From Cytophagales bacterium (GTDB lineage Bacteria; Bacteroidota; Bacteroidia; Cytophagales; Microscillaceae), in the NCBI GenBank assembly GCA_013297825.1, contig JAAFIN010000001.1, positions 1 through 64,000 of the forward strand: a DNA stretch of 64,000 bases. Direction: 5' to 3'. A program made the position numbers and the translations under genes. Positions within the stretch are counted from its first letter, which is position 1; the number at the start of each line of letters is the position of its first letter. The notes below the pieces were generated by a model, which was given only the letters and a program-made list of their open reading frames with translations, had not been told where the DNA came from and searched no databases. Below, one piece after another: positions 1 through 64,000 of this stretch.

Positions 1-314
1 ATATGCTTCACACTCATAAAAGGATTTATCCAAAATAAGCCATTATCTTTGGCAGTGCCTTGATAACTTCCAAAAAAAGTAAAAACTGCTGCATCATTAG
101 GATTGATGATTAAAAACCCACTTGGTATCAACAAGATACACAAAAGAATAATGACCGCAAATGCAATCATTACAGGGTTGTCAATAAGTGTTTTCCAAGT
201 TGCAAATCCATTTTGTGCATCAAAAGCTGTAAATATACCTAAAATAGCAACAATCACTATTAACAAGAAAATGAACATAAAGCCACCTGTGGGCTGATTA
301 ATTTTTTCTTTCAT
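1..314 (-). CDS. SPFH/band-7 domain membrane protein (N-terminal part only)
   Basis: An open frame starts at the ATG at 314 and runs off the left edge of the window, so only about 104 N-terminal residues are visible. It opens with MKEKINQPTGG, followed by two hydrophobic segments at about residues 12-30 and 48-68. The stretch NPNDAAVFTFFGSYQGT then leads into NGLFWINPF. That pattern is typical of the beginning of bacterial SPFH (stomatin/prohibitin-like) proteins, which form membrane-bound oligomers linked to membrane microdomains. Family assignment rests on this short stretch; the SPFH domain itself lies outside the window. The gene is monocistronic as far as can be seen. Confidence 0.6.
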   Translation of the reverse strand, partial: MKEKINQPTGGFMFIFLLIVIVAILGIFTAFDAQNGFATWKTLIDNPVMIAFAVIILLCILLIPSGFLIINPNDAAVFTFFGSYQGTAKDNGLFWINPFMSVKH

Positions 315-391
315 TGTTTTTTGATAATTTAAAATTTTAAAAATAATATGGATTTCATATCATTTGGATATTATAACAAAAGTTTTTAATT

Positions 392-940
392 TTAGTTTGA
401 TTTCAAAAATTCCACAGGTACGTGGTCAGTAAGCCAAACACCATTGTCAGATTTATAAAAAGTGTGTCCATTTTCGTACATTTTTTTTGCCAAAATCGTA
501 AAAATAAAAGGTTTTCCGTGCCTTCCACCTACATTTTTGGCAGTATCAGTTTCTTGGCTTAAATGCACATATTGACGATTTTGTTTTTTTAAGCCTTCTT
601 TTTGAATAATATCCACAACATCAACGCTTGTACCGTGATAAAGAATTTCAGGCGGTTCAATAGGTGAATAATCCATTTCCAAAAAAGCCAAAGAATGACC
701 TTGTAAAGCTCTTATTTTGGTGTTATCTTCATTAAAGGCAAACCTTTTTTTGTTGTTTTCTGCAACAATTTCCACCAAATCTTCAAAAGAAAGTGCAAAG
801 TTTTTTTTGGAAAAATTTAATAATAATTCTTCCACACTTACCCAACCTTGTTTGTCCATTGTAAGATGTAAGGTTTCAGGTGCATGACGCAACACATAAC
901 TTAGTGTTTTGCTTGCGGTTTTTATTTGGTTATCGTTCAT
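392..940 (-). CDS. kptA: RNA 2'-phosphotransferase, Tpt1/KptA family
   Basis: This 182-residue protein matches the usual length of bacterial KptA. The family transfers an internal RNA 2'-phosphate to NAD+, giving ADP-ribose 1'',2''-cyclic phosphate. The expected Arg-His-Arg-Arg set is visible: R18-H19 in LSYVLRHAPE, R77 in KIRALQGHS and R140 in VGGRHGKPF, with YHGTS around residue 101. An ATG nine codons upstream (967) would add MKIHSTLFF, but homologues begin near MNDNQIKTASK, so the start at 940 is preferred. No RNA ligase or tRNA-splicing partner is nearby. The substrate in bacteria is generally unknown. Confidence 0.9.
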   Translation of the reverse strand: MNDNQIKTASKTLSYVLRHAPETLHLTMDKQGWVSVEELLLNFSKKNFALSFEDLVEIVAENNKKRFAFNEDNTKIRALQGHSLAFLEMDYSPIEPPEILYHGTSVDVVDIIQKEGLKKQNRQYVHLSQETDTAKNVGGRHGKPFIFTILAKKMYENGHTFYKSDNGVWLTDHVPVEFLKSN

Positions 941-1127
941 AAAAAATAATGTTGAATGTATTTTCACAATTTTATAACTAATTGATTATCAATATATTTT
1001 AGGCTAATCAACTGTTAAACTGTTTGACAGTTAATTTTTAAAAATATTAAAATAATACAATTTACAAGGTTTTAGTTTTTAGAAAAATTATATTTTTGAT
1101 TGTTGATTTGCAAAAGTTATTTTTATC

Positions 1128-1655
1128 TTAATTAGAATTTCTTTTAAAAAGATTTACACCAAAATTTAATTGAAAACCCAAATCTGGCGTAATGTCTCTG
1201 TTGGTAATACCAAAACTGTATCCAAAAGTAACATAAGCAATACAAAATAAGTTTGTACCTATTTGGGGACAAAGTTGAATACTTGTCTTTGAAAAATCCA
1301 TATTTTTGGCGGGATAATAGCGTGCTTGCAAACCATACGAAAAAAAACTATCCGTGTGGTGGTGTTCAAAGCTGATTTTTGGAATAAGTTTAAATTCATT
1401 TAAGGAATAATTTGTTTCTACACCTCCACATATTGAGGTAAGATAATTTGGAACGTTTAATATAGAACTCTTATTGAATTTATCCATAAAAAAATATCCA
1501 AATTGCATATCAGAATAAAAACCTCCAACAGAAATCCCACCTACATTAAGTTTAGCACCAAATATACCATAATGTACAATAGTTTCTTGTGCATTTATTT
1601 TTTTATTGAAAAAAAATACTAAAAACCACAAAATAACAGCAAAATGGTATTTCAT
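1128..1655 (-). CDS. Secreted beta-rich protein, tandem paralogue 1 of 3
   Basis: The 175-residue product starts MKYHFAVILWFLVFF and has a signal peptide ending at KINAQ. An upstream in-frame ATG (1772) would overlap the next gene and is rejected. The rest alternates polar and hydrophobic residues and ends in a phenylalanine/asparagine-rich strand (LGFQLNFGVNLF), which suggests a small outer-membrane beta barrel. It shares blocks such as RYYPAKNMDFSK and DITPDLGFQ with the two genes immediately upstream. I do not recognise the family. This copy is the most diverged of the three. Confidence 0.75.
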   Translation of the reverse strand: MKYHFAVILWFLVFFFNKKINAQETIVHYGIFGAKLNVGGISVGGFYSDMQFGYFFMDKFNKSSILNVPNYLTSICGGVETNYSLNEFKLIPKISFEHHHTDSFFSYGLQARYYPAKNMDFSKTSIQLCPQIGTNLFCIAYVTFGYSFGITNRDITPDLGFQLNFGVNLFKRNSN

Positions 1656-1728
1656 AAATATAAGAACAAAATTATAAATGCAAATATGCCCTAAAAAATC
1701 TAATTTTATCCTAAAAAATACAATATAT

Positions 1729-2244
1729 TTAATTGAATGCAAGCCCAAAAACCACAGGAAAAAACACACCAAAATTCACTTGAAAACCTAAGTCTGGTGT
1801 AATATCTTTGTTGGTAACCGCAAAATTATACCCAAAATTTATATAATATATGCTCATAAAATTTGTGCCTATATGTGGACAAACCTGAATACTTGCTTTT
1901 GAAAAATCCATATCTTTGGCGGGATAATAACGCCCTTGCAAACCAAACGAAATAGGAAACTCTGTTTTGTGATAATCAAAGCTAATTTTTGGCACAATTC
2001 TAAAATCATTTTTAAATAAATAATTCGTTTCCACACCTGCACATATTGAGCTAACACTGCTTGGTAAAGCTATCATACCGCCCTCACTTTTTGAGAAGAA
2101 AAAACCTGCTTGAATATCAGAATAAGCACCTCCCACAGCAGTTGAGCCTGCATTTGCTTTAAAAGAAAATAGACTTTGTGCATTTATATTTTTTGTAGAA
2201 AAAAATAATAAAAAACTCAAAATAACAACAAAATAATATTTCAT
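1729..2244 (-). CDS. Secreted beta-rich protein, tandem paralogue 2 of 3
   Basis: A 171-residue protein starting MKYYFVVILSFLLFF, with a signal peptide ending near NINAQ. It is clearly paralogous to its neighbours: the signal peptide is almost identical to that of the 2326-2856 gene, and blocks VETNYLFKNDFRIVPKISF and DMDFSKASIQVC are shared. The pattern of short beta segments and an aromatic C-terminal strand fits an outer-membrane barrel of about eight strands (inference). All three genes run in the same direction with 70-80 bp gaps and could be co-transcribed. Confidence 0.78.
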   Translation of the reverse strand: MKYYFVVILSFLLFFSTKNINAQSLFSFKANAGSTAVGGAYSDIQAGFFFSKSEGGMIALPSSVSSICAGVETNYLFKNDFRIVPKISFDYHKTEFPISFGLQGRYYPAKDMDFSKASIQVCPHIGTNFMSIYYINFGYNFAVTNKDITPDLGFQVNFGVFFPVVFGLAFN

Positions 2245-2325
2245 AAAAACTTATTAAAAAAAAGTAATAAAACAAAAATTGTGAAAATAGTAATACAATT
2301 ATTTTAAATTCACTTGACAAAAAAA

Positions 2326-2856
2326 TTAGTTAAACATACTAATACCAAAAGGAAAAAATATGCTAAGGTTTGCTTGAAAACCCAAATTTGGCATAACATC
2401 TTGCTGGGTAACTGCCCAATTATAACCAAAATAAAGATGACACATACCCATATAATTAGTGCCTATTTGTGGACAAACTTGAATACTTGCCTTTGAAAAA
2501 TCCATATCTTTGGCAGGATAATAGCGTGCTTGTAAGCCAAATGATAAAGGAAAACCTATTTTATTTTCTATAGAATGATAATCAAAGCTAATTTTTGGCA
2601 CAATTCTAAAATCATTTTTAAATAAATAATTGGTTTCTACGCCTGCACATATTGAAGTCAATCCACTTGGTGCAGGAAATGTGCCACTTCCATCTCCTTT
2701 TATAAAAAGAAATCCAGCTTGAATATCAGAATAAACGCCTCCAATGGCAGTTGTGCCTATACTTGTTTTAAGCGTAAATATATTTTCTTGGGCATTTATA
2801 TTTTTTGTAGAAAAAAATAATAAAAAACTTAAAATAACAACAAAATAATATTTCAT
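2326..2856 (-). CDS. Secreted beta-rich protein, tandem paralogue 3 of 3
   Basis: The 176-residue product starts MKYYFVVILSFLLFF; an alternative start 25 codons upstream adds a hydrophobic stretch with no counterpart in the paralogues and is rejected. The signal peptide ends at NINAQ. At nucleotide level the 2440-2670 segment is close to 1855-2060 of the preceding copy, which indicates a recent duplication. The region around residues 60-80, just after the conserved GGVYSDIQAG block, differs between copies and may be a surface loop. Function unknown. Confidence 0.78.
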   Translation of the reverse strand: MKYYFVVILSFLLFFSTKNINAQENIFTLKTSIGTTAIGGVYSDIQAGFLFIKGDGSGTFPAPSGLTSICAGVETNYLFKNDFRIVPKISFDYHSIENKIGFPLSFGLQARYYPAKDMDFSKASIQVCPQIGTNYMGMCHLYFGYNWAVTQQDVMPNLGFQANLSIFFPFGISMFN

Positions 2857-3008
2857 AAAAAAATTATCAAAGAAGGTAATAAAAAGAAAGCTGTAAAATA
2901 ATAATAAAATCATTAACAAAAACAAAGACAAAGATTTATACTGAAATTTCGTGCAGAAATTTCATAAAAATCTATTTTCACAAAAAATAATTCTTATTTA
3001 AAACAAAA

Positions 3009-3043
3009 ATGCACTTATTTTTTTAAATAAGTGCATTTTTAAG
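3009..3043 (-). terminator. Rho-independent terminator
   Basis: A 12-bp perfect stem (3009-3020 with 3025-3036) closes a TTTT loop and is flanked by A and T runs on both sides. It lies just downstream of the minus-strand gene ending at 3107 and separates it from the beta-barrel cluster. Confidence 0.8.
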
Positions 3044-3106
3044 TTTATGTAATATTGGAATAAAACAACTTTTTTTACCCTCACGAAAATTCTCCTTTAT
3101 ACTTTT

Positions 3107-3403
3107 TTACTTTCCTCTCCCTGACCTACTTCCACTCCTAAAACTTGCTGAACCTGACGAGCCATTACCACCATTGCTACGAATGGTTGTGCCTGATGTT
3201 CCTCCGCTATGGTGAATATACACGCCTCCACTTGACGAATGTGTGTTTGAGCGAGTACGTAAAGTATCATTTGGGTCTCTTTTGGCAAATGCTACGCTGT
3301 TACGCATAGGTGTATGTCCTGTACCTTGTGAAGCATACAAATATATAATGCCAAAAATCATTAAAAAACCAAAAAAAATAATTCCATTTGTGATTGCTTT
3401 CAT
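3107..3403 (-). CDS. Small membrane-anchored Ser/Gly-rich protein
   Basis: This 98-residue protein has one N-terminal hydrophobic segment (about residues 8-24, IIFFGFLMIFGIIYLYA), probably a membrane anchor. A low-complexity tail rich in Ser, Gly, Arg and His (about residues 50-98) follows. A terminator stands directly downstream. A second frame over the same DNA lacks any membrane segment and is treated as a shadow. Similar short anchored Ser/Gly-rich proteins occur in Bacteroidota, but I do not recognise a named family. The gene upstream (3497-4084) is another small membrane protein, and the two may be expressed together. Confidence 0.65.
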   Translation of the reverse strand: MKAITNGIIFFGFLMIFGIIYLYASQGTGHTPMRNSVAFAKRDPNDTLRTRSNTHSSSGGVYIHHSGGTSGTTIRSNGGNGSSGSASFRSGSRSGRGK

Positions 3404-3453
3404 ATAAAAATGTTCAAAGTTAAAAAAAACAAATAGCCAAATTGCTACACAAT

Positions 3454-3492
3454 GACAAAACTGATTCCTGAATACTGATACCTGATGCCTTC
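3454..3492. repeat. Repeat family C remnant
   Basis: The gap between two minus-strand genes contains CTGATTCCTGAATACTGATA followed by a CCTGATGCC motif. It is the reverse complement of the family C repeat arrays (GTATCAGG units) at 11757 and 56550, and it abuts the stop codon at 3497. Confidence 0.6.
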
Positions 3493-3496
3493 ATTT

Positions 3497-4084
3497 TTAT
3501 GCAAATTCATCAAGCCCAAACAATAAAATGCCACCAATTACCAAAAAAACAATTCCCCAAATTATCATATAATTTGCCATATCTCCCTCACCTGTTTTTA
3601 TCTGAAAAATAACTTCTGCGTGTGATACATTTACAGGTTCATTTGTCCCAAATTCTTTAAGTCCATTGCCACGTTCAAAAAATAAATCAGCAGAAAATTT
3701 GCCTGCGGTATCTACTTTAAAAAATTTTGAGGTAGAATTTACACGTTCTGACCAACTTTCGCCATCACTTACCCCATAATCATAATACACATCTCCACCC
3801 ACTTGACAAGATTCTTTTTCAGCATCATCATAAATTTCTGCTGATACAAAACCCTCAAATTTTTGGGTGCCTGATGGAAGTCCAACAACCTGTAATTTTA
3901 CTTCACATACTTTTACGCCTTGTGGTATTTCAAAATCAGGCATTGGCACGCCTGATGTATCAGGTATGCTGTTGTAATCTACTTTGTGTTCAAAAATTAC
4001 TTTTCCATCAGTTGCACAACCATACCAAGTAGCACCTGCACCAAATAAAAAACACATCAAAGTAAAAAAACTATATGGACTCAT
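3497..4084 (-). CDS. Two-TM membrane protein with extracytoplasmic beta domain
   Basis: The 195-residue product has a hydrophobic N-terminus (about residues 4-22, SFFTLMCFLFGAGATWYG) and a hydrophobic C-terminus (about 168-190, MIIWGIVFLVIGGILLFGL). Between them lies a roughly 140-residue segment with alternating beta-type pattern that would be exposed outside the inner membrane. No catalytic motif is visible and I do not recognise the family. It faces the same direction as the small protein at 3107-3403. Confidence 0.7.
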   Translation of the reverse strand: MSPYSFFTLMCFLFGAGATWYGCATDGKVIFEHKVDYNSIPDTSGVPMPDFEIPQGVKVCEVKLQVVGLPSGTQKFEGFVSAEIYDDAEKESCQVGGDVYYDYGVSDGESWSERVNSTSKFFKVDTAGKFSADLFFERGNGLKEFGTNEPVNVSHAEVIFQIKTGEGDMANYMIIWGIVFLVIGGILLFGLDEFA

Positions 4085-4285
4085 ATTTATTATTTATGGA
4101 TTTTTTCAAGGAGTTAGATTTTTTATGCAAAATAAATATCTTTTTTTATAAAACAAAATAAATATTATATTTTATCCCTTGTATTTGAATTTACATAATA
4201 TTTGAATTTATATGATATTTGAATTTACATAAAACGTATCAATCTATTTTTTAAAAATCTCTGTTATATTTGCAAATAAAAATAT

Positions 4286-4480
4286 TGTTGTCTGACAATT
4301 TTTGTGGGAAAAGAAAGAAATGAATTTAATCAAGCAAAAAAGTATTTTACAAAAATTATCAGAGAACCAAAATATAAAACCTACTATTGTTCAATAAATA
4401 TTAATTTGTCGGTTGTCTAAACCTATAAGGTTTTTAAAACCTTATAGGTTTAAACGAAAATAAATGATAATGTCAGACAT
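4286..4480. repeat. Inverted-repeat element (TGACAATTTTTGTGG family) plus hairpin
   Basis: TTGTCTGACAATTTTTGTGG at about 4287-4307 recurs, inverted and imperfect, at about 4352-4377, enclosing a short A-rich core. A second part (4414-4480) begins GGTTGTCTAAACC, contains a strong hairpin AACCTATAAGG...CCTTATAGGTT (about 4421-4452), and ends with GTCAGACA. Related elements occur at 35178-35308 and 44171-44244. It occupies most of the gap between the divergent genes at 4084 and 4580. Confidence 0.65.
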
Positions 4481-4529
4481 TTTAACGTTTATTGAACACT
4501 ATTATTTTAATACAAGTATAGATTTTTTT

Positions 4530-4576
4530 TATACCTTTAAACCTTGAACTTTAAACCTTAAACCTTGAACTTTTGA
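4530..4576. repeat. Repeat family B (CCTTGAACTTTAAA) before a start codon
   Basis: Several imperfect copies of AACCTTGAACTTTAAACCTT stand end to end and finish three bases before the ATG at 4580. The same family precedes or follows many other genes in this window. Confidence 0.75.
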
Positions 4577-4579
4577 GTT

Positions 4580-7027
4580 ATGAGCATAAAAAAAGCCATA
4601 TTGATACGTGTGCAGATAGTTTATTTGATGATGTTGGTACTAAGTGCATTTATCGTATTTCAAATATTAAATTTACAAATATTACAAAATAATCATTGGC
4701 AAAAAAGAGCAGAAGATATTGGTTTGCAATACCGCATCAAAAAAGCCCCAAGAGGGAATATTTATGCTGAAAATGGGATTATGCTTGCCACATCTATACC
4801 ACTTTACAAAGTCGCAATGGACGTAATGGTGGTTGATAGCACCATTTATAAAGATAATATTTTCAAACTTTCTGAAAAATTATCAGAATTTTTTGGTGAT
4901 AAATCCATAGAACAATACACCAAACTCATCAACGAAGCACGAAAAGCCAAAAAAAGATACGTAATTATTAGCCAAAAATTGGTTTCATTCACAGATAGAG
5001 AAAAATTGTTAAAATTTCCCATTTTTTCAGAAGGAAAAAACAAAGGCGGTTTAATGTTTGAAAAAATAGAAGAACGTACTTATCCTTTTGGCGAATTGGC
5101 ATCTCGTACGGTTGGATTTGTAAATGACAATCAAGAAGGTGCAGGACTTGAATTAAGTTTTAATAAAAATCTTTCTGGAACAAATGGAAAAGCACTTTAT
5201 CAAAAAATAACTGCTGGCGAATGGAAGCCTATTGGCACAGGGGCAAGAATACAACCCATTTCAGGCAATGATATTTATACAACTTTGGATATCAACACCC
5301 AAGATGTAGCACACAAAGCATTACAAGATGCTTTGATGAAACACAAAGCAAAATATGGCTGTGTAATTGTTACTGATGTAAAAACAGGTGCTATCAAAGC
5401 AATGGTTAATTTGGGGAAAAATAAAGACAAAGAAGGTGAATATCAAGAAAATTATAATTATGCGATTGGCGACCAAGGAAGTATTGACCCAGGTTCTACC
5501 TTTAAAACCGCTTCAATGCTTGCACTTTTGGAAGATAGCACTTTTAGCCTTACTGACAGCGTAGAAATAGGCAAAACCGCAGAATATAAATACTATGACC
5601 GAACTATGCGTGATACATACGTGATAGGTAAAACAGGCAAAATTACAATCCAACAAGCATTGGAAAATTCCTCAAACATTGGTGTTTCTAAACTTATTAC
5701 ACAACATTTTGGCAAAAATCCTGAAAAATATCTTTCTTATTTAGAAAAATTTGGGCTAAATACGCCACTTGATAGCAATGTGAGGCTTGTCGGAATGGCA
5801 AAACCTTACATCAAAAACCCCAAAGAACCCACTTGGAGCGGTGTAACCTTGCCTTGGATGTCAGTAGGTTATGAATTAAAACTTTCACCTTTGCAGATGG
5901 TTGCTTTTTATGGTGCGATTGCGAATAATGGCGTGATGATAGAACCTTATTTGGTAAAAAGCATTGGAAAAAATGATAAAATTTTGAAAAATTTTGTAAA
6001 TAAATCCAAAAATTTGCCTTTTTGTAAAAAAGAAAATTTGGAAAAACTAAAAGCAATGTTGGAAGGTGTGGTTGAAAGAGGCACCGCAAAAGCAATTTAT
6101 ACCCAAAAATACAAAATCGCAGGCAAAACAGGTACTTCCCAAAAACTCACAGAAAGAGGGCGTTATATCAAAAAATATCACACCTCTTTTGCAGGTTATT
6201 TTCCTGCAGATAAGCCCCAATACGCCTGTATTGTGGTAATTGATGAGCCAGAAGGTGCTGAACAATATGGTGCTGATGTGTCTGCCCCTGTTTTTCGCCA
6301 AATTGCTGACCGCCTCGTAAAACAAGACCTTAACATAGAGGCAAAACCTATTGCTCAACGTGAAACCTCGCTTTTTGTTACAGATATTCCTGAAACTACT
6401 GGTTGGGCTGATGATTACAAAAAAATATGCGAAGAATTACAAATTGTAACCACAAGCACCAAAGAAAATATGTGGGTTACGCCCAATGCTGGCAGATACG
6501 AGATAGATTGGAAACCAACCACTGTAAAAGCTAATACAGTTCCAAATCTAAAAGGAATGACCTTAAAAGATGCGATATTTTTGTTGGAAGGTTTGCAATT
6601 ACAGGTATATTATACAGGAAAAGGCAGGGTAAAAACACAAAGTTTGATGCCTGGTAATTCATTTAGAAAAGGGGACAAAATAACCATCAATCTTGAAGGT
6701 GAAATATCAGCTAATACGGTTGTAATTGCTCGCCCAATTCGCAGAGATACCACGCAAAATAATAATAACCAAAAGCGTGATACAACTCGCTCAATTACAC
6801 GACAAACAGAAGTAAAACCTGAACGAAAAACCGAAAATAAAACAGAAGAAAAATCTGAAAACAAAGAAAATAAAATTGATAATAAGATTGAACGAAAAAC
6901 CGAAAATAAAACCACACCACGCCCAAATAATGAACAAAATAAAAGTCAAAAACCTAAAAAAAGTATGGTTATTTATAGAAAAGACAAAAATGGTAAAACA
7001 TTTAAGGAGGAAAGAACAGCCAATTAA
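4580..7027 (+). CDS. ftsI: Penicillin-binding protein, FtsI/PBP3-type transpeptidase with PASTA domain
   Basis: An 815-residue class B PBP that crosslinks septal or lateral peptidoglycan by D,D-transpeptidation on the outer face of the inner membrane. Order: one N-terminal membrane anchor (about 10-32), a dimerisation domain with PRGNIYAENG (about 58-67), then the transpeptidase domain with all three motifs: S306-T-F-K309, S364-S-N366 and K516-T-G518. A PASTA repeat (VPNLKGMTLKDA, about 655-715) follows. The last about 90 residues are a Lys/Glu/Asn/Thr tail with repeats of RKTENKT, probably disordered. It is not beside the usual division genes, so FtsI versus another class B PBP is judged from the PASTA domain and length. 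Confidence 0.85.
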   Translation: MSIKKAILIRVQIVYLMMLVLSAFIVFQILNLQILQNNHWQKRAEDIGLQYRIKKAPRGNIYAENGIMLATSIPLYKVAMDVMVVDSTIYKDNIFKLSEKLSEFFGDKSIEQYTKLINEARKAKKRYVIISQKLVSFTDREKLLKFPIFSEGKNKGGLMFEKIEERTYPFGELASRTVGFVNDNQEGAGLELSFNKNLSGTNGKALYQKITAGEWKPIGTGARIQPISGNDIYTTLDINTQDVAHKALQDALMKHKAKYGCVIVTDVKTGAIKAMVNLGKNKDKEGEYQENYNYAIGDQGSIDPGSTFKTASMLALLEDSTFSLTDSVEIGKTAEYKYYDRTMRDTYVIGKTGKITIQQALENSSNIGVSKLITQHFGKNPEKYLSYLEKFGLNTPLDSNVRLVGMAKPYIKNPKEPTWSGVTLPWMSVGYELKLSPLQMVAFYGAIANNGVMIEPYLVKSIGKNDKILKNFVNKSKNLPFCKKENLEKLKAMLEGVVERGTAKAIYTQKYKIAGKTGTSQKLTERGRYIKKYHTSFAGYFPADKPQYACIVVIDEPEGAEQYGADVSAPVFRQIADRLVKQDLNIEAKPIAQRETSLFVTDIPETTGWADDYKKICEELQIVTTSTKENMWVTPNAGRYEIDWKPTTVKANTVPNLKGMTLKDAIFLLEGLQLQVYYTGKGRVKTQSLMPGNSFRKGDKITINLEGEISANTVVIARPIRRDTTQNNNNQKRDTTRSITRQTEVKPERKTENKTEEKSENKENKIDNKIERKTENKTTPRPNNEQNKSQKPKKSMVIYRKDKNGKTFKEERTAN

Positions 7028-7090
7028 AAGCAGAGGAAAGTGGTAAGGAGAAAGGTTTAAGGGGAAAGCAATAAGGGGAAAGGTGTAAGT
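7026..7090. repeat. Repeat family C (AAGGGGAAAGG type) after ftsI
   Basis: Imperfect purine-rich units such as AAGGGGAAAGGTGTAAG follow the ftsI stop codon immediately. Related sequences occur at 27019-27053, 28575-28600 and 43970-44010. Confidence 0.6.
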
Positions 7091-7113
7091 ATAAAAAACT
7101 AAAAAACACAAAA

Positions 7114-7149
7114 ATAATTTTCAATTAAATTGAAAATTATTTTTTTTTA
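7114..7149 (+). terminator. Rho-independent terminator of ftsI
   Basis: ATAATTTTCAATT (7114-7126) pairs with AATTGAAAATTAT (7128-7140) and is followed by an uninterrupted T run (7141-7148). Confidence 0.8.
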
Positions 7150-7199
7150 TGCGTTGTGTTGGGGCAAAATATGAAAAAAAATAGTTTTTTTTTCAATTA

Positions 7200-7231
7200 A
7201 CCTCATTTTTACAAAAAAATAATTACTTTTG
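7200..7231 (+). promoter_or_regulatory. Candidate promoter of icd
   Basis: TACTTTTG at 7224-7231 matches the Bacteroidota -7 consensus TAnnTTTG and lies about 73 bp before the icd start. A clear -33 TTG is not obvious, so this is tentative. Confidence 0.4.
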
Positions 7232-7303
7232 CCCTAATTTCTCAAAAGACTTTTATAAAAAAAATTAAAAAACCTAAAAAAAACATTTTTATATCTAAAA
7301 AAA

Positions 7304-8569
7304 ATGAGTGCAGAAAAAATAACTATCAAAAATGGTGCTTTACAAGTGCCTAATGAGCCTATTATTCCATTTATAGAAGGTGATGGCACAGGTGCTGATA
7401 TTTGGAAAGCATCTGTAAAAGTAATAGACGAAGCAGTAAAAAAAGCCTACAATGGCACAAAAAAAATTCATTGGAAAGAAGTGCTTGCTGGCGAAAAATC
7501 TTTTAATTTATCAGGAAATTGGATGCCTGAAGAAACGCTTACAGATTTTAGGGAATATCTTGTAGGTATCAAAGGGCCACTTACTACGCCTGTTGGTGGT
7601 GGTATTCGTTCTCTGAATGTAGCTTTGCGTCAAGAATTGGATTTGTACGCTTGTGTGCGTCCTGTACGTTGGTTTCAAGGCGTTCCCTCTCCTGTAAAAC
7701 AACCTGAACTTACTAATATGGTAATTTTTAGAGAAAATACAGAAGATATTTACGCAGGTATTGAGTACAAAACAGGAACTCCAGAAGCGGATAAAATGAT
7801 GAATTTTTTGCAAAATGAAATGGGTGTTAAAAAAATTCGTTTCCCAAAAACATCATCTATTGGCATCAAACCTGTTTCTATTGAAGGAACTGAACGCCTG
7901 GTAAGAAGTGCTTTAGAATATACCATTGCCAAAAAATTGCCTTCTTTGACCCTTGTGCATAAAGGAAATATTATGAAATTTACCGAAGGTGGTTTCAAAG
8001 ATTGGGGTTATGCCTTAGCAGAAAGAGAATTTGGCGACAAAGTTTTTACTTGGTTGCAATATGATGCCATCAAAGCCAAAGACGGACAAGTTGCTGCTGA
8101 TGAAGCCCTTGCAAATGCAGGAAAATCAGGTAAAGTAATTGTAAAAGATTCTATCGCTGATGCGTTTTTGCAACAAATTTTATTACGTCCAGCAGAATAT
8201 TCTGTGGTTGCAACCCTCAACTTAAATGGTGATTATATTTCTGATGCCCTTGCTGCGATAGTGGGCGGAATTGGCATTGCTCCAGGTGCAAATATCAATT
8301 ATATCACAGGACACGCAATTTTTGAGGCAACACACGGAACAGCTCCAAAATACGCAGGACAAGACAAGGTAAATCCTGGTTCAGTGATTTTGTCAGGTGC
8401 TTTGATGCTTGAATATTTGGGTTGGACAGAAGCATCAGACCTTATTTATAGCGGTTTGGAAAAAGCGATTGGAGGCAAAAAAGTTACTTATGATTTTCAC
8501 CGACTAATGGAGGGTGCTACTTTACTCAAATGCTCTGAATTTGGGGACGAAATTATTAAAAATATGTAA
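7304..8569 (+). CDS. icd: NADP-dependent isocitrate dehydrogenase
   Basis: A 421-residue homodimeric TCA-cycle enzyme that oxidatively decarboxylates isocitrate to 2-oxoglutarate. The sequence matches the E. coli Icd type along its length: [16 protein letters not shown] near the N-terminus, the substrate loop [16 protein letters not shown] with the phosphorylatable serine position at S103, [15 protein letters not shown], and [19 protein letters not shown] towards the C-terminus, which carries the cofactor region. The start is the first ATG after a run of As. A terminator follows at 8644. No regulator or kinase-phosphatase is adjacent. Confidence 0.96.
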
Positions 8570-8572
8570 TTT

Positions 8573-8635
8573 TAATGTTGAATGATAAATGTTGAATGAT
8601 AAATAAAACAGCCAAATTTCAATGTTGAATGATTA
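8573..8635. repeat. Repeat family A array after icd
   Basis: The stop codon of icd is followed within five bases by ATGTTGAATGATAAA units and then AAAACAGCCAAAT. This is family A in reverse orientation: the ATTCAACATT-type tail abuts the gene and the GGCTGTTT core is distal. Confidence 0.7.
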
Positions 8636-8643
8636 AAAAATAA

Positions 8644-8688
8644 AATAACCAAAATGTGAAAATAATTTTCATATTTTGGTTATTTTTT
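8644..8688. terminator. Bidirectional terminator between icd and the R-M operon
   Basis: AATAACCAAAATGTGAAAAT pairs with its near-perfect inverse at 8665-8684, with a T run to the right and A-rich sequence to the left. It can serve icd on the plus strand and the methyltransferase gene on the minus strand. Confidence 0.75.
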
Positions 8689-8751
8689 GTTTCTTTTTAT
8701 GACTTTTTCCTTCTGTTATACTTCATTAATTTTCTCTTAAAATTCATTTTC

Positions 8752-9948
8752 CTACAATTCTGCGAGGTTGTATTGGGTATTGTTTTTATTAGTTTGTAAT
8801 GCACATTTTATTAGTTCATAAGTTGGTTTTTGAATGAAAATATTACCCAAAATATTGTCTAATTTTTCTTTACTAACTTTTATTGCTTGTTCAGATTGGT
8901 CTATTCCTATCCAATTTCTACCCAAGTTTTGTGCAGATTTTAGGGTTGTTCCTGAACCACAAAAACAATCCAAAACATAGCTATTTGGATTTGAGGAGGT
9001 TTTAATAATCAAATCCAATAAATCTGCGTTTTTTTCTGTTGGGTATAATGGATATTGTGGGTCTTTCATTTCCCAAATATCCTGTACTCTTTTGCCTTCT
9101 TGTTCATCAAAATAGATTTTTTTGCGTGGATTTCCCTTTTCTGACCATTCAATTAAACCTTCATTATCCCATTTTTCTAAGGTTTCTACATTTGTTCGCC
9201 AATGTCTGCCTTTGGGCGGTAAAATTCCTTTAAAAGCCTGTGAAGTTTTTCCGTTTTGGGTTTCGCTTGGTGCGTGTAAAGGAATTGTTGTGTAACGCCT
9301 TTTATTTTTATCAATTTTTGGAAAAAGTTTAATTTTATCTTCTTCTGTGTATGCAGTTTTAGGTTCATTCCAAATCAATTTATCAGTTTTTGAATAAAAT
9401 AAAACCATATCTTTCATATTTCCGTAACCTTTGCGAGCAAAATTTTTAGGATTGCATTTTATACGTGTGATGTCATTTTTAAAATTTTCAATACCAAAAA
9501 TTTCGTCCATTATGATTTTTACATAATGCCCAATTTTATAATCAATATGCAAATAAATAGAACCCTGTTCTGACAAAAGCATTTTGAGCAAAACCAATCT
9601 TTCACGCAAAAACTCTAAAAAATCTGTACCTTGTAATTTATCTTTGTAAGCAATTTTATCATTTTTATTATTGCTAATTGTGCTTGTTCTTTCGTCTGAA
9701 AATGTAAAAGTGTTATTGGTTGCAAAAGGTGGGTCAATATAAACCAAATCAATTTTTCCTAATAAACCTTGTTTTTCTATCAAATTTTTAAGTACAAGCA
9801 AATTTTCACCAAAAATTAATTTATTTGGGCTTACTTCGTTATTTTGTGTAGCAAATTCACTATCAAGTATTTGATTATAAATTTCTGTTTCGGTTTTTTT
9901 GTGGGGATATTGTAAGAACATTGGTATTTTGTTTTTTGTAAAAGACAT
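8752..9948 (-). CDS. Type II DNA methyltransferase (beta-class N6-A or N4-C)
   Basis: The 398-residue protein transfers a methyl group from SAM to an exocyclic amino group in DNA. The catalytic motif DPPF (D72-F75) comes before the SAM-binding motif (D327-C-F-C-G-S-G-T-T), the order of beta-class enzymes. The insert between them (about 160-300) should hold the target-recognition region. Nine base pairs separate it from the upstream endonuclease gene, so the two form an R-M operon in which this enzyme protects the host DNA. Target base and site cannot be read from sequence alone. The start MSFTKNKIPM is the first ATG after the upstream stop. Confidence 0.9.
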   Translation of the reverse strand: MSFTKNKIPMFLQYPHKKTETEIYNQILDSEFATQNNEVSPNKLIFGENLLVLKNLIEKQGLLGKIDLVYIDPPFATNNTFTFSDERTSTISNNKNDKIAYKDKLQGTDFLEFLRERLVLLKMLLSEQGSIYLHIDYKIGHYVKIIMDEIFGIENFKNDITRIKCNPKNFARKGYGNMKDMVLFYSKTDKLIWNEPKTAYTEEDKIKLFPKIDKNKRRYTTIPLHAPSETQNGKTSQAFKGILPPKGRHWRTNVETLEKWDNEGLIEWSEKGNPRKKIYFDEQEGKRVQDIWEMKDPQYPLYPTEKNADLLDLIIKTSSNPNSYVLDCFCGSGTTLKSAQNLGRNWIGIDQSEQAIKVSKEKLDNILGNIFIQKPTYELIKCALQTNKNNTQYNLAEL

Positions 9949-9957
9949 ACAAAAATC

Positions 9958-10740
9958 TTAAAGTTGATATAAAAACTCTCTCAAAACTAAGGAACTCATA
10001 ATATTGTAATCCTTGTATTTGGTTGTAACATCTCTATACATTTTGTTGTTACCTTTGATGTAAAGCACACCATCAAGAATGGCTATTTTGATAGCTTTTA
10101 CATTTGGCGTTTCTAAGGTAGAAATAGCATCAGCAAATTGTGCGTTTTGGTGACCGCCAAAATCAGTCAAAAATTTACTTTCACCAATAACATACTGTTT
10201 ATTGAAACGTGCTACAAAATCAAGCCCTTTGTCACGTTTATAATTTAAAAATTGGCTACTAAAATTTGCTAATTCTTGGTCACTTCCATTCAAAATAGCA
10301 TCTTTGTCTGAACTTATAAATTCTTCTAATTCAACGGGTTGTATGCCTAATGGTTTTCTATTTAACCATCTACGAAAAAATGGCCCAATTTGTCTATTTG
10401 TTTCTTTTGGCTCTGTGCATTTCTCAAAAATCTTGTCAAGCCCCATTTCGTATAATCTTCCACAAATTCGGTTTATTGTTCTTGGATTTCGTTCTATGGA
10501 AGAAATATCACGTTTTAGAAAAGCAATGTAGCTGTCTTTTATTGGAAATAAATCTAATTTTAATAACTCTTTGAGGAGTAATTCATTATCTTGTTCTAAA
10601 AATGCTTGTTCTACGCTTTCCCAAGATGTTTGATTGATTTCTCTAATTCCTTCAGGAATTGTAGGATAAACATAGAACAAATCATCAAGATATGATTTTT
10701 GATTGGCATATTCAATGCTTAATGCTGTCCAATAATTCAT
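9958..10740 (-). CDS. Type II restriction endonuclease, PD-(D/E)XK type
   Basis: This 260-residue protein is the partner of the methyltransferase just downstream and should cleave unmethylated DNA at the same site. A PD-(D/E)XK-like core is visible: D174 in KGLDFVARF and E187-S-K189 in YVIGESKFL, the usual spacing of two adjacent strands. The N-terminal half is helical and may bind DNA or dimerise. The endonuclease gene comes first in the operon, which usually needs extra delay control after transfer; no controller (C) gene is seen. The assignment is based on the motif plus context. Confidence 0.82.
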   Translation of the reverse strand: MNYWTALSIEYANQKSYLDDLFYVYPTIPEGIREINQTSWESVEQAFLEQDNELLLKELLKLDLFPIKDSYIAFLKRDISSIERNPRTINRICGRLYEMGLDKIFEKCTEPKETNRQIGPFFRRWLNRKPLGIQPVELEEFISSDKDAILNGSDQELANFSSQFLNYKRDKGLDFVARFNKQYVIGESKFLTDFGGHQNAQFADAISTLETPNVKAIKIAILDGVLYIKGNNKMYRDVTTKYKDYNIMSSLVLREFLYQL

Positions 10741-10796
10741 AATAGTTTTTTCACAAAGTTAAAGTATTTTTTGGGTTTCTCAAATTGACATATAAT

Positions 10797-11750
10797 TTAT
10801 ATTACAAACATCTGCATTCCCCCCAAAATCAAATACATTGCAATCGTCCAAATCAACGAACAAAGTTCAAGTATTTTAGCCCAAAAGGCATTTTTTTTTG
10901 ATAAAAGCAAAAATGCAGGCAACAAACAAAGTAAAAAAATACAACCCAAAATCCACAATGAAATATTGCCTAATCCTGCAAAAATACTCGCCCCAATCGC
11001 ACAACCAAACGTCATAAAAAGCACAAAAATCCACAAAAAAATCGCATTTTTCATACCCAACATAGCACTATAAGTTAATACACCTTCCGCTTCTTGTGAA
11101 GGAATTCGGATTTTTCTGCCAATTTCTAAAACCAAACCATTAAAATAAGACACCAAAAAGAAAAAAAACAAACCAAAAGGCATATTTTTTATATCTAAAA
11201 ACCAATCTAATCCACTTACATAAATATCCACAATCGGAATAATCGCAATGTGTGAGATTACATAAAAAAATTGATTTTTTTTGAGCCAATTTTTTACAAA
11301 AAATTCCTTTCCCATCAAATACAAATATCCCATTACAAACACATACAAATAAAGCATTTTTGGAAAAAATAGTATTTGTAAAATAATTTGTAAAAAAATA
11401 ATCCCCACACCCAAATAAAATAATTCTGCCAAAGAAACCAATCCACGAGGCACAGGCAAGGATTTGCGAAACAAAATATCATCATCATTGTCTTTGTGTT
11501 CGTCAGATATACGAAGTAATAAAAATAAACTCATTGCCATAAAAACACCCATAAAATACGTATTCAACGAAACAAAATGCTTTTTTTGGGTGCAAATACA
11601 AGAATATGCAATGGCAGAAAAACTAAATGATGCAATCAAAATTCCGTGTAATAATACAGGAAAACGCTCTTTTTGGTACAAATAAAATCGCACAAAAATA
11701 TTTGCGTTATTTTCTGATATTTTGCTAAATTCGTTTTGATTTTTGGGCAT
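10797..11750 (-). CDS. UbiA-superfamily-like polytopic membrane protein
   Basis: A 317-residue integral membrane protein with about eight or nine hydrophobic helices. After the second helix it has RISDEHKDNDDD followed by RKSLPVPRGLV. This resembles the first Asp-rich motif of UbiA prenyltransferases, which bind prenyl diphosphate through Mg2+ and attach it to aromatic or other acceptors. The second Asp-rich motif is not obvious: VSGLDWFLDIKN (about residues 180-190) is a weak candidate. The acceptor cannot be inferred; no quinone or haem genes are nearby. A repeat array stands directly before its start. Confidence 0.6.
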   Translation of the reverse strand: MPKNQNEFSKISENNANIFVRFYLYQKERFPVLLHGILIASFSFSAIAYSCICTQKKHFVSLNTYFMGVFMAMSLFLLLRISDEHKDNDDDILFRKSLPVPRGLVSLAELFYLGVGIIFLQIILQILFFPKMLYLYVFVMGYLYLMGKEFFVKNWLKKNQFFYVISHIAIIPIVDIYVSGLDWFLDIKNMPFGLFFFFLVSYFNGLVLEIGRKIRIPSQEAEGVLTYSAMLGMKNAIFLWIFVLFMTFGCAIGASIFAGLGNISLWILGCIFLLCLLPAFLLLSKKNAFWAKILELCSLIWTIAMYLILGGMQMFVI

Positions 11751-11756
11751 TTGTGA

Positions 11757-11885
11757 AGGTATCAGGAAAAAGGTGTCAGGTATCAGGAAAAAGGTGTCAG
11801 GTATCAGGAAAAAGGTATCAGGTATCAGGAAAAAGGTGTCAGGTATCAGGAAAAAGGTGTCAGGAAAAAGGTGTCAGGTATCAGG
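11757..11885. repeat. 21-bp tandem repeat array (family C)
   Basis: Five nearly identical 21-bp units beginning AGGTATCAGG are followed by a 14-bp partial unit and a final 10-bp piece. One unit carries a G-to-A change. The unit length being a multiple of three creates an open frame encoding GIRKKVS repeats, but this is not considered a gene. The array starts six bases upstream of the minus-strand start codon at 11750. Confidence 0.9.
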
Positions 11886-11984
11886 AATAAATACAAGTTT
11901 TATTTTTGAAAAAAAGAAAATTACATTTATTTTGGTATAATTTGTTAATCTTTTTTTAAATTACAAAAAAAAAGGCTAAGTTTT

Positions 11985-12015
11985 TTGAGATTACATTTTT
12001 AAAATTTTAAATTTG
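11985..12015 (+). promoter_or_regulatory. Candidate promoter of DUF1573 lipoprotein gene
   Basis: TTG at 11985-11987 and TAAATTTG at 12008-12015, separated by 20 bp, match the Bacteroidota TTG / TAnnTTTG consensus. The start codon lies about 50 bp downstream. Confidence 0.55.
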
Positions 12016-12065
12016 CATAAAATTTCTTAAAAGAACATTAAAAAACACATTTCTTTTTTACAAAT

Positions 12066-12632
12066 ATGAATAAAGTATTGCTTAATACCACTAAAATATT
12101 GCTTTTTGCAGGTATTTTTGGACTAAATATCGCTTGTCAAAATAACAAAGGAGGAGAGGCTTCTGCTGATAAAAAACTTGGTGCAGAAACAAATGTTTCA
12201 CTCAAAAATAACAAAGCAAGCGCAGAAAATCAAGTACAAGATAACAAACAACCTGCTTCAGATATTCCTACACCTGCCAAAGGCGAAGAACCTGCATTTA
12301 AGTTTGAAACCATAGAACACAATTTTGGTCAAATCAAAGAGGGTCAAATTGTAAAACACACCTTCAAATTTAAAAATATAGGCAAAAGCCCGCTTGTGAT
12401 TAAAGATGCTACCGCAACTTGTGGTTGTACTGTACCAAAAAAACCACAAAACCCAATCGCTCCAGGTGGTGATGGTGAGATAGAAGTAGAATTTAATAGT
12501 AGTGGAAAAAGTGGTGTGCAAGAAAAAGACATCACAGTTACTGCTAATACCATTCCTGCAGAAACCAAACTAAAAATCAAAGGAACTGTTGATAATATTT
12601 CACAAATGCAAGGACCTTTGCAAAAGAAATAA
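12066..12632 (+). CDS. DUF1573 lipoprotein
   Basis: The 188-residue product has a hydrophobic signal followed by a lipobox-like NIAC (Cys about residue 24), so it is probably a lipoprotein. A low-complexity linker rich in Lys, Ala and Gln (about 25-75) leads into a DUF1573 domain (about 80-180). Its hallmarks are FETIEHNFGQIKEGQ, TFKFKNIGKSPLVI, the cysteine motif TCGCTVP and the repeated-strand ending. The fold is immunoglobulin-like and of unknown function. A second DUF1573 protein without lipobox is at 27892-28317. Confidence 0.88.
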   Translation: MNKVLLNTTKILLFAGIFGLNIACQNNKGGEASADKKLGAETNVSLKNNKASAENQVQDNKQPASDIPTPAKGEEPAFKFETIEHNFGQIKEGQIVKHTFKFKNIGKSPLVIKDATATCGCTVPKKPQNPIAPGGDGEIEVEFNSSGKSGVQEKDITVTANTIPAETKLKIKGTVDNISQMQGPLQKK

Positions 12633-12636
12633 ATTT

Positions 12637-12780
12637 AATGGTAAATGGTAAATGAAACAGCCAAATCAGAGCAGGATTTTTAGGATTGAATACAGATTTA
12701 CAGGATTAAATACAAAAAAAAATCAGTAAATAATGCGTGAAAAATAAACTAATACAAATTTTCACAGATTTTTTTTTAAA
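12637..12780. repeat. Repeat families A and E
   Basis: GGTAAATGGTAAATGAAACAGCC (reversed family A) follows the stop codon almost directly. It is followed by family E sequence containing TACAGATTTACAGGATTAAA and TTTTCACAGATTTTTTTT. Nothing else is visible in the gap. Confidence 0.6.
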
Positions 12781-12814
12781 TTATCCAATTTAGAATTTAT
12801 ACATTCCTCAAAAC

Positions 12815-12852
12815 AAAAAAGCCTTTCATTTTCACAATGAAAGGCTTTTTTG
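12815..12852. terminator. Bidirectional terminator
   Basis: GCCTTTCATT (12821-12830) pairs with AATGAAAGGC (12836-12845), with A run on the left and T run on the right. It separates two convergent genes. Confidence 0.85.
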
Positions 12853-12874
12853 TTTTTATGATTTTTTATTTTTT

Positions 12875-13750
12875 TTAAAATTTAGAATTTTCTATGGGTT
12901 CATTAGGAAAAATCCATTTTTGACAAAAAAGAATTTTATATAATTTTTTGCCCAAAGGAATCTCAAAAACACAATATTTTATCCCTTTGCTTTTGGTTTC
13001 AGGTGTAAAAAAATGCACATTTCCCCTTACATTTTGTTGTGGTGCAAGTATATTGCTATGCAATGCCACATTACGCCAATAATCTTTTTCTACTTCTGCG
13101 ATTCGCTCTGTAACTTCATTTCGCACAGCACTATTCGCAGAAGCCTGCATAATCCCAAAACCAAGTCCTTGCATTCCCGAACCTATATTTTTGGTGTTTT
13201 GGTTGCTTTGTGATTGTTTTCGGTCATTGTGTTGTGGGTTTTGTGTAGCTTCTTTTATACTGCCTACGGTTTTTACAACTGTTCCTGTAACGCCAACTAC
13301 TGCTCCCAAAACTGTCCAAAAACCTGCGGAACTTTTCCCTGCACGTGCTTGTGCTTGTTGTCGGTCTAATTCAGCGATTTTGATGTAAGGGTCTTTAGTA
13401 CGCAAATAATGCTTGTGTTCTGACATTGTGGAGTCATTGAATATTTTGTAACGCATTTTGTGTGGATAAACTTCAACGCTTTCATTGGTTTTCAAATTAA
13501 TAATTCCTACATTCATCACAAGATGCTCGTCATATTCGTCATAATGACTAAATTGCATATTGATTTGCAAACTGTCTTCTGTATCATCAATAAATGCGTC
13601 TGTCATAGTTGTTTTTTGTGCAAAATTTTGGTGTTCCACAGGACGCATACGCAAAATTGGCTTTGCAGAAAAACAACTCGTAAGCATATAACATACAAAA
13701 AGTACAAGAAAAGAATTTTTTGTTAGAAAATAACTTAAATTTTTGTTCAT
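12875..13750 (-). CDS. Hypothetical lipoprotein
   Basis: A 291-residue protein with an N-terminal signal ending in the lipobox LTSC (Cys26). An N-terminal part (about 30-130) of beta character is followed by a Gly/Val-rich hydrophobic stretch (about 145-168, FWTVLGAVVGVTGTVV), then a Gln/Asn-rich linker and a C-terminal beta segment ending in KYCVFEIPLGKK. The hydrophobic stretch resembles glycine-zipper segments that can insert into membranes (inference). No family recognised. It is convergent with the DUF1573 gene. Confidence 0.65.
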   Translation of the reverse strand: MNKNLSYFLTKNSFLVLFVCYMLTSCFSAKPILRMRPVEHQNFAQKTTMTDAFIDDTEDSLQINMQFSHYDEYDEHLVMNVGIINLKTNESVEVYPHKMRYKIFNDSTMSEHKHYLRTKDPYIKIAELDRQQAQARAGKSSAGFWTVLGAVVGVTGTVVKTVGSIKEATQNPQHNDRKQSQSNQNTKNIGSGMQGLGFGIMQASANSAVRNEVTERIAEVEKDYWRNVALHSNILAPQQNVRGNVHFFTPETKSKGIKYCVFEIPLGKKLYKILFCQKWIFPNEPIENSKF

Positions 13751-13949
13751 AAAAAAAATGAAAATAGTATAAAAAAATTAAAATGGATTGAGAAAAATGA
13801 ACAATTTATGTGGTTTTTATTGCAAATATGAAATTTATTAAGAAGTCATTAACAATGCAAAGCATAAAATTCTTACATTTTTATAAAAAGACTTAAAAAA
13901 ATAAAATGGTTGCCTGAAAATTTTTGAAAAAAATCTGAAAATTGATTTT

Positions 13950-15062
13950 TTAAGCACTAATAAGTTTGTAAAAAACCTTTGCAAAATAAGGCGAAAGCGA
14001 AACACCTTTTGTGCCTAATCCATTCATCAAAGCAAGTTGTTTGTACTGTGAATGAATTAACAAAAAAGGCTCTCTATTTTTGGAGGCAGGGCGTATGCCT
14101 GCTTGTTGGTCAATAATCGTGTAAGGAATTTTGAGAAAATTATCCAATTTTTCGGTTAATTCTTTGCGTGCATTTTCGCTGATTTCTTCGCTCATATTTC
14201 CCCATTCGTAAGTTGCACCTACGGTAATAGTTTGGTCAATATTAGGCAAAACAAAAAGCCCTTCTTGACTAATAATTCCTTCTAAAAAATGATTTTCTGC
14301 ATTGATTGTATTATTTTCATCAATATTTTTAGGCAAAATTTTAATCCATTCACCTTTTACAAAATTAAAATCAAGGTTTTGAAAAAAAGGATTTTTTTGT
14401 GCTTCAATGCCCTCACAAAAGATAATTTTTTTAGCTTTTAAGGTAATTTCTGTATTATTTTCTAAAAAATTATTAGGAAAATCATTAGGAAAATCATTAG
14501 GAAAACTATAAGTAATATAATTATCAAAAAAAGAAATTTTTTCATAATCAAAAAAATGTTCAGATAATAAATTTTCTTTTTTGAGATAATTTCTAAAATT
14601 TTCTAATAAAATATTTACCTCCACTTGATACGATTGTAAAGTTTGCCAACCGCCCAAAGGATTATCAATATACTGTCCAAAATGTGCATTATCTGCTTCT
14701 ACGCTACAAAAATCCGCCCATTCCGATTGTGCAGTACGCACATACCATTCATTTTGATTTTCTATGCTTTTGAAAGTACGATAAACGGGCAATTTTCTTA
14801 AAAATTTTATCTTTAAAAAATCTTCAAAACGTGTATAAAAATCTACCAAATAAGGAAATATGATATCTGCTTGCCACGATTTGGTAAGGCGTTTGCCTGT
14901 GATAGGATTGCAAATTCCTGCAGAAACACGTGAGGAACTATTTTTTTTGAAATAATCTATCACAAATATTGTTTTATTTTGATTTAATAATTCAAAAGCA
15001 ATATTAGTTCCTGCAATTCCCTGTCCTATGATGAGATAATCAAATTCGTAATTGAGTTTCAT
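13950..15062 (-). CDS. FAD-dependent oxidoreductase (DAO family)
   Basis: The 370-residue protein begins with a Rossmann FAD-binding motif, YLIIGQGIAGTNIAFELL (about residues 9-26), followed by an acidic strand end at VIDYF. A GIRPASKNREPFL segment and GLGTKGVSLSPYFA near the C-terminus are typical of the D-amino-acid/glycine oxidase (DAO) fold, where they shape the flavin site. The substrate is not apparent. About residues 190-205 contain three near copies of FPND encoded by a 12-bp DNA repeat, a local slippage expansion. The gene follows the secreted protein at 15084 in the same direction with a 21-bp gap and may be co-transcribed. Confidence 0.8.
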   Translation of the reverse strand: MKLNYEFDYLIIGQGIAGTNIAFELLNQNKTIFVIDYFKKNSSSRVSAGICNPITGKRLTKSWQADIIFPYLVDFYTRFEDFLKIKFLRKLPVYRTFKSIENQNEWYVRTAQSEWADFCSVEADNAHFGQYIDNPLGGWQTLQSYQVEVNILLENFRNYLKKENLLSEHFFDYEKISFFDNYITYSFPNDFPNDFPNNFLENNTEITLKAKKIIFCEGIEAQKNPFFQNLDFNFVKGEWIKILPKNIDENNTINAENHFLEGIISQEGLFVLPNIDQTITVGATYEWGNMSEEISENARKELTEKLDNFLKIPYTIIDQQAGIRPASKNREPFLLIHSQYKQLALMNGLGTKGVSLSPYFAKVFYKLISA

Positions 15063-15083
15063 TTTTGTACTATTTTTTTTGTA

Positions 15084-17036
15084 CTATTTTTTTTTATTTT
15101 TTGACATTTTATCAGAAAACAACGGTTTTAAGTACAGATACTTATCTCCTTGTTTTTTAAATACATATTCCTGCCAAAATTTTTCATCTTCTAAAAATTC
15201 CCAATTATGTGAATAATTCCCATCTAACCAACTATCTGTGAGTTTTAGAATTTTATTATCTGAAATTTCTTGTGCATAAGCATAGAATGTTCCTTTGTCT
15301 TTCCAATGAACCCAATCGTCATCTCTGGGTTCATCTTTTGTTTCATCTTTTGGAATTTCTTTTTTATGTTGTATGTTTGATATTTTTTGATTTAATATTT
15401 CAGGTTTAAAGTATAACCATTCATAAATTTCTTGTTTTTCATCATCAAACAAAAAGAAATGAAGTTTTGGATTACCTTTTTTACCTTGTAAAGCGTAACA
15501 ATTTATGTAATATTTTAATGAAAGATGTTGAAAGCCTGAACCATTACAACAAAATATTTCTTTGTTATTATTTTTCATAATGCTATCAAACTTTTCGAGC
15601 AAAGGTATTTTTGATACACCTAAATCTTCATCATTAAAATTATACTTTAGTGAGGTTTCTTCTTCCAAAATATTATTTGCAACAAATTCATAAGTATCTT
15701 TATATTTTTCCTTTTTGAGTGCTAATTGTTTTAGCTCTTTAATCTTTATTAGATTTACTCTTTTTTTCAAATAATTTGGATTTTTATCTTTGTCCATTAT
15801 TTTTTTTACATCTTCAATGTCTTCTGAATAATCCACGATTGTTTTTTCAAAAAATTTTGTTTCCCAAAAATCTGGGTTTGGTTCTACGCTCAACTCGTTA
15901 AAGAAATTATACTCAATTAAACGAAATGGATAAATTTTTTTGGCATCTCCCAAACTATAGTCTTTTGTTTTAAAATGGTTATATCCTTGTCCATTGCCAC
16001 TACTATTTATATACCATTTTCCCTTATAAAAAACCCCAAGTACAGTTTCAAAATTGTACGCATCATATTGTTCTTTGGTTTGTTTGCCAGTTTGCCCCTC
16101 AATCCCCACAGATGAATAATGTTTTTTTCCCCAAATAAAAGCAACAAATTTTTGTTTGTCAGGACTAAAAAAACCTTGATGATAGAAATATTTATCATTA
16201 GGAATTGTGTCTGATGTTTTATTTTCCAATGAAATATTCTTTGTTCTTCTAAATTGCATTATTCTTTTATTTTCTGAAATAATCTTATAAATTTCAGTAT
16301 TGATAGGTTGGTCATAAATTTTTTCTACAAGATATTTTCGTTGTTGTTTTATAATTTCATTTTTGTTTATAAAATTCACAGTGGGTAATATATACTCAAA
16401 AATTTCTTTTCCAAATTTCATACAGACATCTCTTGATGCCCTAAAAAATTTAGTTATTTCTTTTTTTGCGAATTGTGCATCAGTTTCAAACTTTGTTGTG
16501 TTGTCATATTCTCTATGAAAAATAATATCACCTTTTTCATTGTCATACAAAAAACCTTTTATTTTTGTAAAAAATTTTTCTTTAATTTTACCATAATGAA
16601 CTTCAGAAAAACCTATTAAAAACCTAACATTTTTTTCGGTTGCTATTTTTTTCAATTCTTCTATATTGATTGTTGTTTTTTTGTCAGCAACGAACAACAA
16701 TAAACTATCTTCTTTTAAACCTTCTTTTAATTCTTTTCTCAATGTTCCTTCCAACAGCAAAGAAACTGAATTATACAGATTAACTTGATTTGCTATATTA
16801 CTCAAATTTTGTAAATATATTTTTTGATTGGTTTTTGCACTATTTATTTTATCTGGAGAGGTCATTTCCTTTATGTTATTTTGCATTAAAGGATACAAAG
16901 AATCAGCCATTGGTTGAAAACTTTTATCAATTATCATATTTTCAGGCAAAAAAATAGCAATAGAAACACTTTTTTTTTGAGCAAAAGCATTTTTCACAAC
17001 AAAAAAACAAATTAAAGAGTAAATTAAAAATCTCAT
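15084..17036 (-). CDS. Large secreted protein of unknown function
   Basis: This 650-residue product has a signal peptide (MRFLIYSLICFFVV, cleavage near AFAQ). No transmembrane segment or catalytic motif is visible beyond it. The mature protein is rich in Lys, Glu, Tyr and Phe, and contains alternating segments with charged loops. The first third (about 25-235) resembles TolB-N-like sequences in reading SIAIFLPENMIID... and a later helix-rich segment, but not enough to assign. Genes around it give no functional hint. Confidence 0.6.
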   Translation of the reverse strand: MRFLIYSLICFFVVKNAFAQKKSVSIAIFLPENMIIDKSFQPMADSLYPLMQNNIKEMTSPDKINSAKTNQKIYLQNLSNIANQVNLYNSVSLLLEGTLRKELKEGLKEDSLLLFVADKKTTINIEELKKIATEKNVRFLIGFSEVHYGKIKEKFFTKIKGFLYDNEKGDIIFHREYDNTTKFETDAQFAKKEITKFFRASRDVCMKFGKEIFEYILPTVNFINKNEIIKQQRKYLVEKIYDQPINTEIYKIISENKRIMQFRRTKNISLENKTSDTIPNDKYFYHQGFFSPDKQKFVAFIWGKKHYSSVGIEGQTGKQTKEQYDAYNFETVLGVFYKGKWYINSSGNGQGYNHFKTKDYSLGDAKKIYPFRLIEYNFFNELSVEPNPDFWETKFFEKTIVDYSEDIEDVKKIMDKDKNPNYLKKRVNLIKIKELKQLALKKEKYKDTYEFVANNILEEETSLKYNFNDEDLGVSKIPLLEKFDSIMKNNNKEIFCCNGSGFQHLSLKYYINCYALQGKKGNPKLHFFLFDDEKQEIYEWLYFKPEILNQKISNIQHKKEIPKDETKDEPRDDDWVHWKDKGTFYAYAQEISDNKILKLTDSWLDGNYSHNWEFLEDEKFWQEYVFKKQGDKYLYLKPLFSDKMSKNKKK

Positions 17037-17147
17037 AAAAATTGGGGAAATTAAATTAAATGGTGTTTTTTATAATTCTAATTTTAGGTCATTAAAAATA
17101 ATCATAAAATTATTAGATAATGGTATGAAAAGTTAAAAAAATGCTGG

Positions 17148-17972
17148 TTATTCATCATTCAAGATTTTATCTATTTCCTTCAAAGCAACCAAAGCACCTT
17201 TGTTAATGCCAATATGAGGCGGTTTTATCGCAAAATCATTTGGATTGATGCGTATAACTTTGGCGTTGTGTTCTGTTTTGAGCATACGTGTTTTTATTCT
17301 CACCGTTTGGACGTGAGGGCCTGAACCAATCTCAAAAACAACCATATTTTTGCCTTTATTTTTTTCTAAAAAAGCCTGAAAATTTGCGTCTTGTGCTTTA
17401 GAATGAGTATTGACATAAGTCGCATCTCTAAACATATATACATTTGGGCGTGCAGGCAATCCAGTAAAGGGCGAAATGGGAAAAATGCCTTTTTTTGCGT
17501 TTTCTACGATTTCATTTCCTGAAATTTCATTTTTCCAAATTTTACTTGAAATATGAGTATCTTGTTCTTGAAAATACGCCAAAGTTCCGTGCAGTTCACG
17601 CACTTTATTTTCCTCAAAACCTGCTTTTTGAAAATGCCCATCTATGTTAGACGTAAGTGCAAAATAATCCAAATTATATTTTGCAATCCATTTTTTTAAA
17701 ATATAAAAACCTTCGTGTGGAGGCGTGTCGTGGTATTGTTGCAGACGACTTCCAAACATTTCCCAAACATACTTTGGATTGTCTATAAAACTTTGTGGAT
17801 TTACCACATCAAAAACTGTTTTACCATCATTTTCAGTTTCTACTGCTCCCCATTGTCCGCCTTCGCCTCTATAATCAGGCAAACCTGAATCTCTGCCCAT
17901 TCCTGCACCTGTATTGATTACAATAGCTTGAGCATTTTCAAGCCATAATTTTATAGTTTGTAGTTCTGTCAT
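17148..17972 (-). CDS. Sir2-family NAD-dependent protein, lacking the zinc cysteines
   Basis: A 274-residue sirtuin-fold protein. NAD-binding GAGMGRDSGLPDYRG (about 22-36), SNID (108-111) and the catalytic-type histidine in RELHGT (H128) are present, so NAD-dependent deacylation or ADP-ribosyl chemistry is plausible. Classical sirtuins carry four zinc-binding Cys after the catalytic His; here that region (about 130-175) has none. The later motif VFEIGSGPHVQTVR is kept in a variant form. Similar zinc-less SIR2 proteins exist among bacteria and some act in other NAD chemistry. No macrodomain or lipoate gene is adjacent. Confidence 0.82.
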   Translation of the reverse strand: MTELQTIKLWLENAQAIVINTGAGMGRDSGLPDYRGEGGQWGAVETENDGKTVFDVVNPQSFIDNPKYVWEMFGSRLQQYHDTPPHEGFYILKKWIAKYNLDYFALTSNIDGHFQKAGFEENKVRELHGTLAYFQEQDTHISSKIWKNEISGNEIVENAKKGIFPISPFTGLPARPNVYMFRDATYVNTHSKAQDANFQAFLEKNKGKNMVVFEIGSGPHVQTVRIKTRMLKTEHNAKVIRINPNDFAIKPPHIGINKGALVALKEIDKILNDE

Positions 17973-18097
17973 TTTTATTATATTTTTTATGTGTAAAAAA
18001 ATGCGTGAAAATTATTTTTGTATAATTGCAAAGATAAATATTTTTGATTGTTTTTTGTACTTATACAAAAGCAATTTTTCTCTTAAATAAATTTGAT

Positions 18098-18105
18098 TAT
18101 TTTTG
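18098..18105 (+). promoter_or_regulatory. Candidate -7 element of apt
   Basis: TATTTTTG matches TAnnTTTG and lies about 72 bp before the GTG start codon of apt. No well-spaced -33 TTG was found. Confidence 0.3.
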
Positions 18106-18177
18106 CATAGCATTAAGCAATTTATAAAAAATTATTAAAAAAATTATCAAAAACTTTATCCAAAAATAAAAAATACT

Positions 18178-18693
18178 GTGGATTTAAACGCATACATTCG
18201 TGATGTGCCTAATTTTCCCAAAGAAGGCATTGTTTTTAAAGATATTACACCACTTTTAGGCAATCCTGATGCACTTCGCAAGGCAGGAGAGGTACTTTTA
18301 GATACTTGTCCAACAGGTATTCGCATTGACAAAGTAATTGGCGTAGAATCTCGTGGGTTTATATATGGTTTGTGGTTAGCTGATAAACTCAATGCTGGTT
18401 TTGTGCCTGTTCGCAAACCTAACAAATTGCCTGCTGAAAAAATATCACAAACCTATTCACTTGAATATGGCACTGACACTTTAGAAATGCACGCTGATGC
18501 CATAAAAGAGGGTGATGTGGTAATCATTCATGATGATGTACTTGCAACAGGTGGAACTGCTGAAGCTGTGGCTAAATTGGTAGAAAAAGCAGGCGGAAAA
18601 GTACTTATGTTTTCGTTTTTGGTGGAATTGGCTTTTTTGAATGGCAGACAAAAACTTAATCCGCACAAGGTTTGTTCTGTTTTGACGTATTAA
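18178..18693 (+). CDS. apt: Adenine phosphoribosyltransferase
   Basis: The 171-residue protein converts adenine and PRPP to AMP in purine salvage. It matches Apt through its length: [18 protein letters not shown] near the N-terminus, [20 protein letters not shown], and the PRPP-binding motif [15 protein letters not shown] (about 115-129). The start appears to be GTG at 18178, because no in-frame ATG lies in the right place and homologues begin at this point. A terminator hairpin follows at 18729. Confidence 0.95.
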
Positions 18694-18728
18694 AAAGGGG
18701 AAAGGAAATACAAAAATTTGTATAGAAT

Positions 18729-18768
18729 TGTAAAACACGCTTTTGATGTGTTTTACAGTCTATTTTTT
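18729..18768 (+). terminator. Terminator of apt
   Basis: TGTAAAACAC (18729-18738) pairs with GTGTTTTACA (18748-18757); a T-rich stretch follows. Confidence 0.7.
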
Positions 18769-18800
18769 GTGTCTTATTAAAATGAAAATAGGATTAAATT

Positions 18801-19376
18801 ATGAAAAACATCAAATTCAAAATTAATGATTTTGTAATAATAACCGAAAGATTTGAAAATATTGAAAAAAATGCTGTTGCAATAATTTTGGAAATCTTAG
18901 AAGAAAAAATTATTGTGTTTTTTATTGGAAAAAAAATAAAAATAGAAATTCAAGAAAATAAAATACAGTTTTTAGATGTAGAAAAAACAGGAAAATCATA
19001 TTCCTATAAAATTTGTAATGTTTGCCATATTTTAAAAGATATAAATGAATTTGACATCAATCAAACAGATGCAAAAGGCAACAAAACTACTCGCCCAAGT
19101 TGTAAAAATTGTCGCATTGAGATAGATGGAATTGCGCTAAATACAGAGGATAGCAAAAAAATGGAGCAAGAAAAACCTAAATTGTTGTTTATTTGTCCCA
19201 TTTGTGAAAAAACTTCTATTGCAGGAATAACCGCAAGTATTGTAAAAGACCACAATCATCACACAGGAAAAGGAAGGGCTTGGTTATGTGATAGTTGCAA
19301 TACAGGTTTGGGAAGGTTTAAAGATGATGTTGATTTATTAAAAAAAGCTATAGACTATTTGGAAAAACATAGCTAA
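18801..19376 (+). CDS. HNH endonuclease, endonuclease VII-like
   Basis: The 191-residue product has an unclassified N-terminal part (about 1-65), a four-cysteine zinc ribbon (C72, C75, C101, C104), and a C-terminal recombination-endonuclease-VII-type HNH module. The module shows C132xxC135, D150-H-N-H-H-T155, then C163xxC166-N167 and GLGRFKDD. In T4 Endo VII the same pattern builds a zinc site and a His-metal nuclease centre that cuts branched DNA; in many bacterial relatives it is the restriction partner of a DNA methyltransferase. The methyltransferase gene is convergent, 28 bp away. Confidence 0.8.
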   Translation: MKNIKFKINDFVIITERFENIEKNAVAIILEILEEKIIVFFIGKKIKIEIQENKIQFLDVEKTGKSYSYKICNVCHILKDINEFDINQTDAKGNKTTRPSCKNCRIEIDGIALNTEDSKKMEQEKPKLLFICPICEKTSIAGITASIVKDHNHHTGKGRAWLCDSCNTGLGRFKDDVDLLKKAIDYLEKHS

Positions 19377-19404
19377 AAAAATAGTTAAATGCGTAAATAC
19401 ATAT

Positions 19405-20232
19405 CTAAAAATCCAAAACACCTTGTTGGCTTGCTATTCTTATTCTTTCTTTGGTAATATTGATATAATCTTCTGAAATATCAAAACCAATAAAATTTCT
19501 TTTGTGCAACATTGCCATTTTACAGGTTGTTCCTGAGCCACACATAGGGTCAAACACAATATCACCCTCATTTGTCCAAGATAAAATATGGTCACTTGCT
19601 AATTTTTCAGGAAAAATGGCAGTGTGTTGAAAGGCTATTTTATCATTGGTGGAACCACCCAAGCCAACTGCATATTCCCAAATATTTGTTAAGGTCTTTT
19701 CAGGGTTTAATTCTGCCCAAACTTTATTATTTACACCATCAGCTTTTTTATTTGATACCAATTTTTCTTTTCCTTGTCTTACAGTTTTTGTTTTCAAAGG
19801 ATTAAATGTATTTGGGCTACCTTTTGAAAAAATAAACATAAATTCAAAGCAATTTGTATAAGCATTTGAACGCATAAAAGGCGTATTTTTTTTCTTATAA
19901 ATCATTACATCATGTACATTGAACCCTAAACTTTGAAAAAAAATACTTTGTTTAAAACTTGTCAAAGAACGATTACCTTTTTTTGTTTTATCACCAACTA
20001 CCCAAACCACCACACCGCCTTCTTTGGTAATTCTATAAATATCTTTAGCAATTTCTTCAAAATTAAATACATAACCATTGTATTCTCTCAAATCATCATA
20101 AGGAGGGGAAGTAATTATTAAGTCAATACTGTTGTCTGGTATTTTTTGCATACCCAATAAACAATCTGTGTGAAACACATTATTTATGTCCCATTCTCCT
20201 ATTTTTTGGTTTGTAGTTTGGTATTCTGTCAT
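19405..20232 (-). CDS. DNA methyltransferase (beta class, SPPY)
   Basis: A 275-residue SAM-dependent DNA amino-methyltransferase. The catalytic motif TSPPY (S42-P-P-Y45) precedes the SAM site DPMCGSGTT (from D228), the beta-class order. SPPY is more common in N4-cytosine enzymes than DPPY, which hints at m4C, though N6-adenine is possible. The gene is convergent with the endonuclease VII-like HNH gene, which might be its restriction partner. Otherwise it would be an orphan methyltransferase with an epigenetic role. It is unrelated in sequence order to the first methyltransferase at 8752. Confidence 0.87.
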   Translation of the reverse strand: MTEYQTTNQKIGEWDINNVFHTDCLLGMQKIPDNSIDLIITSPPYDDLREYNGYVFNFEEIAKDIYRITKEGGVVVWVVGDKTKKGNRSLTSFKQSIFFQSLGFNVHDVMIYKKKNTPFMRSNAYTNCFEFMFIFSKGSPNTFNPLKTKTVRQGKEKLVSNKKADGVNNKVWAELNPEKTLTNIWEYAVGLGGSTNDKIAFQHTAIFPEKLASDHILSWTNEGDIVFDPMCGSGTTCKMAMLHKRNFIGFDISEDYINITKERIRIASQQGVLDF

Positions 20233-20323
20233 ATTGATTTTATCAGATTAAAAATATTTTTATTTTTACAAAATTAACAAATTTTGAGCATAAAACACCT
20301 TTTTGATTTAAAAAAAATACAAT

Positions 20324-20372
20324 AAAAAAAGCAGAAAACACAAAATTTCAATTTGTATTTTCTGCTTTTTAT
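20324..20372 (-). terminator. Terminator of lspA
   Basis: AGCAGAAAACACAAA (20330-20344) pairs with TTTGTATTTTCTGCT (20352-20366), with an A run on the left that becomes a U run for minus-strand transcripts. Confidence 0.75.
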
Positions 20373-20390
20373 TATTTTATGATTAAAATT

Positions 20391-20999
20391 TTATTGACCG
20401 CTTACCACTTCGCTTTTTACTTCTTCTTTTTTAGGAAAAAATGCACCTTGCATAAAGATTATCACAAAAACACCTACAAAAATAGACGCATCTGCAATAT
20501 TAAAAATAGGCCAAAACGAATAATATTGTCCCCCAATCAAAGGAATCCAAGAAGGAAGATTTCCCTCCCAAATGTCCAAATAAATCATATCAATTACTTG
20601 CCCGTGAAACCAAGGTGTTAATGAACCTGCTGGTGCATTATTCAAAAAAACACCATAAAAAGTGCCATCTATCACATTGCCTATTGCTCCCCCAAGAATC
20701 AACGCAACACACCAAACAAGCCCTTTGTGGGCATCTTTTCGTACCAAATACGTAATATAATATGCAATTCCAATCGTTGCAATTATCCTAAAAGCACTCA
20801 AAGCCAATTTACCATACATATTGTCCCATTTTAGCCCAAAAGCCATTCCTGGATTGAGGATATAATGGATTTTGAGCCAATCAAATATTACAACTTGCCC
20901 TGTAATTCCCATTTCCATATTAAAATGTACCCACAATTTAATAAATTGGTCAATGATGATAATAATAAGGCTTAAAAGAAAATATGGTGCGTATTTCAT
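20391..20999 (-). CDS. lspA: Lipoprotein signal peptidase (signal peptidase II)
   Basis: This 202-residue inner-membrane aspartyl protease cleaves signal peptides from diacylated prolipoproteins. Four membrane helices are visible. The catalytic pair is D111 in GGAIGNVIDG and D170 in FNIADASI; NPGMAFG (about 49-55) corresponds to the conserved N-x-G-x-A-F motif. A long periplasmic insert between the two aspartates (about 117-162) is usual in Bacteroidota. Its substrates would include the lipoproteins in this window. Confidence 0.95.
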   Translation of the reverse strand: MKYAPYFLLSLIIIIIDQFIKLWVHFNMEMGITGQVVIFDWLKIHYILNPGMAFGLKWDNMYGKLALSAFRIIATIGIAYYITYLVRKDAHKGLVWCVALILGGAIGNVIDGTFYGVFLNNAPAGSLTPWFHGQVIDMIYLDIWEGNLPSWIPLIGGQYYSFWPIFNIADASIFVGVFVIIFMQGAFFPKKEEVKSEVVSGQ

Positions 21000-21336
21000 T
21001 TTTTATTTCAATTTATTTTAATAATTTATTTAATATATTGGCTTACAAATTCAATAATCAATAATCTTTTGTAAAAAAACTTGTACAAAATTACAGTTTT
21101 TTTGAAAATTGTGAAAAAAATATCAGAAAAAATAGAAAGATATACCTAAAAAAGACACAAATAAAAAAAACATACAAGCAAAAAAATTCTTAAAAGTTAA
21201 AATTCTTAAAATTTTGTAATAAATTCTGATAAAAAAACACAAATATTTGGAACACAGATTTTACGGATTAACACAGATTTTCACAGATTTATTTGATATT
21301 TTTAATAAATTTGAGGAAATTCTCAAATAAAGCTAA
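21000..21336. repeat. Intergenic region with family E repeat
   Basis: The first 240 bases are AT-rich with nothing recognisable. At about 21249-21292, GGAACACAGATTTTACGGAT and TTAACACAGATTTTCACAG form a family E unit. A diverged copy is at about 31100-31145. Confidence 0.6.
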
Positions 21337-21540
21337 ATTAAATTTGACTGTTTCATTCATAATTTATAATTCATCATTCATCATTAAATTTGGCTGTTTC
21401 ATTCCTAATTCTTAATTCCTAATTTTTAATTGAATTTGAATTTGGCTGTTTCATTCCTAATTCTTAATTCCTAATTCTTAATTGAATTTGAATTTGACTG
21501 TTTCATTTACCATTCACAATTTACCATTCACCATTAAAAA
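21337..21540. repeat. Four-unit family A array before an ABC permease gene
   Basis: GACTGTTTCATTC or GGCTGTTTCATTC occurs four times at about 40-60 bp spacing (near 21347, 21390, 21443 and 21497), each followed by CATAATT, CTAATTC or CCATTCAC tails. The array ends with CCATTCACCATTAAAA right at the start codon at 21543. Confidence 0.85.
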
Positions 21541-21542
21541 AA

Positions 21543-22796
21543 ATGTTTGACTTAGACAAATGGCAAGAGATATTTGCCACAATGCAAAAAAATAAATTAC
21601 GCACATTTCTCACAGCTTTTGGTGTTTTTTGGGGAATATTTATGCTTGTAATGTTATTGGGAGCAGGGCGAGGAATGCAAAATGGCGTAGAAAAAGAATT
21701 TAGTGAAGAAGCCAAAAATGCTTTTTGGGTATGGTCTTACAAAACTTCTATTCCTTCACACGGACTAAAAGCTGGTCGTAATATCCAATTTAATAACCAA
21801 GATTTGGAGGCAATTAAAACCAAAATAGAAAATAGTGATATTGTAACACCTCGTAATAACCTAAGAGGCGAATATGTCATAAAATACAAAGATAAAAATG
21901 GAGCTTTTAGGGTAATGGGCGGAACAGGCGATTTTATGACCATCAATGGCGAAAAACTTAATAAAGGCAGACTTCTAAATGATACTGATAACAAAGAACG
22001 CAGAAAAATTATTGTATTGGGAGAACGTGCTAAAAATGTGATTTTTGGAAAAGATATTGATGCAATAGGTAAATATGTAGATGTAAAAGGTGTTTATTTT
22101 CAAGTGGTTGGTATTTATAATTCCAAAGAAAACGGTGGTAGAAATGAAGAACGTGCTTATATCCCTTTTTCTACAATGCAAAATACTTTTGGACAACTTA
22201 ACCAAGTGCAACTTATTGGGCTTACAAGTAAAAATAACGCAAATTTTGAACAAATAACCCAAGAAATCAAAACGGTGCTTGCCTCCCAACATAAATTTGA
22301 CCCAAAAGATACGCAAGCAGTTGGTATAAATAGCAACGAGGAACAAGTAAAACGCTTTTTAGGCTTGTTTTCTGCGATACGTACTTTTGTGTGGGTGGTT
22401 GGATTGGGTACGCTTATTGCTGGAATTGTGGGTGTGAGCAATATTATGCTTATCATTGTAAAAGAACGCACTAAGGAAATAGGCGTAAGAAAAGCACTTG
22501 GGGCTACACCAATTTCAGTTGTAAGTATGATTTTGCAGGAATCTATCGCAATAACTGCTTTTTCAGGTTATTTGGGTCTAATGGCTGGTGCAGGATTGTT
22601 GAGTTTGTTGGAGTGGTTGGTGGAAATGGTAGAAGAACAGGGGGGAAGTGTGCCTTATTTTTATCGTCCTGAAATTGATTTAGGTGTTGCAGTAAGTGCA
22701 ATTTTTTTATTAGTGTTAGCTGGTGCGATTGCTGGGCTTGTTCCTGCAATGAAAGCTGCATATATTAAACCAATAGAAGCATTGAGAGCGGACTAA
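21543..22796 (+). CDS. MacB/FtsX-type ABC transporter permease
   Basis: A 417-residue permease. An N-terminal helix (about 20-42, FGVFWGIFMLVMLLG) is followed by a periplasmic MacB-like domain (about 50-265). The C-terminal FtsX module has three helices at about 280-305, 332-362 and 380-405, with the cytoplasmic KERTKEIGVRKALGATP motif. Such proteins work with an ATPase and an adaptor to export peptides, lipoproteins or drugs mechanically. No ATPase gene is next to it here; the neighbour downstream is ruvX. It may belong to a system encoded elsewhere. Confidence 0.88.
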   Translation: MFDLDKWQEIFATMQKNKLRTFLTAFGVFWGIFMLVMLLGAGRGMQNGVEKEFSEEAKNAFWVWSYKTSIPSHGLKAGRNIQFNNQDLEAIKTKIENSDIVTPRNNLRGEYVIKYKDKNGAFRVMGGTGDFMTINGEKLNKGRLLNDTDNKERRKIIVLGERAKNVIFGKDIDAIGKYVDVKGVYFQVVGIYNSKENGGRNEERAYIPFSTMQNTFGQLNQVQLIGLTSKNNANFEQITQEIKTVLASQHKFDPKDTQAVGINSNEEQVKRFLGLFSAIRTFVWVVGLGTLIAGIVGVSNIMLIIVKERTKEIGVRKALGATPISVVSMILQESIAITAFSGYLGLMAGAGLLSLLEWLVEMVEEQGGSVPYFYRPEIDLGVAVSAIFLLVLAGAIAGLVPAMKAAYIKPIEALRAD

Positions 22797-23010
22797 GAAA
22801 TGATAAATGATAAATGTTAAATGATAAATGGAATAGCCAAATACAAAACAGCCAGATTCTTTCAGAATGACACATTTATTTGTTTTTTTGAATTTTTAAA
22901 CTTTGAACATTTGTATTGGCTGTTTCATTCATCATTTAACATTCATCATTCAACATTGAAATTTGGCTGTTTCATTCATCATTTAACATTTATCATTCAA
23001 CATTAAAAAA
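22797..23010. repeat. Opposed family A arrays between ABC permease and ruvX
   Basis: Just after the stop codon are four ATGATAAATGATAAATG-type units ending in GAATAGCCAAA and ACAGCC (reverse orientation). From 22915 two forward units follow, GGCTGTTTCATTCATCATTT, whose ATTCAACATT tails run to the ruvX start. The two genes are thus each bordered by the tail of the repeat. Confidence 0.85.
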
Positions 23011-23013
23011 AAT

Positions 23014-23442
23014 ATGGCTCGTCTTTTAGCAATAGATTATGGCAGAAAACGCACAGGAATTGCGGTAACTGACCCTTCGCAAATTATTGCAACACCTTTA
23101 GAGATGGTGCGAACACACGATTTTTTTGATTTTTTGGAGGAATATCTCAAAAAAGAAGAAATTGAGGCTTTTATTGTGGGAAAAGCCACAAATTTTGATG
23201 GAACACCTACACACAGCACGCCTTTGATTGAGGCTTTTGGCAATAGATTAAAAAAATTATACCCAAATATTCCAATTTATTGGGAAGATGAAAAATATAC
23301 CTCCAAAATTGCCCTTCAAACTATGACAACTATGGGGGCAAATAAAAAACAAATGGAAGAAAAAGAAGGAAACCTTGACAAAATAAGTGCTACAATTATT
23401 TTGCAGTCTTATATGGAAAGAATGGAATATAAGAAAGTTTAA
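23014..23442 (+). CDS. ruvX: Holliday junction resolvase-like RuvX/YqgF
   Basis: A 142-residue RNase H-fold protein implicated in 16S pre-rRNA 5'-end processing and possibly in branch resolution. MARLLAIDYGRKRTGIAV carries the first catalytic Asp (D7); FIVGKATNFDGTP and YWEDEKYTSKIA with the later acidic residues complete the site. Length is typical. It starts right after a family A array and is followed by a family B array. Confidence 0.93.
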   Translation: MARLLAIDYGRKRTGIAVTDPSQIIATPLEMVRTHDFFDFLEEYLKKEEIEAFIVGKATNFDGTPTHSTPLIEAFGNRLKKLYPNIPIYWEDEKYTSKIALQTMTTMGANKKQMEEKEGNLDKISATIILQSYMERMEYKKV

Positions 23443-23541
23443 AAAGTTCCAAAAAGGCTTAAAAAATGGTTCAAAAAGCTCAAAATATTTTTTAATTGAA
23501 CTTTTTGAACCTTAAACTTTGAACCTTAAACTTTAAACTTC
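23443..23541. repeat. Family B array between convergent genes
   Basis: AAAGTTCC, AAGGCTTAAAAAATGGTTC and AAAAAGCTCAAAATA are followed by the inverse form TTGAACCTTAAACTTTGAACC, up to the stop codon of the cyclophilin gene. The two orientations could form a long imperfect hairpin and may also act as a terminator. Confidence 0.7.
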
Positions 23542-23979
23542 TTAAACCTCACTCACTACAATTTTCTCAATTTTATCGCCTTGACGAATTAAATCAATTA
23601 CTTCCAAACCTTCTACTACACGACCAAAACAAGTATGATTGCGGTCTAAATGTCCTGTATTATCTCTGCTGTGGCAAATAAAAAACTGTGAACTTCCTGT
23701 ATTTCTGCCTGCGTGAGCCATAGAAAGTACGCCTCTGTCGTGATATTGGTTACCACCTGTGAGTTCGCAATTTATTTTGTAACCTGCTCCACCTGTTCCT
23801 GTGCCATAAGGGCAACCTGCTTGTACCACAAAATTAGGAATTACACGATGAAAAGTAAGTCCATCATAAAATCCTTTTTGCGACAAACCCACAAAATTTG
23901 CTACGGTGTTAGGTGCATCTTCTGCATAAAATTCTACTTTCATCACGCCTTTTGACGTGTGTATTTCTGCTATTTGCAT
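23542..23979 (-). CDS. ppiB: Cyclophilin-type peptidyl-prolyl isomerase
   Basis: A 145-residue single-domain cyclophilin accelerating prolyl cis-trans isomerisation. Recognisable are NTVANFVGLSQKGFYDGLTFHRVI with the catalytic-type Arg (in FHRV), QAGCPYGTGTGG, SMAHAGRNTGSSQFFI and HLDRNHTCFGRVVEG. No signal peptide is present, so it should be cytoplasmic. Convergent with ruvX. Confidence 0.94.
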   Translation of the reverse strand: MQIAEIHTSKGVMKVEFYAEDAPNTVANFVGLSQKGFYDGLTFHRVIPNFVVQAGCPYGTGTGGAGYKINCELTGGNQYHDRGVLSMAHAGRNTGSSQFFICHSRDNTGHLDRNHTCFGRVVEGLEVIDLIRQGDKIEKIVVSEV

Positions 23980-24051
23980 AAGTTTTTATTTTTACGTTTT
24001 TATTTTTTTATAAATGTTTTAAAAAAATTTTGTGCAAAAATAACAAAAAAA

Positions 24052-25158
24052 TCAATTTTCTTGTGTTTTTCTTTTATAAATGCAATTATTCAAAAATATA
24101 AAATCAGGATTATCACACGCACCTAATACCAATTTTTCTTTGGTTAGTTCTAATATTTCAATTCTGTAAAAATTCAAAGGTGATTCTCCATAATACAAAT
24201 CTAAATATTTTTTGCCTGAACGCATTAAGGTAAAAAGGCATTTGGTAATATTTGTAGTAGGTATCGTTTTAAATTCATCAGATTTAAAAATAATTTCATC
24301 TTCTCTAAAAGATAAAAATTGATAAAGATTATAATTTAATATATAAATTGTTTTTATTTTTTGATGTGTATCTTTAAATTCTTGGCTTCCTCTACTCAAA
24401 TCATCTATATAATGATATAAACGACAATCTTTTTTTGATGTCATTTTTAATTCACAAGAAAAATCAAAATCATCTCTACAAATTATTTCAAAAGAAGATG
24501 AGTGATAGTTTATTCTAAAATACAATCCATAATCATCTGGATTGGGTAAAAGTTCATAATCCTCTTGTGTCAATCGTAATTGATAGTTTTCTTTTCTGTG
24601 AAGTAAATAATTGTAACATCTTCCTAAAACAGTATCTTTTTTTAAAATTTCGTCCTCAACACCACTGTATCGCCTTCCATAAAAAGTATCTGGAATACCT
24701 TTTTGTAAATAATGTTGTTTTCTTCGTTCTTCAAAAATTTTTTTTGCTTCAAAAAAAGTATAATTAGAATTTAATTCTTTATCATTAAAAATCATTCTTA
24801 AGGGAATTTTGTCTTTTGCTTCTCTTAAACTATCTTCTGTTTTTTCCCAAATTTGTTTTAATGATGATTGTAATAAATAAATTTGATTTTGTGAATTTGT
24901 AATAATAGGTAAAAAAAAATCACGTGCTTTTTTTTCCGCATCTAATTCTGCAATCATTTTATCAATTTCCTTATTTTCCACAAGTTCCCAATCTTGGTGT
25001 AAATATCCTTTATAAAGTGTTAATTTTTTCATAAAATCGTTATCTGATTTTATTTTTTGAGCAAAAATAAAATTACAAAAAAACATAAAAAATGTACTAA
25101 ATACACACAAAAGCATATAAAAATGCACAAAATAACCAGCAGAAAATAAATTTTTCAT
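24052..25158 (-). CDS. Hypothetical secreted protein
   Basis: A 368-residue protein with a long hydrophobic N-terminus (about 8-33, FVHFYMLLCVFSTFFMFFCNFIFAQ) that reads as a signal peptide. A longer frame starting at 25230 would include residues encoded by a family D repeat and is rejected. The mature part starts with a helical charged region (about 40-120) followed by mainly beta sequence. No motif recognised. It is divergent from bshC, with two repeat elements between. Confidence 0.6.
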   Translation of the reverse strand: MKNLFSAGYFVHFYMLLCVFSTFFMFFCNFIFAQKIKSDNDFMKKLTLYKGYLHQDWELVENKEIDKMIAELDAEKKARDFFLPIITNSQNQIYLLQSSLKQIWEKTEDSLREAKDKIPLRMIFNDKELNSNYTFFEAKKIFEERRKQHYLQKGIPDTFYGRRYSGVEDEILKKDTVLGRCYNYLLHRKENYQLRLTQEDYELLPNPDDYGLYFRINYHSSSFEIICRDDFDFSCELKMTSKKDCRLYHYIDDLSRGSQEFKDTHQKIKTIYILNYNLYQFLSFREDEIIFKSDEFKTIPTTNITKCLFTLMRSGKKYLDLYYGESPLNFYRIEILELTKEKLVLGACDNPDFIFLNNCIYKRKTQEN

Positions 25159-25211
25159 ACAAAAAATCAAATGAAAATTGGAATTTAAAAATTGAAAAAA
25201 GTGTTTTGCAA

Positions 25212-25320
25212 AAAGCCCCCTAACCCCCAAAGGGGGAACAAATGCAAAGAAAACAAAATTAAGAGAAAAAAATTAAAAAATTATCATAAAAACTCCCCCT
25301 TCGGGGGTTGGGGGGCTTTT
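25212..25320. repeat. Inverted pair of family D GC-rich elements
   Basis: AAGCCCCCTAACCCCCAAAG (about 25213-25238) and TCCCCCTTCGGGGGTTGGGG (25294-25320) lie in opposite orientation about 55 bp apart between two divergent genes. Other copies are at 27061, 36373, 46325 and inside metX at 46444-46487. Confidence 0.85.
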
Positions 25321-25331
25321 CAATTACAAGA

Positions 25332-26951
25332 ATGACACTCCCTTTCGCAGACACAAAAGCATTTTCAAATATTTTTTTGGATTACATCAATAAAGACGAA
25401 TTTCTAAAAGATTTTTATGATAAATACCCAAATATAGAAAATTTTATTTTGCAAATAGAACAAAAAAAAGATTTTTCGCAGGAAAATAGAAATATTTTGG
25501 TAAATTCTCTCAAAAATCAATACGAACAACTCCAAAAAGCACAACCTGATACAAACATTCAAAATGCTGTAACGCAAAACATAGAAAATCTTGCATTGTC
25601 TAATACTTTTACGGTTACAACAGGTCATCAACTTACGTTTTTGGGAAGTCCTGCGTATTTTGTGTATAAAATTCTAACCACCATAAAACTTGCCCAACAA
25701 CTCAAAACGCAATATCCTGAATATAATTTTGTGCCTATTTATTGGCTTGCTTCGGAAGACCACGATTTTGAGGAAGTAAATCACACCTATTTATTTGGCA
25801 AAAAATATACTTGGAATACTGCACAAAGCGGAGCTGTGGGGGATTTTGAGATGCGAGATTTAGAAAATGTTTTTGGAGAAATGCCTCAAAATTTGCCTGA
25901 ATTATTTACAAAAATAAAAAAAATTTATCTTAATTCGCCTAATTTGAGCGTTGCAACACGTATTTTGGTAAATGAATGGTTTGGAGAATTTGGTTTGCTT
26001 TCTTTGGACGCAAACGAAAAAAATTTGAAAGAAATTTTTAAACCTGTGATGCAAAAAGATATTTTTGAACATAATATTTTTGAAACTGTCAAAAAAACAA
26101 CCGAAAAATTTGCCCAAAAATACAAACCACAAATCAATCCACGAGAAATTAACTTTTTTTATTTGGGGAAAAATGATAAAAACGAGAATTTTAGGGAAAG
26201 ATTTGTAAATAGTATAAATATGGAAAATCCTTTTGGACAATCTCGTATAAATTATGCTGTTTTAAACCAAAATATTATTTTTAGTAAAGAAAAACTAAAT
26301 GAAGAAATCAATAATTTTCCTGAAAAATTTTCGCCTAATGTGGTTTTAAGACCACTTTATCAGGAGCAGATTTTGCCTAATATTGCCTACATTGGAGGCC
26401 CTGGCGAGCTTGCGTATTGGTTGCAACTCAAAGATATGTTTGTAGAAAATAATACACCGTTTCCGATATTGATGCCACGCAATTTTGCTACAATTTTTCC
26501 AAAAAATGCCATTCAAAAATTAGAAAAAATGAATTTATTGTCCAAAGATTTATTTTTGGAAGAAATAGACCTCAAAAAAAGATTTTTGCAACAAAAAGCT
26601 GAAAATATCGCTAATATCAATGCAGAGAAACAACAAATTGAACAGGCTTTTAACCAAATAAACCAAAAAACCGAACTTTTGGACAAATCTCTTGTTGCGT
26701 GGGCAGGAGCAGAGCAACAAAAAATTTGGAAAATATTTGAAAATATTGAAAAACGCTTAGAAAAAACAGAAGAAACACGTTCAGAAACCGAAATTAAACA
26801 GCTTTTTGCAATGCGTGATAAAATTATGCCAGAAGGTACTTTACAAGAACGTAAAGAAAGTTTCCTTAGTTTTTGGCTTAATAATCCAAACTTTTTGCAG
26901 GAAATTTATGAAAAAATTGACATTTTTTGCTTTGAAATGATGATTTTTTAA
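25332..26951 (+). CDS. bshC: Bacillithiol biosynthesis cysteine-adding enzyme
   Basis: The 539-residue protein adds L-cysteine to glucosaminyl-malate, the last step of bacillithiol synthesis. It matches BshC in length and in TTGHQLTFLGSPAYFVYK, PIYWLASEDHDFEEVNH, LRPLYQEQILPNIAYIGGPGELAYW and the C-terminal coiled coil (about 430-500). The ATG at 25332 is chosen because an earlier frame start lies inside a repeat element. BshA and BshB are not in the window. Presence of this gene implies bacillithiol as the low-molecular-weight thiol. Confidence 0.93.
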   Translation: MTLPFADTKAFSNIFLDYINKDEFLKDFYDKYPNIENFILQIEQKKDFSQENRNILVNSLKNQYEQLQKAQPDTNIQNAVTQNIENLALSNTFTVTTGHQLTFLGSPAYFVYKILTTIKLAQQLKTQYPEYNFVPIYWLASEDHDFEEVNHTYLFGKKYTWNTAQSGAVGDFEMRDLENVFGEMPQNLPELFTKIKKIYLNSPNLSVATRILVNEWFGEFGLLSLDANEKNLKEIFKPVMQKDIFEHNIFETVKKTTEKFAQKYKPQINPREINFFYLGKNDKNENFRERFVNSINMENPFGQSRINYAVLNQNIIFSKEKLNEEINNFPEKFSPNVVLRPLYQEQILPNIAYIGGPGELAYWLQLKDMFVENNTPFPILMPRNFATIFPKNAIQKLEKMNLLSKDLFLEEIDLKKRFLQQKAENIANINAEKQQIEQAFNQINQKTELLDKSLVAWAGAEQQKIWKIFENIEKRLEKTEETRSETEIKQLFAMRDKIMPEGTLQERKESFLSFWLNNPNFLQEIYEKIDIFCFEMMIF

Positions 26952-27084
26952 TGTTAAATGATAAATGTTGAATGATAAATGAAACAGCCAACAGCCTTTT
27001 AACTGGCTGTTTTGTATTTACCTTTCCCCTTACTACTTACACCTTTCCCCTAATAAAAATTCCCCTTTGGGGGTTAGGGGGCTT
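26952..27084. repeat. Adjacent family A, C and D repeats
   Basis: Reversed family A units (ATGTTAAATGATAAATG to GAAACAGCC) start at the bshC stop codon, then GGCTGTTTTG (27005). Family C CTTTCCCCTTACTACTTAC (27022-27052) and a family D element TCCCCTTTGGGGGTTAGGGG (27061-27080) follow. The D element touches the stop of the next gene. Confidence 0.75.
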
Positions 27085-27623
27085 CATTTCTCAATCCTAA
27101 TCACTTTTTTAGGCTTCGTTTTATTCATTTGTAACCAACCATATACTTTATGATTAGGATTGCAAACAAGATTAAGAAAATCATCTTCTTTAAAACTCAA
27201 AAACATAGATTCAGGCACTTCTACACGTATTTGTGCTGGAATTTTGGCTGGAATTTCCATTTTTAGACCTTCTTTAAAGGTAAAAATATGACTTTCCATC
27301 ACTTCAATCTCAAAATAAAATTCGGTTTCTTCTATTTCTTGTTGTTCGTTAATTTTTTGTTTTTTAATTTTTTTGGTTAAAGTCCCCTGCAACCAATAAG
27401 GCGAATGTGGCGAAAGTAAAGATAAAATTTCGTTTTGAAACAAAATATAATCCAACGCAACCGTCATAAGCCCAATCAATAACACTAAATTTATATCTTG
27501 AAAAATCAACAAACCAAAAAAAATTCCTAACCCAAAACCAATACAAAATACCCAAAGATGTTTTGCAAGTGGTTTTTGGCGATATTCTTTTATAATTTCG
27601 TGATGTAAATTCTGCCAGTTCAA
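27084..27623 (-). CDS. Hypothetical two-TM protein
   Basis: A 179-residue protein with two adjacent hydrophobic segments (about 23-42 and 45-63, LWVFCIGFGLGIFFGLLIF and VLLIGLMTVALDYILF). A mainly beta C-terminal domain (about 75-179) with Lys/Glu-rich linkers follows. It ends with basic residues KPKKVIRIEK. I do not recognise the family; convergent with bshC. Confidence 0.6.
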   Translation of the reverse strand: MNWQNLHHEIIKEYRQKPLAKHLWVFCIGFGLGIFFGLLIFQDINLVLLIGLMTVALDYILFQNEILSLLSPHSPYWLQGTLTKKIKKQKINEQQEIEETEFYFEIEVMESHIFTFKEGLKMEIPAKIPAQIRVEVPESMFLSFKEDDFLNLVCNPNHKVYGWLQMNKTKPKKVIRIEK

Positions 27624-27785
27624 AAAAGTTTAAGGTTTAAAAAGTTTAAAAAGTTCAAAAAGTTCAAAAGTTCAAAAGTTCAAAAGTTCAAAAAGTTTAA
27701 GAAAAAAATCCTGTTAATCTTAAAATCCTGAAAATCCTGCTTCAGACTTTGGCTGTTTCATTTATAATTTATCATTCACAAAAGT
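27624..27785. repeat. Family B, E and A repeats
   Basis: GTTTAAGGTTTAAAAAGTTT and GTTCAAAAGTTCAAAAG units (27628-27700) are followed by AATCCTGTTAATCTTAAAAT (family E type) and GGCTGTTTCATTTATAATTT (family A, 27751). Nothing else is seen in the gap. Confidence 0.7.
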
Positions 27786-27891
27786 ATCAAAATAATTTTT
27801 AAATGCTTTGTTAAGGCGTGTTAATCTTTTAAAATTAACCTTTTTTTGTTTTATTTTTGCAAAATAAATACATTTTCTAAATCAAATTTTT

Positions 27892-28317
27892 ATGAAAAAA
27901 TCACTTTTTATTTTAATATTTTTTATTTTTTGTGCAAATGTGGTAAGTTTTGCCCAAAATAAAGCACAAGATTTACAGCAAAATCTTGAACTTACTACGC
28001 CAAAAATGACTTTTGTGGAAACTGTGTATGATTTTGGAAAAGCAAAATTAGGTGAAAAAATTTCTACTGCTTTCTATTTTAAAAATACAGGTACAAAACC
28101 GCTCCAAATTCTGCAAGTACAAGCAAGTTGTGGCTGTACTGCCTCCAAATGGAAAAAAGAGTTAATTCAACCTAATGAAGTAAGTGAAATCACAGTTACA
28201 TTTGATACTGCTTACAAAGGTGATATGACAGGCAAACAAAGTAAATACTTGCTTATCATTTCTAATTCCCCTGAAAAAGAACAAAAATTGACTATTCAAG
28301 GCGAAGTTTCTAATTAA
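27892..28317 (+). CDS. DUF1573 secreted protein
   Basis: A 141-residue protein with a signal peptide ending near SFAQ (residue 22) and a DUF1573 domain (about 38-135). It shows FVETVYDFGKAKLGEKIS, YFKNTGTKPLQI and the ASCGCTASKWKKE cysteine motif. It is paralogous to the lipoprotein at 12066-12632 but has no lipobox. The fold is Ig-like; role unknown. TATTTTTG at 27852-27859 could be its -7 element. Confidence 0.88.
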   Translation: MKKSLFILIFFIFCANVVSFAQNKAQDLQQNLELTTPKMTFVETVYDFGKAKLGEKISTAFYFKNTGTKPLQILQVQASCGCTASKWKKELIQPNEVSEITVTFDTAYKGDMTGKQSKYLLIISNSPEKEQKLTIQGEVSN

Positions 28318-28343
28318 ACTAAGTTTAATTTTTATAAAAACAA

Positions 28344-28384
28344 AAAACCTTGCTGATTTATAAGAAATTAGCAAGGTTTTTTTA
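28344..28384 (+). terminator. Terminator of the DUF1573 gene
   Basis: AAACCTTGCT (about 28345-28354) pairs with AGCAAGGTTT (28370-28379), followed by a T run. Confidence 0.75.
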
Positions 28385-28427
28385 TATATTTATGAATGAA
28401 CTAAAAATAAAATGGGTATTTTTAAAA

Positions 28428-28512
28428 ATAGGCATAAATGCCTATTCTATACACATTTTTATATATAGCACTATACGTATTTTTATGTATAGCACAGGCA
28501 TTTATGCCTGTG
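28428..28512. repeat. Twin palindromes AGGCAT(AA/TT)ATGCCT
   Basis: ATAGGCATAAATGCCTAT at 28428-28445 and CACAGGCATTTATGCCTGTG at 28493-28512 are each palindromic and are also inverted copies of each other, with CTATAC/GTATAG motifs between. They could form either two small hairpins or one large one. Confidence 0.7.
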
Positions 28513-28602
28513 AAACTGTGAAACGTCAAACATATTCAGATTAAAATTTACACATTCCTTATATATTTTCTTTCCGCTTACACCTTTCCCCTGATACCTA
28601 TA

Positions 28603-29220
28603 TTACACCTTGTCCAAATTACTTTTCACCTTTTTATCCAAATCCAACAAAAAAGCAATAATATCGTCAGAATGTAACACGTGATTCATAGGAGCGAGTT
28701 TTAGGGCAGAGGCAGGCATTGTGTCTATAAGGCAATCCGCAGGGTCTTGCACAATGGTAAGACCGCCTCTTTCGTGAATTTTTTGCATACCTACTGCACC
28801 ATCACGATTAGCACCTGAAAGCAAAATACCCACCAATCTATTGCGATACACATAAGACGCACTTTGTAACAAAATATCAATACCTGGTCGTGAATTATTC
28901 ACAAGGTCATCAGTTGCAAGTGTAAAAGTATTGCCAAGTTCTATGCCCAAATGATAATTGGCAGGAGCAAGGTAAATACTATTACGTTTTATCATTTCTT
29001 TGTCCAAAGGCTCTTTGACAGGAATTGTACTTTTGATATTAAGTGCTTCCACAAAACCGTGCCTTACGTGCCTTAATCTATGCAAGCACATCATAATAGG
29101 CAATTCAAAATCAGTAGGCAAAGCACTTAATATTCTGCTTATTATCTGAAAACTCCCCGCAGAACCACCTATTACGACTGCTCTGTAATGTCCTTCTGTT
29201 TTGAATTTTGTTGTGGTCAT
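28603..29220 (-). CDS. Stand-alone CheB-type methylesterase domain
   Basis: The 205-residue product is a CheB catalytic domain without the receiver domain that normally controls it. The triad is visible: S20 in GGSAG, H47 in CLHRLRH and D140 in SGANRDGAVG, with YLAPANYHLGI between. CheB removes methyl groups from glutamates of chemoreceptors. No chemotaxis gene is near, so the substrate is uncertain; in Bacteroidota such domains also belong to CheB-CheR hybrid signalling proteins. A family C repeat lies just after its stop codon. Confidence 0.88.
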   Translation of the reverse strand: MTTTKFKTEGHYRAVVIGGSAGSFQIISRILSALPTDFELPIMMCLHRLRHVRHGFVEALNIKSTIPVKEPLDKEMIKRNSIYLAPANYHLGIELGNTFTLATDDLVNNSRPGIDILLQSASYVYRNRLVGILLSGANRDGAVGMQKIHERGGLTIVQDPADCLIDTMPASALKLAPMNHVLHSDDIIAFLLDLDKKVKSNLDKV

Positions 29221-29600
29221 AGAATAAATAATAAAACATATTATAAAACTTATTATGCTATTTGTATTTATTTATAATAAGTTTTTGCAAAAATAGTTTT
29301 TTTTATGAAAAATATTTTTTAAAAAATGAATGTTTAGAAAATATCTTTTAAAGGTGATTTTTATCTAAAAAGAGCAAAAGAAATTTTTACAGACAAAAAT
29401 ATAAAAATTTTAAGAAAAAATAAAAATTTTATTCAAATTAAAACTACCTTTTGTCCAAAACTTGCGTCTTATATCAAAACTTATATCAAAAAAACTCCTT
29501 GTTTTTCTCACAATATTTTTTTTCTTTTGATAAAATTCTAAAATAAAATTATTGTTTTTTTTAATAACGATAAAAATAACGCCCAAAACAATCTAAAATT
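29221..29600. other. Gene-free AT-rich region
   Basis: About 380 bases between divergent genes. The sequence is very AT-rich with runs of A and T. I see no repeat family member, hairpin or ORF of note. Promoters for both neighbours must lie here, but none matches the consensus clearly. Confidence 0.5.
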
Positions 29601-31070
29601 ATGAAGTACAAAAATCAAAAGGAATACAAAACTAAATGTTTTTTTGGGATAATTTTTATCTTTATTATTATTTTTCAATTTTTTTTAAATAATACACTAT
29701 TTGCTCAAAAAAAAATAATCATAGATGATATATTGATACAAGGAAATAAAAAAACAAAAAATTGGATTATTGAAAGAGAATTAGATATCAAGAAAAGGGA
29801 CACACTTCAACTTAAAGATTTGGATAGCCTTGTAAAACTTAACCAACAAAAGATTTTTAATACACAGCTTTTTTTGGAGGTAAAAGTGGAAGTTTTGGAA
29901 GATGATAGCTTAAAAAATATTTTAAAAACCAAAGAAAATTTTGAAGAAAAAATTGAAAAAAAAATAAAAATAAATATTCTCCTCAAAGAACGTTGGTATA
30001 TATTCCCAATTCCTATTTTTGAGCTTTCTGATAGAAATTTTAATGAATGGTGGAACACTTATAACCACGATTTAAACCGCACAAATTACGGAATACGCTT
30101 TGCGTGGGATAATGTTACAGGACGAAAAGATGAATTGGATATTGTCATTCAAAGCGGTTTTAATCAGCGTTTTGCGATTGGTTACAAATATCCTTATTTG
30201 GACAAAAAACGAAGATTAGGGCTTGAACTAAATGTAGGTTATTTACAAAATAAATCAACTGCTTATCGCACCCAAAACCACAAACTTTTATTTCTAAAAA
30301 CTGATGGCTTTTTGCGTGAGCGTTTTGATGCACGTGTTACATTTAATTACCGCAAAAGTTTTTTTACAACCCATAATTTTGTATTAAATTATCGCAAAAC
30401 TTCTGTCAATGATACGCTTTTGGAATATAATCCTTTTTATTTTTCTCCCCAAAAAAATACCCAAAATCTTTTCACAATATCATATTCAGGACGTTATGAC
30501 CGCAGAGATGTGCAGTATTATGCCCTCAAAGGTTGGACAATGGGTTGGAATATTGCAAAAAATTTTGGAGAAAATACGCAAGGAATTGGTTTTGGCTTTG
30601 GCATTGCAAAGTACAATCAATTAAGCAAAAAATGGTTTAGCGACCATACTTTGAGAGGATATTATAGTGATTGGTTTGGTTATCAACCTTACGCACAAGC
30701 ACAAGCGTTGGGTTATGGGCAAGAAAATCTAAGAGGTTTTGATTTGTATGTAATAGACGGACAGGCATATTTTTTGCAAAAAAACACCTTGAAATTTCAA
30801 ATTTTTGATAAAAAATATAAACTTTTTCCAAAAACCTCAGCTTTAAATAATTTTCCTGTTGCGTTGTATGCTAATGTTTTTGTGGATATGGGTTACGTAA
30901 AAGACGATTATTTTACTGCGTATAATTCAACTTTCAATAATACTTTTTTGTATAGTGGTGGAGTGGGCGTTGATTTGGTTACATTTTATAATATGGTTTT
31001 TTCTTTCACACTTGCCCAAAATAAACGTCAGGAAACAGGTTTTTTCTTTAATTTTAGTGGAATATTTTGA
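29601..31070 (+). CDS. Omp85-superfamily outer-membrane protein (BamA/TamA-like)
   Basis: A 489-residue protein with signal peptide (cleavage near LFAQ, about residue 36), a single POTRA-like segment (about 38-125: DDILIQGNKKTKNWIIERELDI) and a long beta barrel (about 150-489) ending in aromatic FNFSGIF. BamA itself has five POTRAs, so this shorter form is more like TamA-type or accessory Omp85 proteins. Motifs such as GRYDRRDVQYYALKGW recur in the barrel. The cargo is unknown. Confidence 0.8.
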   Translation: MKYKNQKEYKTKCFFGIIFIFIIIFQFFLNNTLFAQKKIIIDDILIQGNKKTKNWIIERELDIKKRDTLQLKDLDSLVKLNQQKIFNTQLFLEVKVEVLEDDSLKNILKTKENFEEKIEKKIKINILLKERWYIFPIPIFELSDRNFNEWWNTYNHDLNRTNYGIRFAWDNVTGRKDELDIVIQSGFNQRFAIGYKYPYLDKKRRLGLELNVGYLQNKSTAYRTQNHKLLFLKTDGFLRERFDARVTFNYRKSFFTTHNFVLNYRKTSVNDTLLEYNPFYFSPQKNTQNLFTISYSGRYDRRDVQYYALKGWTMGWNIAKNFGENTQGIGFGFGIAKYNQLSKKWFSDHTLRGYYSDWFGYQPYAQAQALGYGQENLRGFDLYVIDGQAYFLQKNTLKFQIFDKKYKLFPKTSALNNFPVALYANVFVDMGYVKDDYFTAYNSTFNNTFLYSGGVGVDLVTFYNMVFSFTLAQNKRQETGFFFNFSGIF

Positions 31071-31306
31071 GGAATTAGGAATTAAAAATTAGAGTTCTTT
31101 AAATTGGAACACAAATTTTATGGATTAACACATATTTTCACGAATTTTTTGCTTTAAAAAATTAAAATTTATACATTGATTAAGAATAGATTTAGAATTT
31201 ATAAAAAGATACTCAAAAAAATTTTGGAATTTCCATTTATGATTTTTATTTTTGTATGTGATTGTTTTCTAAATAAAATTAAAAACTAAACCCCCAAAAT
31301 AATACT
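31071..31306. repeat. Family E repeat between Omp85-like gene and small Lys-rich gene
   Basis: AATTAGGAATTAAAAATTAG (family A tail type) follows the stop codon. Then GGAACACAAATTTTATGGAT and TTAACACATATTTTCACGAA at about 31100-31145 form a diverged family E unit. Confidence 0.6.
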
Positions 31307-31411
31307 ATGGCAAAAGGAACTGATATGAAAAAAGCAGTTAAAAAAGAACCACTTAAAACTGCAAAAGAAAAAAAAGAAGAAAAACGCAATAAAAAAAATG
31401 CGTCTAAGTAA
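31307..31411 (+). CDS. 34-residue Lys-rich small protein
   Basis: ATG at 31307 opens a frame reading MAKGTDMKKAVKKEP and ending KKNASK at the TAA 31409-31411. It has about 14 lysines and several glutamates, so it is strongly basic. Very similar short Lys-rich proteins beginning MAKGT/MAK are found in Bacteroidota as I recall, often described as hypothetical. It is followed by a palindrome and a terminator (31477-31503), which supports a separately transcribed gene. Role unknown; nucleic-acid binding is a guess. Confidence 0.6.
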   Translation: MAKGTDMKKAVKKEPLKTAKEKKEEKRNKKNASK

Positions 31412-31427
31412 TTTTTTTCTTTACTTC

Positions 31428-31460
31428 AACTTTTGGAGGGTTTCAAACCCTCCAAAAGTT
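31428..31460. repeat. Palindromic repeat AACTTTTGGAGGG, copy 1
   Basis: A 33-bp near-perfect palindrome with 15-bp arms and a TCA centre. Related copies are at 36425-36457 and 44712-44744. Confidence 0.85.
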
Positions 31461-31476
31461 TTTAAAAAATAAAAAA

Positions 31477-31512
31477 ACCTTTCAAATATAAATTTGAAAG
31501 GTTTTTTTTGTT
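31477..31512 (+). terminator. Terminator after the small Lys-rich gene
   Basis: AACCTTTCAAAT (31477-31488) pairs with ATTTGAAAGGTT (31492-31503), followed by T residues; A run on the left allows bidirectional use. Confidence 0.8.
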
Positions 31513-31544
31513 TTAAAGATTTTTGAACAATATTTTTTAAGGTT

Positions 31545-31618
31545 TTATTTGAACTTTTTTGAACCTTAAACCTTGAACCTTAAACTTTTTTGAACCTTAA
31601 ACCTTGAACCTTAAACTT
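31545..31618. repeat. Family B array next to glnN stop
   Basis: GAACCTTAAACCTTGAACC units and TTGAACTTTTTTGAACC run up to the stop codon of the minus-strand glnN. Confidence 0.75.
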
Positions 31619-33811
31619 TTATCGCACCATCAGCAACTCACGATATTTTGGCAAAGTCCAATCTTCGTCATCAATAATAAGTTCCAATTTATCCACGCTG
31701 TAACGAATTACATCAAAATATTTTTTCACTTGTTCCTCATAAGCAATTGCTCTTTCAAACGCATTTTCAATTTTGTTGGCGGTTTTGCGAGCTTCAATCA
31801 TTTCCTCAGTATTTTGTTGGATAAGGTTGATATGTTCCGAAATATTGGTAATGGCATCAACTATGGTTTTTACGCTTGCATTTTTTTCCAAACCTATTTC
31901 TTTCAAACCTTTTACATTTTGGATAAGTTTGTTTTGATACACGATTGCAGAAGGAATTACGTGATTAAGTGCCAAATCATTCATTACACGTGCTTCAATT
32001 TGTACTTTTTTGATGTAATTTTCCAAATTGATTTCATAACGAGCTTCCACTTCACGATGCGACATAATGCCCAATTCTTCAAATAAATGCAAAGATTTAT
32101 CAGAAATATATGCTTGTAATGCTCTTGGCGAAGATTTTACATTTGGAAGACCACGTTTTTCTGCTTCTATTACCCATTCTTCAGAATAATTATCACCTTC
32201 AAACAAAATATTTTTGCTTTCTGTAATGTATCTTCTCAATACATTTACAATCGCATATTCTCTTTTTTCAAGGCTTTCAGCTTCTTTATCCACATCTTTG
32301 CGGAATTGAATAAGTTGTTTTGCAACAATAGCGTTCAAAACCACCATAGGGGCAGCACAATTCGCAGAACTTCCCACCGCCCTAAACTCAAATTTATTGC
32401 CTGTAAATGCAAATGGTGATGTACGATTGCGGTCTGTGGTATCCAAAATAATAGCTGGCACTTTGTTAATGCCCATTTTCATATAAAGATTATCGCCTTT
32501 TTCAAGTGCGATGGTTGCATTTTTTTCCAATTCTTCCAAAACCCTTTTTAGTTCCGCTCCCACAAAAACCGAAATAATCGCAGGAGGTGCTTCATTTGCT
32601 CCAAGTCTGTAATCATTGCCTGCTGACGCAATACTCGCCCTCAAAAGGTCGGAATATGCGTGAACTGCTTTAATAGTATTAACAAAAAATGACAAAAATT
32701 GCAAATTTTCTTTTGGTTTGGAAGTAGGAGCAAGGAGGTTTTTTCCTGTGTCAGTTCCTAACGCCCAGTTATTATGTTTTCCACTTCCATTGATACCAGC
32801 AAAAGGTTTTTCGTGAAAAAGAATTTTGAAATTGTGTTTTTCCGCTACTTTTTCCATCACGTCCATTAGCAGAATATTGTGGTCAACCGCCAAATTTAAT
32901 TCTTCAAAAGTAGGGGCACACTCAAATTGTGCAGGAGCAACTTCATTATGACGTGTACGAATTGGAATACCTAATTTTTGTGCTTCAATCTCAAAATCCA
33001 CCATAAAAGCCTTCACACGTGTAGGAATTGACCCAAAATAATGGTCTTCTAATTGTTGTCCTTTTGCTGGTGCGTGTCCAAATACGGTTTTTCCTGCCAT
33101 CATCAAGTCAGGTCTTGCATAATAAAGTGCCTTATCCACCAAAAAATATTCTTGTTCAGGGCCTAAAGTCGCAATTACTTTTTTGACGTCTTTGTCAAAT
33201 AATTCACAAACCGCAACAGATGCTTTATCTACTGCAGAAATTGCTTTGAGAAGTGGCGTTTTATAATCCAATGCTTCCCCTGTGTAAGATACAAAAATGG
33301 TAGGAATACAAAGCGTTTTTCCTGCTTGTGTTTCCATAATAAAAGCAGGCGAAGTAACGTCCCACGCAGTATAACCTCTTGCCTCAAATGTAGCACGAAT
33401 TCCACCACTTGGGAAAGAAGATGCATCAGGTTCTTGTTGTGCTAAGGCACTTCCTTTAAATTTTTCTATGGCGTTTCCTTTTGAATCAATATCATAAAAC
33501 GCATCATGTTTTTCAGCAGTAGAGCCTGTAAGCGGTTGAAACCAGTGTGTATAATGTGTTACGCCTTTGTTCATAGCCCAATTACGCATACCATTGGCTA
33601 CTGCATCAGCGAGTTCATTGTCTATTTTTCCGCCCTGTTCCAACACGCCCAAAAATTTTTTGAAAGTATCAGCACTTAGGTATTCTTTCATAGCTTTTTC
33701 GCTAAAAACATTTATACCAAAGTAATCTGAAATTTTGTTAGCAGGAAGAATAGGAGAAACAACATCACGGTTTTGTGCTTGTTCTACTGCTTTAAATCTA
33801 AGAATTGCCAT
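31619..33811 (-). CDS. glnN: Glutamine synthetase type III
   Basis: A 730-residue GSIII enzyme that makes glutamine from glutamate, ammonia and ATP; GSIII is common in Bacteroidota and cyanobacteria. Characteristic pieces are WFQPLTGSTAEKHDAF, the glutamate/ATP segment TLGPEQEYFLVD, ARHNEVAPAQFE-like TRHNEVAPAQFECAP, HEKPFAGINGSGKHNNWAL and DRNRTSPFAFTGNKFE. Length is typical of the type. It is likely a homododecamer and monocistronic. Confidence 0.96.
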   Translation of the reverse strand: MAILRFKAVEQAQNRDVVSPILPANKISDYFGINVFSEKAMKEYLSADTFKKFLGVLEQGGKIDNELADAVANGMRNWAMNKGVTHYTHWFQPLTGSTAEKHDAFYDIDSKGNAIEKFKGSALAQQEPDASSFPSGGIRATFEARGYTAWDVTSPAFIMETQAGKTLCIPTIFVSYTGEALDYKTPLLKAISAVDKASVAVCELFDKDVKKVIATLGPEQEYFLVDKALYYARPDLMMAGKTVFGHAPAKGQQLEDHYFGSIPTRVKAFMVDFEIEAQKLGIPIRTRHNEVAPAQFECAPTFEELNLAVDHNILLMDVMEKVAEKHNFKILFHEKPFAGINGSGKHNNWALGTDTGKNLLAPTSKPKENLQFLSFFVNTIKAVHAYSDLLRASIASAGNDYRLGANEAPPAIISVFVGAELKRVLEELEKNATIALEKGDNLYMKMGINKVPAIILDTTDRNRTSPFAFTGNKFEFRAVGSSANCAAPMVVLNAIVAKQLIQFRKDVDKEAESLEKREYAIVNVLRRYITESKNILFEGDNYSEEWVIEAEKRGLPNVKSSPRALQAYISDKSLHLFEELGIMSHREVEARYEINLENYIKKVQIEARVMNDLALNHVIPSAIVYQNKLIQNVKGLKEIGLEKNASVKTIVDAITNISEHINLIQQNTEEMIEARKTANKIENAFERAIAYEEQVKKYFDVIRYSVDKLELIIDDEDWTLPKYRELLMVR

Positions 33812-34084
33812 AATTTTACGTTTTGTTTTTAAGTAGTTTTTTTAAAAAACAAGTATTTTTTATAAAAATGGGTTAAAATTTTAGGGCAAAAATAAGAGAA
33901 ATATATTTATTTGCAAAAAAATGTTATTGTTTTTTATAGATTAAATTTTTTAAATCTATGTTTTTTTAAATAATAAGTTTTTTTATTCAATTTATTTCCT
34001 TTACTTTTAAGAAATTTTTAAATGAATTTTTTAAAAATACATTCTATTTTTTTACCAATTTAAAAAAACAAAAAATCATTTCTT

Positions 34085-34498
34085 ATGGAAGATTTAGCAC
34101 AAAAAGTAGCAGAAAAAGCAGGTATAACGCCTGAACAAGCAAAAATCGCTGTGGAAACCATTATGCAATATGTAGAGGGACGTGTTGCTCCACTTATTGA
34201 TGCAAAAGTAGAAGCATCTCTTAAAGATTTTAGCGTAACGCTCAAAGGACAAGTACACGAAGCACTCACAGGCAAAGTGCTTACTTCTTTTGCGGAAAAA
34301 GTAGGGGATTTTGCAGAAGGGGCGAAAGATAAATTGGAGGATTTTGCAGAAGGTGCAAAAGAACGTTTGGGTAGTATTGCAAGTGCAACAAAAAGTTTCT
34401 TTGGTTTTGGTGGTAAAAAAGAAGAACCAAAAAAAGAAGAAAGCAAAGAAGAAGCAACTACTGTAACTCCTGAAAAAAAAGAAGAAGATAAAAAGTAA
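34085..34498 (+). CDS. Small helical protein with Lys/Glu-rich tail
   Basis: A 137-residue protein. The N-terminal part (about 1-45, LAQKVAEKAGITPEQAKIAVETIMQYVEGR) looks like a short helical domain found in various small bacterial proteins. A middle amphipathic helix with repeats of DFAEGAKDKLEDFAEGAKERL (about 78-98) resembles stress or LEA-like 11-mer repeats. The tail (about 112-137) is almost only Lys, Glu, Thr, Pro. No signal peptide. Function unknown; a stress or scaffold role is a guess. Confidence 0.7.
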   Translation: MEDLAQKVAEKAGITPEQAKIAVETIMQYVEGRVAPLIDAKVEASLKDFSVTLKGQVHEALTGKVLTSFAEKVGDFAEGAKDKLEDFAEGAKERLGSIASATKSFFGFGGKKEEPKKEESKEEATTVTPEKKEEDKK

Positions 34499-34548
34499 TT
34501 GGAACGATACGAAAAAACACAAAAAATTTAAGTACCAAAAGAATAAAA

Positions 34549-34587
34549 AAAACTGCTTTAAAATAAAATTTAAAGCAGTTTTTTTTA
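34549..34587 (+). terminator. Terminator
   Basis: AACTGCTTTAAA (34551-34562) pairs with TTTAAAGCAGTT (34569-34580), followed by a T run. Confidence 0.85.
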
Positions 34588-35177
34588 TGCAAAAAATTAA
34601 GGTACAGTTTGAATATTTCGCTCTAAGTGAATATTGCATTAAATTAATTCAAAAATCATGTTTAAAAATTTATGCTTAAAAAATTACAAATTATGTTAAT
34701 TTTATGATTAAAATTATATTTTTATACATTTTTAACATAATGTTATCCTATATGTAACCATATTTTTTGAGTATTTTATATTTTTTAAAACTAAATTGTA
34801 AAAAATGTGTGAATTTTTAAATACAGTAAAATTTATAAAAATCTGAAAATCAGATTTTTATAAATTTGTACAGCACCTAAAAAAGTTTGTATGGTTGGAA
34901 TTTTATTTTTTCATAAAATCATTCATCAAAAAATTTAGCATCAAAAAATAGATGAAAAATAAAAGTTAATAAACAAACAAATATACATTTGTAAATTTTT
35001 ATTAACTTTTTATTTACTTAAAAAATCAAGGTGCAAAGAATTTTAATTATTTTTAAAACGTATAGTTTTAAATGCTTTTATAAAAAACGTTTTAATTTTC
35101 TGAGCTTTTATATATTTTTGCATATAGTTTATAAGAATTTTTAATTGTAATGATTTTTAATTGCATTAAAAATGCTT
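34588..35177. other. 590-base gene-free AT-rich region
   Basis: No ORF with coding character and no recognisable RNA. Notable only are short inverted repeats such as AAAATCTGAAAATCAGATTTT (near 34839-34859) and AGTTAATAAACAAAC...TTTTTATTAACTTTT (34964-35010). The latter can form a long weak stem. I cannot assign a function. Confidence 0.5.
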
Positions 35178-35308
35178 CTCTGACAATTTTTGTGGAATGT
35201 GTTAAATTTATTTTTTATTTTTAATATAAAATATTGATAATCAAACCAAACCTACAAGATTTTTAAAACATTATAGGTTTCTTAACCCCACAAAAATTGT
35301 CAGACAAT
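35178..35308. repeat. Inverted-repeat element (TGACAATTTTTGTGG family), 131 bp
   Basis: TCTGACAATTTTTGTGG at 35179-35195 faces CCACAAAAATTGTCAGACAA at 35288-35307. The core contains a diverged hairpin AACCTACAAGATT...AACATTATAGGTT that also occurs beside the element at 4286. This supports a mobile or formerly mobile element. Confidence 0.75.
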
Positions 35309-35313
35309 CTAAA

Positions 35314-35346
35314 AATTTACCATTCACCATTTACCATTTACCATTA
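35314..35346. repeat. Family A tail before a TTG start
   Basis: ACCATTCACCATTTACCATT repeats end a few bases before the TTG start codon at 35349. Confidence 0.65.
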
Positions 35347-35348
35347 TT

Positions 35349-36407
35349 TTGGATATTTTAAAAAATTGTCCTGTATGCGGACACGAACAACATACTAATT
35401 TTTTGACTTGTAAAGATTATACTGTTTCACACGAAAAATTTTCTTTGGTAAAATGCAACCAATGTGATTTTTGTTTTACAAATCCACGACCTTCTGCCAC
35501 AGAAATTGGAAAATATTACGAGTCAGAAAAATATATTTCGCACAGCAACACCAAAAAAGGACTTTTCAGCATACTTTACCAAAATATTCGTCAAAAAGCA
35601 CTAAAAAATAAAACAAATTGGATAGAAAAATTAGCAAAAAGTGGTAATTTATCCTATAATTTAAAGGGTGTAAAATTAAAAAAAGATGAAAATTCAGAAA
35701 AAAATAAAAATCTTGATATAAGCATATTAGATTATGGTTGTGGTACAGGTGAATTTTTAAACATTTGTCAGCAAAAAGGTTGGGAAATTGCAGGAATAGA
35801 ACCCAGCGAAGATGCACGTTTGCAAGCAATAAATACAAATAAAATAAATATTTATGCTGATATTTTTGAAATTTTAGAAGAAAATCAAAAAAAAACCGTA
35901 GAAAATTCTGAAAAAGATAGTTTAGAAAATAATACACAAGAAACTATTAAAAAACAATTTGATTTTATCACGCTTTGGCACGTTTTGGAACACGTCCACG
36001 ATTTGGATAATACCATAAAAGCATTTTATGATTTATTAAAAGAAGATGGTTTTTTATTGATTGCTGTGCCTAATCACGCTACACAGGAAGCAGGATATTA
36101 CAAAGAATATTGGGCGGGTTATGATGTGCCACGACATTTGTATCATTTTACGCCAAAAACCATAGAAAAACTTTTGAAAAAATTTGATTTTGAGGTAATT
36201 CAAGAATATCCTATGATTTATGATGCGTATTATATTAGCCTATTAAGCGGTCAATATAAAAATGGTTATAAAAACTATATTTGGGCAACTTTACAAGGAT
36301 ATTTATCTAATCAGCACGCAAAAAAAAATGAAGGGAATTATTCAAGTGTGCTTTATATTTGTATAAAAAGAGAAGCCTCAACCCCAAAGGGGAGTAATTC
36401 CCAATAA
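35349..36407 (+). CDS. Class I SAM methyltransferase with N-terminal zinc ribbon
   Basis: A 352-residue protein. C7xxC10 and CNQCDFCFTNPRP (about 37-49) form a zinc ribbon. The SAM-binding motif is LDYGCGTGEFL (about 127-137), followed by FITLWHVLEHVHDL and a VPRHLYHFTPKT stretch typical of methyltransferases near glycan or quinone genes. Start is TTG at 35349; no ATG fits, since the zinc ribbon begins at once. The last about 12 residues (EASTPKGSNSQ) are encoded by a family D repeat and are probably an accidental extension. Substrate unknown. Confidence 0.82.
   Translation: MDILKNCPVCGHEQHTNFLTCKDYTVSHEKFSLVKCNQCDFCFTNPRPSATEIGKYYESEKYISHSNTKKGLFSILYQNIRQKALKNKTNWIEKLAKSGNLSYNLKGVKLKKDENSEKNKNLDISILDYGCGTGEFLNICQQKGWEIAGIEPSEDARLQAINTNKINIYADIFEILEENQKKTVENSEKDSLENNTQETIKKQFDFITLWHVLEHVHDLDNTIKAFYDLLKEDGFLLIAVPNHATQEAGYYKEYWAGYDVPRHLYHFTPKTIEKLLKKFDFEVIQEYPMIYDAYYISLLSGQYKNGYKNYIWATLQGYLSNQHAKKNEGNYSSVLYICIKREASTPKGSNSQ
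36373..36395. repeat. Family D element overlapping the 3' end of a gene
   Basis: AAGCCTCAACCCCAAAGGGG overlaps the last codons of the methyltransferase gene. Confidence 0.75.
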
Positions 36408-36424
36408 AAGAGAAATTTAGTAAA

Positions 36425-36457
36425 AACTTTTGGAGAGTTTAAAACTCTCCAAAAGTT
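36425..36457. repeat. Palindromic repeat AACTTTTGGAGAG, copy 2
   Basis: 33-bp palindrome, same family as 31428 and 44712, with one compensating G-to-A/C-to-T pair change in the arms, so pairing is preserved. Confidence 0.85.
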
Positions 36458-36514
36458 GAAACACGAATTATAATATTATTTTCCTTTACCTCTCTCCTAT
36501 TTTTTCTAATTTTA

Positions 36515-36565
36515 TAATTGGGCAACCGCAATTTTATAATTGGGCAACCGCAAGGGTTGCCCCTA
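36515..36565. repeat. GGGCAACCGCAAGGGTTGCCC palindrome and half copy
   Basis: ATTGGGCAACCGCAATTTTA (36519 on) is followed by a complete hairpin, GGGCAACC/GGTTGCCC with CGCAAG loop region. This kind of GC-rich palindrome is scattered through many bacterial genomes. Confidence 0.7.
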
Positions 36566-36592
36566 CTTTCATTTTAATTTAATCAAAAACCA

Positions 36593-38299
36593 ATGATTTC
36601 AAATTTACAATTTTTTGTTTTACGTTCTAATATTTTACGTTTTTTTGTTCTTTTATTGCTTTTTTATTTTTTTTCAAAAAAAATAAATGCACAAAGTCCT
36701 TACGCACCGCTCAATGTAGATTATCACCATTGGATAGACAGGCTTGACATAAAAAGTGGTGGAAAAATTCAAAATTTGCATAGTTCATTAAAACCATATC
36801 CTCGCCACGTACTCGCACAAATCGCAGACAGCACCGAAAAATGGGACAATCTATCAAAAGTAGATAAATTTAATATTCAATTTCTCAAAGATGATAACTG
36901 GGAATGGAGTGCTGATAGTTTGGCGGGAAATAGCGAAAAAGCATTTTTTATCAAAAAATTGTATAAAAAGAAAGGCGATTTATATAATTACCAAAATAAA
37001 GATGCAGATTTTCATATTAGCCCTGTATTTTCTTTTTCAGGTGGAAAAGACCAAAACACCGAAGGAACGCCTTTTTTTAATGGCAGAGGCTTGGAGATTA
37101 GGGGAAATGTAGGCAAAAAAATAGGTTTTTATACGTATTTTACAGATAATCAAGCACTTTTTCCAACATATATTTTGGATAGAGTAACCGCTTTTAATGC
37201 AGTTCCAAATGAAGGTTATTACAAAAGAGGTGTTGGACAGCGACAAGTGGATTTTATCACTGCAAGAGGTTATATTTCTTTTCCCATTTACAAAAAAGTA
37301 ATTGATGCACAATTTGGTTATGACCGCAATTTTATGGGAAATGGTTATCGCAGTATGGTGCTTTCAGATAATTCTTCCAATTATCTTTTTTTTAAAATAA
37401 ACACCAAAATAGGCAATGTGCAGTACCAAAATATGTTTGCACAACTTACTTCTGAGGTATTGCCTGCTGACGGACAATATCCTCAAAAATATATGGCGTT
37501 GCATCATTTGAGTTGGAATATTACCCATAAATTAAATGTAGGAATTTTTGAAAGTATTATTTTTAATCGTGGGGACAGTTTGAAAAATGGAAATTTTGAT
37601 TTTCGTTACCTAAATCCTATTATTTTTTATCGTTCCATAGAACAACAAGCAGGAAGTCCTGACAATGCAAATCTTGGGGTGGATTTTAAATGGAATATCA
37701 AAAAAAGGGTTTCTTTGTATGGACAAATATTTCTTGATGAGTTTGTGCTTTCACAGGTACGCAATCGTTCAGGTTGGAGGGGCAATAAGCAAGCTGGACA
37801 ATTTGGCGTAAAATATATAGATGTTTTGGGCGTAAAAAATTTGGATTTACAAACCGAATTAAATATTGCACGACCTTACACCTATTCACACAACCAAAAA
37901 TACAATGAATATAGCAATTATAACCAAGCCTTAGCACACCCTTTGGGGGCAAATTTTTATGAATTTGTGGGAATTGTGCGTTGCCAGCCTTTTCCAAGAT
38001 GGAATTTTGTGAGCAAAACCATTTATGCACAATACGGACAAGATGAATTAGGAAAAAATTGGGGCGGAAATATTTTTAAAAATAATTCTGATTTTGTGCA
38101 AGAATTTAATAATACCATCGCACAAGGCATAAAAACAAATCTTCTTTTGGCAGAATTTTGTGCAACTTGGCACATAAAACACAATCTTTTTATTGATTTT
38201 CGTCATCTTTATAGAAAAGTTAGCACCGACGAAAAAGCCACCAATTACACAAGTATTGGATTGAGATTGAATTTTGCACCAAGACAAGAGATGTTTTAA
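36593..38299 (+). CDS. Wzi/RemB-like outer-membrane beta-barrel protein
   Basis: The 568-residue product has a signal peptide (LLLLFYFFSKKINAQ, cut about residue 34), an N-terminal region with RLDIKSGGKIQNLHSSLKPYPR, and a large beta barrel. RNFMGNGYRSMVLSDNSSNYLFFK (about 252-275) is typical of the Wzi/capsule-assembly and gliding-motility RemB group. Wzi anchors capsule polysaccharide to the outer membrane; RemB affects gliding in flavobacteria. Which applies here cannot be decided; no capsule cluster is adjacent. Confidence 0.7.
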   Translation: MISNLQFFVLRSNILRFFVLLLLFYFFSKKINAQSPYAPLNVDYHHWIDRLDIKSGGKIQNLHSSLKPYPRHVLAQIADSTEKWDNLSKVDKFNIQFLKDDNWEWSADSLAGNSEKAFFIKKLYKKKGDLYNYQNKDADFHISPVFSFSGGKDQNTEGTPFFNGRGLEIRGNVGKKIGFYTYFTDNQALFPTYILDRVTAFNAVPNEGYYKRGVGQRQVDFITARGYISFPIYKKVIDAQFGYDRNFMGNGYRSMVLSDNSSNYLFFKINTKIGNVQYQNMFAQLTSEVLPADGQYPQKYMALHHLSWNITHKLNVGIFESIIFNRGDSLKNGNFDFRYLNPIIFYRSIEQQAGSPDNANLGVDFKWNIKKRVSLYGQIFLDEFVLSQVRNRSGWRGNKQAGQFGVKYIDVLGVKNLDLQTELNIARPYTYSHNQKYNEYSNYNQALAHPLGANFYEFVGIVRCQPFPRWNFVSKTIYAQYGQDELGKNWGGNIFKNNSDFVQEFNNTIAQGIKTNLLLAEFCATWHIKHNLFIDFRHLYRKVSTDEKATNYTSIGLRLNFAPRQEMF

Positions 38300-38345
38300 T
38301 GATTATTTTTGATGGGTATAAATATCAGAAAAACTAAAAATAAAG

Positions 38346-39014
38346 TTAATCAAAATATTGAAAAAACAACCTTTTTAACATATCATTATTCAAAATAATT
38401 TGCCTTTTGAAGGCAGTAAAAGCAGATTGTTTGCTTAAATGTAGTCTAATTTCCGTTAGAGCATCTTGTTTGATATCTTGCAAATCACCACTTTTGTGAT
38501 ATTTTAATAACGATTTTTGGAAATTCATTATTTCATCTAATAATTTATCTCTTAAATTGCTTGCTTCTATATTTTTTAAAAGCGTTGTGCCATTATAAAC
38601 TGCATTTAATAAATTTCTTGTCAATAAAGTTTTTTGTGAATTGTCCAACGCAACAAATTGAGGTTCTTCAGCAGGAAAAGGACTAAAGATGTATTTTATT
38701 TTTGTTTCTATTTCCTCATTTTTATCTGTGCAGTTTAATATTGGTGTATAATTATCTAATTTTGTGTTATTGCAATGCCCACAAGCCCAAAATAGATTAT
38801 TCCACTCAAATTCTAAATTTTTGTTGCCTTTGTGTGGCACAAAATGCTCCACATTAATAGTGGTTGGTGCTTTATCCTCACAAATGTAACATTTATTTTT
38901 AAAATCATTTTTTAACGTTTCAAGTACATTACCACATTTGTAATCTCCACTTTTTTTATTTTTTTCAATCTCCAAACAATCAGGAGCAGGTTGTGATTTT
39001 TCAAAAAACACCAT
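38346..39014 (-). CDS. ptuB: Septu-like HNH endonuclease (PtuB type)
   Basis: A 222-residue HNH nuclease. Two CxxC pairs (C42/C45 and C78/C81) bracket the core N54-V-E-H57-F-V-P-H61 and WNNLFWACGHCNNTK, as in the HNH proteins that accompany PtuA ATPases and some retrons. The C-terminal half (about 120-222) is helical. It lies 38 bp downstream of an ATPase gene in the same direction, the order of Septu anti-phage operons. In such systems the nuclease is held by the ATPase and released upon infection (known for family, inferred here). Confidence 0.8.
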   Translation of the reverse strand: MVFFEKSQPAPDCLEIEKNKKSGDYKCGNVLETLKNDFKNKCYICEDKAPTTINVEHFVPHKGNKNLEFEWNNLFWACGHCNNTKLDNYTPILNCTDKNEEIETKIKYIFSPFPAEEPQFVALDNSQKTLLTRNLLNAVYNGTTLLKNIEASNLRDKLLDEIMNFQKSLLKYHKSGDLQDIKQDALTEIRLHLSKQSAFTAFKRQIILNNDMLKRLFFQYFD

Positions 39015-39052
39015 AAATTTTAATTAAATTTTTGATTAAATTTTTGATTTTT

Positions 39053-40276
39053 TTAATACAATTCAAGTAATTCAATTTGTTGCAATTTTACCAAAAGTTC
39101 TTTTGAAAGATATTTTGGAGCGTGTGCAAAATACTCTTTTAAATATCTTAATTTTTCTCGTTGTTCTGGTGTTTTTTCTGAAATCAATACCAAATTTTCA
39201 AATTCTTGTACTTTTGATTTTACAATTTCAGAATATTTATCTGTTTTAAAATAGCTTTCAAGCAACGCATCATAAGAATAACTTGTCAAATCAGTTGTAA
39301 CAATGCGTGTTTCCAAATCACAAATTGTGGCATTGGACACAGAGGACAGCACAAAAGGCGAATGTGTGCTAACAATAAACTGAATTTTTGGAAAAAAATC
39401 CACCAAAAAAGGCAAAATTTTCTTCTGTAAATCTACGTGCAAATGAGTTTCTATTTCGTCAATAATTACCACGCCTTCCATATCATAAAATTTATTTTCG
39501 TGAGCTTCCATTCTAAGCAAAAGCTCTGTTACAATACTCATAATCGCAGAATAACCATCTGACAAATGACTAAATGTAAAAGGCTCATATTTATCTGTGA
39601 TAATATCAAAATTGAAATTATCTTTGTCAAAACGCAATTCTAATTTATTTACATCAAATATATCTTTTAGTCTATTTTCAAAATTCAAAAACCAATTATC
39701 AATTTTTTGCACAACATCATATTCATTATCATCTTTGGCAAAAGAACGTTTTGCTTTCAAATTGACTATATATTGAATAAAATTTTGATTTATTTGTGTT
39801 CCAACATCATATTTTTTTTGTAATTCAAATTTCTGAATACCTGTTGGTTTTCTTAAATTAAAATTTCTTTTTGCATTGAAAAAAACAAATAAAAATTCAC
39901 CTTTTTCATTTTTTTCAATAATATTTCCATAGCTTGAAAAGTCAATATTTGTGCCTCCAAGTTGTAATAAACTTTCTTTTGCATTATTTAATACTTTTTC
40001 TGTTTCTTTTCTTTGAATATCTGATAAATGTGTTTGCAATAATAATTCTTCCATCCCTTTTTTATCATTTTTAAGTCTTAAAAGGGCTGCAAATTTATTT
40101 TTTACCTCAAAATGTTTCAAAAACTTATGAATTTCCTGCAAAAGGCTTGTTTTTCCGCTACCATTTTTCCCTGTGATGATTAGATGTTGGCGATTTTCTT
40201 TGGAGAGTGGAATATCCAAATTTTTTACATTTCTGGAATTTTCAACAAAAATGTTTGTAATAAAATTTTCAGTCAT
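39053..40276 (-). CDS. ptuA: Septu-like AAA/ABC-type ATPase (PtuA type)
   Basis: The 407-residue ATPase has Walker A GKNGSGKT (36-43), an ABC signature-like LSDGYSAI (238-245), Walker B VVIIDEIE (269-276) and the STHSP switch (303-307). The insert between is helical (about 75-210), as in RecF/OLD/PtuA-like enzymes. No TOPRIM domain is present, which excludes an OLD nuclease. Downstream is the HNH gene. Together they match the two-gene Septu architecture. No reverse transcriptase is nearby, so a retron is unlikely. Confidence 0.8.
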   Translation of the reverse strand: MTENFITNIFVENSRNVKNLDIPLSKENRQHLIITGKNGSGKTSLLQEIHKFLKHFEVKNKFAALLRLKNDKKGMEELLLQTHLSDIQRKETEKVLNNAKESLLQLGGTNIDFSSYGNIIEKNEKGEFLFVFFNAKRNFNLRKPTGIQKFELQKKYDVGTQINQNFIQYIVNLKAKRSFAKDDNEYDVVQKIDNWFLNFENRLKDIFDVNKLELRFDKDNFNFDIITDKYEPFTFSHLSDGYSAIMSIVTELLLRMEAHENKFYDMEGVVIIDEIETHLHVDLQKKILPFLVDFFPKIQFIVSTHSPFVLSSVSNATICDLETRIVTTDLTSYSYDALLESYFKTDKYSEIVKSKVQEFENLVLISEKTPEQREKLRYLKEYFAHAPKYLSKELLVKLQQIELLELY

Positions 40277-40333
40277 AAAGTTATTTTTATTTTAAGCAAA
40301 GATAGCAAAAAAAATATTTCCAAGTTCAAAATA

Positions 40334-40377
40334 AAAAACAGGCTTTTAATTTTTAGTTAAAAACCTGTTTTTTTATT
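40334..40377 (-). terminator. Terminator downstream of the SWIM gene
   Basis: AAAACAGGCTTTTAA pairs with TTAAAAACCTGTTTT across a short loop, with A and T runs on both sides. It separates the SWIM gene from the Septu-like operon. Confidence 0.7.
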
Positions 40378-40399
40378 TTCAAGAGTAGAATTAGAAAAA

Positions 40400-42040
40400 T
40401 TATTTATTCAAAAAAATAACCCCTGACATAATGTGCATACAAGCACCTTGTTTGATACCGTGTTTGCGGTGATACGCACAAGTACAAGACGCAAATTTTA
40501 TTCTGCCTTCTGCATCAAGTTGGATTTTTGGCAAGAATACATTTTTACCTTGTACCTCAAAACTATATTCTGTGATAGCATTTTCCAATGGTTTTTGGGC
40601 GGTACATTTTACTTTATTTTCGCCTACAAGTTCAGTAGCATATTTCAGTCTTTCGTCTTGTTCTGTTGGTGTGATTTTTATTTCTTGTTCCAATAATTTT
40701 CTCCAACGATAAATCTGTAAAATATGGTCATACATTGCTTGTCCATTTTTTACAAGCGTTTGGAGCGTAAAAGTAGCGTCCATTTGCGAAATATTCATTA
40801 TTTCAGCAAGTTGTGCAGGTGTAAGCGTGAGGTGTTCCATTAGTTTTTGATACACCTTATTTAAGTCAATATTGCCTTGATTTTTGGTTTTTGCAGAAGC
40901 CAAAAGGTCAAAATTACCTTTTTTAGACCAATCATTCGCAGTCCAACCAGAAAGACCAATATCAAATCTATGACCTTCTACTTCCACCGACCAATATGAA
41001 GGCATACCTGTTCCCAAAAGTTTTACTTGTACTTTTTCGGTATAAGGCAATAAATCTTTTAAAACCTGTAATCTTCTTCTTCCCCAAATGCGAATTTCGC
41101 CATCAGTTTCACCATTATAAATATTACTGTCTATAATTTCAATGCCCCAAGGGTCAATTACGAGTTTTTGAGGTTTTCCTTTTTCCAACACAAACCTAAT
41201 AGAACGTGGGCTACTTTTTTCACGTCTGCGGGCTATTTCGCCCAATACTTGTGCGAGGGTTTGGCTATCAATGGTGATATTTGTGCCTTCTATTGTGGAA
41301 GCAGACTGCACTTGAAGAAAACCTTGTACCCAAGAAGGCGGAAGGTCAATTTTTTTCTCCACATTTTCGCCTACATCAGTAGAAAGTGCAACTTGTTCAA
41401 AGGCAACTTTGAGCCACGCAGGGCGATAACTTCTTACTCTTGAAAGTTCATTTGCGAGGTTTTGGCTAAAATCAATATTGGTTGTGCCATATTTTACATC
41501 ATCAAATATTTCTAATAATTGCGTTGGCACGCTTACTCTGCCATAACTTGATTCGTCCAATGAAAATGCCTCAAAAATAACTGCATCTTTATGTACGCTA
41601 ATTACAGGGTCAAGCACCATCCATTTATCTTTGTCGTGTTTGTAAAGCCATTGATAATATTTATAGCGTGCTTCATCTACTTTCTTTTGAAGTGGAGCAA
41701 TTTCTTTTTTAACATTGCGTTGTTGTTGGCGTAAAACCTCTCTACGTTGCAATAATTGCACTTTTTTAGCTTCAATATTTTGAAGATGAGCAGGAAGTTC
41801 TTTGATATATTCACCCATTACCCAATCTTGATAAGCGGTGTTATCTTTTTGAGTTGGACGTTCATCATTTGTAACTACTTTTCTCAAAGCAAGCATTACC
41901 CTTGCGTAGCCAAGACTATTTTTGATAAGGGCATTCAGTGATACAGGAGGGCGATTAAGTTCAGCAGAAAAATTAAAACCCATTCCTTTTGCATCTTGTT
42001 GTGCAAAACTTGGGCGAGCGTATTGTTGGGTAAGTTGCAT
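40400..42040 (-). CDS. SWIM zinc-finger protein
   Basis: This 546-residue protein carries at its C-terminus the SWIM signature CTCAYHRKHGIKQGACMH (CxC...CxH, about 515-532), a zinc finger that binds DNA or proteins. The remainder has a coiled-coil segment (about 90-130, IEAKKVQLLQRREVLRQQQR) and mixed regions with no motif known to me. SWIM proteins in bacteria often sit beside MoxR/VWA genes, but none is seen here. Upstream is a family A repeat directly at its start codon. Confidence 0.75.
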   Translation of the reverse strand: MQLTQQYARPSFAQQDAKGMGFNFSAELNRPPVSLNALIKNSLGYARVMLALRKVVTNDERPTQKDNTAYQDWVMGEYIKELPAHLQNIEAKKVQLLQRREVLRQQQRNVKKEIAPLQKKVDEARYKYYQWLYKHDKDKWMVLDPVISVHKDAVIFEAFSLDESSYGRVSVPTQLLEIFDDVKYGTTNIDFSQNLANELSRVRSYRPAWLKVAFEQVALSTDVGENVEKKIDLPPSWVQGFLQVQSASTIEGTNITIDSQTLAQVLGEIARRREKSSPRSIRFVLEKGKPQKLVIDPWGIEIIDSNIYNGETDGEIRIWGRRRLQVLKDLLPYTEKVQVKLLGTGMPSYWSVEVEGHRFDIGLSGWTANDWSKKGNFDLLASAKTKNQGNIDLNKVYQKLMEHLTLTPAQLAEIMNISQMDATFTLQTLVKNGQAMYDHILQIYRWRKLLEQEIKITPTEQDERLKYATELVGENKVKCTAQKPLENAITEYSFEVQGKNVFLPKIQLDAEGRIKFASCTCAYHRKHGIKQGACMHIMSGVIFLNK

Positions 42041-42042
42041 CG

Positions 42043-42085
42043 TTAATTATGAATTAGGAATTAAGAATTAGGAATGAAACAGCTT
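42043..42085. repeat. Family A unit upstream of the SWIM gene
   Basis: AATTATGAATTAGGAATTAA and GGAATGAAACAGC are reversed family A, with the tail adjoining the minus-strand start codon at 42040. Confidence 0.65.
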
Positions 42086-42313
42086 TTTTTTTCGTTAAAA
42101 AATTGAATTATGATTTTACAAATATAATCATTTTTTTTAATTTTTATATTTTTTTGAAAATTTTTTTTGAAAAAAATATATAAAAATCCACATAAGAATA
42201 GGAAATAATTTCTCAAATTTATGAAATTTTATTTTTAGAAAAAAACAAGCTATTTTTGAGCAAAACTACTTTAAAAATTTAAAATCCCATACCTAAAAAT
42301 CCAATATTCAAAA

Positions 42314-43969
42314 ATGCAATTAAAAAAAACACTTTTCTTAACCCTATTTTTTGTATATTTTTTTACACAAAATATATATGCCCAATACTCACGTGGAGAT
42401 TCCTTGCGTGGAGCATTATCACCTTTGCGTACTTGTTATGATGTGTTGCATTATGATTTGTATATAAATGTAAAAATTGATAAGAAATTTATTGAAGGCA
42501 AAAACACCATTACGTACAAAGTAGTGGAAGATTTCAAAAAATTACAAGTTGATTTATTTGAAAATATGAACATTGAAAGCATTTCTCAAAATGGAAAAAA
42601 CCTTACCTTCAAAAGAGAGGGAAATGCAACTTTTGTGGAATTTTCAGAAAAACAAACCAAAAATTCTACCCAAAAAATAGAAATAAAATATAATGGCTAC
42701 CCTCGCCCTGCGGTAAATGCTCCTTGGGACGGTGGTTTTTCGTGGAAAAAAGATAGCAAAGGCAAAGATTGGGTTGGCGTTTCGTGTGAAGGACTTGGTG
42801 CGAGTGTGTGGTTTCCAAACAAAGACCATCTTTCTGACGAGCCTGACAGCGTAAGAGTGGTTGCAGAAGTGCCAAAAGGGCTTATTTGTGTATCAAATGG
42901 TAATCTTAAACAAAAAACTGAAAAAGAAAATACCACCCAATTTGATTGGAGAGTGAGTTATCCTATCAATAATTATAATATTACGCTGAATATTGCGGAA
43001 TATGTGCATTTTTCAGAAGAATATACCGCAGAAGATGGCGAAAAAATGCCTTTGGATTATTATGTTTTGCCTGAAAATTTGGAAAAAGCCAAAAAACAAT
43101 TTTTGCAGGTAAAACCTATGCTTGCTTGTTATGAAAAATTATTTGGAAAATATCCTTTTTGGAAAGATGGTTTTGCACTTGTAGAAACGCCTTATTTAGG
43201 TATGGAACATCAAGGAGCCATCGCTTATGGCAATAAATACAGAAATGGATATTTGGGTAGTGATATTTCAGGAACAGGCGAAGGTTTGTTTTTTGATTAT
43301 ATCATTATCCACGAGACAGGACACGAATATTGGGGGAATAATATCAGTTGTAGCGACCACGCTGAAATGTGGATTCACGAAAGTTTTTGTACTTATACTG
43401 AAGGGCTTTATGTGGAATGTATGAAAGGCAAAGAAGCTGGTTACAATTATCTTGGGGGATATTTTGGGCAAGGTGAAAACCAAAAACCGCTTATTGGGGA
43501 TTTAGACGTGAATGCTGATGGACACGATATTTATGGAAAAGGTGCATCTATCTTGCATACACTTCGCAATGTGGTAGAAGATGACAAAAAATGGTTTGCA
43601 ATGCTCAAAAATATTTCAAAAGATTTTAGGCACAAAGTCGTAAATACCAAAATGATGACCGATTATATGAACAAAGCACTTGACAACAATTATGATTATT
43701 TTTTTAATCAATATCTCAAAACGCCAAATGTTCCAATATTAGAATACAAAATTACCAAACAAAAAGGAAAACATTATTTGGAATATCGTTGGAGAAATAC
43801 AACAAATGACTTTAAAATGCCTATCAATGTGTTGTTTAATGAAAATTCTACTAAAATTTTAATAAAACCAACCGCAAATACTTGGCAAAAAATACCAATT
43901 TCAAAAGCTCAAACAAATATTACTTTGCCTAAAAATCATTATTTTGTAAATTTGCAGAAGGTAGAATAA
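42314..43969 (+). CDS. M1-family zinc metallopeptidase
   Basis: A 551-residue secreted metallopeptidase; signal peptide ends near NIYAQ. The zinc site H333-E-T-G-H337 with E356 18 residues further (WIHESF) is intact. GMEHQGA (about 296-302) takes the place of the GAMEN exopeptidase motif. An N-terminal beta domain (about 30-240) precedes the catalytic domain. It is shorter than aminopeptidase N (about 870), lacking the large C-terminal helical domain, as is usual for the smaller Bacteroidota M1 proteins. Aminopeptidase activity on peptides outside the cytoplasm is probable. Confidence 0.9.
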   Translation: MQLKKTLFLTLFFVYFFTQNIYAQYSRGDSLRGALSPLRTCYDVLHYDLYINVKIDKKFIEGKNTITYKVVEDFKKLQVDLFENMNIESISQNGKNLTFKREGNATFVEFSEKQTKNSTQKIEIKYNGYPRPAVNAPWDGGFSWKKDSKGKDWVGVSCEGLGASVWFPNKDHLSDEPDSVRVVAEVPKGLICVSNGNLKQKTEKENTTQFDWRVSYPINNYNITLNIAEYVHFSEEYTAEDGEKMPLDYYVLPENLEKAKKQFLQVKPMLACYEKLFGKYPFWKDGFALVETPYLGMEHQGAIAYGNKYRNGYLGSDISGTGEGLFFDYIIIHETGHEYWGNNISCSDHAEMWIHESFCTYTEGLYVECMKGKEAGYNYLGGYFGQGENQKPLIGDLDVNADGHDIYGKGASILHTLRNVVEDDKKWFAMLKNISKDFRHKVVNTKMMTDYMNKALDNNYDYFFNQYLKTPNVPILEYKITKQKGKHYLEYRWRNTTNDFKMPINVLFNENSTKILIKPTANTWQKIPISKAQTNITLPKNHYFVNLQKVE

Positions 43970-44170
43970 CAAGGAAAAAGGTGTAAATTAGGGGAAAGAT
44001 GTAGGTGTAAGGAATGATAATTAAATAACTTACTCTTTTGCTTCCCCACGTTTCACGTGGGGTTACCATTGTTAAACCCTTTCAGGGTTTTTATAAGATG
44101 AATTTATTTTATTTCTTTTCCTAAGTAGTAAAGGGGGAAAATCATTTTTATTTTTTTAATTAAAATTATA
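43970..44170. repeat. Family C repeat and two GC-rich hairpins
   Basis: AAGGAAAAAGGTGTAAATTA and GGGGAAAGATGTAGGTG (family C) follow the M1 gene. Then come the hairpins CCCCACGTTTCACGTGGGG (44046-44064) and AAACCCTTTCAGGGTTT (about 44075-44091). Confidence 0.75.
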
Positions 44171-44244
44171 GGTTGTTTGGCAATTTTTATGGAAAAAGAA
44201 AAAAACGAAATAAAAAGACATTCCACAAAAATTGTCAAAAAACC
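44171..44244. repeat. Inverted-repeat element, 74 bp (copy 3)
   Basis: GGTTGTTTGGCAATTTTTAT (44171-44190) faces TTCCACAAAAATTGTCAAAA and AACC (44221-44244), around a 28-bp A-rich core. Same family as 4286 and 35178. Confidence 0.75.
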
Positions 44245-44357
44245 AAATTATAAAACAATAAGATAAACGAAAATTTCATATTTTATACCAATAAAATACA
44301 ATTAAAATACAATTTTTTATTTTGTTCAAAAAAAAACAAAGAAAATTTCAAAAAAAT

Positions 44358-44389
44358 TTGCAAATCTCAAAAACTTATCTTTACCTTTG
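44358..44389 (+). promoter_or_regulatory. Promoter of the met operon leader
   Basis: TTG (44358-44360), 21 bp, then TACCTTTG (44382-44389) match the Bacteroidota sigma consensus. Transcription would start near 44395, about 35-40 nt before the riboswitch aptamer. Confidence 0.7.
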
Positions 44390-44429
44390 CAACAAGATAT
44401 TCATATTATCCTTATCTAATAAATGATAA

Positions 44430-44545
44430 TTTGATTTATAACGAAACGTTGAGAGAATAGGCTCTATGAAACGTTGGCAACCTACCAAAAAGCAAGGTGC
44501 TAATTCCTACCTAAGTATTTTTTTTATTTTTAGGAAATATAAAAC
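44430..44545 (+). promoter_or_regulatory. SAM-I (S-box) riboswitch
   Basis: The aptamer core is readable. P1 pairs TTTATA (44435-44440) with TATAAA (44538-44543). P2 pairs AACGTT (44445-44450) with AACGTT (44470-44475), with GAG/CTC above and the kink-turn TATGAA. The conserved GGCAACCT and AAGGTGCTAATTCC stand in order. P4 pairs CCTAA with TTAGG. The loop TAGG (44458-44461) can form the expected pseudoknot with CCTA (about 44506-44509). It binds S-adenosylmethionine and would lower expression of the methionine genes downstream. P3 is very short. The ATG of the poly-Cys ORF lies 15 bases after P1, so control through its ribosome access is possible. Confidence 0.9.
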
Positions 44546-44558
44546 CAACATTCACACA

Positions 44559-44669
44559 ATGAAAATTATCAACAACATCTGGGTAAAACCTACTCCACAC
44601 AACTCTATTTTTACAAAAAATAATGCTACACAAGATAATTTTTCTTGTTGTTGCTGTTGTTGTTGCTAA
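44559..44669 (+). CDS. 36-residue leader peptide ending in seven cysteines
   Basis: ATG at 44559 opens MKIINNIWVKPTPHNSIF and the frame ends SCCCCCCC followed by TAA. The seven Cys codons (44646-44666) are TGT, TGT, TGC, TGT, TGT, TGT, TGC. Cysteine is rare elsewhere, so this is not chance composition. Position between the SAM-I aptamer and metY, and a palindrome 43 bases after its stop, suggest a translated leader sensing charged tRNA-Cys. Poly-Cys leader ORFs that act as cysteine attenuators are known in mycobacteria. An in-frame ATG at 44466 lies inside the aptamer and is not preferred. Whether the peptide itself has a role is open. Confidence 0.8.
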   Translation: MKIINNIWVKPTPHNSIFTKNNATQDNFSCCCCCCC

Positions 44670-44711
44670 TTCTATCTTATACTTTCTTACAAATTACATT
44701 TTTCTATCAAA

Positions 44712-44744
44712 AACTTTTGGAGGGTTTTAAACCCTCCAAAAGTT
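44712..44744. repeat. Palindromic repeat AACTTTTGGAGGG, copy 3, in met leader
   Basis: A 33-bp palindrome 43 bases after the poly-Cys stop codon. It is followed by A residues rather than T, so it is not a standard intrinsic terminator on this strand; on the minus strand it would have a T run. It could still act as an attenuation hairpin. Confidence 0.8.
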
Positions 44745-44770
44745 AAAAATTACAGAAAAATCATTGTAAT

Positions 44771-44902
44771 TTAAGTACAAACACACTAAAAGTGTGTTCT
44801 ACAAAATTCATTTTCTTTTATTTCAAAAAAAATTTTTTTTTAAATAAGGAACTTTTCCACAAAAAAAATAATTCTATGTAAAGTCTATAAACTTTATAGA
44901 CT
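44771..44902 (+). promoter_or_regulatory. Two further leader hairpins before metY
   Basis: AACACACTAAAAGTGTGTT (44771-44789) and AGTCTATAAACTTTATAGACT (about 44881-44901) are perfect small hairpins in the 326-nt stretch between the leader peptide and metY. Neither has a clean U tract after it. Their role is not known. Confidence 0.55.
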
Positions 44903-44974
44903 AACAAATAATATTTCGCAAAAATGTTTTATACAAAAAAAATATATTTATAAAAATTTAATAAAAAATCTTAA

Positions 44975-46321
<1,347 letters not shown>

Positions 46322-46324
46322 AAG

Positions 46325-46350
46325 AAGCCCCCCAGCCCCCGAAGGGGGAG
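46325..46350. repeat. Family D element between metY and metX
   Basis: GCCCCCCAGCCCCCGAAGGG directly follows the metY stop codon. The inverted form of the same sequence lies about 110 bp further, inside metX. Confidence 0.9.
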
Positions 46351-46390
46351 TAAATACAAAAAAAATATTTAACCATTAAAAAAAATAACT

Positions 46391-47431
46391 TTGGAAAATC
46401 AAGGATTTGCAGAACTAAAATTAGACTTTTTAGAAAGTAATGCTTCCCCTTTGGGCTTGCTCCCCCTTCGGGGGCTGGGGGGCTTGGTTTTTAGTCTTTA
46501 TTACCAAACTTTTGGCACATTAAACACCCAAAAAAACAATGTTGTGTGGATAGTTCACGCCCTTACCGCTAATGCTGATGTCGTGGATTGGTGGAGTGGT
46601 TTGGTAGGAAAAGGCAAAACCATAGACACAGACAAGTATTTTGTGGTTTGTGCCAATAATTTGGGGAGTTGTTATGGAAGTACAAATCCTTTAAGCATCA
46701 ATCCACTCACAAATGAGCCTTATTATTATGATTTTCCGCTATTGACTACAAGAGATTTAGCAAATGCTTTGGAAGAATTAAGAAAATTTTTGGGAATTGA
46801 AGAAATATTGTTAGGAATGGGAGGCTCACAAGGCGGTCAAATATTGCAGGAATGGGCAATTTTAAATAATAAAATTTTTAAAAATCTGTTTTTAATTGCC
46901 ACCAATGCCAAACATTCCGCTTGGGGACAGGCTTTTAATGAAAGCCAAAGATTAGCCATAGAAAATGACCCAACTTGGGGACAAAAACACGAAAACGCAG
47001 GTAAAAATGGTATGAAAGTAGCCCGAAGTATCGCACTTTTGTCGTATCGCAATTATGAAGCATATCATATTACGCAAAATGATGAAAGAGATTTATTAGA
47101 AAATTACAAAGCAACCACTTACCAGCGTTATCAAGGCGAAAAATTATATCAACGTTTTAATGCGTTTAGTTATTATTGGCTTTCTAAGGTGATGGATTCG
47201 CACAATGTAGGGCGTGGTCGTGAAAATATTGAAAATGCACTTGCTCAAATTACTGCTAAAACGATTGTGGTAGGTATTACAAGTGATATTTTGTTTCCCA
47301 TTTCAGAACAAAAATTTTTAGCAAAACATATTCCTAATGCAGAATTTTATGAAATTCATTCAGATTTTGGGCATGATGGTTTTTTGTTGGAATACGAACA
47401 ATTAAGCAGGATTTTAAGATTTTTTGGATAA
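46391..47431 (+). CDS. metX: Homoserine O-acetyltransferase
   Basis: A 346-residue alpha/beta-hydrolase enzyme that acetylates homoserine with acetyl-CoA. The catalytic triad is S146 in GMGGSQGGQ, D299 in ITSDILFP and H328 in FGHDGFL; VVWIVHALTANADVVDWW and NNLGSCYGSTNP are typical. Start is TTG at 46391; no suitable ATG exists. Residues about 17-32 (NASPLGLLPLRGLGGL) are encoded by a GC-rich family D repeat inserted in frame between LDFLES and VFSLYYQTFGTLN. Homologues have only one or two residues there. Second gene of the operon. Confidence 0.93.
   Translation: MENQGFAELKLDFLESNASPLGLLPLRGLGGLVFSLYYQTFGTLNTQKNNVVWIVHALTANADVVDWWSGLVGKGKTIDTDKYFVVCANNLGSCYGSTNPLSINPLTNEPYYYDFPLLTTRDLANALEELRKFLGIEEILLGMGGSQGGQILQEWAILNNKIFKNLFLIATNAKHSAWGQAFNESQRLAIENDPTWGQKHENAGKNGMKVARSIALLSYRNYEAYHITQNDERDLLENYKATTYQRYQGEKLYQRFNAFSYYWLSKVMDSHNVGRGRENIENALAQITAKTIVVGITSDILFPISEQKFLAKHIPNAEFYEIHSDFGHDGFLLEYEQLSRILRFFG
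46444..46487. repeat. Family D palindromic element inside metX
   Basis: TCCCCCTTCGGGGGCTGGGG (46461 on) preceded by TTCCCCTTTGGGCTTG lies within the reading frame of metX. It matches the intergenic copies at 46325, 25294 and 27061. Confidence 0.9.
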
Positions 47432-47439
47432 TTCAGGAT

Positions 47440-47628
47440 TTTTTATCAGGATTTAAGAGTTAAAAAAAATTTATTAAACTTTGAACTTTTGAAACTTAAA
47501 TTTTGAACCTTCCTTGAACCCTTTTTTGAGCCTTTTGAACTTCTTTGAACCCTTTTTTGAGCCTTTTGAACTTCTTTGAACCCTTTTTTTAAGCCTTTTG
47601 AACTTCTTTGAACCTTTTAAACTTTAAT
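47440..47628. repeat. Family E piece and family B array before hom
   Basis: AGGATTTTTTATCAGGATTT is followed by TTGAACCCTTTTTTGAGCC and CTTTTGAACTTCTTTGAACC units with a roughly 37-bp period, which run to three bases before the hom start codon. Confidence 0.8.
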
Positions 47629-47630
47629 CT

Positions 47631-48863
47631 ATGAAAATAGGATTTTTTGGCTTTGGCTGTGTGGGTCAGGGCTTGTATGACATTCTCACAAAAACGAATT
47701 TTAATGCAGAAGTTATTAAAATTTGTGTGAAAAATAAGGAAAAACAACGCAGTATTCCAAGCGAAATATTTACGTTTGATAAATGGGAAATACTGAACAA
47801 TCCAAGTATTGACCTTGTGGTTGAAATGATAGATGATGCCAAAGAAGCATACCAAATCGTAAAATATGCCCTCCAAAATGGTAAAAATGTGGTAACTGCT
47901 AATAAAAAAATGTTAGCAGAAAATTTGGTGGAGTTTCTTGAAATTCAAGAAAAATTTGGTACTGCATTGCTTTATGAAGCCTCTGCTTGTGGCAGTATTC
48001 CCATTATTCGCAATTTGGAAGAATATTATGATAATGAACTTTTGGGCAATGTGCAGGGGATTTTTAATGGGTCGTCTAATTATATTTTATCCAAAATATT
48101 TCAAGAAAAAATGCCTTACGAAACCGCCCTTGCACAAGCTCAAGCATTAGGTTTTGCAGAAAGCAATCCAATATTAGACGTAGGAGGTTTTGATGCGAAG
48201 TACAAACTTTGTATTATCACTGCACACGCTTATGGATTGTGCATTGCTCCAAATGAAGTTTTTAATTATGGTATTCAGAATTTTTCGGAATATGATTTGA
48301 AATTTGCACAAGAAAAAAATCTCAAAATTAAGCTCATTGCAAGCGTTGGCAAAATCTCTGAAAACGAAATTTCGCTTTCTGTAATGCCTCAATTTATTCA
48401 CCCAAAACACGAATTGTATTATGTAGAAAATGAATATAATGGCGTGATTGTGGAAGCTGGTTTTTCGGACAAACAGATTTTTGTGGGAAAAGGTGCAGGC
48501 GGACACCCAACAGGTTCTGCGGTGCTTTCTGACATTTCTGCAATTTCGTATCAATATAAATATGAGTACAAAAAACGCCAAAAACGCCTTCCTTTGCGAT
48601 ATGTGAAGCACCAAATATTAGAGATTTATGTGCGTTATCACCAAGACGAAGATTTGAAAGGCTTAGATTTTCAAGAAATTAGCGAAAAATACGAGGGCAG
48701 AGAAAGCAAATATCTTATTGGGACAATTAGCTTAGAAAATCTTTTCCAGCTTCAAAATGTATTACCTGAACGCAATATTTTTATTGTAAATACAGGGCGA
48801 AAAGTGATACAAAATTTGTTTCAATTAGCCCAAACCGAAAAACAAAATTTGGCAACTGCTTAA
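47631..48863 (+). CDS. hom: Homoserine dehydrogenase
   Basis: The 410-residue enzyme reduces aspartate semialdehyde to homoserine, feeding metX. The N-terminal NAD(P) motif is GFFGFGCVGQGL (about 4-15). VVTANKKMLAE, YEASACGSIPIIRNL and GIFNGSSNYIL mark the catalytic domain, followed by ALGFAESNPILDVGGFDAKYK with the catalytic acid/base residues. The last about 90 residues may form an ACT-like regulatory part. It is a monofunctional form, not fused to aspartokinase. Third gene of the SAM-regulated operon. Confidence 0.93.
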   Translation: MKIGFFGFGCVGQGLYDILTKTNFNAEVIKICVKNKEKQRSIPSEIFTFDKWEILNNPSIDLVVEMIDDAKEAYQIVKYALQNGKNVVTANKKMLAENLVEFLEIQEKFGTALLYEASACGSIPIIRNLEEYYDNELLGNVQGIFNGSSNYILSKIFQEKMPYETALAQAQALGFAESNPILDVGGFDAKYKLCIITAHAYGLCIAPNEVFNYGIQNFSEYDLKFAQEKNLKIKLIASVGKISENEISLSVMPQFIHPKHELYYVENEYNGVIVEAGFSDKQIFVGKGAGGHPTGSAVLSDISAISYQYKYEYKKRQKRLPLRYVKHQILEIYVRYHQDEDLKGLDFQEISEKYEGRESKYLIGTISLENLFQLQNVLPERNIFIVNTGRKVIQNLFQLAQTEKQNLATA

Positions 48864-49020
48864 AAAGTTCAAAAGTTTAAGGTTCAAAAAGTTCAAAGTT
48901 TAAGGTTCAAAAAGTTCAAAGTTTAAGGTTCAAAATTATTTTCCTTATTCCTGACTTCTGATTACTTTTAAATAAAACTGCATTTTTTTTCAAAAAAATA
49001 ATAATAGATAAGACAAAATA
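48864..49020. repeat. Family B array after hom
   Basis: AAAAAGTTCAAAAGTTTAAG and three copies of GTTCAAAGTTTAAGGTTCAA follow the hom stop codon; the remainder is AT-rich. Confidence 0.75.
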
Positions 49021-49028
49021 AAGACTTC

Positions 49029-49062
49029 AAAAAAACCTCAAATTTTGTTTGAGGTTTTTTTT
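49029..49062. terminator. Terminator of the met operon
   Basis: AAAAAACCTCAAA (49030-49042) pairs with TTTGAGGTTTTTT (49048-49060), with T residues following; symmetrical, so usable in both directions. Confidence 0.8.
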
Positions 49063-49123
49063 ATTTCAAATAAAATAACTAAAAAATTAGTTATCAATTT
49101 TAATGAAATTAAAAAAACAAAAC

Positions 49124-49167
49124 ATCACAAAAATTAAAAATAAATTTTTAATTTTTGTGATATTTTT
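49124..49167. terminator. Second terminator-like hairpin
   Basis: TCACAAAAATTAAAAAT (49125-49141) pairs perfectly with ATTTTTAATTTTTGTGA (49144-49160). It serves the convergent caspase gene or acts as a second stop. Confidence 0.65.
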
Positions 49168-49207
49168 AGAAACACCAATATTATGTTTTTTATTATTTTT
49201 TTAGCTT

Positions 49208-51799
49208 TTATTTTTTAAAAAATAAAAAAGTACCAAGTTGTTTTGGATTGATTTCTTTGATATTAGAAATATGGGGTGTAGTTTTCAAAAAACTTTCGCT
49301 TTTCATTTGTTCTTCTACAATATTGTTCCAAAATTCATCACCAGTCAAAACCCCAAAAATATTACCTTCTCTTTCCAATGATTTGATGACTTCTTTCATA
49401 AAAGGAGAATTTTCGCCTGCTTTTCCATCATAAACGCTTTCTTTTCCTCCTGAGGTAATTACAATATTGTAATCTTTTTTATTATTTTCTTTCAAAAATT
49501 CATTTGCTTTTTCGTTATCAGAAAGTTTCATTTCAGGCAATCCTCTTGTAGCAAGTCTTTCGTCTATTGTTCCTGCGAAACATACATCAAGCAAAACCAT
49601 TACTTTTTTACAAGGGATATTTTTAACAACATCTTTAAAATCAGGATAACTGATATAAGAACTGCGTGATATGTCTTCATCTTTTGGCAAAGCATCTTTT
49701 GGTACTATCACACCTCTACCATTTGAAGTGTTATCATAATTAACAAAATCTCCGTGTCCAGCTACTGCAATGAGCATTTGGTCATATTCACCAAATTTTA
49801 TACTAACGATTTTATGAAGCATATTCATAATTTCTTTTTTTGTCCCATTATAAACCATAATGACAGAATCCACTTTATATTTTTCTTTTAATGTTTTATG
49901 GAGTGTTTTCATATCAAGGACAGCATTATTGAGTGGAGTCCAATTTTTGTATTCATCAGTACCAATAAGTACCAAATATTGTTTGCCAATGAGTTTGTGG
50001 TCAAGGGTTTTATTTTGGAGTTTTTCAGGTGCTTTTAGTGTGTGCAGTTCTTCTTTTATTTTTCTACGAATTTCAAGTTGTTGGCTTTTGTGGTTACCTG
50101 CTTTGTCGTAAGCATCTATGACAAACATTTGTTTGATGCCTGGTTCTACGGTAAATCTTGCTTTAAAGTTAAAAATAACTTCTTTTGATTTCGTAAAATT
50201 TTGTTGTTGCCCATTAACTGTGATTTTTTCAACCCCAATATTATCAGTAACATTAAACAAAATATCAAATTTTTCTTCGCTTAATTCTTTTTCACCACCC
50301 CCACGTGCCAAACTTTCAGGAAATTGAGGGGACATAATATACACTCGTGGAGCTTCTTGGTCGTTGATGATAACTTCCATTTCTTGTTTTAGGGCATTGA
50401 ATTTTTCAATATTCCATACTTTTGTTGCTGTATCATTATTTGTTACTTCATTATTTTTCTCGTCATTATTTTTGGCTTTTAATTTTTCGTTTTTAGCTTT
50501 TAATTCATCTTTTTTTATTTTTTCAAAACATTCTTCCAATTTTGTTTTTGCTTTTGCGGTTTGTCCTATTTTGATGAGAAGTTTTATGTGATTTAGTTGT
50601 GATTCTTCTCTGTTAGGATATTGCTTTGACACTTGGGTACTCAATGTCAAAAGATGCGTCCATACATTTGAAGGGTCATTTTGGTCATAAATTCCGCTAC
50701 AATGTTTTATTGCAAATGTTGTCATTTTGTCTACTTGGTAGTAGTTTTTTGTAGATTTTAGGTTTTGTGCTTCTATAAGTTTTCTACCTTCTTCAGCAGA
50801 AAATTGATACATTTTTTGGTGTGTGATGACATGTTCTTTTTGAGCAATAAAACGTGCAAAATTAACAAAAAGTGTTTTTACACCATTTTGAACAAGGTTT
50901 GAATATTCATTTCCTGCGTGCAGAAAATCTTTTTGCACCATATAAATACTTGCCTTTTCTAAGAAAGCAAAATTTTTGAGGTATTTATTAAGCACTTTAA
51001 TATTTGCTTTTTCTTTTTGGTCTTTGTTTTCTTTGCCATCTTTTTCTTTTTGTTGTTCATTTATGATTTTAATGACCTTATCATATTTTTGCAATGCAGT
51101 TTTTAGGTCATTTTTTTTGACATAAGCAGCAGCAACAATAAGCAATATTTGCAAGTCTGTTGGATTATCAATTTCTACTTGTTTTATCAATGTTGCATTT
51201 ACATTGATTTGTGCGTAAGCATTAAAAGCTGTTGTAATTGGACTATTTTTGTCAATTTTATTTAAAACGTTGATATATCTTTGTGCCATTTCATAATTTT
51301 CCAACAAATAATGTGTAAAAATAAGCCCAGTAACTGCATTTACATTTGTTCCAGAAAGTCTATGTGCTTTCCAATAGTTAGTGTGAGCTTCGTCTAATTG
51401 TGTGTTAAATCGTTGCCAATCTGCAGTTTGTATAAGCGTTTTGATATACTCAGATTTTAAATCTTTAGAATCCTGTTTTTGAGCAATAAGCATTTCTAAC
51501 AAATCGCATAGTTGGTCAGAATAAAAAATAGCTTTATCAAGATTGTTAGCAGAAGCATAAGCATTTGATAGCCTTTTGAGCAATACTATTTTATCTTCTT
51601 TTTCCATTGTGTGTCCAGCAATTTTATTTGCTTTTTCAAGGTCTTGAATAGCACCCGTAGGGTTTTTAGTAGAGGCATTATCCATATACTCTCTCCACGT
51701 CAGTTCTTGTGCTTGCACACACAAAGACATAACAGAAAGACCTGCACCGAAAAATACACCAAAAAAAGATTTTTTAAATTTATCGTAAAAATTCACCAT
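49208..51799 (-). CDS. Secreted TPR protein with caspase-like (C14) peptidase domain
   Basis: An 863-residue protein. A signal peptide (about 1-30, ending CVQAQ) precedes a long helical TPR-like region (about 45-480). A Lys/Asn/Glu linker (about 440-475) and an Ig-like domain (about 490-590, IEKITVNGQQQ) follow. The C-terminal caspase-hemoglobinase fold (about 600-860) has the dyad H682 in AVAGHGDF and C740 in LLDVCFAG. KYLVLIGTDEYKNWTPLNNAVLDM is a typical orthocaspase start. Orthocaspases cut after Arg/Lys or Asp, which is not decidable here. Being exported is unusual for caspase-like proteins. Confidence 0.87.
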   Translation of the reverse strand: MVNFYDKFKKSFFGVFFGAGLSVMSLCVQAQELTWREYMDNASTKNPTGAIQDLEKANKIAGHTMEKEDKIVLLKRLSNAYASANNLDKAIFYSDQLCDLLEMLIAQKQDSKDLKSEYIKTLIQTADWQRFNTQLDEAHTNYWKAHRLSGTNVNAVTGLIFTHYLLENYEMAQRYINVLNKIDKNSPITTAFNAYAQINVNATLIKQVEIDNPTDLQILLIVAAAYVKKNDLKTALQKYDKVIKIINEQQKEKDGKENKDQKEKANIKVLNKYLKNFAFLEKASIYMVQKDFLHAGNEYSNLVQNGVKTLFVNFARFIAQKEHVITHQKMYQFSAEEGRKLIEAQNLKSTKNYYQVDKMTTFAIKHCSGIYDQNDPSNVWTHLLTLSTQVSKQYPNREESQLNHIKLLIKIGQTAKAKTKLEECFEKIKKDELKAKNEKLKAKNNDEKNNEVTNNDTATKVWNIEKFNALKQEMEVIINDQEAPRVYIMSPQFPESLARGGGEKELSEEKFDILFNVTDNIGVEKITVNGQQQNFTKSKEVIFNFKARFTVEPGIKQMFVIDAYDKAGNHKSQQLEIRRKIKEELHTLKAPEKLQNKTLDHKLIGKQYLVLIGTDEYKNWTPLNNAVLDMKTLHKTLKEKYKVDSVIMVYNGTKKEIMNMLHKIVSIKFGEYDQMLIAVAGHGDFVNYDNTSNGRGVIVPKDALPKDEDISRSSYISYPDFKDVVKNIPCKKVMVLLDVCFAGTIDERLATRGLPEMKLSDNEKANEFLKENNKKDYNIVITSGGKESVYDGKAGENSPFMKEVIKSLEREGNIFGVLTGDEFWNNIVEEQMKSESFLKTTPHISNIKEINPKQLGTFLFFKK

Positions 51800-52086
51800 A
51801 AATAATTAGGTTTTATTAAAAAAATAATATTGATAAACAAAAAATGTTTTGTTGCTTTTAGCTTACACAAAACACAACACGTAAAAAAAATTTATAAAAG
51901 ACTGCTATTGTATTGGAGTTACATCTCGCCTCAAAGTTAAAACACTTTTTTGAAAAAATGTAATATTTCAAAGAAAATTTTATATTTTTTTAAAATAAAT
52001 TCTTTATTTGGTACAAATCATAAAATAAAATACTTGACATTCTCTTCTTTACCAAATTTTATTAAAAATATAAACATTTGATTTTT

Positions 52087-52848
52087 TTATAAATCATTTT
52101 GCCAAATTTTCCACGCTTTTTCTGCTTGTGCATAGAGCATTGTAAGTCCATTTTCTGTAAAAGCATTTTTTTCTTTTCCATACCTCAAAAACAAAGTTTC
52201 TTTGGGATTATACACCAAATCAATCAATATATGGGTGTTTTCTAAATGATTATAAGGCAAAAGTGGTGCTTGTTCAATATTTGGGTACATACCCAAAGGG
52301 GTTGTATTTACGATAAACGAAAATTCTGCCAAAAAATCTTGTGTAATATTTTCATAACGATAATTAGACGAATTTTCCCTGCGACTTATTGTGTCAAAAG
52401 GAATATTTTTTTCTAAAAAAACACTTTTTACTGCTTTGCTTGCCCCTCCTTCGCCTAAAATCATAGCTTTGTGATTTTTTTTAGGATAACTTTTTAAAAA
52501 GTCATTTTCTAAGTATTTTGCAATCGTTTGCATAAAACCATAAACATCTGTGTTATATCCTCGTAATGTATGATTTTTTAATATTTTTACAACATTTACT
52601 GCTCCTACATTTTGAGCAGAAATGTCTAACTCATCAAGATATGGAATAATATTTTGTTTGTGTGGAATTGTAACATTAAATCCTGTGAGGTTTTTATTAT
52701 TTAAAATAAAATTTGGAAAATCTGTGATATTTTCCAATGGAAATAATTTATAAGTTGCATCTTTTATTCCTAATTTTTCAAATTTTTCGTTGAAATATGC
52801 AGGTGAAAATGAGTGCGAAAGTGGATAACCTATTAGTCCTAAGTGCAT
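52087..52848 (-). CDS. aroE: Shikimate dehydrogenase
   Basis: The 253-residue enzyme reduces 3-dehydroshikimate to shikimate with NADPH. Substrate-binding SHSFSPAYFN (about 11-20), NVTIPHKQ with the catalytic Lys (about 65), AVNVVK, GYNTDVYGF with the Asp, and the nucleotide motif GEGGASKAV are all present. It is slightly shorter than the E. coli enzyme (272). A large repeat array follows upstream of its start. Confidence 0.94.
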   Translation of the reverse strand: MHLGLIGYPLSHSFSPAYFNEKFEKLGIKDATYKLFPLENITDFPNFILNNKNLTGFNVTIPHKQNIIPYLDELDISAQNVGAVNVVKILKNHTLRGYNTDVYGFMQTIAKYLENDFLKSYPKKNHKAMILGEGGASKAVKSVFLEKNIPFDTISRRENSSNYRYENITQDFLAEFSFIVNTTPLGMYPNIEQAPLLPYNHLENTHILIDLVYNPKETLFLRYGKEKNAFTENGLTMLYAQAEKAWKIWQNDL

Positions 52849-52879
52849 TTTTTATAATTTTTTTGATAATTTTGCAAAA

Positions 52880-53318
52880 ATACAAAAGAGTTCAAAAAGC
52901 TCAAAGGCTTAAAAAGCTCAAAGGTTCAAAAAGCTCAAAGGCTTAAAAGGCTTAAAAAGCTCAAAGGCTTAAAAGCTCAAAGGCTCAAAGGCTTAAAAAG
53001 CTCAAAGGCTTAAAAAGCTCAAAGGCTTAAAAAGCTCAAAGGTTCAAAAAGCTCAAAGGCTTAAAAGGCTTAAAAGGCTTAAAAGGCTTAAAAAGCTTAA
53101 AAGGCTTAAAAAGCTCAAAGGCTTAAAAAGCTTAAAAAGCTCAAAGGCTCAAAGGCTTAAAAGTTTAAAAAGTAACTTTTTTTAGATTTCTTTTGAACTT
53201 TTTTGAACCTCTTTGAACCTCTTTGAACTTTTTTGAATTTTTTTGAACCTCTTTGAACCCTTTTGAACATCTTTGAACCCTTTTGAACATCTTTGAACCT
53301 CTTTTTGAGCCTTCTTTT
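52880..53318. repeat. Longest family B array (about 440 bp)
   Basis: About thirty imperfect units alternate AAAAAGCTCAAAGGCTTAAA and AAGGCTTAAAAGGC (52885-53168), then switch to the inverse strand form TTTGAACCTCTTTGAACC (53190-53305). The array stretches from just outside aroE to the base before the mtgA start codon. Units are 8-9 bp (GCTYAAARR) in combinations of about 17 bp. Confidence 0.9.
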
Positions 53319-54008
53319 ATGAAAAAATATCTATTTCTCTCACTCAAAATATTTGCTCTATTATTTGGTTTATTATTTTTGAATATTTTGTGGTTAAAAT
53401 GGTTTCCTGTATTATTTACGCCAACAATGTTTTTTAGGAGTATGGAAGCGTGGGGCGAGGGCAAAGATACACGCATTTATTACACGTGGAAAAATTATGA
53501 CCAAATAGCTGATGAAGTCAAACTTGCGGTTATTACGTCAGAAGACCAACGTTTTCTCAGGCACGGTGGTATTGATTATGAAGCGATAAAAGTGGCTATT
53601 GAAGAAAATAAACATCAACAACAACAGCGAGGAGCAAGTACGATTACGCAACAGGTTGCCAAAAATGTATTCCTTTGGCAAGGTGGAGGATATTTTCGCA
53701 AGGCGTTGGAAGTGCCTATTACATATTTGATAGAATGGACTTGGGGTAAAAAACGTATTTTGGAAGTATATCTCAATATTGCAGAAATGGCTCCTCAAAC
53801 ATTTGGCGTGGGGGCATTAAGCAAAAAATATTTTAAAAAAGATGCCAAAAACCTTAATATTTATGAATCTGCTACCATTTCAGCAGTTTTGCCTAATCCA
53901 CGTTATTGGCTTGTGAATAATCCAAATCAAACTGTGATTTTTCGTAGAAATCATACGCTTTATCAAATGCAACTTTTTGGAGGAATTGGTTATTTAAAAA
54001 ATTTATAA
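53319..54008 (+). CDS. mtgA: Monofunctional peptidoglycan glycosyltransferase
   Basis: A 229-residue inner-membrane glycosyltransferase (GT51) polymerising lipid II. One anchor helix (about 8-28) precedes the catalytic domain. The catalytic Glu is E75 in VITSEDQRFLRHGG; RGASTITQQVAKNVFLW, RKALEVPITYLIEW, KKRILEVYLNIAEM and SAVLPNPRYW are the remaining conserved motifs. The ATG at 53319 is chosen; a longer frame begins inside the repeat array. Confidence 0.95.
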   Translation: MKKYLFLSLKIFALLFGLLFLNILWLKWFPVLFTPTMFFRSMEAWGEGKDTRIYYTWKNYDQIADEVKLAVITSEDQRFLRHGGIDYEAIKVAIEENKHQQQQRGASTITQQVAKNVFLWQGGGYFRKALEVPITYLIEWTWGKKRILEVYLNIAEMAPQTFGVGALSKKYFKKDAKNLNIYESATISAVLPNPRYWLVNNPNQTVIFRRNHTLYQMQLFGGIGYLKNL

Positions 54009-54502
54009 ATGGTTTTTTATTATTTATTTTTTTGTTTGTATTTTTGCGAATAAAAAAAAAGAAAAAAATTTTGTAAAACCTTTTTTTAATTTTGGCATTG
54101 ATTAAAATATTGTTTTCAAAAATACATTTTGTTTTTCTTGCCAAATTTTAAAAATAGACAATATACAGTTTTTTTTTAATAAAATTTTAAATATTTTTGC
54201 AAAGAATATCACTTGCTTTTTTAGACTAAAAAAAATCAAGTCAAAAACAGAAAAAAAAATCAAAAAAAATTGTAAATTGAAAAAACAAAATATAATTTGC
54301 AAAAATTTTTGACTGTAAAATATCCTTTTAAAATTTCCAACTTTCAAAAACTCGTTTTTTAATTCATTTTTTTATCCAAAAAAAATACATTTTTCACAAT
54401 TTTTATTAAAAAATTTTAATACTGAAACTTAATACTAATATTTGATTTTAATAAAACCTGTGATTTTTTTTATATCTTTTTAAAAAAACATTGCCTTTCT
54501 TT
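54009..54502. other. 490-base gene-free AT-rich region before porV
   Basis: Extremely AT-rich with many A and T runs of 5-9 bases. I recognise no repeat family member, hairpin with a stem above eight bases or coding frame. The promoter for porV must be here but is not clear. Confidence 0.5.
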
Positions 54503-55723
54503 ATGTTCCAAACCAAAAAAATCTGGGCTTTTGTTGCCTTAGCGTTGTGTGGCGGTTGGCAAACCCTACAAGCTCAATCTACTATTCTTGGACAAGATGA
54601 TAAGTTAAGACCTATTACAACCGCAGTGCCTTTCTTGGGTATTACGCCTGATTCACGTGCTGGTGCAATGGGTGATGCAGGTGTAGCAGTAAGCCCAGAT
54701 GCTAACGCAATGCATTGGAATCCTGCTAAATTGGTATTTTCAGACAAAAAATATGGTGCTTCACTTTCTTATAATCCTTGGCTTCGCAATCTTGTAAATG
54801 ATATGTCATTGTCATATCTTTCAGGTTTTTATAAAATAGATGATAAACAAGCGGTTGGATTGGATTTGCGTTACTTTAATATGGGCGAAATAGAATATAG
54901 AGACCAATCAGGACAGCTTGTAAGTATCCAACGTGCAAGTGAATTTGCTATAGGCGGTGCATATTCTCGTGCATTATCGCCTAAAATGGGCGTTTCGGTA
55001 TCAGGTAGATTTATTTATTCTAATATCGCAGGCAACATACAAAATGCTAATCAACAAGAAAGCAAAGCAGGTGTAACAGGTGCTGCGGATATTGCGTGGT
55101 ATTATTCTAACCCTGATATGTTCAAAATAGCAGGTCGCCCTACCAAAGTTTCTTTTGGGGCTAATCTTTCTAACATTGGTGCAAAAATTTCTTATGTAAA
55201 TGCAGGAACACAAGATTTTATTCCTACAAATTTACGTTTGGGAACTGCCCTCACCACAAGCCTTGACCCAATGGACAAAAATAAACTTACATTGGCAATA
55301 GATTTTAATAAATTGATGGTGCCTTCACCGCCACAACGTGATGTGCAAGGCAATATTATAAGTGGTAGTGACCCACGTAATAAAACTGTATTAAGTGGTA
55401 TGTTTGGCTCGTTTGCTGATGCACCTGGTGGTTTTTCAGAAGAATTACAAGAATTTACGATGTCAGTAGGCGCTGAATATTCTTATGATAATCTATTTTT
55501 TGCACGTTTGGGACATTTTGGCGAAAATAAAAACAAAGGAAATCGTAAATATTTTACCGTTGGCGTAGGTTTCCGTTACCAACTATATGCTTTTGATGTA
55601 GCATATCTTATTCCACAAGGACAAAATAACCCACTTGCTGAAACATTACGTTTTACAATAGGCATCAATTTCCCTGACAAAAATAAAGAAAAAGACAAAA
55701 CTTTTTCTGAATCAGGAAAATAA
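54503..55723 (+). CDS. porV: Type IX secretion outer-membrane protein PorV
   Basis: A 406-residue beta barrel. In the type IX secretion system PorV collects substrates from the SprA translocon and passes them to the attachment complex. The signal peptide ends at LQAQ; the typical segments are TTAVPFLGITPDSRAGAMGDAGVAV (about 35-60), AMHWNPAKL and RNLVNDMSLSYLSG. The C-terminal strand pattern supports a FadL-like barrel. The start ATG at 54503 is preferred to a TTG four codons earlier. No other T9SS genes are in the window. Confidence 0.95.
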   Translation: MFQTKKIWAFVALALCGGWQTLQAQSTILGQDDKLRPITTAVPFLGITPDSRAGAMGDAGVAVSPDANAMHWNPAKLVFSDKKYGASLSYNPWLRNLVNDMSLSYLSGFYKIDDKQAVGLDLRYFNMGEIEYRDQSGQLVSIQRASEFAIGGAYSRALSPKMGVSVSGRFIYSNIAGNIQNANQQESKAGVTGAADIAWYYSNPDMFKIAGRPTKVSFGANLSNIGAKISYVNAGTQDFIPTNLRLGTALTTSLDPMDKNKLTLAIDFNKLMVPSPPQRDVQGNIISGSDPRNKTVLSGMFGSFADAPGGFSEELQEFTMSVGAEYSYDNLFFARLGHFGENKNKGNRKYFTVGVGFRYQLYAFDVAYLIPQGQNNPLAETLRFTIGINFPDKNKEKDKTFSESGK

Positions 55724-55730
55724 GAAATTA

Positions 55731-55874
55731 ATGTTAAATGGTGAATGGTAAATGGTAAATGAAACAGCCATATCATCAATAACAAATAAAAGTTGAAAAC
55801 TCAAAATACAATTATTTTGAATTTTCAACTTTATTTTTTTAAACCTTGAACTTTAAACCTTAAACTTTTCCCCC
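55731..55874. repeat. Family A then family B repeat between porV and an O-methyltransferase
   Basis: ATGTTAAATGGTGAATGGTA and AATGAAACAGCC (reversed A) follow porV; a hairpin AAAGTTGAAAACTCAAAATA/TTTTGAATTTTCAACTTT (55792-55832) stands next, and AACCTTGAACTTTAAACC (B) runs into the TTG start at 55875. Confidence 0.75.
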
Positions 55875-56549
55875 TTGAACTTAGACGATTATTTAGCATT
55901 GCACTGCACGCCTGAAAGTGAAGCATTGGCAAAAATTAACCGAAATACGCACCTCAAAACACTAAAACCTCGTATGCTTTCAGGCAAAGTACAAGGACGG
56001 TTTTTGACAATGATAGTGCAGATGTTAAAACCAAATTTTATATTAGAATTAGGTACATTTACAGGATATTCTGCGGTATGTATGGCAGAAGGTTTTTCTT
56101 CTTATAATTCATCTGCTCATAATATTGGTGCTGAAATTCATACTATAGAGGCAAATGAAGAATTGGAATATATTATAAAAGAAAATTTTGAAATTTCAGG
56201 GTTTTCTGATAAAATTCATCTTTATATTGGTGAGGCAAAAAATATTATTCCAACCATTGACAAAAAATGGGATTTGGTTTTTATTGACGCAGATAAAGAA
56301 AATTATAGCCTTTATTTTGACCTTGTATTGCCTTATGTGAATGTGGGTGGCTTTATTTTGGTGGATAATGTGCTTTGGGACGGAAAAGTTTTGCAAGAAA
56401 ATACAGGAAATCCAGAGAAGTTAGATAAAAAATTAGATAAAAAAACAAAGGCAATTATTGATTTTAATACTAAAATTATGCAAGATAAAAATGTAGAAAA
56501 AATGATTTTGCCTTTGAGAGATGGCATTTTTTTGATTAGGAAGAAATGA
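55875..56549 (+). CDS. SAM-dependent O-methyltransferase (CCoAOMT/family 3 type)
   Basis: The 224-residue enzyme methylates hydroxyl groups with SAM and a divalent metal. PRMLSGKVQGRFL, ILELGTFTGYSAVCMAEG (SAM motif, about 56-73), DLVFIDADKENYSLYFD with metal ligands, and FILVDNVLWDGKV are characteristic. Bacterial members include tRNA hydroxyuridine methyltransferase TrmR, a possible role here. The start appears to be TTG at 55875 at the edge of a family B repeat; homologues begin about here. Confidence 0.9.
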   Translation: MNLDDYLALHCTPESEALAKINRNTHLKTLKPRMLSGKVQGRFLTMIVQMLKPNFILELGTFTGYSAVCMAEGFSSYNSSAHNIGAEIHTIEANEELEYIIKENFEISGFSDKIHLYIGEAKNIIPTIDKKWDLVFIDADKENYSLYFDLVLPYVNVGGFILVDNVLWDGKVLQENTGNPEKLDKKLDKKTKAIIDFNTKIMQDKNVEKMILPLRDGIFLIRKK

Positions 56550-56635
56550 GGGAAAAGGTGTCAGGTGTCAGGAAGAAGGTGTCAGGAATAATTTTTTTAA
56601 TATTTGTCCCCTAACTACTGATTCCTGATTACTAA
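56550..56635. repeat. Family C repeat between convergent genes
   Basis: AAAAGGTGTCAGGTGTCAGG and AAGAAGGTGTCAGG follow the O-methyltransferase stop codon; the inverse CTGATTCCTGATTACT lies next to the prmC stop. Confidence 0.75.
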
Positions 56636-57523
56636 AAATCTATCTTTTTCTCTAAAATCTTTATGCAAAATAATATTTTGAAAATTGTGTTTTTTTGATA
56701 GTGAAATCATTTCATTTCCAAAACTTTCATTTATTTCAAAAAAAATATGTCCATCATCTTTTAAAAAATTTTGGGCAAAAATTAAGATTTTTTCATAAAA
56801 AATCAATGGATTTTCATTTTCTACAAATAATGCCAAATGTGGCTCAAAATCCAATACATTTTTTTGCATATCTTTTTTCTCATATTCACAGATATAAGGT
56901 GGATTGCTTACGATAATGTCTAATTTTTGATTAAAAGCATTATTTTTTGAAATAGTATTTTCTAAAGTAATATCTTTTAAAATATCTTGTTCAAAAAAAT
57001 TGATGTTTTGAATATTATTCAAAATTTTATTTTCTTTTGCTAATTCCAATGCCTTCAAACTTATATCTGTTGCAAAAACAACCGCATTTTTGAAAAAATT
57101 AGCCAAAGAAAGTCCAATACAACCTGTGCCTGTGCAAATATCTGCAATCTGAAAATTGCTATTTTTTGGAAAAGAATTTTGTATCAAAAACATCAATTCT
57201 TCGGTTTCAGGGCGAGGAATAAGTGCATTTTTGGAGGTTTTTATACGAAGATTATCAAAAAAAGTATAACCTAAAATATGTTGTAAAGGCTCATTTTGAG
57301 CAATTCTTTCCATAAAATTAGCTAACATTTGATTTTTTTCTAAAAAAATATTTTCTTCTAATGTGATTTTTTTATCCAATAAAATATCTAATTTTTTTAA
57401 ATCAAAAATTTCTTCTAAAAAATAATAAGCAATCGTTTGAATTTCATTGGTAGAAATTTGTGCGTTTTTTGCTAAAATCGCAGAAAAACAATCATTAAAA
57501 AGGGATTTGGAGGAAAAGTTCAA
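56615..57523 (-). CDS. prmC: Peptide chain release factor N5-glutamine methyltransferase
   Basis: A 302-residue enzyme methylating the Gln of the GGQ motif in release factors. LIPRPETEELM, the SAM motif DICTGTGCIGLSL and the catalytic SNPPYIC are visible, and an N-terminal helical domain (about 1-90) is typical. It is convergent with the O-methyltransferase. Upstream of its start is a family B array. Confidence 0.94.
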   Translation of the reverse strand: MNFSSKSLFNDCFSAILAKNAQISTNEIQTIAYYFLEEIFDLKKLDILLDKKITLEENIFLEKNQMLANFMERIAQNEPLQHILGYTFFDNLRIKTSKNALIPRPETEELMFLIQNSFPKNSNFQIADICTGTGCIGLSLANFFKNAVVFATDISLKALELAKENKILNNIQNINFFEQDILKDITLENTISKNNAFNQKLDIIVSNPPYICEYEKKDMQKNVLDFEPHLALFVENENPLIFYEKILIFAQNFLKDDGHIFFEINESFGNEMISLSKKHNFQNIILHKDFREKDRFLVIRNQ

Positions 57524-57740
57524 GGTTTAAGGTTTAAAGTTTAAGGTTTAAAGTTTAAGGTTTAAAGTTCAAGGTTTAAAGTTCAAGGTTCAAAAAGTTC
57601 AAGGTTCAAAAAGTTCAAAAAGTTCAAAAATTTAATTTGTATTTAATCCTGCCAATCTTATAATCCTCTAATCCTGCTCTTATTTGGCTGTTTATTCATA
57701 ATTCATAATTTATAATTCATAATTCATCATTAAAATCGCT
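57524..57740. repeat. Family B, E and A repeats between divergent prmC and rsmA
   Basis: GTTTAAAGTTCAAGGTTTAA units begin directly at the prmC start codon (57527-57632). AATCCTGCCAATCTTATAAT (E type) and GGCTGTTTATTCATAATTC (A, 57683) follow. The remaining bases to 57856 are AT-rich and hold the rsmA promoter presumably. Confidence 0.75.
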
Positions 57741-57856
57741 AATTTTTTATTTAGTTTTGCATTTTATTCCACTTTTTTAAATGCTTTCAAACTTTAAATC
57801 ATAAATACATCAGAATTTTGTATTTTTCTGACTATTTTTACCTCCTTAAAATTTTA

Positions 57857-58735
57857 ATGAAAAAGAAAAAAAAACAATACTTTTCTACTTTTACTTTTGC
57901 AAAAAATGAAGATGGAAAAAATCCTAATTACAAAGAAAGTAAAAAAGACTTTGTAGCACCCAAAAAACAACTTGGGCAACACTTTCTTACTTCACTTCCC
58001 ATTGCCCAGCAAATCGTGGAAAGCCTCACACCAGACAAAGATGCTTACACCGTAGAAGTAGGTGCAGGTACAGGGGTTTTGACAGAATTGTTGCTAAAAA
58101 CGGTGGAAAATGACAAGTTTTTTGTGGTAGAAATTGATTTGGAATCCATCAATTATTTACAAAAAAAATATCCAAACCTCCAATTTTCACAAAAAGATGT
58201 TTTAGAAACCAATCCAAAAGAATGGTTTTTGGATAAATTACCTGATGAAAATACAAAATTTCGCTTAATAAGCAATTTTCCTTATAATATTTCTTCCCAA
58301 ATATTTTTTAAAATATTGGATTATAAACACCAAGTAACCGAAGTTGTGGGAATGTTGCAGGAAGAAGTTGCAAGGCGTTTTTGTGCCAAACCAAAAACCA
58401 AAGATTATGGTATTTTGAGCGTGTTTTTACAGGCATATTACGACTTAGAATATCTTTTTCAAGTACCGCCAGAAGTTTTTAATCCACCACCCAAAGTATA
58501 TTCAGGCGTAATTCGTTTGAAAAGAAATGATGTAGAAAAATTGGATTGTGATGAAAAAAAATTTCGTGCTTTGGTAAAATTAGGTTTTAATCAACGCAGA
58601 AAAACGCTAAGAAATGCCCTAAAAACACTTAATATTTCAGCAGAAAATTTAGAAAATCCACTTTTTGAATTACGTGCAGAAGCATTGAGCGTAGCAGATT
58701 GGGTATTTTTGACAAATCTTTTAGAAAAGCCTTAA
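57857..58735 (+). CDS. rsmA: 16S rRNA dimethyladenosine transferase
   Basis: A 292-residue KsgA/RsmA enzyme dimethylating two adjacent adenosines in helix 45 of 16S rRNA. KKQLGQHFLTS, VEVGAGTGVLTELL and SNFPYNISSQIFF are characteristic. The N-terminal about 35 residues before KKQLGQ are Lys-rich and atypical. The start ATG at 57857 is preferred; an in-frame TTG lies 13 codons earlier. Its stop codon overlaps the convergent gene by three bases. Confidence 0.94.
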   Translation: MKKKKKQYFSTFTFAKNEDGKNPNYKESKKDFVAPKKQLGQHFLTSLPIAQQIVESLTPDKDAYTVEVGAGTGVLTELLLKTVENDKFFVVEIDLESINYLQKKYPNLQFSQKDVLETNPKEWFLDKLPDENTKFRLISNFPYNISSQIFFKILDYKHQVTEVVGMLQEEVARRFCAKPKTKDYGILSVFLQAYYDLEYLFQVPPEVFNPPPKVYSGVIRLKRNDVEKLDCDEKKFRALVKLGFNQRRKTLRNALKTLNISAENLENPLFELRAEALSVADWVFLTNLLEKP

Positions 58736-59826
58736 TTTATTCCTAATTTCTTTTTAGCATCTTTTTCATTTTGTTTGTTGCGTTCTTGAATATCTTTTTT
58801 CTTTTTTTCTTCATTTTTCTTAGCTTCTTTTTCTTTCTTCTTTTTTTCTTCTGCGAGGATTTCGCCTTTATTTTCTATGACCAATTTGTGTGCAATAATA
58901 TCCACAAAATCAATTTGCCACATTACGCAAGTATTTGGTGGCACGATATCCCCTACCCATTTTTCGTCGTGTGCGAGGTGTGCAGGCACATAAAATTTTG
59001 CTCTTGCACCTTTTTTTAACAATAACATAATTTCATCTAAAAAAGGCATCACAAATTTTTCACCCACAGGAAATTCCAAATTTCTACCATCTTGGTCAGA
59101 ACTTGCGTATTCTTGGTCTTGGTTATTGATGGAATATGCTTTATACATCACGCTTACCACATCACTTTTTACAGGAAAATCGCCTTCACCTTCATTTATG
59201 ATTTGATACCAAACCCCTGTATAAGTTTTTTTCCAAAGCGGAGAAGGGTTTTTTGCGACATATTTTGCCAAAACTTCATTATCACGTTTTTGTTTATCAA
59301 ATAAAATTTGGGCTTTTTCTGCATCTACTTGTTCTATGTTGCGAGCTTCCAAAACTTTTATGGTGTATTTTACATCTTGGGCATTTTTCAAAAATTTTGG
59401 AGGATATTTTTTGATAGCATCATACAAAGAAGCCACAGGAACGTAAAATGTAGCACTGTCGTGAACGTGCAGAAGCAACAATAATTCATTCAAAAAACCT
59501 CTATCCGCAAAACGGTGGTCATCTGTAAAAGTATAACCAATTTTGGGTTTTGCGTGGAATGTGGTTTTGAGAACAGAATCTTTTTCGGTAGAAGTTTGGA
59601 GATGAAATGTAACATATTCTTTTTTCACAATTCTTTTTCCTTGTTTTTCGTGGTGTTTTTTATCTATTTTTTTGGCTGGGTGAATGATATATTTTACATC
59701 ATAATTGCGGTTGTTGATATTGACATTTGCGTGGTGAAAATGTTTTTGGGCAAATATTTTTTGTTGAAATAAAATCAAAAAAGACAAACTTAATAATAAA
59801 ATTTGTAACAAAAATTGAATTTTCAT
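58732..59826 (-). CDS. Secreted FKBP-type prolyl isomerase-like protein
   Basis: A 364-residue protein; signal peptide ends near IFAQ (about 26). Two FKBP-like regions are suggested (about 55-160, weak, and 205-315). The second shows GEGDFPVKSDVVSVMYKAY, FPVGEKFVMPFLDEIMLLLKKGARAKFYVPAHLAHDEK, which is the FKBP pattern. A Lys/Glu-rich coiled-coil tail (about 318-364) ends the protein. Both domains lack some aromatic active-site residues, so chaperone function may dominate. The stop overlaps rsmA. Confidence 0.78.
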   Translation of the reverse strand: MKIQFLLQILLLSLSFLILFQQKIFAQKHFHHANVNINNRNYDVKYIIHPAKKIDKKHHEKQGKRIVKKEYVTFHLQTSTEKDSVLKTTFHAKPKIGYTFTDDHRFADRGFLNELLLLLHVHDSATFYVPVASLYDAIKKYPPKFLKNAQDVKYTIKVLEARNIEQVDAEKAQILFDKQKRDNEVLAKYVAKNPSPLWKKTYTGVWYQIINEGEGDFPVKSDVVSVMYKAYSINNQDQEYASSDQDGRNLEFPVGEKFVMPFLDEIMLLLKKGARAKFYVPAHLAHDEKWVGDIVPPNTCVMWQIDFVDIIAHKLVIENKGEILAEEKKKKEKEAKKNEEKKKKDIQERNKQNEKDAKKKLGIN

Positions 59827-59969
59827 ATTGATTTTTCCTTTTAAAAAAACGTTAATTTTACAATGAACAAAATTATTGATTTTTTTTGAAAAATTTACAT
59901 TTTTTGTTGGAAACTACATTAAAATATAAAAACAAAATATAATTTGGTAAAAACAATAAAAATATAAAA

Positions 59970-60028
59970 AATACTGTATTTTTAAAATTAAATTTTGAAT
60001 TTAATTTTTAAAAATACAGTAGTTTTTT
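59970..60028 (-). terminator. Terminator downstream of clpP
   Basis: ACTGTATTTTTAAAATTAAA (59972-59991) pairs with TTTAATTTTTAAAAATACAG and T (60000-60021). On the minus strand it is followed by a T-rich run. Confidence 0.75.
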
Positions 60029-60056
60029 TGTGATTTTAGGAAAAAAAATAAAAAAA

Positions 60057-60668
60057 TTAAATTTTTTCTACCAATTTATCTACAATGCCATAAGCAATAG
60101 CTTCTTTGGCATCTAACCAATAATCTCTATCAAAATCTTTCATTACTTTTTCAAAAGTCTGACCGCAATTTTGGGCTAAAATTCTTGCACCCATTTCTTT
60201 GGTTTTGATAATTTGGCGTGCATTTATTTCAATATCAACTGCTTTTCCTTGAAAATATCCACCAATACTTGGTTGATGTATCATTACTTCACCACTTGGA
60301 TAAATAGACCTTTTGCCTTTCGCACCGCCAGAAAGCAAGATAGAACCCATTGATGCAGCAAGTCCCATACAAACCGTTGCAACAGGAGAGCTAATCATTT
60401 GCATTGTGTCATAAATCACCATTCCAGCAGTAACCAAACCACCAGGAGAATTGATAAAAAGCGTAATTTCTTCGCCTGGTTTATCAGCTTCCAAATACAT
60501 CAATCTATTTACCACATCTTTGGCGGTTACATCTGTAACTGCACCCCAAAGGAATATTTGACGTTTTTCTAAAAATTTTTTGCCAAACATTTGGGCTTCG
60601 CCCATCATTTCTGCTATTTGTTTGGTAGGAGTTGTTACTTCCTCATCATCATCTTCAAATTTTATCAT
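60057..60668 (-). CDS. clpP: ATP-dependent Clp protease proteolytic subunit (copy 1)
   Basis: A 203-residue ClpP serine peptidase that forms tetradecameric chambers with a ClpX/ClpA ATPase. Catalytic S106 (GLAASMGS), H131 (MIHQPS) and the Asp in KDFDRDYW (about 180-182) are all present. It is downstream of another clpP in the same direction, separated by a family B array. The N-terminus (DDDEEVTTPTKQ) is acidic and longer than the E. coli mature form. Two paralogues suggest mixed-ring assembly (inference). Confidence 0.92.
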   Translation of the reverse strand: MIKFEDDDEEVTTPTKQIAEMMGEAQMFGKKFLEKRQIFLWGAVTDVTAKDVVNRLMYLEADKPGEEITLFINSPGGLVTAGMVIYDTMQMISSPVATVCMGLAASMGSILLSGGAKGKRSIYPSGEVMIHQPSIGGYFQGKAVDIEINARQIIKTKEMGARILAQNCGQTFEKVMKDFDRDYWLDAKEAIAYGIVDKLVEKI

Positions 60669-60870
60669 AAAAAAAGGGTTTAAAAGTTCAAGGTTTAAGG
60701 TTCAAAGAAGTTCAAAAAGGGTTCAAAGAAGTTCAAAAAGGGTTCAAAAGGGTTCAAAGAAGTTCAAAAAGAGTTCAAAGAATTTTAAAATACTTTTTGA
60801 GCCTTTGGATATTTTGAGCTTTTTGAACATTTGAGCTTTTTAAGCTTTTTGAACATTTGAACTTTTTATT
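60669..60870. repeat. Family B array between the two clpP genes
   Basis: AAGTTCAAAAAGGGTTCAAAG units (60715-60780) and inverse TTTGAGCTTTTTAAGC and GAACATTTGAGC (60805-60868) lie between the genes. Its edge touches the start codon of the downstream clpP. Confidence 0.8.
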
Positions 60871-60886
60871 TCGGTTGTCTAACAAG

Positions 60887-61141
60887 CACTTCATCAATCA
60901 AACCATATTCTTTTGCTTGGTCAGCTTTAAGCCAAAAATCACGGTCACTGTCTTGATAAATTTGCTCAAAAGTTTTGCCTGTGTGTTCTGCAATAATGTG
61001 ATAAAGTTCATCACACTTCATCAATCAAACCATATTCTTTTGCTTGGTCAGCTTTAAGCCAAAAATCACGGTCACTGTCTTGATAAATTTGCTCAAAAGT
61101 TTTGCCTGTGTGTTCTGCAATAATGTGATAAAGTTCATCAC
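60887..61141. repeat. 127-bp perfect tandem duplication over the 3' end of clpP copy 2
   Basis: The sequence 60887-61014 recurs at 61014-61141 without a visible mismatch, beginning CACTTCATCAATCAAACC in both. The period is 127 bp, not a multiple of three. In the upstream (61014 on) copy the clpP frame now meets a stop after GLIDEV; the outer copy still encodes the ancestral end VLVRQPK. Confidence 0.95.
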
Positions 61142-61721
61142 GCAACGAAAGAATAAGTTTTGCATTGATTTCAATATCAGAACTTTGTCCGCCTGCTCCA
61201 CCGCTTGGTTGGTGAATCATAATGCGAGAATGTTTTAAAGATACACGTTTGCCTTTTTCGCCCGCACAAAGAAGTACCGCACCCATTGATGCTGCGAGTC
61301 CTACGCATATTGTAGAAACATCAGGCTTGATATAACTCATTGTATCATAAATACCCAAACCTGCATACACAGAGCCACCAGGCGAATTGATATACATTAC
61401 AATATCCCTGCGTGCATCAGCAGATTCCAAAAACAATAATTGTGCAGTGATAATATTACCAATATAATCGTCAATAGGCGTACCCAAGAAAATAATCCTG
61501 TCCATCATCAAGCGAGAAAATACATCAATTTCTGCAAAGCGAGTAGGACGTTCTTCTATGATAGAACGTGTCATATCTTCCACAGGGCTAATATATGAGG
61601 CGTTGATGTGTTGGAGATAGCTATCCACGTGTGAGCCATTGATGCCCATTCCTTTTACTGCATATTTGCGAAACTCTTGTTGATTGAGCATTTTTCGCAT
61701 ATATTCGTGGTCGTTGTTCAT
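61011..61721 (-). CDS. clpP: ATP-dependent Clp protease proteolytic subunit (copy 2), altered C-terminus
   Basis: A 236-residue ClpP with S145 (GLAASMGA), H170 (IMIHQPS) and the Asp in DSDRDFW (about 217-219). The N-terminus is about 40 residues longer than E. coli ClpP. A 127-bp tandem duplication at the 3' end makes the frame stop after GLIDEV. Without it the protein would read on as LVRQPK and stop, so only six residues are lost and the core is intact. The remnant of the duplicate, about 120 bp, lies downstream and is not translated in this frame. Co-directional with clpP copy 1. Confidence 0.9.
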
Positions 61722-62178
61722 ATCAAAGTTTAAGGTTTAAAAGTTTAAAGTTTAAAAATGTTCAATTTAAACAAAAAACTTAAATTTTGTAAAAAAAATG
61801 AGTTGATTATTATAATCCAATTATGATTATTCAATTATATGTGTGTGTAAAAAAACAGAAATTCAAATAAATATCAATTTTATCAAAAAAGCAAATTTAT
61901 TTTTTAATTCTTATTTTATTTCAAAAGTTTGTTTTTCAAATTTTTAACCAAAAATAAAAAATATACATTTTTAATATTTTTTAAGCCATTTTGTCATATA
62001 CAAGCGGTTATGTTGGCAGAAAAGAAGTTTAAAGGTTCAAAAAAGTTTAAAAAGCTCAAAAAGTTTAAAAAGTCTTAAAAAAGGATTGAAACATTTGAGC
62101 GTTTGAATATTTAAACATTTGAACTTTCATTTTTTTTGAACTTTCTAAAAAAAAGTAGATATTTGTATAAATTTTTAT
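61722..62178. repeat. Family B repeats at both ends of an AT-rich gap
   Basis: AAGTTTAAGGTTTAAAAGTT (61728 on) adjoins the clpP start, and AAGGTTCAAAAAAGTTTAAA with inverse TTTGAACTTTC (62030-62150) precedes the permease gene. Between them is 260 bp of AT-rich sequence with no identified feature. Confidence 0.7.
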
Positions 62179-63024
62179 ATGGATATTCAACGTTTATTAT
62201 TGGAGTTTTTTTCTAATCCTAATGCACAATGGGTGCTTTTGGGTGTGCTTTCTATCAGTGTATCTGCGGGAATGGTAGGAACGTTTGCGTATTTACGCAA
62301 ACAATCTTTGGTGGGTGATGCCCTTTCTCACGCTATTTTGCCAGGAATTGCGATTGCTTTTATGCTCACACACACCAAACAAACGTGGGTTTTGCTTTTG
62401 GGTGCAACTGTTGCAGGAGCTTTAGCATTGGCAAGTATTGATTATATCGTACAACAAACTAAGTTAAAAAGTGATACTGCGATTTCGGTGGTATTGTCTG
62501 TTTTTTTTGGGTTGGGTACATTTTTATTAACCAAAATCCAACAAGATGGCAGAGGCGAACAATCAGGTTTGGATAAATTTCTGTTGGGACGTGTTGCGTC
62601 TTTGGTGTGGGAAGATGTGCTGGTGTTAGGATTGATGAGTTTGTTTTTAATGGTATTGTTATGGTGGTATTATCCTTTGCTTCGTTTGTGGACATTTGAT
62701 ATGAATTATGCCCAAAGCGTAGGTTTTAAATTACAAAAAATGCGTTTTTTGTTTTCGTTTATGATGATTTTGTCAGTTTCAATAGGTATTCAAGCGGTTG
62801 GGGTTATTTTGATGTCTGCTTTATTGATTACGCCTGCTGCCTCAGCACGTTATTGGACAAATAATCTTAGAAATATGCTTTTTATTGCTGGATTTTTTGG
62901 GGCGATTGCTGGATTTTTTGGGGCAATTATTTCATTTTCATACCCCAAAACGCCAACAGGTGCATCAATGGTGATGGTTTTGGCAGTGATTGCTATGATT
63001 TCGGTGTTTTTTGGGAAAAAATGA
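62179..63024 (+). CDS. Zinc/manganese ABC transporter permease (ZnuB/MntB type)
   Basis: A 281-residue polytopic protein with about eight or nine helices. SAGMVGTFAYLRKQSLVGDALSHAILPGIA (about 30-59) is the classic motif of the ABC-3 family, which imports Zn2+, Mn2+ or Fe2+ with a periplasmic binding protein and an ATPase. GIQAVGVILMSALLITPAASARYW near residue 215 is also typical. The partner genes are not seen next to it within the window. Metal specificity cannot be read. Confidence 0.9.
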   Translation: MDIQRLLLEFFSNPNAQWVLLGVLSISVSAGMVGTFAYLRKQSLVGDALSHAILPGIAIAFMLTHTKQTWVLLLGATVAGALALASIDYIVQQTKLKSDTAISVVLSVFFGLGTFLLTKIQQDGRGEQSGLDKFLLGRVASLVWEDVLVLGLMSLFLMVLLWWYYPLLRLWTFDMNYAQSVGFKLQKMRFLFSFMMILSVSIGIQAVGVILMSALLITPAASARYWTNNLRNMLFIAGFFGAIAGFFGAIISFSYPKTPTGASMVMVLAVIAMISVFFGKK

Positions 63025-63035
63025 AATTCTTTAGA

Positions 63036-63282
63036 TACTGAGAACTGCGGAAAAGTACTAAAAAGTATTTTTTAACGATTTTAAGCAATCTTTTCTTTAT
63101 AAAAAATATCTAAAAAATAAATTTTACAACTAAAAAAAAAGGTCTGTCTGTACCGTAGCTTGTGGAGGTCTGACCTTTTTTTATCTACTAAAATTTGTGG
63201 TTAAAAATCTCAAAAAATATCGTCAGACCTTCGTAAACTACGGTACAGACGATATTTTTTGAGATTTCCGCAGTTCCCAGTA
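63036..63282. mobile_element. MITE-like nested palindromic element (247 bp)
   Basis: Terminal inverted repeats TACTGAGAACTGCGGAAA (63036-63053) and TTTCCGCAGTTCCCAGTA (63265-63282) differ at one position. Inside are GTCTGTACCGTAG / CTACGGTACAGAC and a perfect 20-bp stem at 63205-63224 with 63248-63267. No transposase is encoded. The structure fits a non-autonomous element. Confidence 0.75.
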
Positions 63283-63401
63283 GATAAAACCATTTTAGAA
63301 CACAGATTTTTTATTTTTCCGTAAAATTTTGATGTTTTTTTATCAATTTTTAGATTTCATTTTAAAACCCCTATTCTTACAAAAAGACAAACAAAATATT
63401 A

Positions 63402-63443
63402 TTTGGCTGTTTCATTCATCATTTAACATTTATCATTCAACAT
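63402..63443. repeat. Family A unit next to the DUF58 gene stop
   Basis: TTGGCTGTTTCATTCATCAT and TTAACATTTATCATTCAACA end at the stop codon of the minus-strand DUF58 gene. Confidence 0.75.
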
Positions 63444-64000
63444 TTATTTCATTTTCTGTCTTTTGGTCATATACGCATACAAAACTTGTTCAAAAGTTTG
63501 GGCAATATCTACTTCAATCAAATCAATTTTATATTGGGCGCATTTTATTTTGAGGTTTTGAAAATGATTTTGGCGTTGTGATTGATAATATTGTTGAATT
63601 TGGTCAGGTTGAAGTCGCACTTTTTCACCTGTTTCTACGTCAGCAAAAATATGAGGACGATTTTCAAATACCAAATTATCTTCGGTTTTGGCATCTCTAA
63701 TATGAAAAAACAAAACTTCGTGTTTGTTGTGTTTTAAATGTTGCAAGGCAGAAAAAATTTCTTCGTGTTTTTCTACATTTTCAAGCATATCACTTAGGAT
63801 AATCACAAGACTACGTTTATGTATTTTTTCAGCAATTTGGTCAAGGTTATGAGCGAGGTTTGTTTTTTGGTTTTTGGATTGTGTTTTATTTGCCAAAACC
63901 TGTTCCAATAAGGTAAAAATTTTGTATAAATGTGCAACCGTTGATTTGGTTTGCGTTTGTACTTGAATTTCGGTATCAAACGTACAAAGGCTAAAAGCAT
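63444..64000 (-). CDS. DUF58 domain protein (C-terminal part; runs off window)
   Basis: The frame continues past the right edge; about 185 C-terminal residues are visible. It reads FSLCTFDTEIQVQTKSTVAHLYKI at the edge and then KRSLVIILSDMLEN, EVLFFHIRDAKTED and FADVETGEKVRLQPDQI. These match DUF58 proteins, which contain a von Willebrand A-like fold and usually stand beside MoxR ATPase genes. An internal TTG at 63908 is not the true start. Function: probably a chaperone-like assembly system with MoxR. Confidence 0.8.
   Translation of the reverse strand, partial: AFSLCTFDTEIQVQTQTKSTVAHLYKIFTLLEQVLANKTQSKNQKTNLAHNLDQIAEKIHKRSLVIILSDMLENVEKHEEIFSALQHLKHNKHEVLFFHIRDAKTEDNLVFENRPHIFADVETGEKVRLQPDQIQQYYQSQRQNHFQNLKIKCAQYKIDLIEVDIAQTFEQVLYAYMTKRQKMK

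What the first reader, a model, noticed from the sequence alone, without database searches (positions are those of the whole stretch)
18801..20232. Endonuclease VII-like HNH protein convergent with a DNA methyltransferase
An SPPY-type methyltransferase and a zinc-ribbon plus Endo VII-fold HNH protein lie tail-to-tail 28 bp apart. If they are a restriction pair, the nuclease belongs to a fold known best as a phage resolvase, with an extra four-Cys ribbon for recognition. The alternative is an orphan methyltransferase with an independent HNH gene.
Basis: partly seen in the sequence, partly recalled or inferred. Interest (0 to 1): 0.55.

Follow-up and report, generated by a model that had tools for sequence, protein, structure and literature searches.

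The report
Hpy99I-type restriction-modification gene pair
Two neighbouring bacterial genes, a DNA cutter and a DNA methylase, form what looks like an ordinary type II restriction-modification system related to the well-studied Helicobacter enzyme Hpy99I.

Summary
In detail: a 191-aa Endo VII-type HNH protein (18801-19376, +) and a 275-aa SPPY methyltransferase (19405-20232, -) converge 28 bp apart. The restriction-pair reading is very probably right, but the fold is not new for a restriction enzyme. The nuclease is 52% identical over 185 aligned residues to Hpy99I (PDB 3fc3/3gox, E 2.3e-62), with all eight zinc cysteines and the catalytic Asp-His-Asn kept. The methyltransferase is beta-class, like M.Hpy99I (N4-methylcytosine in CGWCG). 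In the window's family the nuclease and a close methyltransferase (77% or more) occur in the same 4 of 15 genomes. Of 11 genomes with a nuclease match, 10 have a methyltransferase homologue beside it. Flanking genes differ between loci, as for a mobile cassette. CGWCG is depleted in the host (12 found, 52 expected in 396 kb), but relatives without the gene can avoid it too, so this supports the predicted site only weakly. New member of a known kind; low interest. A side observation may deserve more: this genome is nearly purged of at least ten restriction-type words (GATC 4 of 746 expected; CCGG and GCCG none).

The parts
18801..19376 (+). Hpy99I-type restriction endonuclease (191 aa): N-terminal region, first zinc repeat, ββα-Me (Endo VII) catalytic repeat
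   Evidence: phmmer vs PDB 3fc3/3gox Hpy99I E 2.3e-62, residues 6-190; 96 of 185 aligned residues identical; PADLOC REase_II PDLC03494 1e-62
18819..18932 (+). N-terminal region matching Pfam SH3_17 (restriction endonuclease SH3 domain), residues 7-44
   Evidence: E 3.2e-05, 24.2 bits, below the curated cut-off of 27.7; region also covered by the Hpy99I alignment, 16 of 58 aligned residues identical up to residue 63
19014..19112 (+). first CXXC...CXXC zinc repeat, C72 C75 C101 C104
   Evidence: all four Cys identical in Hpy99I and invariant in 5 aligned homologues; Pfam His_Me_b4a2 2e-27
19194..19301 (+). catalytic ββα-Me repeat with zinc C132 C135 C163 C166 and active site D150 H151 N167
   Evidence: aligns with Hpy99I D148 H149 N165 (assuming a 10-residue offset of the PDB chain; Hpy99I numbering from PMC3765158 passages); Pfam Endonuclease_7 7.3e-19
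19405..20232 (-). beta-class N4/N6 DNA methyltransferase (275 aa), predicted cognate N4-cytosine MTase
   Evidence: Pfam N6_N4_Mtase 3.5e-45; PADLOC oMTase 1.4e-87 and MTase_II 6.5e-70; best solved hits are DNA cytosine-N4 MTases 8s9n/8s9m (1.7e-17), but adenine MTases such as CcrM 6pbd (5e-14) follow closely
20098..20109 (-). SPPY motif IV (residues 42-45)
   Evidence: sequence; present in 5 of the 6 aligned homologues, missing in G398
19525..19551 (-). DPMCGSGTT, SAM-binding motif I (residues 228-236), C-terminal to SPPY as in beta-class enzymes
   Evidence: sequence; DPM.GSGTT invariant in the 6 aligned homologues; motif names, order and class rule recalled

Best explanation
A type IIP restriction-modification system of the Hpy99I kind. 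The nuclease most likely acts as a dimer that recognises unmethylated CGWCG and cuts both strands through ββα-Me active sites (Asp150 and Asn167 hold one metal ion, His151 activates water). The convergent methyltransferase protects host sites, most likely by N4-methylation of cytosine in the same sequence. Shown here: homology, active-site and zinc residues, linkage of the two genes, and CGWCG depletion in the host. Inferred from Hpy99I: dimerisation, exact site, cut position, type of methylation and activity.
For: Nearly full-length homology to Hpy99I (E 2.3e-62; 52% identity, eight Cys plus Asp-His-Asn identical). M.Hpy99I is a beta-class m4C enzyme for CGWCG (PMC3936762 passages); the MTase here is an N6_N4_Mtase whose best solved hits are N4-cytosine MTases. 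In the family, the HNH and an MTase of 77% identity or more occur in the same 4 of 15 genomes and in none of the other 11. An MTase homologue lies beside the nuclease in 10 of 11 genomes with a nuclease match. Flanking genes differ between the loci tested. CGWCG 12 found/52 expected, fifth lowest of 489 five-mers, Poisson 3.6e-11.
Against: No cleavage or methylation data. CGWCG depletion also appears in non-carrier relatives (G396 0.13, G402 0.19; weaker in G401 and G408), so it does not track present carriage. GTSAC, the site expected for the window's other R-M pair, is likewise depleted in all 12 sampled family genomes, 7 of them without a Tsp45I match, so depletion is weak evidence for any one enzyme. 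CGSCG, the natural control, cannot be tested in this genome because GCCG is absent. In G398 the assembled MTase lacks about 22 residues including SPPY beside an intact nuclease. The structure prediction was poor (mean pLDDT 44.4).
Confidence: 0.93

Rival explanations
1. Same kind of R-M pair but with a changed recognition sequence (an Hpy99I homologue that no longer reads CGWCG).
For: Only 52% identity to Hpy99I; many other words are avoided more strongly than CGWCG in this genome; CGWCG depletion does not track carriage among relatives.
Against: The first zinc repeat (residues 64-110) is the best conserved part (33 of 47 identical), and INQTDA.G.KTTRPSC is invariant in the 5 aligned homologues; CGWCG itself is depleted.
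Confidence: 0.15
2. Orphan methyltransferase beside an unrelated HNH gene (for example a phage-type resolvase or homing nuclease).
For: The best PADLOC model for the MTase is an 'orphan methyltransferase' (1.4e-87). Some related MTases have no HNH match in the stretch read around them: G392 at 68% identity, G333, G283, G280 and the G000 C185 paralogue at 45-50%.
Against: Same distribution of both genes in the family (4 of 4 and 0 of 11); phage Endo VII hits cover at most 68% of the query among the 20 listed and none of the 312 records covers 80% in one place; nearly full-length match to a restriction enzyme.
Confidence: 0.03
3. Decayed or inactive system.
For: Decayed relatives exist: G603 (stops in the HNH, MTase match in two frames), G419 (HNH split over two frames), G270 (HNH with one stop, no MTase match in 15 kb).
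Against: Both window genes are intact with the recognised catalytic residues.
Confidence: 0.07

Closest known systems
Hpy99I / M.Hpy99I of Helicobacter pylori J99 (CGWCG; REase PDB 3fc3, 3gox; M.Hpy99I = jhp0756)
   Same: Nearly full-length nuclease homology, two zinc repeats, Asp-His-Asn active site; partner is a beta-class MTase, and Helicobacter homologues mostly lie beside a methylase (12 of 13, PMC6083498 passages)
   Different: About half the nuclease residues differ; host is probably Bacteroidota rather than Helicobacter; specificity not measured
T4 endonuclease VII and phage Endo VII proteins
   Same: Catalytic ββα-Me repeat (Pfam Endonuclease_7; phage hits)
   Different: None of 312 phage records reaches 80% of the query in one place, and the 20 listed start at residue 60 or later; the T4 enzyme matches only at E 0.85 in sequence
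Gmet_0936 HNH endonuclease (Geobacter metallireducens)
   Same: Same catalytic fold and zinc site as Hpy99I (PMC3765158 passages)
   Different: Lacks the N-terminal DNA-binding/dimerisation region and a companion MTase according to that paper

Membership tests
Hpy99I-type type IIP restriction endonuclease | Nearly full-length sequence homology to Hpy99I including the N-terminal region | tested here: met
   Residues 6-190 of 191, E 2.3e-62; 52% identity
Hpy99I-type type IIP restriction endonuclease | Two CXXC...CXXC zinc repeats | tested here: met
   Eight Cys identical to Hpy99I
Hpy99I-type type IIP restriction endonuclease | ββα-Me active site Asp148-His149-Asn165 | tested here: met
   D150, H151, N167 (Hpy99I numbering)
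Hpy99I-type type IIP restriction endonuclease | Methyltransferase encoded next to it | tested here: met
   28 bp apart; MTase homologue adjacent in 10 of 11 genomes with a nuclease match
Hpy99I-type type IIP restriction endonuclease | Recognition of CGWCG | tested here: inconclusive
   Indirect only: host depletion 12/52, also seen in some non-carriers
Hpy99I-type type IIP restriction endonuclease | Cleavage of unmethylated site, blocked by methylation | not testable with these tools
   Needs biochemistry
Hpy99I-type type IIP restriction endonuclease | Three-dimensional fold | tested here: inconclusive
   AlphaFold model of mean pLDDT 44.4 with 5 sequences, not used; fold inferred from identity to a solved structure
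Beta-class N4-cytosine DNA methyltransferase (M.Hpy99I-like) | N6_N4_Mtase domain with SPPY before the SAM-binding motif | tested here: met
   (class rule recalled)
Beta-class N4-cytosine DNA methyltransferase (M.Hpy99I-like) | Methylates cytosine N4 rather than adenine N6 | tested here: inconclusive
   Best solved hits are N4-cytosine MTases (1.7e-17), then adenine MTase CcrM (5e-14)
Beta-class N4-cytosine DNA methyltransferase (M.Hpy99I-like) | Sequence homology to M.Hpy99I itself | not tested
Phage endonuclease VII resolvase | Matches phage Endo VII over the whole protein | tested here: not met
   312 phage records match, none over 80% of the query in one place
Phage endonuclease VII resolvase | Resolves branched DNA | not testable with these tools
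   Needs biochemistry

The most novel reading that the evidence does not exclude
The Hpy99I-type system has been present long or often enough in this bacterial family to purge CGWCG from its hosts, including genomes in which the gene is not found today. It would then be one of many R-M systems that have nearly emptied this genome of restriction-type words, so the family's genomes would be a readable record of past restriction enzymes.
Probability: 0.5. Interest if true: 0.35.

Novelty: new member of a known kind. Interest (0 to 1): 0.13.

Why it matters
It settles a plausible-looking novelty as an Hpy99I relative outside Helicobacter, with a testable site (CGWCG). The by-product may be more useful: the host and its family show very strong depletion of restriction-type words, including the sites expected for both R-M pairs in this window, even where the matching enzyme is not found today. 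If confirmed on whole genomes, that would be a record of past restriction in an uncultured lineage.

Tried and rejected
Structure prediction of the nuclease from 5 homologues gave mean pLDDT 44.4 and was not searched further; 52% identity to a solved structure is stronger evidence. Plasmid search gave 4 Streptomyces records, partial matches only. NCBIfam gave no match over its cut-off for either protein. The genome-contig scan gave a single locus (L002); the G750 locus L024 lies letter for letter inside it, so the two are counted once, as G750. No terminator-like element was found between the two convergent genes, and the intergenic fold is unremarkable (z -1.0). Observed/expected CGWCG: nuclease carriers G000 0.23, G405 0.14, G407 0.38, G398 0.43; family members without a nuclease match G396 0.13, G402 0.19, G401 0.47, G408 0.54, G400 0.59 (6/10, not significant), G404 1.10, G403 1.15, G399 1.25. 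Carriers are always low but non-carriers vary, so an association with carriage is not claimed. G395, G397 and G406 of the family were not sampled for words. I first took GTSAC depletion (31/206) as a positive control for the Tsp45I-type pair in the window; a search for that enzyme in the family found it in 5 of 15 genomes (one a partial match, G398), while GTSAC is depleted (0.06-0.24) in all 12 sampled genomes, 7 of them without a match. It is therefore not a clean control and I lowered the weight of depletion accordingly. A first version of the word script failed on a division by zero and was rerun. Literature listings on palindrome and restriction-site avoidance show that such avoidance is studied; I saw listings and abstract starts only, and make no claim that this family's case is unpublished.

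Full report
WHAT IS THERE. Two intact ORFs converge with 28 bp between stop codons: 18801..19376 (+, 191 aa) and 19405..20232 (-, 275 aa). They sit between a phosphoribosyltransferase gene (Pribosyltran 7.5e-11, apt-like) and lspA (Peptidase_A8 3.8e-33). The window belongs to a 5.06-Mb, 362-contig assembly, 95% complete. Its phylum is probably Bacteroidota: G750, of the same class, carries a stretch identical with the named locus L002 from a Vicingaceae bacterium, a Bacteroidota family.

NUCLEASE. The 191-aa protein matches Hpy99I (PDB 3fc3/3gox) at E 2.3e-62 over residues 6-190. From the printed alignment 96 of 185 aligned residues are identical: 16 of 58 up to residue 63, 33 of 47 in the first zinc repeat, 47 of 80 in the rest. 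All eight zinc cysteines are identical, and D150, H151 and N167 fall on Hpy99I D148, H149 and N165 (with a 10-residue offset of the PDB chain; Hpy99I catalytic numbers from passages of PMC3765158). PADLOC names the family a type II restriction enzyme (PDLC03494, 1e-62). Pfam finds His_Me_b4a2, Endonuclease_7 and, below its cut-off, SH3_17. Phage Endo VII proteins match only part of it: 312 records, none covering 80% in one place. That Hpy99I forms a ring around DNA with a beta-barrel and two beta4-alpha2 repeats is recalled from Sokolowska et al. 2009, which was not held. Passages of PMC4081073 state that Hpy99I is a homodimeric HNH enzyme with Asp and Asn holding one metal ion and His as general base, and that zinc in such enzymes is structural. 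A structure prediction from 5 homologues was too poor to use (mean pLDDT 44.4).

METHYLTRANSFERASE. Pfam N6_N4_Mtase 3.5e-45, with SPPY (residues 42-45) before DPMCGSGTT, the beta-class order (class rule recalled). Best solved relatives are DNA cytosine-N4 methyltransferases 8s9n/8s9m (1.7e-17), followed by the adenine methyltransferase CcrM (5e-14), so the base methylated is not settled by sequence. PADLOC's best model is an 'orphan methyltransferase' (1.4e-87), then MTase_II (6.5e-70). M.Hpy99I is recorded as a beta-class m4C enzyme for CGWCG (PMC3936762 passages). Its sequence was not obtained, so direct homology is untested.

CO-OCCURRENCE. Three genome searches were made for the nuclease: 395 genomes across the phylum at E 1e-10 (3 hits), 57 relatives at 1e-5 (6 hits), and 395 of the class with PDLC03494 at 1e-20 (6 hits); G000 is among the hits each time, and the samples overlap. 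Together they give 11 distinct genomes: G000, G049, G270, G398, G405, G407, G419, G451, G551, G603, G750. A homologue of the methyltransferase (tblastn 1e-4) lies beside the nuclease in 10 of 11. The exception is G270, whose nuclease gene has an in-frame stop and no MTase match in the 15 kb read. The genes are convergent in G000, G398, G405, G407, G551, G603 and G750, and tandem (MTase then HNH) in G049, G419 and G451. Three of the 11 nuclease genes look broken: G270 (one stop), G603 (eight stops, with the MTase match in two frames) and G419 (split over two frames). In G049 and G451 only the part from about residue 70 on is matched. Within the 15 genomes of the window's family, the nuclease is in G000, G398, G405 and G407, and a methyltransferase of 77% identity or more is in exactly those four. 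If assigned at random this is 1 in 1,365 (4 of 15), ignoring kinship. Paralogues of about 50% identity are in G000, G407 and G408.

CASSETTE. Flanking genes differ at the loci tested: apt-like and lspA here, transketolase and LpxK genes in G407, a pyridoxal-dependent decarboxylase gene on one side in G398, an epimerase and a tRNA synthetase gene in L002; the one flanking protein tested in G405 had no Pfam match. This fits a pair that moves together. Against a uniform story: the G398 MTase lacks about 22 residues including SPPY (assembly error or real loss cannot be told), and an MTase of 68% identity in G392 has no HNH match within 1.5 kb. PMC6083498 (passages) reports 12 of 13 Helicobacter homologues beside a methylase.

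SITE DEPLETION. In 396 kb of the host (window plus 20 further stretches), CGWCG occurs 12 times against 52 expected from shorter words, fifth lowest of 489 five-mer classes with expectation of at least 10 (Poisson 3.6e-11). In the window alone there are 2 sites against a mean of 8.8 in shuffles. CGSCG cannot serve as a control here because GCCG is absent. In relatives G407, G398 and G402, CGWCG is depleted (0.38, 0.43, 0.19) while CGSCG is not (1.15, 1.04, 1.03); in G405 and G396 CGSCG is low as well (0.47, 0.41). Eight family members without a nuclease match range from 0.13 to 1.25. The window holds a second R-M pair, a Tsp45I-type nuclease (PF06300, 2.7e-123) beside a methyltransferase. Its expected site GTSAC (recalled; both words occur together in papers listed) is depleted 31/206 here, but also in all 12 sampled family genomes, though the enzyme was found in only 5 of 15. 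Depletion therefore shows restriction pressure in the lineage and is consistent with CGWCG, but does not prove the site or present activity.

CONCLUSION. This is an Hpy99I-type type II restriction-modification system in what is probably a Bacteroidota genome. The Endo VII fold in a restriction enzyme is established knowledge. Activity, exact site and methylation type remain inferred.

Noticed in passing
whole genome sample: window plus 20 stretches, 396 kb (L029-L048): Extreme depletion of many restriction-type words, observed/expected: CCGG 0/71, GCCG 0/272 (non-palindromic), GATC 4/746, CTAG 11/387, GGCC 31/459, TCGA 25/369, CGCG 20/266, GCGC 45/532, CATG 85/897, GGATG 33/400, GGWCC 18/185. 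All 12 family genomes sampled avoid GATC (0.27 or less) and GTSAC (0.24 or less). The 64-kb window has no GATC at all (mean 98.9 in shuffles).
   Followed up: partly
window 8752-10740 (-): A second type II R-M pair: Tsp45I-type restriction enzyme (9958-10740, PF06300 2.7e-123) followed by an N6_N4 methyltransferase (8752-9948). The enzyme was found in 5 of 15 family genomes, yet GTSAC is depleted in all 12 sampled.
   Followed up: partly
L004 821-1291 (-) and L027 1492-1920 (+): Short Hpy99I-like nucleases (156 and 142 aa) that lack the N-terminal region, overlapping the end of a related methyltransferase gene in tandem; possibly a reduced variant with a different site.
   Followed up: partly
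L007 2067-2825 (-): Methyltransferase beside an intact Hpy99I-type nuclease in G398 lacks about 22 residues including the SPPY motif; assembly error or inactive enzyme.
   Followed up: no
L010 (G270): Hpy99I-like gene with an internal stop and no methyltransferase match in 15 kb, a likely relic.
   Followed up: no
G000 C185:3831-4592 (L022): Second methyltransferase of the same family (49% identity) in the window's genome, with no HNH match nearby.
   Followed up: no
window 17148-17972 (-) and 392-967 (-): A Sir2-family gene (PF02146, 6.1e-12) close to the R-M pair, and an RNA 2'-phosphotransferase Tpt1/KptA gene (PF01885, 2.9e-50).
   Followed up: no

What the first reader, a model, noticed from the sequence alone, without database searches (positions are those of the whole stretch)
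21337..23010. Family A repeats: polarised units whose tails abut gene ends
GGCTGTTTCAT followed by CATTYA-type short repeats occurs at about ten loci (8573, 12637, 21337, 22797, 22915, 26952, 27751, 42043, 55731, 57683, 63402). In nearly all cases the low-complexity tail touches a start or stop codon and the GGCTG core is distal, whichever strand the gene is on. This consistent polarity is unlike random intergenic repeats and suggests that the gene edge is a boundary for repeat growth or insertion.
Basis: seen in the sequence. Interest (0 to 1): 0.75.

Follow-up and report, generated by a model that had tools for sequence, protein, structure and literature searches.

The report
Polarised heptamer caps at gene edges
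In this AT-rich Bacteroidota genome hundreds of genes are bordered, right beside their stop or start codon, by short seven-base repeat arrays that nearly always point the same way away from the gene, so something about the ends of protein-coding sequences decides where and which way round this repeat DNA sits.

Summary
The 12-mer GGCTGTTTCATT occurs 592 times in the 5.06 Mb genome (reversed control 0). I examined 1.89 Mb (37%). The unit is a GGCTGTTTC core plus about four degenerate heptamers. In 203 of 258 usable arrays the heptamer end lies within 20 nt of a CDS edge; the core end does so in 2. Orientation is almost absolute: 342 heptamer arrays read outward from a CDS edge, 3 inward; random placement gives 58 and 57. 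Position is sharp: a first array begins before the stop or 0-9 nt after it at 240 of 876 stop edges, and at 10-19 nt at 3.

Caps sit inside UTRs: promoter-like motifs and, at 23 of 144 stops, non-repeat terminators lie beyond them. A second heptamer family (GTTYAAR) obeys the same rule. TAACATT arrays show lineage-specific polarity in Cytophagales and Ignavibacteria.

Repeat 'growth' is not supported here (length peaks at four units). I favour end-specific insertion of short dispersed repeats at CDS borders. How the border is recognised is unknown. Nearest published case: TAACTGA heptamers (PMC4679880). New variant of a known kind.

The parts
8574..8613 (-). cap after stop of 7304-8569(+, isocitrate/isopropylmalate dehydrogenase family): heptamers then variant core (GGCTGTTTTAT)
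12637..12662 (-). cap after stop of 12066-12632(+, DUF1573): short heptamer tail + exact core
21346..21536 (+). four tandem core+tail units; last tail ends about 7 nt before ATG at 21543 (MacB/FtsX-type permease)
22798..22838 (-). cap after stop of 21543-22796(+): heptamers then variant core (GGCTATTCCAT)
22918..23004 (+). two tandem core+tail units before ATG at 23014 (RuvX)
26949..26989 (-). cap overlapping the TAA stop of 25332-26951(+, BshC): four heptamers + exact core
27751..27783 (+). core + short tail not touching a CDS; lies upstream of a promoter-like TATTTTTG before 27892
42043..42084 (-). cap next to the start codon of 40400-42040(-): AATTARG-type heptamers + AGCTGTTTCAT
55730..55769 (-). 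cap 6 nt after stop of 54503-55723(+, PorV family)
57686..57731 (+). variant core (GGCTGTTTATT) + five heptamers not touching a CDS; lies upstream of promoter-like TAGTTTTG before 57857
63405..63447 (+). core + four heptamers abutting and overlapping the stop (at 63444) of 63444-63788(-)
4536..4573 (-). second heptamer family (GTTYAAR) reading outward from the start codon at 4580(+)
23504..23538 (-). GTTYAAR array at the stop (23542) of 23542-23979(-)
31558..31616 (-). GTTYAAR array at the stop (31619) of 31619-33811(-)
48862..48935 (+). GTTYAAR array after the stop of 47631-48863(+)

Best explanation
These are short dispersed repeats (unit about 46 bp: about four degenerate heptamers AATKNTR or AATTARG, then an AAACAGCC core, then a short linker) that were added to UTRs directly at CDS borders, always by the heptamer end. 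Shown: the position at the codon edge, the near-absolute outward polarity, the typical unit length, the presence of promoter-like motifs and some terminators beyond the cap, and the shared behaviour of a second heptamer family. Inferred: each cap arose by an insertion or copy-and-join event within the spacer, in which the heptamer end is the joining end (often sharing the AA of TAA with the stop codon), and copies in other places or orientations were not made or not kept. One contributing selective reason at stops is that the outward array closes all three reading frames within about 18 nt, so insertion into the last codons or across the stop is tolerated. Gene-edge recognition itself is unexplained.
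For: Outward:inward 342:3 of 447 arrays (null 58:57). Distances: stop edges 152 overlapping + 88 at 0-9 nt, 3 at 10-19 nt, of 876; start edges 90 at 0-9 nt, 12 at 10-19 nt, of 935. Unit length peaks at 4 heptamers, 181 of 374. Tandem copies of the core+tail unit exist, up to 7 per array. Beyond the cap: non-repeat terminators at 23 of 144 cap+core stops against 140 of 623 uncapped; promoter-oriented CAAAnnTA exceeds the opposite motif beyond 195 start caps as it does upstream of 740 uncapped starts. Capping of the two ends of one tandem spacer is associated (odds ratio 3.9, p 1.6e-11), more than the two ends of one gene (1.6, p 0.008), pointing to a spacer-level event. The -2 phase (tail sharing AA of TAA) is the commonest: 77 of the 190 TAA-ending stops with a cap. 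Capped proteins reach their profile ends where a full-length family matched, e.g. BshC 538 of 539, OAH sulfhydrylase 431 of 441.
Against: No empty site was seen: no other genome of the genus was found among those searched, so insertion is inferred. Target-site duplications are not evident: shared words across junctions average 3.77 against 3.57 shuffled, with 2 of 200 shuffles reaching it. No transposase is tied to the family. Random insertion plus removal by selection does not by itself explain why almost no array lies 10-60 nt from a stop, where insertion should be harmless. Native TAG/TGA stops are capped at 11-14% against 20% for TAA, a difference that is not significant (p 0.12), so a TAA sequence target is neither established nor excluded.
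Confidence: 0.4

Rival explanations
1. Selected punctuation: the caps have a function at the RNA level. After the stop they supply stop codons in all frames and a C-free, probably unstructured 3' UTR; before the start they give a G-free leader. Proximity and orientation are kept by selection.
For: All three frames close within 18 nt (median, n=224) against 69 uncapped (n=770) and 52 for the same caps flipped in silico (n=209). The array itself supplies the stop codon in 70 of 262 capped stops. 2912 of 3068 AATNNNN-array heptamers contain a stop. No cap was seen at the ends of 20 tRNA genes (by eye).
Against: GTTYAAR arrays at stops are not enriched for stop-containing heptamers (146 TTT to 126 TTC at stops, 204 to 130 at starts). 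TAACATT and its reverse complement both contain TAA when repeated, yet polarity is fixed and opposite in Cytophagales (9:0) and Ignavibacteria (1:7). The same-gene association is weak. A general survey found no compelling evidence for selection of extra stops in eubacteria (PMC6764699, abstract and outline read).
Confidence: 0.22
2. MITE-like elements: heptamer arrays are the terminal inverted ends of insertion elements that fill spacers, so outward orientation at both sides is automatic.
For: Both-capped tandem spacers 92 against 52 expected of 664; inverted arrangement at the two ends of many spacers.
Against: The families at the two ends are nearly independent (29 same-family against 25.6 expected of 92 both-capped tandem spacers). 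Single caps lie next to retained non-repeat terminators, so one cap is not half of a spacer-filling element. No clear target-site duplication.
Confidence: 0.15
3. Slippage growth of heptamers seeded at stop codons or leaders.
For: Heptamer arrays are adjacent to codons; long uniform arrays exist in same-family genomes and some long arrays in this one (examples).
Against: Unit number peaks at four with a core at the distal end; the same core follows both AATKNTR and AATTARG tails (276 and 63 of 628 intergenic AACAGCC sites); 46-bp composite units are duplicated as a whole.
Confidence: 0.1

Closest known systems
TAACTGA heptamer direct repeats of Beggiatoaceae, Cyanobacteria and some Bacteroidetes (MacGregor 2015, PMC4679880; abstract, outline and passages read)
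   Same: Seven-base repeats in spacers, mostly within a few nt of a start codon in one orientation, sometimes overlapping stops; stop codons in all three frames; patchy spread across phyla; a translational role was suggested.
   Different: Here the heptamers are degenerate, occur in several families, are followed by a conserved AAACAGCC core, and cap stops more often than starts.
STRR heptamers and very small mobile repeats of cyanobacteria (recalled; not read)
   Same: Heptamers in spacers, with small repeats associated with them.
   Different: Gene-edge polarity was not checked in those sources; unit and core sequences differ as far as recalled.
REP/BIME repeats with RAYT transposases (PMC3733652 and PMC2817692 seen as search listings only)
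   Same: Hundreds of short extragenic copies.
   Different: REPs are palindromes tagged GTAG/CGTC; the cap has a heptamer tail and no such tag. This genome has its own GTAG-type array beside a RAYT-like gene, apart from the caps.

Membership tests
TAACTGA-type heptamer repeats | Tandem 7-nt units in spacers | tested here: met
   Lag 7 only: arrays at 208 of 1176 stop edges against at most 13 for lags 5, 6, 8-11
TAACTGA-type heptamer repeats | Unit TAACTGA | tested here: not met
   Units are AATKNTR/AATTARG and GTTYAAR
TAACTGA-type heptamer repeats | Fixed orientation near the start codon | tested here: met
   95 outward, 0 inward within 15 nt of 1064 start edges
MITE | Matching terminal inverted repeats | tested here: not met
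   End families nearly independent, 29 same against 25.6 expected
MITE | Target-site duplication | tested here: inconclusive
   3.77 against 3.57 shuffled, 2 of 200
MITE | Autonomous partner transposase with the same ends | not tested
   Only Y1_Tnp and RVT_1 were searched for
REP/RAYT | Imperfect palindrome tagged GTAG or CGTC | tested here: not met
   The unit read in printed copies has heptamers + AAACAGCC and no such tag (by eye)
Simple-sequence (slippage) array | Open-ended unit number | tested here: not met
   Peak at 4 units, 181 of 374

The most novel reading that the evidence does not exclude
The repeats are delivered to the physical border of translation. The end of ribosome-covered mRNA (for example the edge of an R-loop or of exposed single-stranded DNA in the UTR) marks where a short repeat is joined by its heptamer end, so genes are bordered on both sides by outward-pointing repeats, in several phyla with lineage-specific polarity.
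Probability: 0.15. Interest if true: 0.9.

Novelty: new variant of a known kind. Interest (0 to 1): 0.66.

Why it matters
Spacer repeats in bacteria are usually treated as loosely placed. A repeat class that sits within 0-9 nt of CDS borders with near-absolute polarity, on both sides of genes and in several sequence families, demands either a targeting process that senses coding ends or strong unnoticed selection on UTRs. Both can be tested by comparing strains.

Tried and rejected
Sequence target TTTAA: T-richness before the stop is not raised in caps that share TAA (T 33% against 41% in uncapped, position before TAA), although start-side caps do carry T-runs outward (poly-A leaders in 24 of 101 capped against 137 of 963 other starts, p 0.018). 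DNA-uptake-sequence idea: rejected because only 3 of 290 arrays lie inside genes. Arrays truncating genes and thereby creating apparent stop edges: disfavoured because profiles reach the C-terminus in the capped proteins where a full-length family matched (4 of the 10 stop-in-array proteins had no family at the cut-off, and some others matched only in part). 'Arrays cap promoters': 11 of 47 interior arrays facing a start have a promoter-oriented motif, so this explains a minority. Known RNA: one Rfam hit in the window, a SAM riboswitch, unrelated. A left-right asymmetry in convergent spacers (B-a 10, a-B 0) is unexplained and may be chance. The three inward arrays were not inspected one by one.

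Full report
What was checked. The window is the first 64 kb of a 5.06 Mb, 362-contig genome. GGCTGTTTCAT has 9 exact window matches (expected 0.04), and GGCTGTTTCATT 592 genome matches against 0 for the reversed pattern. I read 120 further stretches, which with the window make 1.89 Mb at 31% GC. The first 20 stretches came mostly from contigs already listed as carrying the element; the other 100 were taken by contig number. Genes were called with my own ORF and codon-usage caller (1380 genes, 75% coding). Gene starts are therefore approximate, stops exact.

Anatomy. 374 loose core matches were found, 340 with at least one heptamer; the number of heptamers peaks at four (181 of 374). Commonest tail units are ATTTACC, ATTTATC, ATTCAAC, ATTCACC, ATTCCTA and ATTCATA, that is AATKNTR or AATTARG when read from the other strand. 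Of 290 arrays, 251 are single, 33 double, and the longest has seven units. The core motif also serves as a joint between other spacer repeats: of 628 intergenic AACAGCC sites, 339 follow an A-type heptamer, 6 another heptamer type and 283 none.

Position and polarity. Of 258 usable arrays (3 in genes and 29 without a gene on one side were dropped from 290), the tail lies within 20 nt of a CDS edge in 203 and the core in 2. Arrays of two or more units: 342 outward, 3 inward, 102 neither, of 447; the same arrays placed at random in their spacers give 58 and 57. Arrays of three or more units: 208 outward at stops, 88 outward at starts, 0 inward only, 3 touching both edges, 65 interior, 25 interior near contig ends, 1 in a gene, of 390. 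Of 876 stop edges with a spacer of 100 nt or more, 152 have the array beginning before the stop codon ends, 88 at 0-9 nt and 3 at 10-19 nt; of 935 start edges 90 and 12 at 0-9 and 10-19 nt. A pattern-free measure agrees: lag-7 identity is 0.51 in the first 10 nt after 994 stops and 0.37 from about 40 nt on, and lag 7 is the only period that stands out.

Other families. GTTYAAR arrays: 114 outward at starts, 91 outward at stops, 2 inward at stops, 82 interior, 17 near contig ends, 10 both, 3 in genes, of 319. About 38% of stop edges (398 of 1056) and 21% of start edges (223 of 1060) carry one of four heptamer-type caps.

Caps lie in UTRs. In 740 uncapped starts the promoter-like motif TAnnTTTG (recalled Bacteroidota -7 box), pointing at the gene, peaks 20-80 nt upstream (75, 80, 73 per 20-nt bin against 20-30 for the opposite orientation). 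In 195 capped starts it lies beyond the cap (6, 9, 17, 15, 13, 12 against 3, 2, 4, 6, 4, 1). At 144 stops with cap and core, 23 have a non-repeat hairpin with T-run beyond the cap, against 140 of 623 uncapped. Twenty tRNA genes printed with their flanks show no cap at either end (by eye); tRNA ends often carry their own terminator, so this is a weak control.

Stop codons. Of 262 A-capped stops the stop codon lies inside the array in 70; of the other 192, 77 share the AA of TAA with the array. Frames close within 18 nt (capped) against 69 nt (uncapped), and 52 nt if the caps are flipped. Where full-length families matched, proteins are complete: OAH sulfhydrylase to residue 431 of 441 (profile 418/418), BshC to 538 of 539, isocitrate/isopropylmalate dehydrogenase to 417 of 421.

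Spacer or gene. Start and stop capping are associated within the same tandem spacer (odds ratio 3.9, p 1.6e-11) more than within the same gene (1.6, p 0.008); the spacer association holds in three length classes. The families at both ends are nearly independent (29 same against 25.6 expected). Shared permissiveness of a neighbourhood could also produce the association.

Elsewhere. The core+tail pattern is confined to this genome among 296 phylum genomes. AATKNTR arrays occur in 4 of 15 family genomes, mostly in genus g3. TAACATT arrays were found in 116 stretches of GTDB genomes, 80 given as loci, from Ignavibacteria, Cytophagales, cyanobacteria, Colwellia and others. Of 88 arrays in these 80 loci, polarity within 25 nt of stops was: Cytophagales 9 TAACATT-outward to 0; Ignavibacteria 1 to 7; cyanobacteria 2 to 0; Gammaproteobacteria 0 to 1; remaining taxa 2 to 4. 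Many arrays are interior (45 of 88), and start-side polarity is mixed in the cyanobacteria (4 to 2).

Reading. The mechanism is not: no empty site was available. End-specific insertion of short dispersed repeats at CDS borders fits best. Selection alone does not explain the gap at 10-60 nt; a MITE model does not explain single caps beside retained terminators or the independent ends; growth does not explain the typical four-unit length with a core. Literature searches found the TAACTGA paper as the nearest case and no description of this repeat in the open-access library held; subscription papers and preprints were not searchable.

Noticed in passing
window 60887-61141: A perfect 127-bp tandem duplication that breaks a reading frame (60866-61021 / 61011-61721); the length equals a common assembler k-mer (recalled), so it may be an assembly artefact.
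   Followed up: no
window 44433-44545: SAM riboswitch about 450 nt upstream of an O-acetylhomoserine sulfhydrylase gene whose stop codon lies inside a heptamer cap.
   Followed up: partly
L133 294-932 and downstream: RAYT-like Y1 transposase gene followed by an array of GTAG-tagged palindromes (ACACACTTTTAGTGTGT), resembling a classical REP system and separate from the caps.
   Followed up: partly
many spacers, e.g. window 22850-22870: Palindromic spacer repeats GATTCTTTCAGAATGACA and ATTGCTACGCAATGACA joined by AACAGCC/GGCTGTT, plus AGGATT-type repeats, make up mosaic spacers with a recurring order outward from genes.
   Followed up: partly
L098, reverse-strand ORF 9864-12290 (coordinates counted on the reverse complement): An 808-aa reverse-transcriptase-domain protein whose gene ends at an AATTAGG cap; no link to the repeats was tested.
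   Followed up: no
convergent spacers: GTTYAAR left / AATKNTR right 10 times, the reverse 0 times, although contig strand should be arbitrary.
   Followed up: no

Follow-up and report, generated by a model that had tools for sequence, protein, structure and literature searches.

Does the GC-rich palindromic repeat found within metX of this Cytophagales bacterium interrupt a native coding sequence and add a peptide to the enzyme, and, if so, does the same occur in other genes of the genome? The window, by which we mean the whole stretch of 64,000 nucleotides analysed, carries metX in the order SAM riboswitch, metY, metX and then homoserine dehydrogenase, on a contig of 92.6 kb (Table 1). The MetX product matches TIGR01392 with E=3.5e-94, a score under the curated cut-off of that family, and the match begins at residue 34. 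The earlier note had assigned residues 17-32 of MetX (NASPLGLLPLRGLGGL) to a repeat that also occurs in non-coding DNA, and our study confirms this assignment: these residues are encoded, in the metX frame, by an exact copy of a 26-bp consensus together with a 16-nt extension. The GC content of the repeat core is 77%, compared with 36% for the metX gene and 31% for a sample of the genome. The extension has kin among distant copies on contigs C355, C320 and C12, for example, with 93-98% identity across 42-50 nt. Among the non-coding copies listed with that claim, the pair at 25212-25320 consists of full members of the family, the one at 46325 is the inverted copy upstream of metX, the one at 27061 is a 25-nt variant and the one at 36373 is degenerate.

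Table 1. Positions of the metX locus, the repeat copies and the AT-rich arrays within the window.
Feature	Position	Strand	Remarks
SAM (S-box) riboswitch, 5' of the metY-metX operon	44433..44545	+	Rfam RF00162, 71.3 bits; gathering score 44.4
metY (O-acetylhomoserine sulfhydrylase)	44996..46321	+	TIGR01326, 685 bits; cut-off 495
Inverted partner copy	46325..46350	-	3 nt past the metY stop codon; 109 bp upstream of the metX copy
metX (MetX, homoserine O-acetyltransferase family)	46391..47431	+	TTG start; 346 aa; TIGR01392
16-nt 5' extension TTCCCCTTTGGGCTTG (truncated second copy)	46444..46459	+	peptide SPLGL; also present in a few other genome copies
26-bp G-type copy CTCCCCCTTCGGGGGCTGGGGGGCTT in metX	46460..46485	+	exact consensus match; peptide LPLRGLGGL; covers codons 23-32
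Intergenic A-type copy, left half of head-to-head pair	25213..25238	-	
Intergenic G-type copy, right half of head-to-head pair	25293..25318	+	
Intergenic A-type variant, one C short, 25 nt	27060..27084	+	sequence
Degenerate intergenic relative CTCCCCTTTGGGGTTGAGGCTT	36373..36394	-	sequence
AT-rich arrays	47489-47622, 48855-48949, 52860-53339, 57515-57638, 60678-60867		

The comparison with related MetX proteins that had been suggested as a check gave a clear answer, as the segment is absent from all 31 aligned relatives, including those of three genomes of the same family (G002, G004 and G006) that carry the repeat elsewhere. The distance from the conserved ES to the Y(x)TxG motif is mostly 10 residues in the relatives versus 21 here, a net gain of 11 residues rather than the roughly 16 originally supposed. 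It had also been stated that the flanks (LDFLES and the sequence that follows the repeat) join well once the repeat is removed; on the contrary, excising residues 17-32 leaves the protein five residues too short across a conserved SG-x-x-LP turn, and therefore the insert has replaced or displaced this turn as well. An AlphaFold2 model of MetX reached a mean pLDDT of only 38 and was discarded.

It is important to consider that the repeat might belong to the 5'-untranslated region, with translation starting at the TTG at its end (46484, MVFSLYYQTFG...) and nothing inserted in the protein. There are in-frame TTG codons within and just past the repeat, the start called at 46391 is itself a TTG, and Di Nocera et al. 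(PMC3733652) have warned that many N-terminal intragenic REPs reflect misannotated starts. However, the codons that precede the repeat encode FAELKLDFLES, which fits the pattern F-x5-F-x-LES of 30 relatives far beyond chance (its score was matched by none of 5000 random stop-free peptides of the same base composition); the TTG at 46391 lies where the relatives start, and a start past the repeat would remove a segment of MetX present in all of them. We thus consider a downstream start improbable. Since FAELKLDFLES is native MetX and the TTG is aligned with the starts of the relatives, the alignments place the insert inside the native MetX coding sequence, unless the start has moved. The core is a perfect copy of the consensus, and the insertion is therefore probably recent.

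Our study identified 424 copies of the repeat in the 5.06-Mb genome (362 contigs) at three or fewer mismatches, versus none for a reversed-pattern control; the 64-kb window alone has three close matches, versus none in 100 shuffles. An alignment of 194 copies delimits a sharp 26-bp element with weakly biased flanks, and resolves two subtypes, TTCCCCCTTYGGGGGTTAGGGGGCTT (n=96) and CTCCCCCTTYGGGGGYTGGGGGGCTT (n=96). Positions -1 and 16 covary (T with A, C with G), consistent with either two subfamilies or a closing base pair. Neighbouring copies less than 300 bp apart were found 23 times in the orientation (-,+), with gaps of 15-173 nt, four times in (-,-), once in (+,+) and never in (+,-), so that head-to-head pairs are the genome-wide rule, and solo copies are common too. 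The inverted copy after metY had been correctly noticed, together with the proposal that it signals local transposition or recombination; because the same layout recurs in 23 of 28 cases of neighbouring copies across the genome sample, no such local event needs to be invoked. A C5/G5 stem and alternative stems are predicted for the single 26-mer, its DNA fold is no stronger than that of shuffles of the same composition, and no Rfam family was matched at the repeat. None of the six reading frames of the repeat contains a stop codon. The window also holds another intergenic hairpin family, AACTTTTGGAGGGTTTCAAACCCTCCAAAAGTT (31428-31481, 36425-36478 and 44712-44765), and AT-rich units of 8-10 bp, AAGTTCAA / AAAGGCTTAA, that form long arrays between genes and are found as inverted arrays elsewhere.

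The search for copies inside coding frames, which the earlier note had recommended, revealed many further cases. In an unbiased 984-kb regional sample of the genome, in which genes were taken by a longest-ORF rule as ORFs of at least 120 aa, 48 of 104 copies lie in or over such ORFs, which make up 81% of the DNA; therefore, the copies avoid genes, though not by much. By position in these ORFs, 23 copies fall in the first 60 codons, 19 in the interior and six at the C-terminus. The ORFs affected include IspG, IcmF (two copies), a CusA-type RND pump (two), a DsbD-like protein (two), PBP1C, MnmD, LpxK and a LysM protein (four), among others; names that lack an NCBIfam or PDB hit are a reading of the sequence. 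Relative to solved homologues, the repeat peptide coincides with 19 additional residues in LpxK (4ehx), 19 in kynurenine 3-monooxygenase (6lkd) and six in the AspRS of the sister genus G004 (contig C239; 6wom), and MnmD has 17 additional residues at a position where its aligned relatives show a gap. The peptides of IspG and IcmF are located in variable linkers. In G002, which represents a different genus, other copies in other frames occupy the same linkers of both proteins (the IspG peptides are SPLTPEGG, LLPLRGLGGF and PPSGAGGL), and the IcmF of G004 has peptides that resemble repeat products. These cases suggest repeated hits on tolerant sites, with shared descent as an alternative for both genes. 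At the DNA level, IcmF and its 89%-identical homologue in G007 aligned, within the part examined, downstream of the insert only, since the two linkers are dissimilar. In-frame copies were also found in G006, for example inside a restriction-modification type enzyme (C38). Divergence is higher among copies in genes than among those between genes (p = 0.002). Separately, the peptides LTPTLSKGEG, SPILSKGEG and LPHPLPLSEGEG, found in the icmF genes of G002 (L194) and G004 (L188) and at 8450-10046 of L157 (an ORF in L093), look like in-frame products of a second GC-rich palindrome family.

The frame in which the repeat is read tracks its context: hydrophobic frames are used at N-termini, often in signal peptides, and hydrophilic ones inside proteins. 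The hydrophobic frames (LPLWGLGGF, SPFGGWGAF) account for 18 of 23 N-terminal cases versus 4 of 19 internal ones (p = 0.0005), and N-terminal placement itself (23/48) exceeds the 14.7% expected under uniform insertion (p = 5e-8). In some proteins, the repeat appears to complete the signal peptide, as in MQKILFLMWF-LPLWGLGGF-SYAQQ and MRCSPFLVFSLLYLWIF-SPFGGWGAF-AQTT. A crude signal-peptide score was positive in 10 of 21 cases versus 27% of other ORFs (p = 0.05); given this weak support, the signal-peptide claim relies chiefly on where the repeat lies, on its frame use and on inspection, and some of the N-terminal cases may stem from misannotated starts. At the other end of proteins, APQPPKGE followed by a stop codon forms the terminus of several genes. 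As a tentative extension of these results, to which we give somewhat less than even odds, an orphan mobile palindrome might act as a routine donor of protein segments in one Bacteroidota lineage: its six stop-free frames would give different peptide types, with the hydrophobic ones (LPLWGLGGF, SPFGGWGAF...AQ, lipobox GLGGC) repeatedly taken into signal peptides and the hydrophilic Pro/Gly ones into linkers.

Our preferred reading, to which we assign a probability of roughly 0.85, is that a REP-like mobile palindrome of about 26 bp has spread to more than 400 sites and that its in-frame insertions have been kept where they are tolerated, metX being one case. Copies would have dispersed across the genome, some of them alone and others in head-to-head pairs. 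Where the net length inserted is divisible by three, a short peptide would be added and the gene would survive, because none of the six frames contains a stop; out-of-frame or damaging insertions would presumably be lost by selection. Those retained would lie at tolerant sites such as signal peptides, N-termini, inter-domain linkers, surface loops and C-termini. In metX, a form of roughly 45 bp would have entered the loop that follows LES, the first conserved motif, with a net addition of 11 residues. The frames are intact and the flanks conserved around such peptides, which may be tolerated in working proteins, and the MetX bearing the insert is presumed to be active.

Regarding the mover, the copies would arise by transposition, probably through a single-strand enzyme of the IS200/RAYT type that works in trans or is no longer present. 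None of the five RAYT/IS200-type genes (C325, C208, C170, C93 and C66) could be recognized as the cognate transposase, and the repeat does not flank any of the five loci in the stretches examined, which contig ends limit for C325 and C66. The C325 gene was considered as a candidate and rejected: its close relatives occur in G011, which has no copies of the repeat, and are absent from the repeat-rich G002 and G006, a distribution that shows no correlation. The absence of a RAYT flanked by the repeat, together with this mismatch in distribution, would fit a mover that acts in trans or has been lost; Di Nocera et al. say likewise of the mover of CGTC REPs (PMC3733652). Four of the RAYT/IS200-type genes have other palindromes as neighbours: that of C325 lies beside an array of TAGCACACACTTTTAGTGTGTG, and those of C170, C93 and C66 lie beside ACGCAGGGTATAAAACCCTGCGT, CCCCACGTTTCACGTGGGG and ACCTCCGTAAACTACGGT, respectively. 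The genome hosts several REP systems. In G004 (C100, L217, about 957-1493), a tandem repeat, WILKSNYGAVGFSNPTMVLLDSQIQ, open in several frames, is located upstream of metX and adjoins a RAYT-like gene.

Three other explanations concern the origin or role of the repeat rather than the start of metX. It could be an exapted regulatory RNA hairpin whose stem with the metY-side copy controls metX translation or transcript stability, the coding of a peptide being incidental. The two copies are predicted to pair as RNA in a long and very stable stem (-84 kcal/mol, z = -6.5) whose loop contains the metX start, a SAM riboswitch lies upstream of metY, and many intergenic copies adjoin stop codons (23 of 59 distances are within 7 nt). 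Against this, any head-to-head pair folds into such a stem and pairing is genome-wide, and many copies lie deep inside unrelated genes; we regard this explanation as doubtful, and a regulatory side effect of the predicted metY-metX stem in the SAM-riboswitch operon as possible. A further possibility is that recombination, gene conversion or replication slippage spread the repeat and that the metX copy derives from the metY-side one. This would agree with the 24-nt core that is identical in these two copies 109 bp apart and with a cognate transposase not being found among the five RAYT/IS200-type genes. It is nevertheless unlikely, as the copies, whose 26-bp boundary is fixed, lie in unrelated contexts and on many contigs, and the 16-nt extension of the metX copy is absent from the metY-side copy and shared with distant ones. 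Finally, fragmented assemblies such as this one, in which repeats provoke misjoins, can raise the suspicion of an assembly or binning artefact, which here is scarcely credible: the metX contig keeps the order metY, metX and homoserine dehydrogenase, frames remain uninterrupted and homology is seen to either side of the inserts, and such inserts recur in independent assemblies of other genera.

A mobile REP-like palindrome, as we favour, can be compared with several known systems. Like the Rickettsia palindromic elements (RPE-1 to RPE-8 and later), which add a peptide to working proteins (PMC10969869, PMC3733652), it is found both in intergenic DNA and in frame in many unrelated genes. The likeness to these elements that had been pointed out holds for function and not for membership: our family belongs to another phylum, differs in sequence, measures 26 bp rather than about 100-150 bp and is read in all six frames; its consensus is free of the CGTC end of RPE-4 and RPE-6, and a longer element of the RPE-1 type is absent. 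GTAG/CGTC REPs are hairpins of 20-40 bp whose dimers are mostly head-to-head and 20-100 bp apart, many of them by stop codons, and some lie inside ORFs as dimers coding for 20-30 aa (Di Nocera et al. 2013, PMC3733652). Our repeat resembles them in its short length, high copy number, predicted hairpin, head-to-head pairs and proximity to stop codons; unlike them, it shows no GTAG or CGTC end in the profile of 192 copies (96 per subtype), and nearly half of the sampled copies are in or over ORFs, whereas those REPs are mostly intergenic (PMC3733652). As in REPINs (PMC3116915, PMC2817692), REP-like sequences form inverted pairs with a short spacer in a genome that has RAYT genes; unlike in RAYT REPtrons (PMC3116915, PMC2817692), the RAYT genes found are flanked by other palindromes or by none. 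ERIC and other MITEs with intragenic copies (Delihas, cited in PMC10969869) are likewise non-autonomous and sometimes give in-frame fusions; our element differs in being much shorter and apparently in lacking a spacer core bounded by terminal inverted repeats, though its pairs resemble such repeats.

At one mismatch or fewer, the genome has 361 copies and three other genera of the family have 82, 43 and 33, with none in most of the others; a small number of further genomes within the class have low copy numbers, and the repeat occurs in 12 of 395 genomes drawn from the phylum. A search of the open literature yielded neither an account of this repeat nor a report of palindromic repeats in frame in genes of Bacteroidota. 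We class the repeat as a REP-like family that is new and orphan and whose in-frame invasion of genes is unusually heavy, a functional analogue of RPEs and intragenic REPs, and it is notable for its scale, for the absence of an evident transposase and for a frame use that follows context.

The best-known cases of in-frame invasion of genes by palindromic repeats are those of Rickettsia, for which reductive evolution offered an easy excuse. Here, such invasion is extensive in a Bacteroidota genome of 5 Mb, including enzymes of essential type such as IspG and LpxK (and AspRS in the sister genus). For annotators, the GC-rich Pro/Gly segments of these proteins, such as SPLTPKGG, PPSGAGGL and LPLWGLGGF, are repeat-derived. 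The family offers a clean system in which to study the entry of new peptide segments into proteins, the frames that selection retains and the means by which a REP lacking an evident RAYT is moved.
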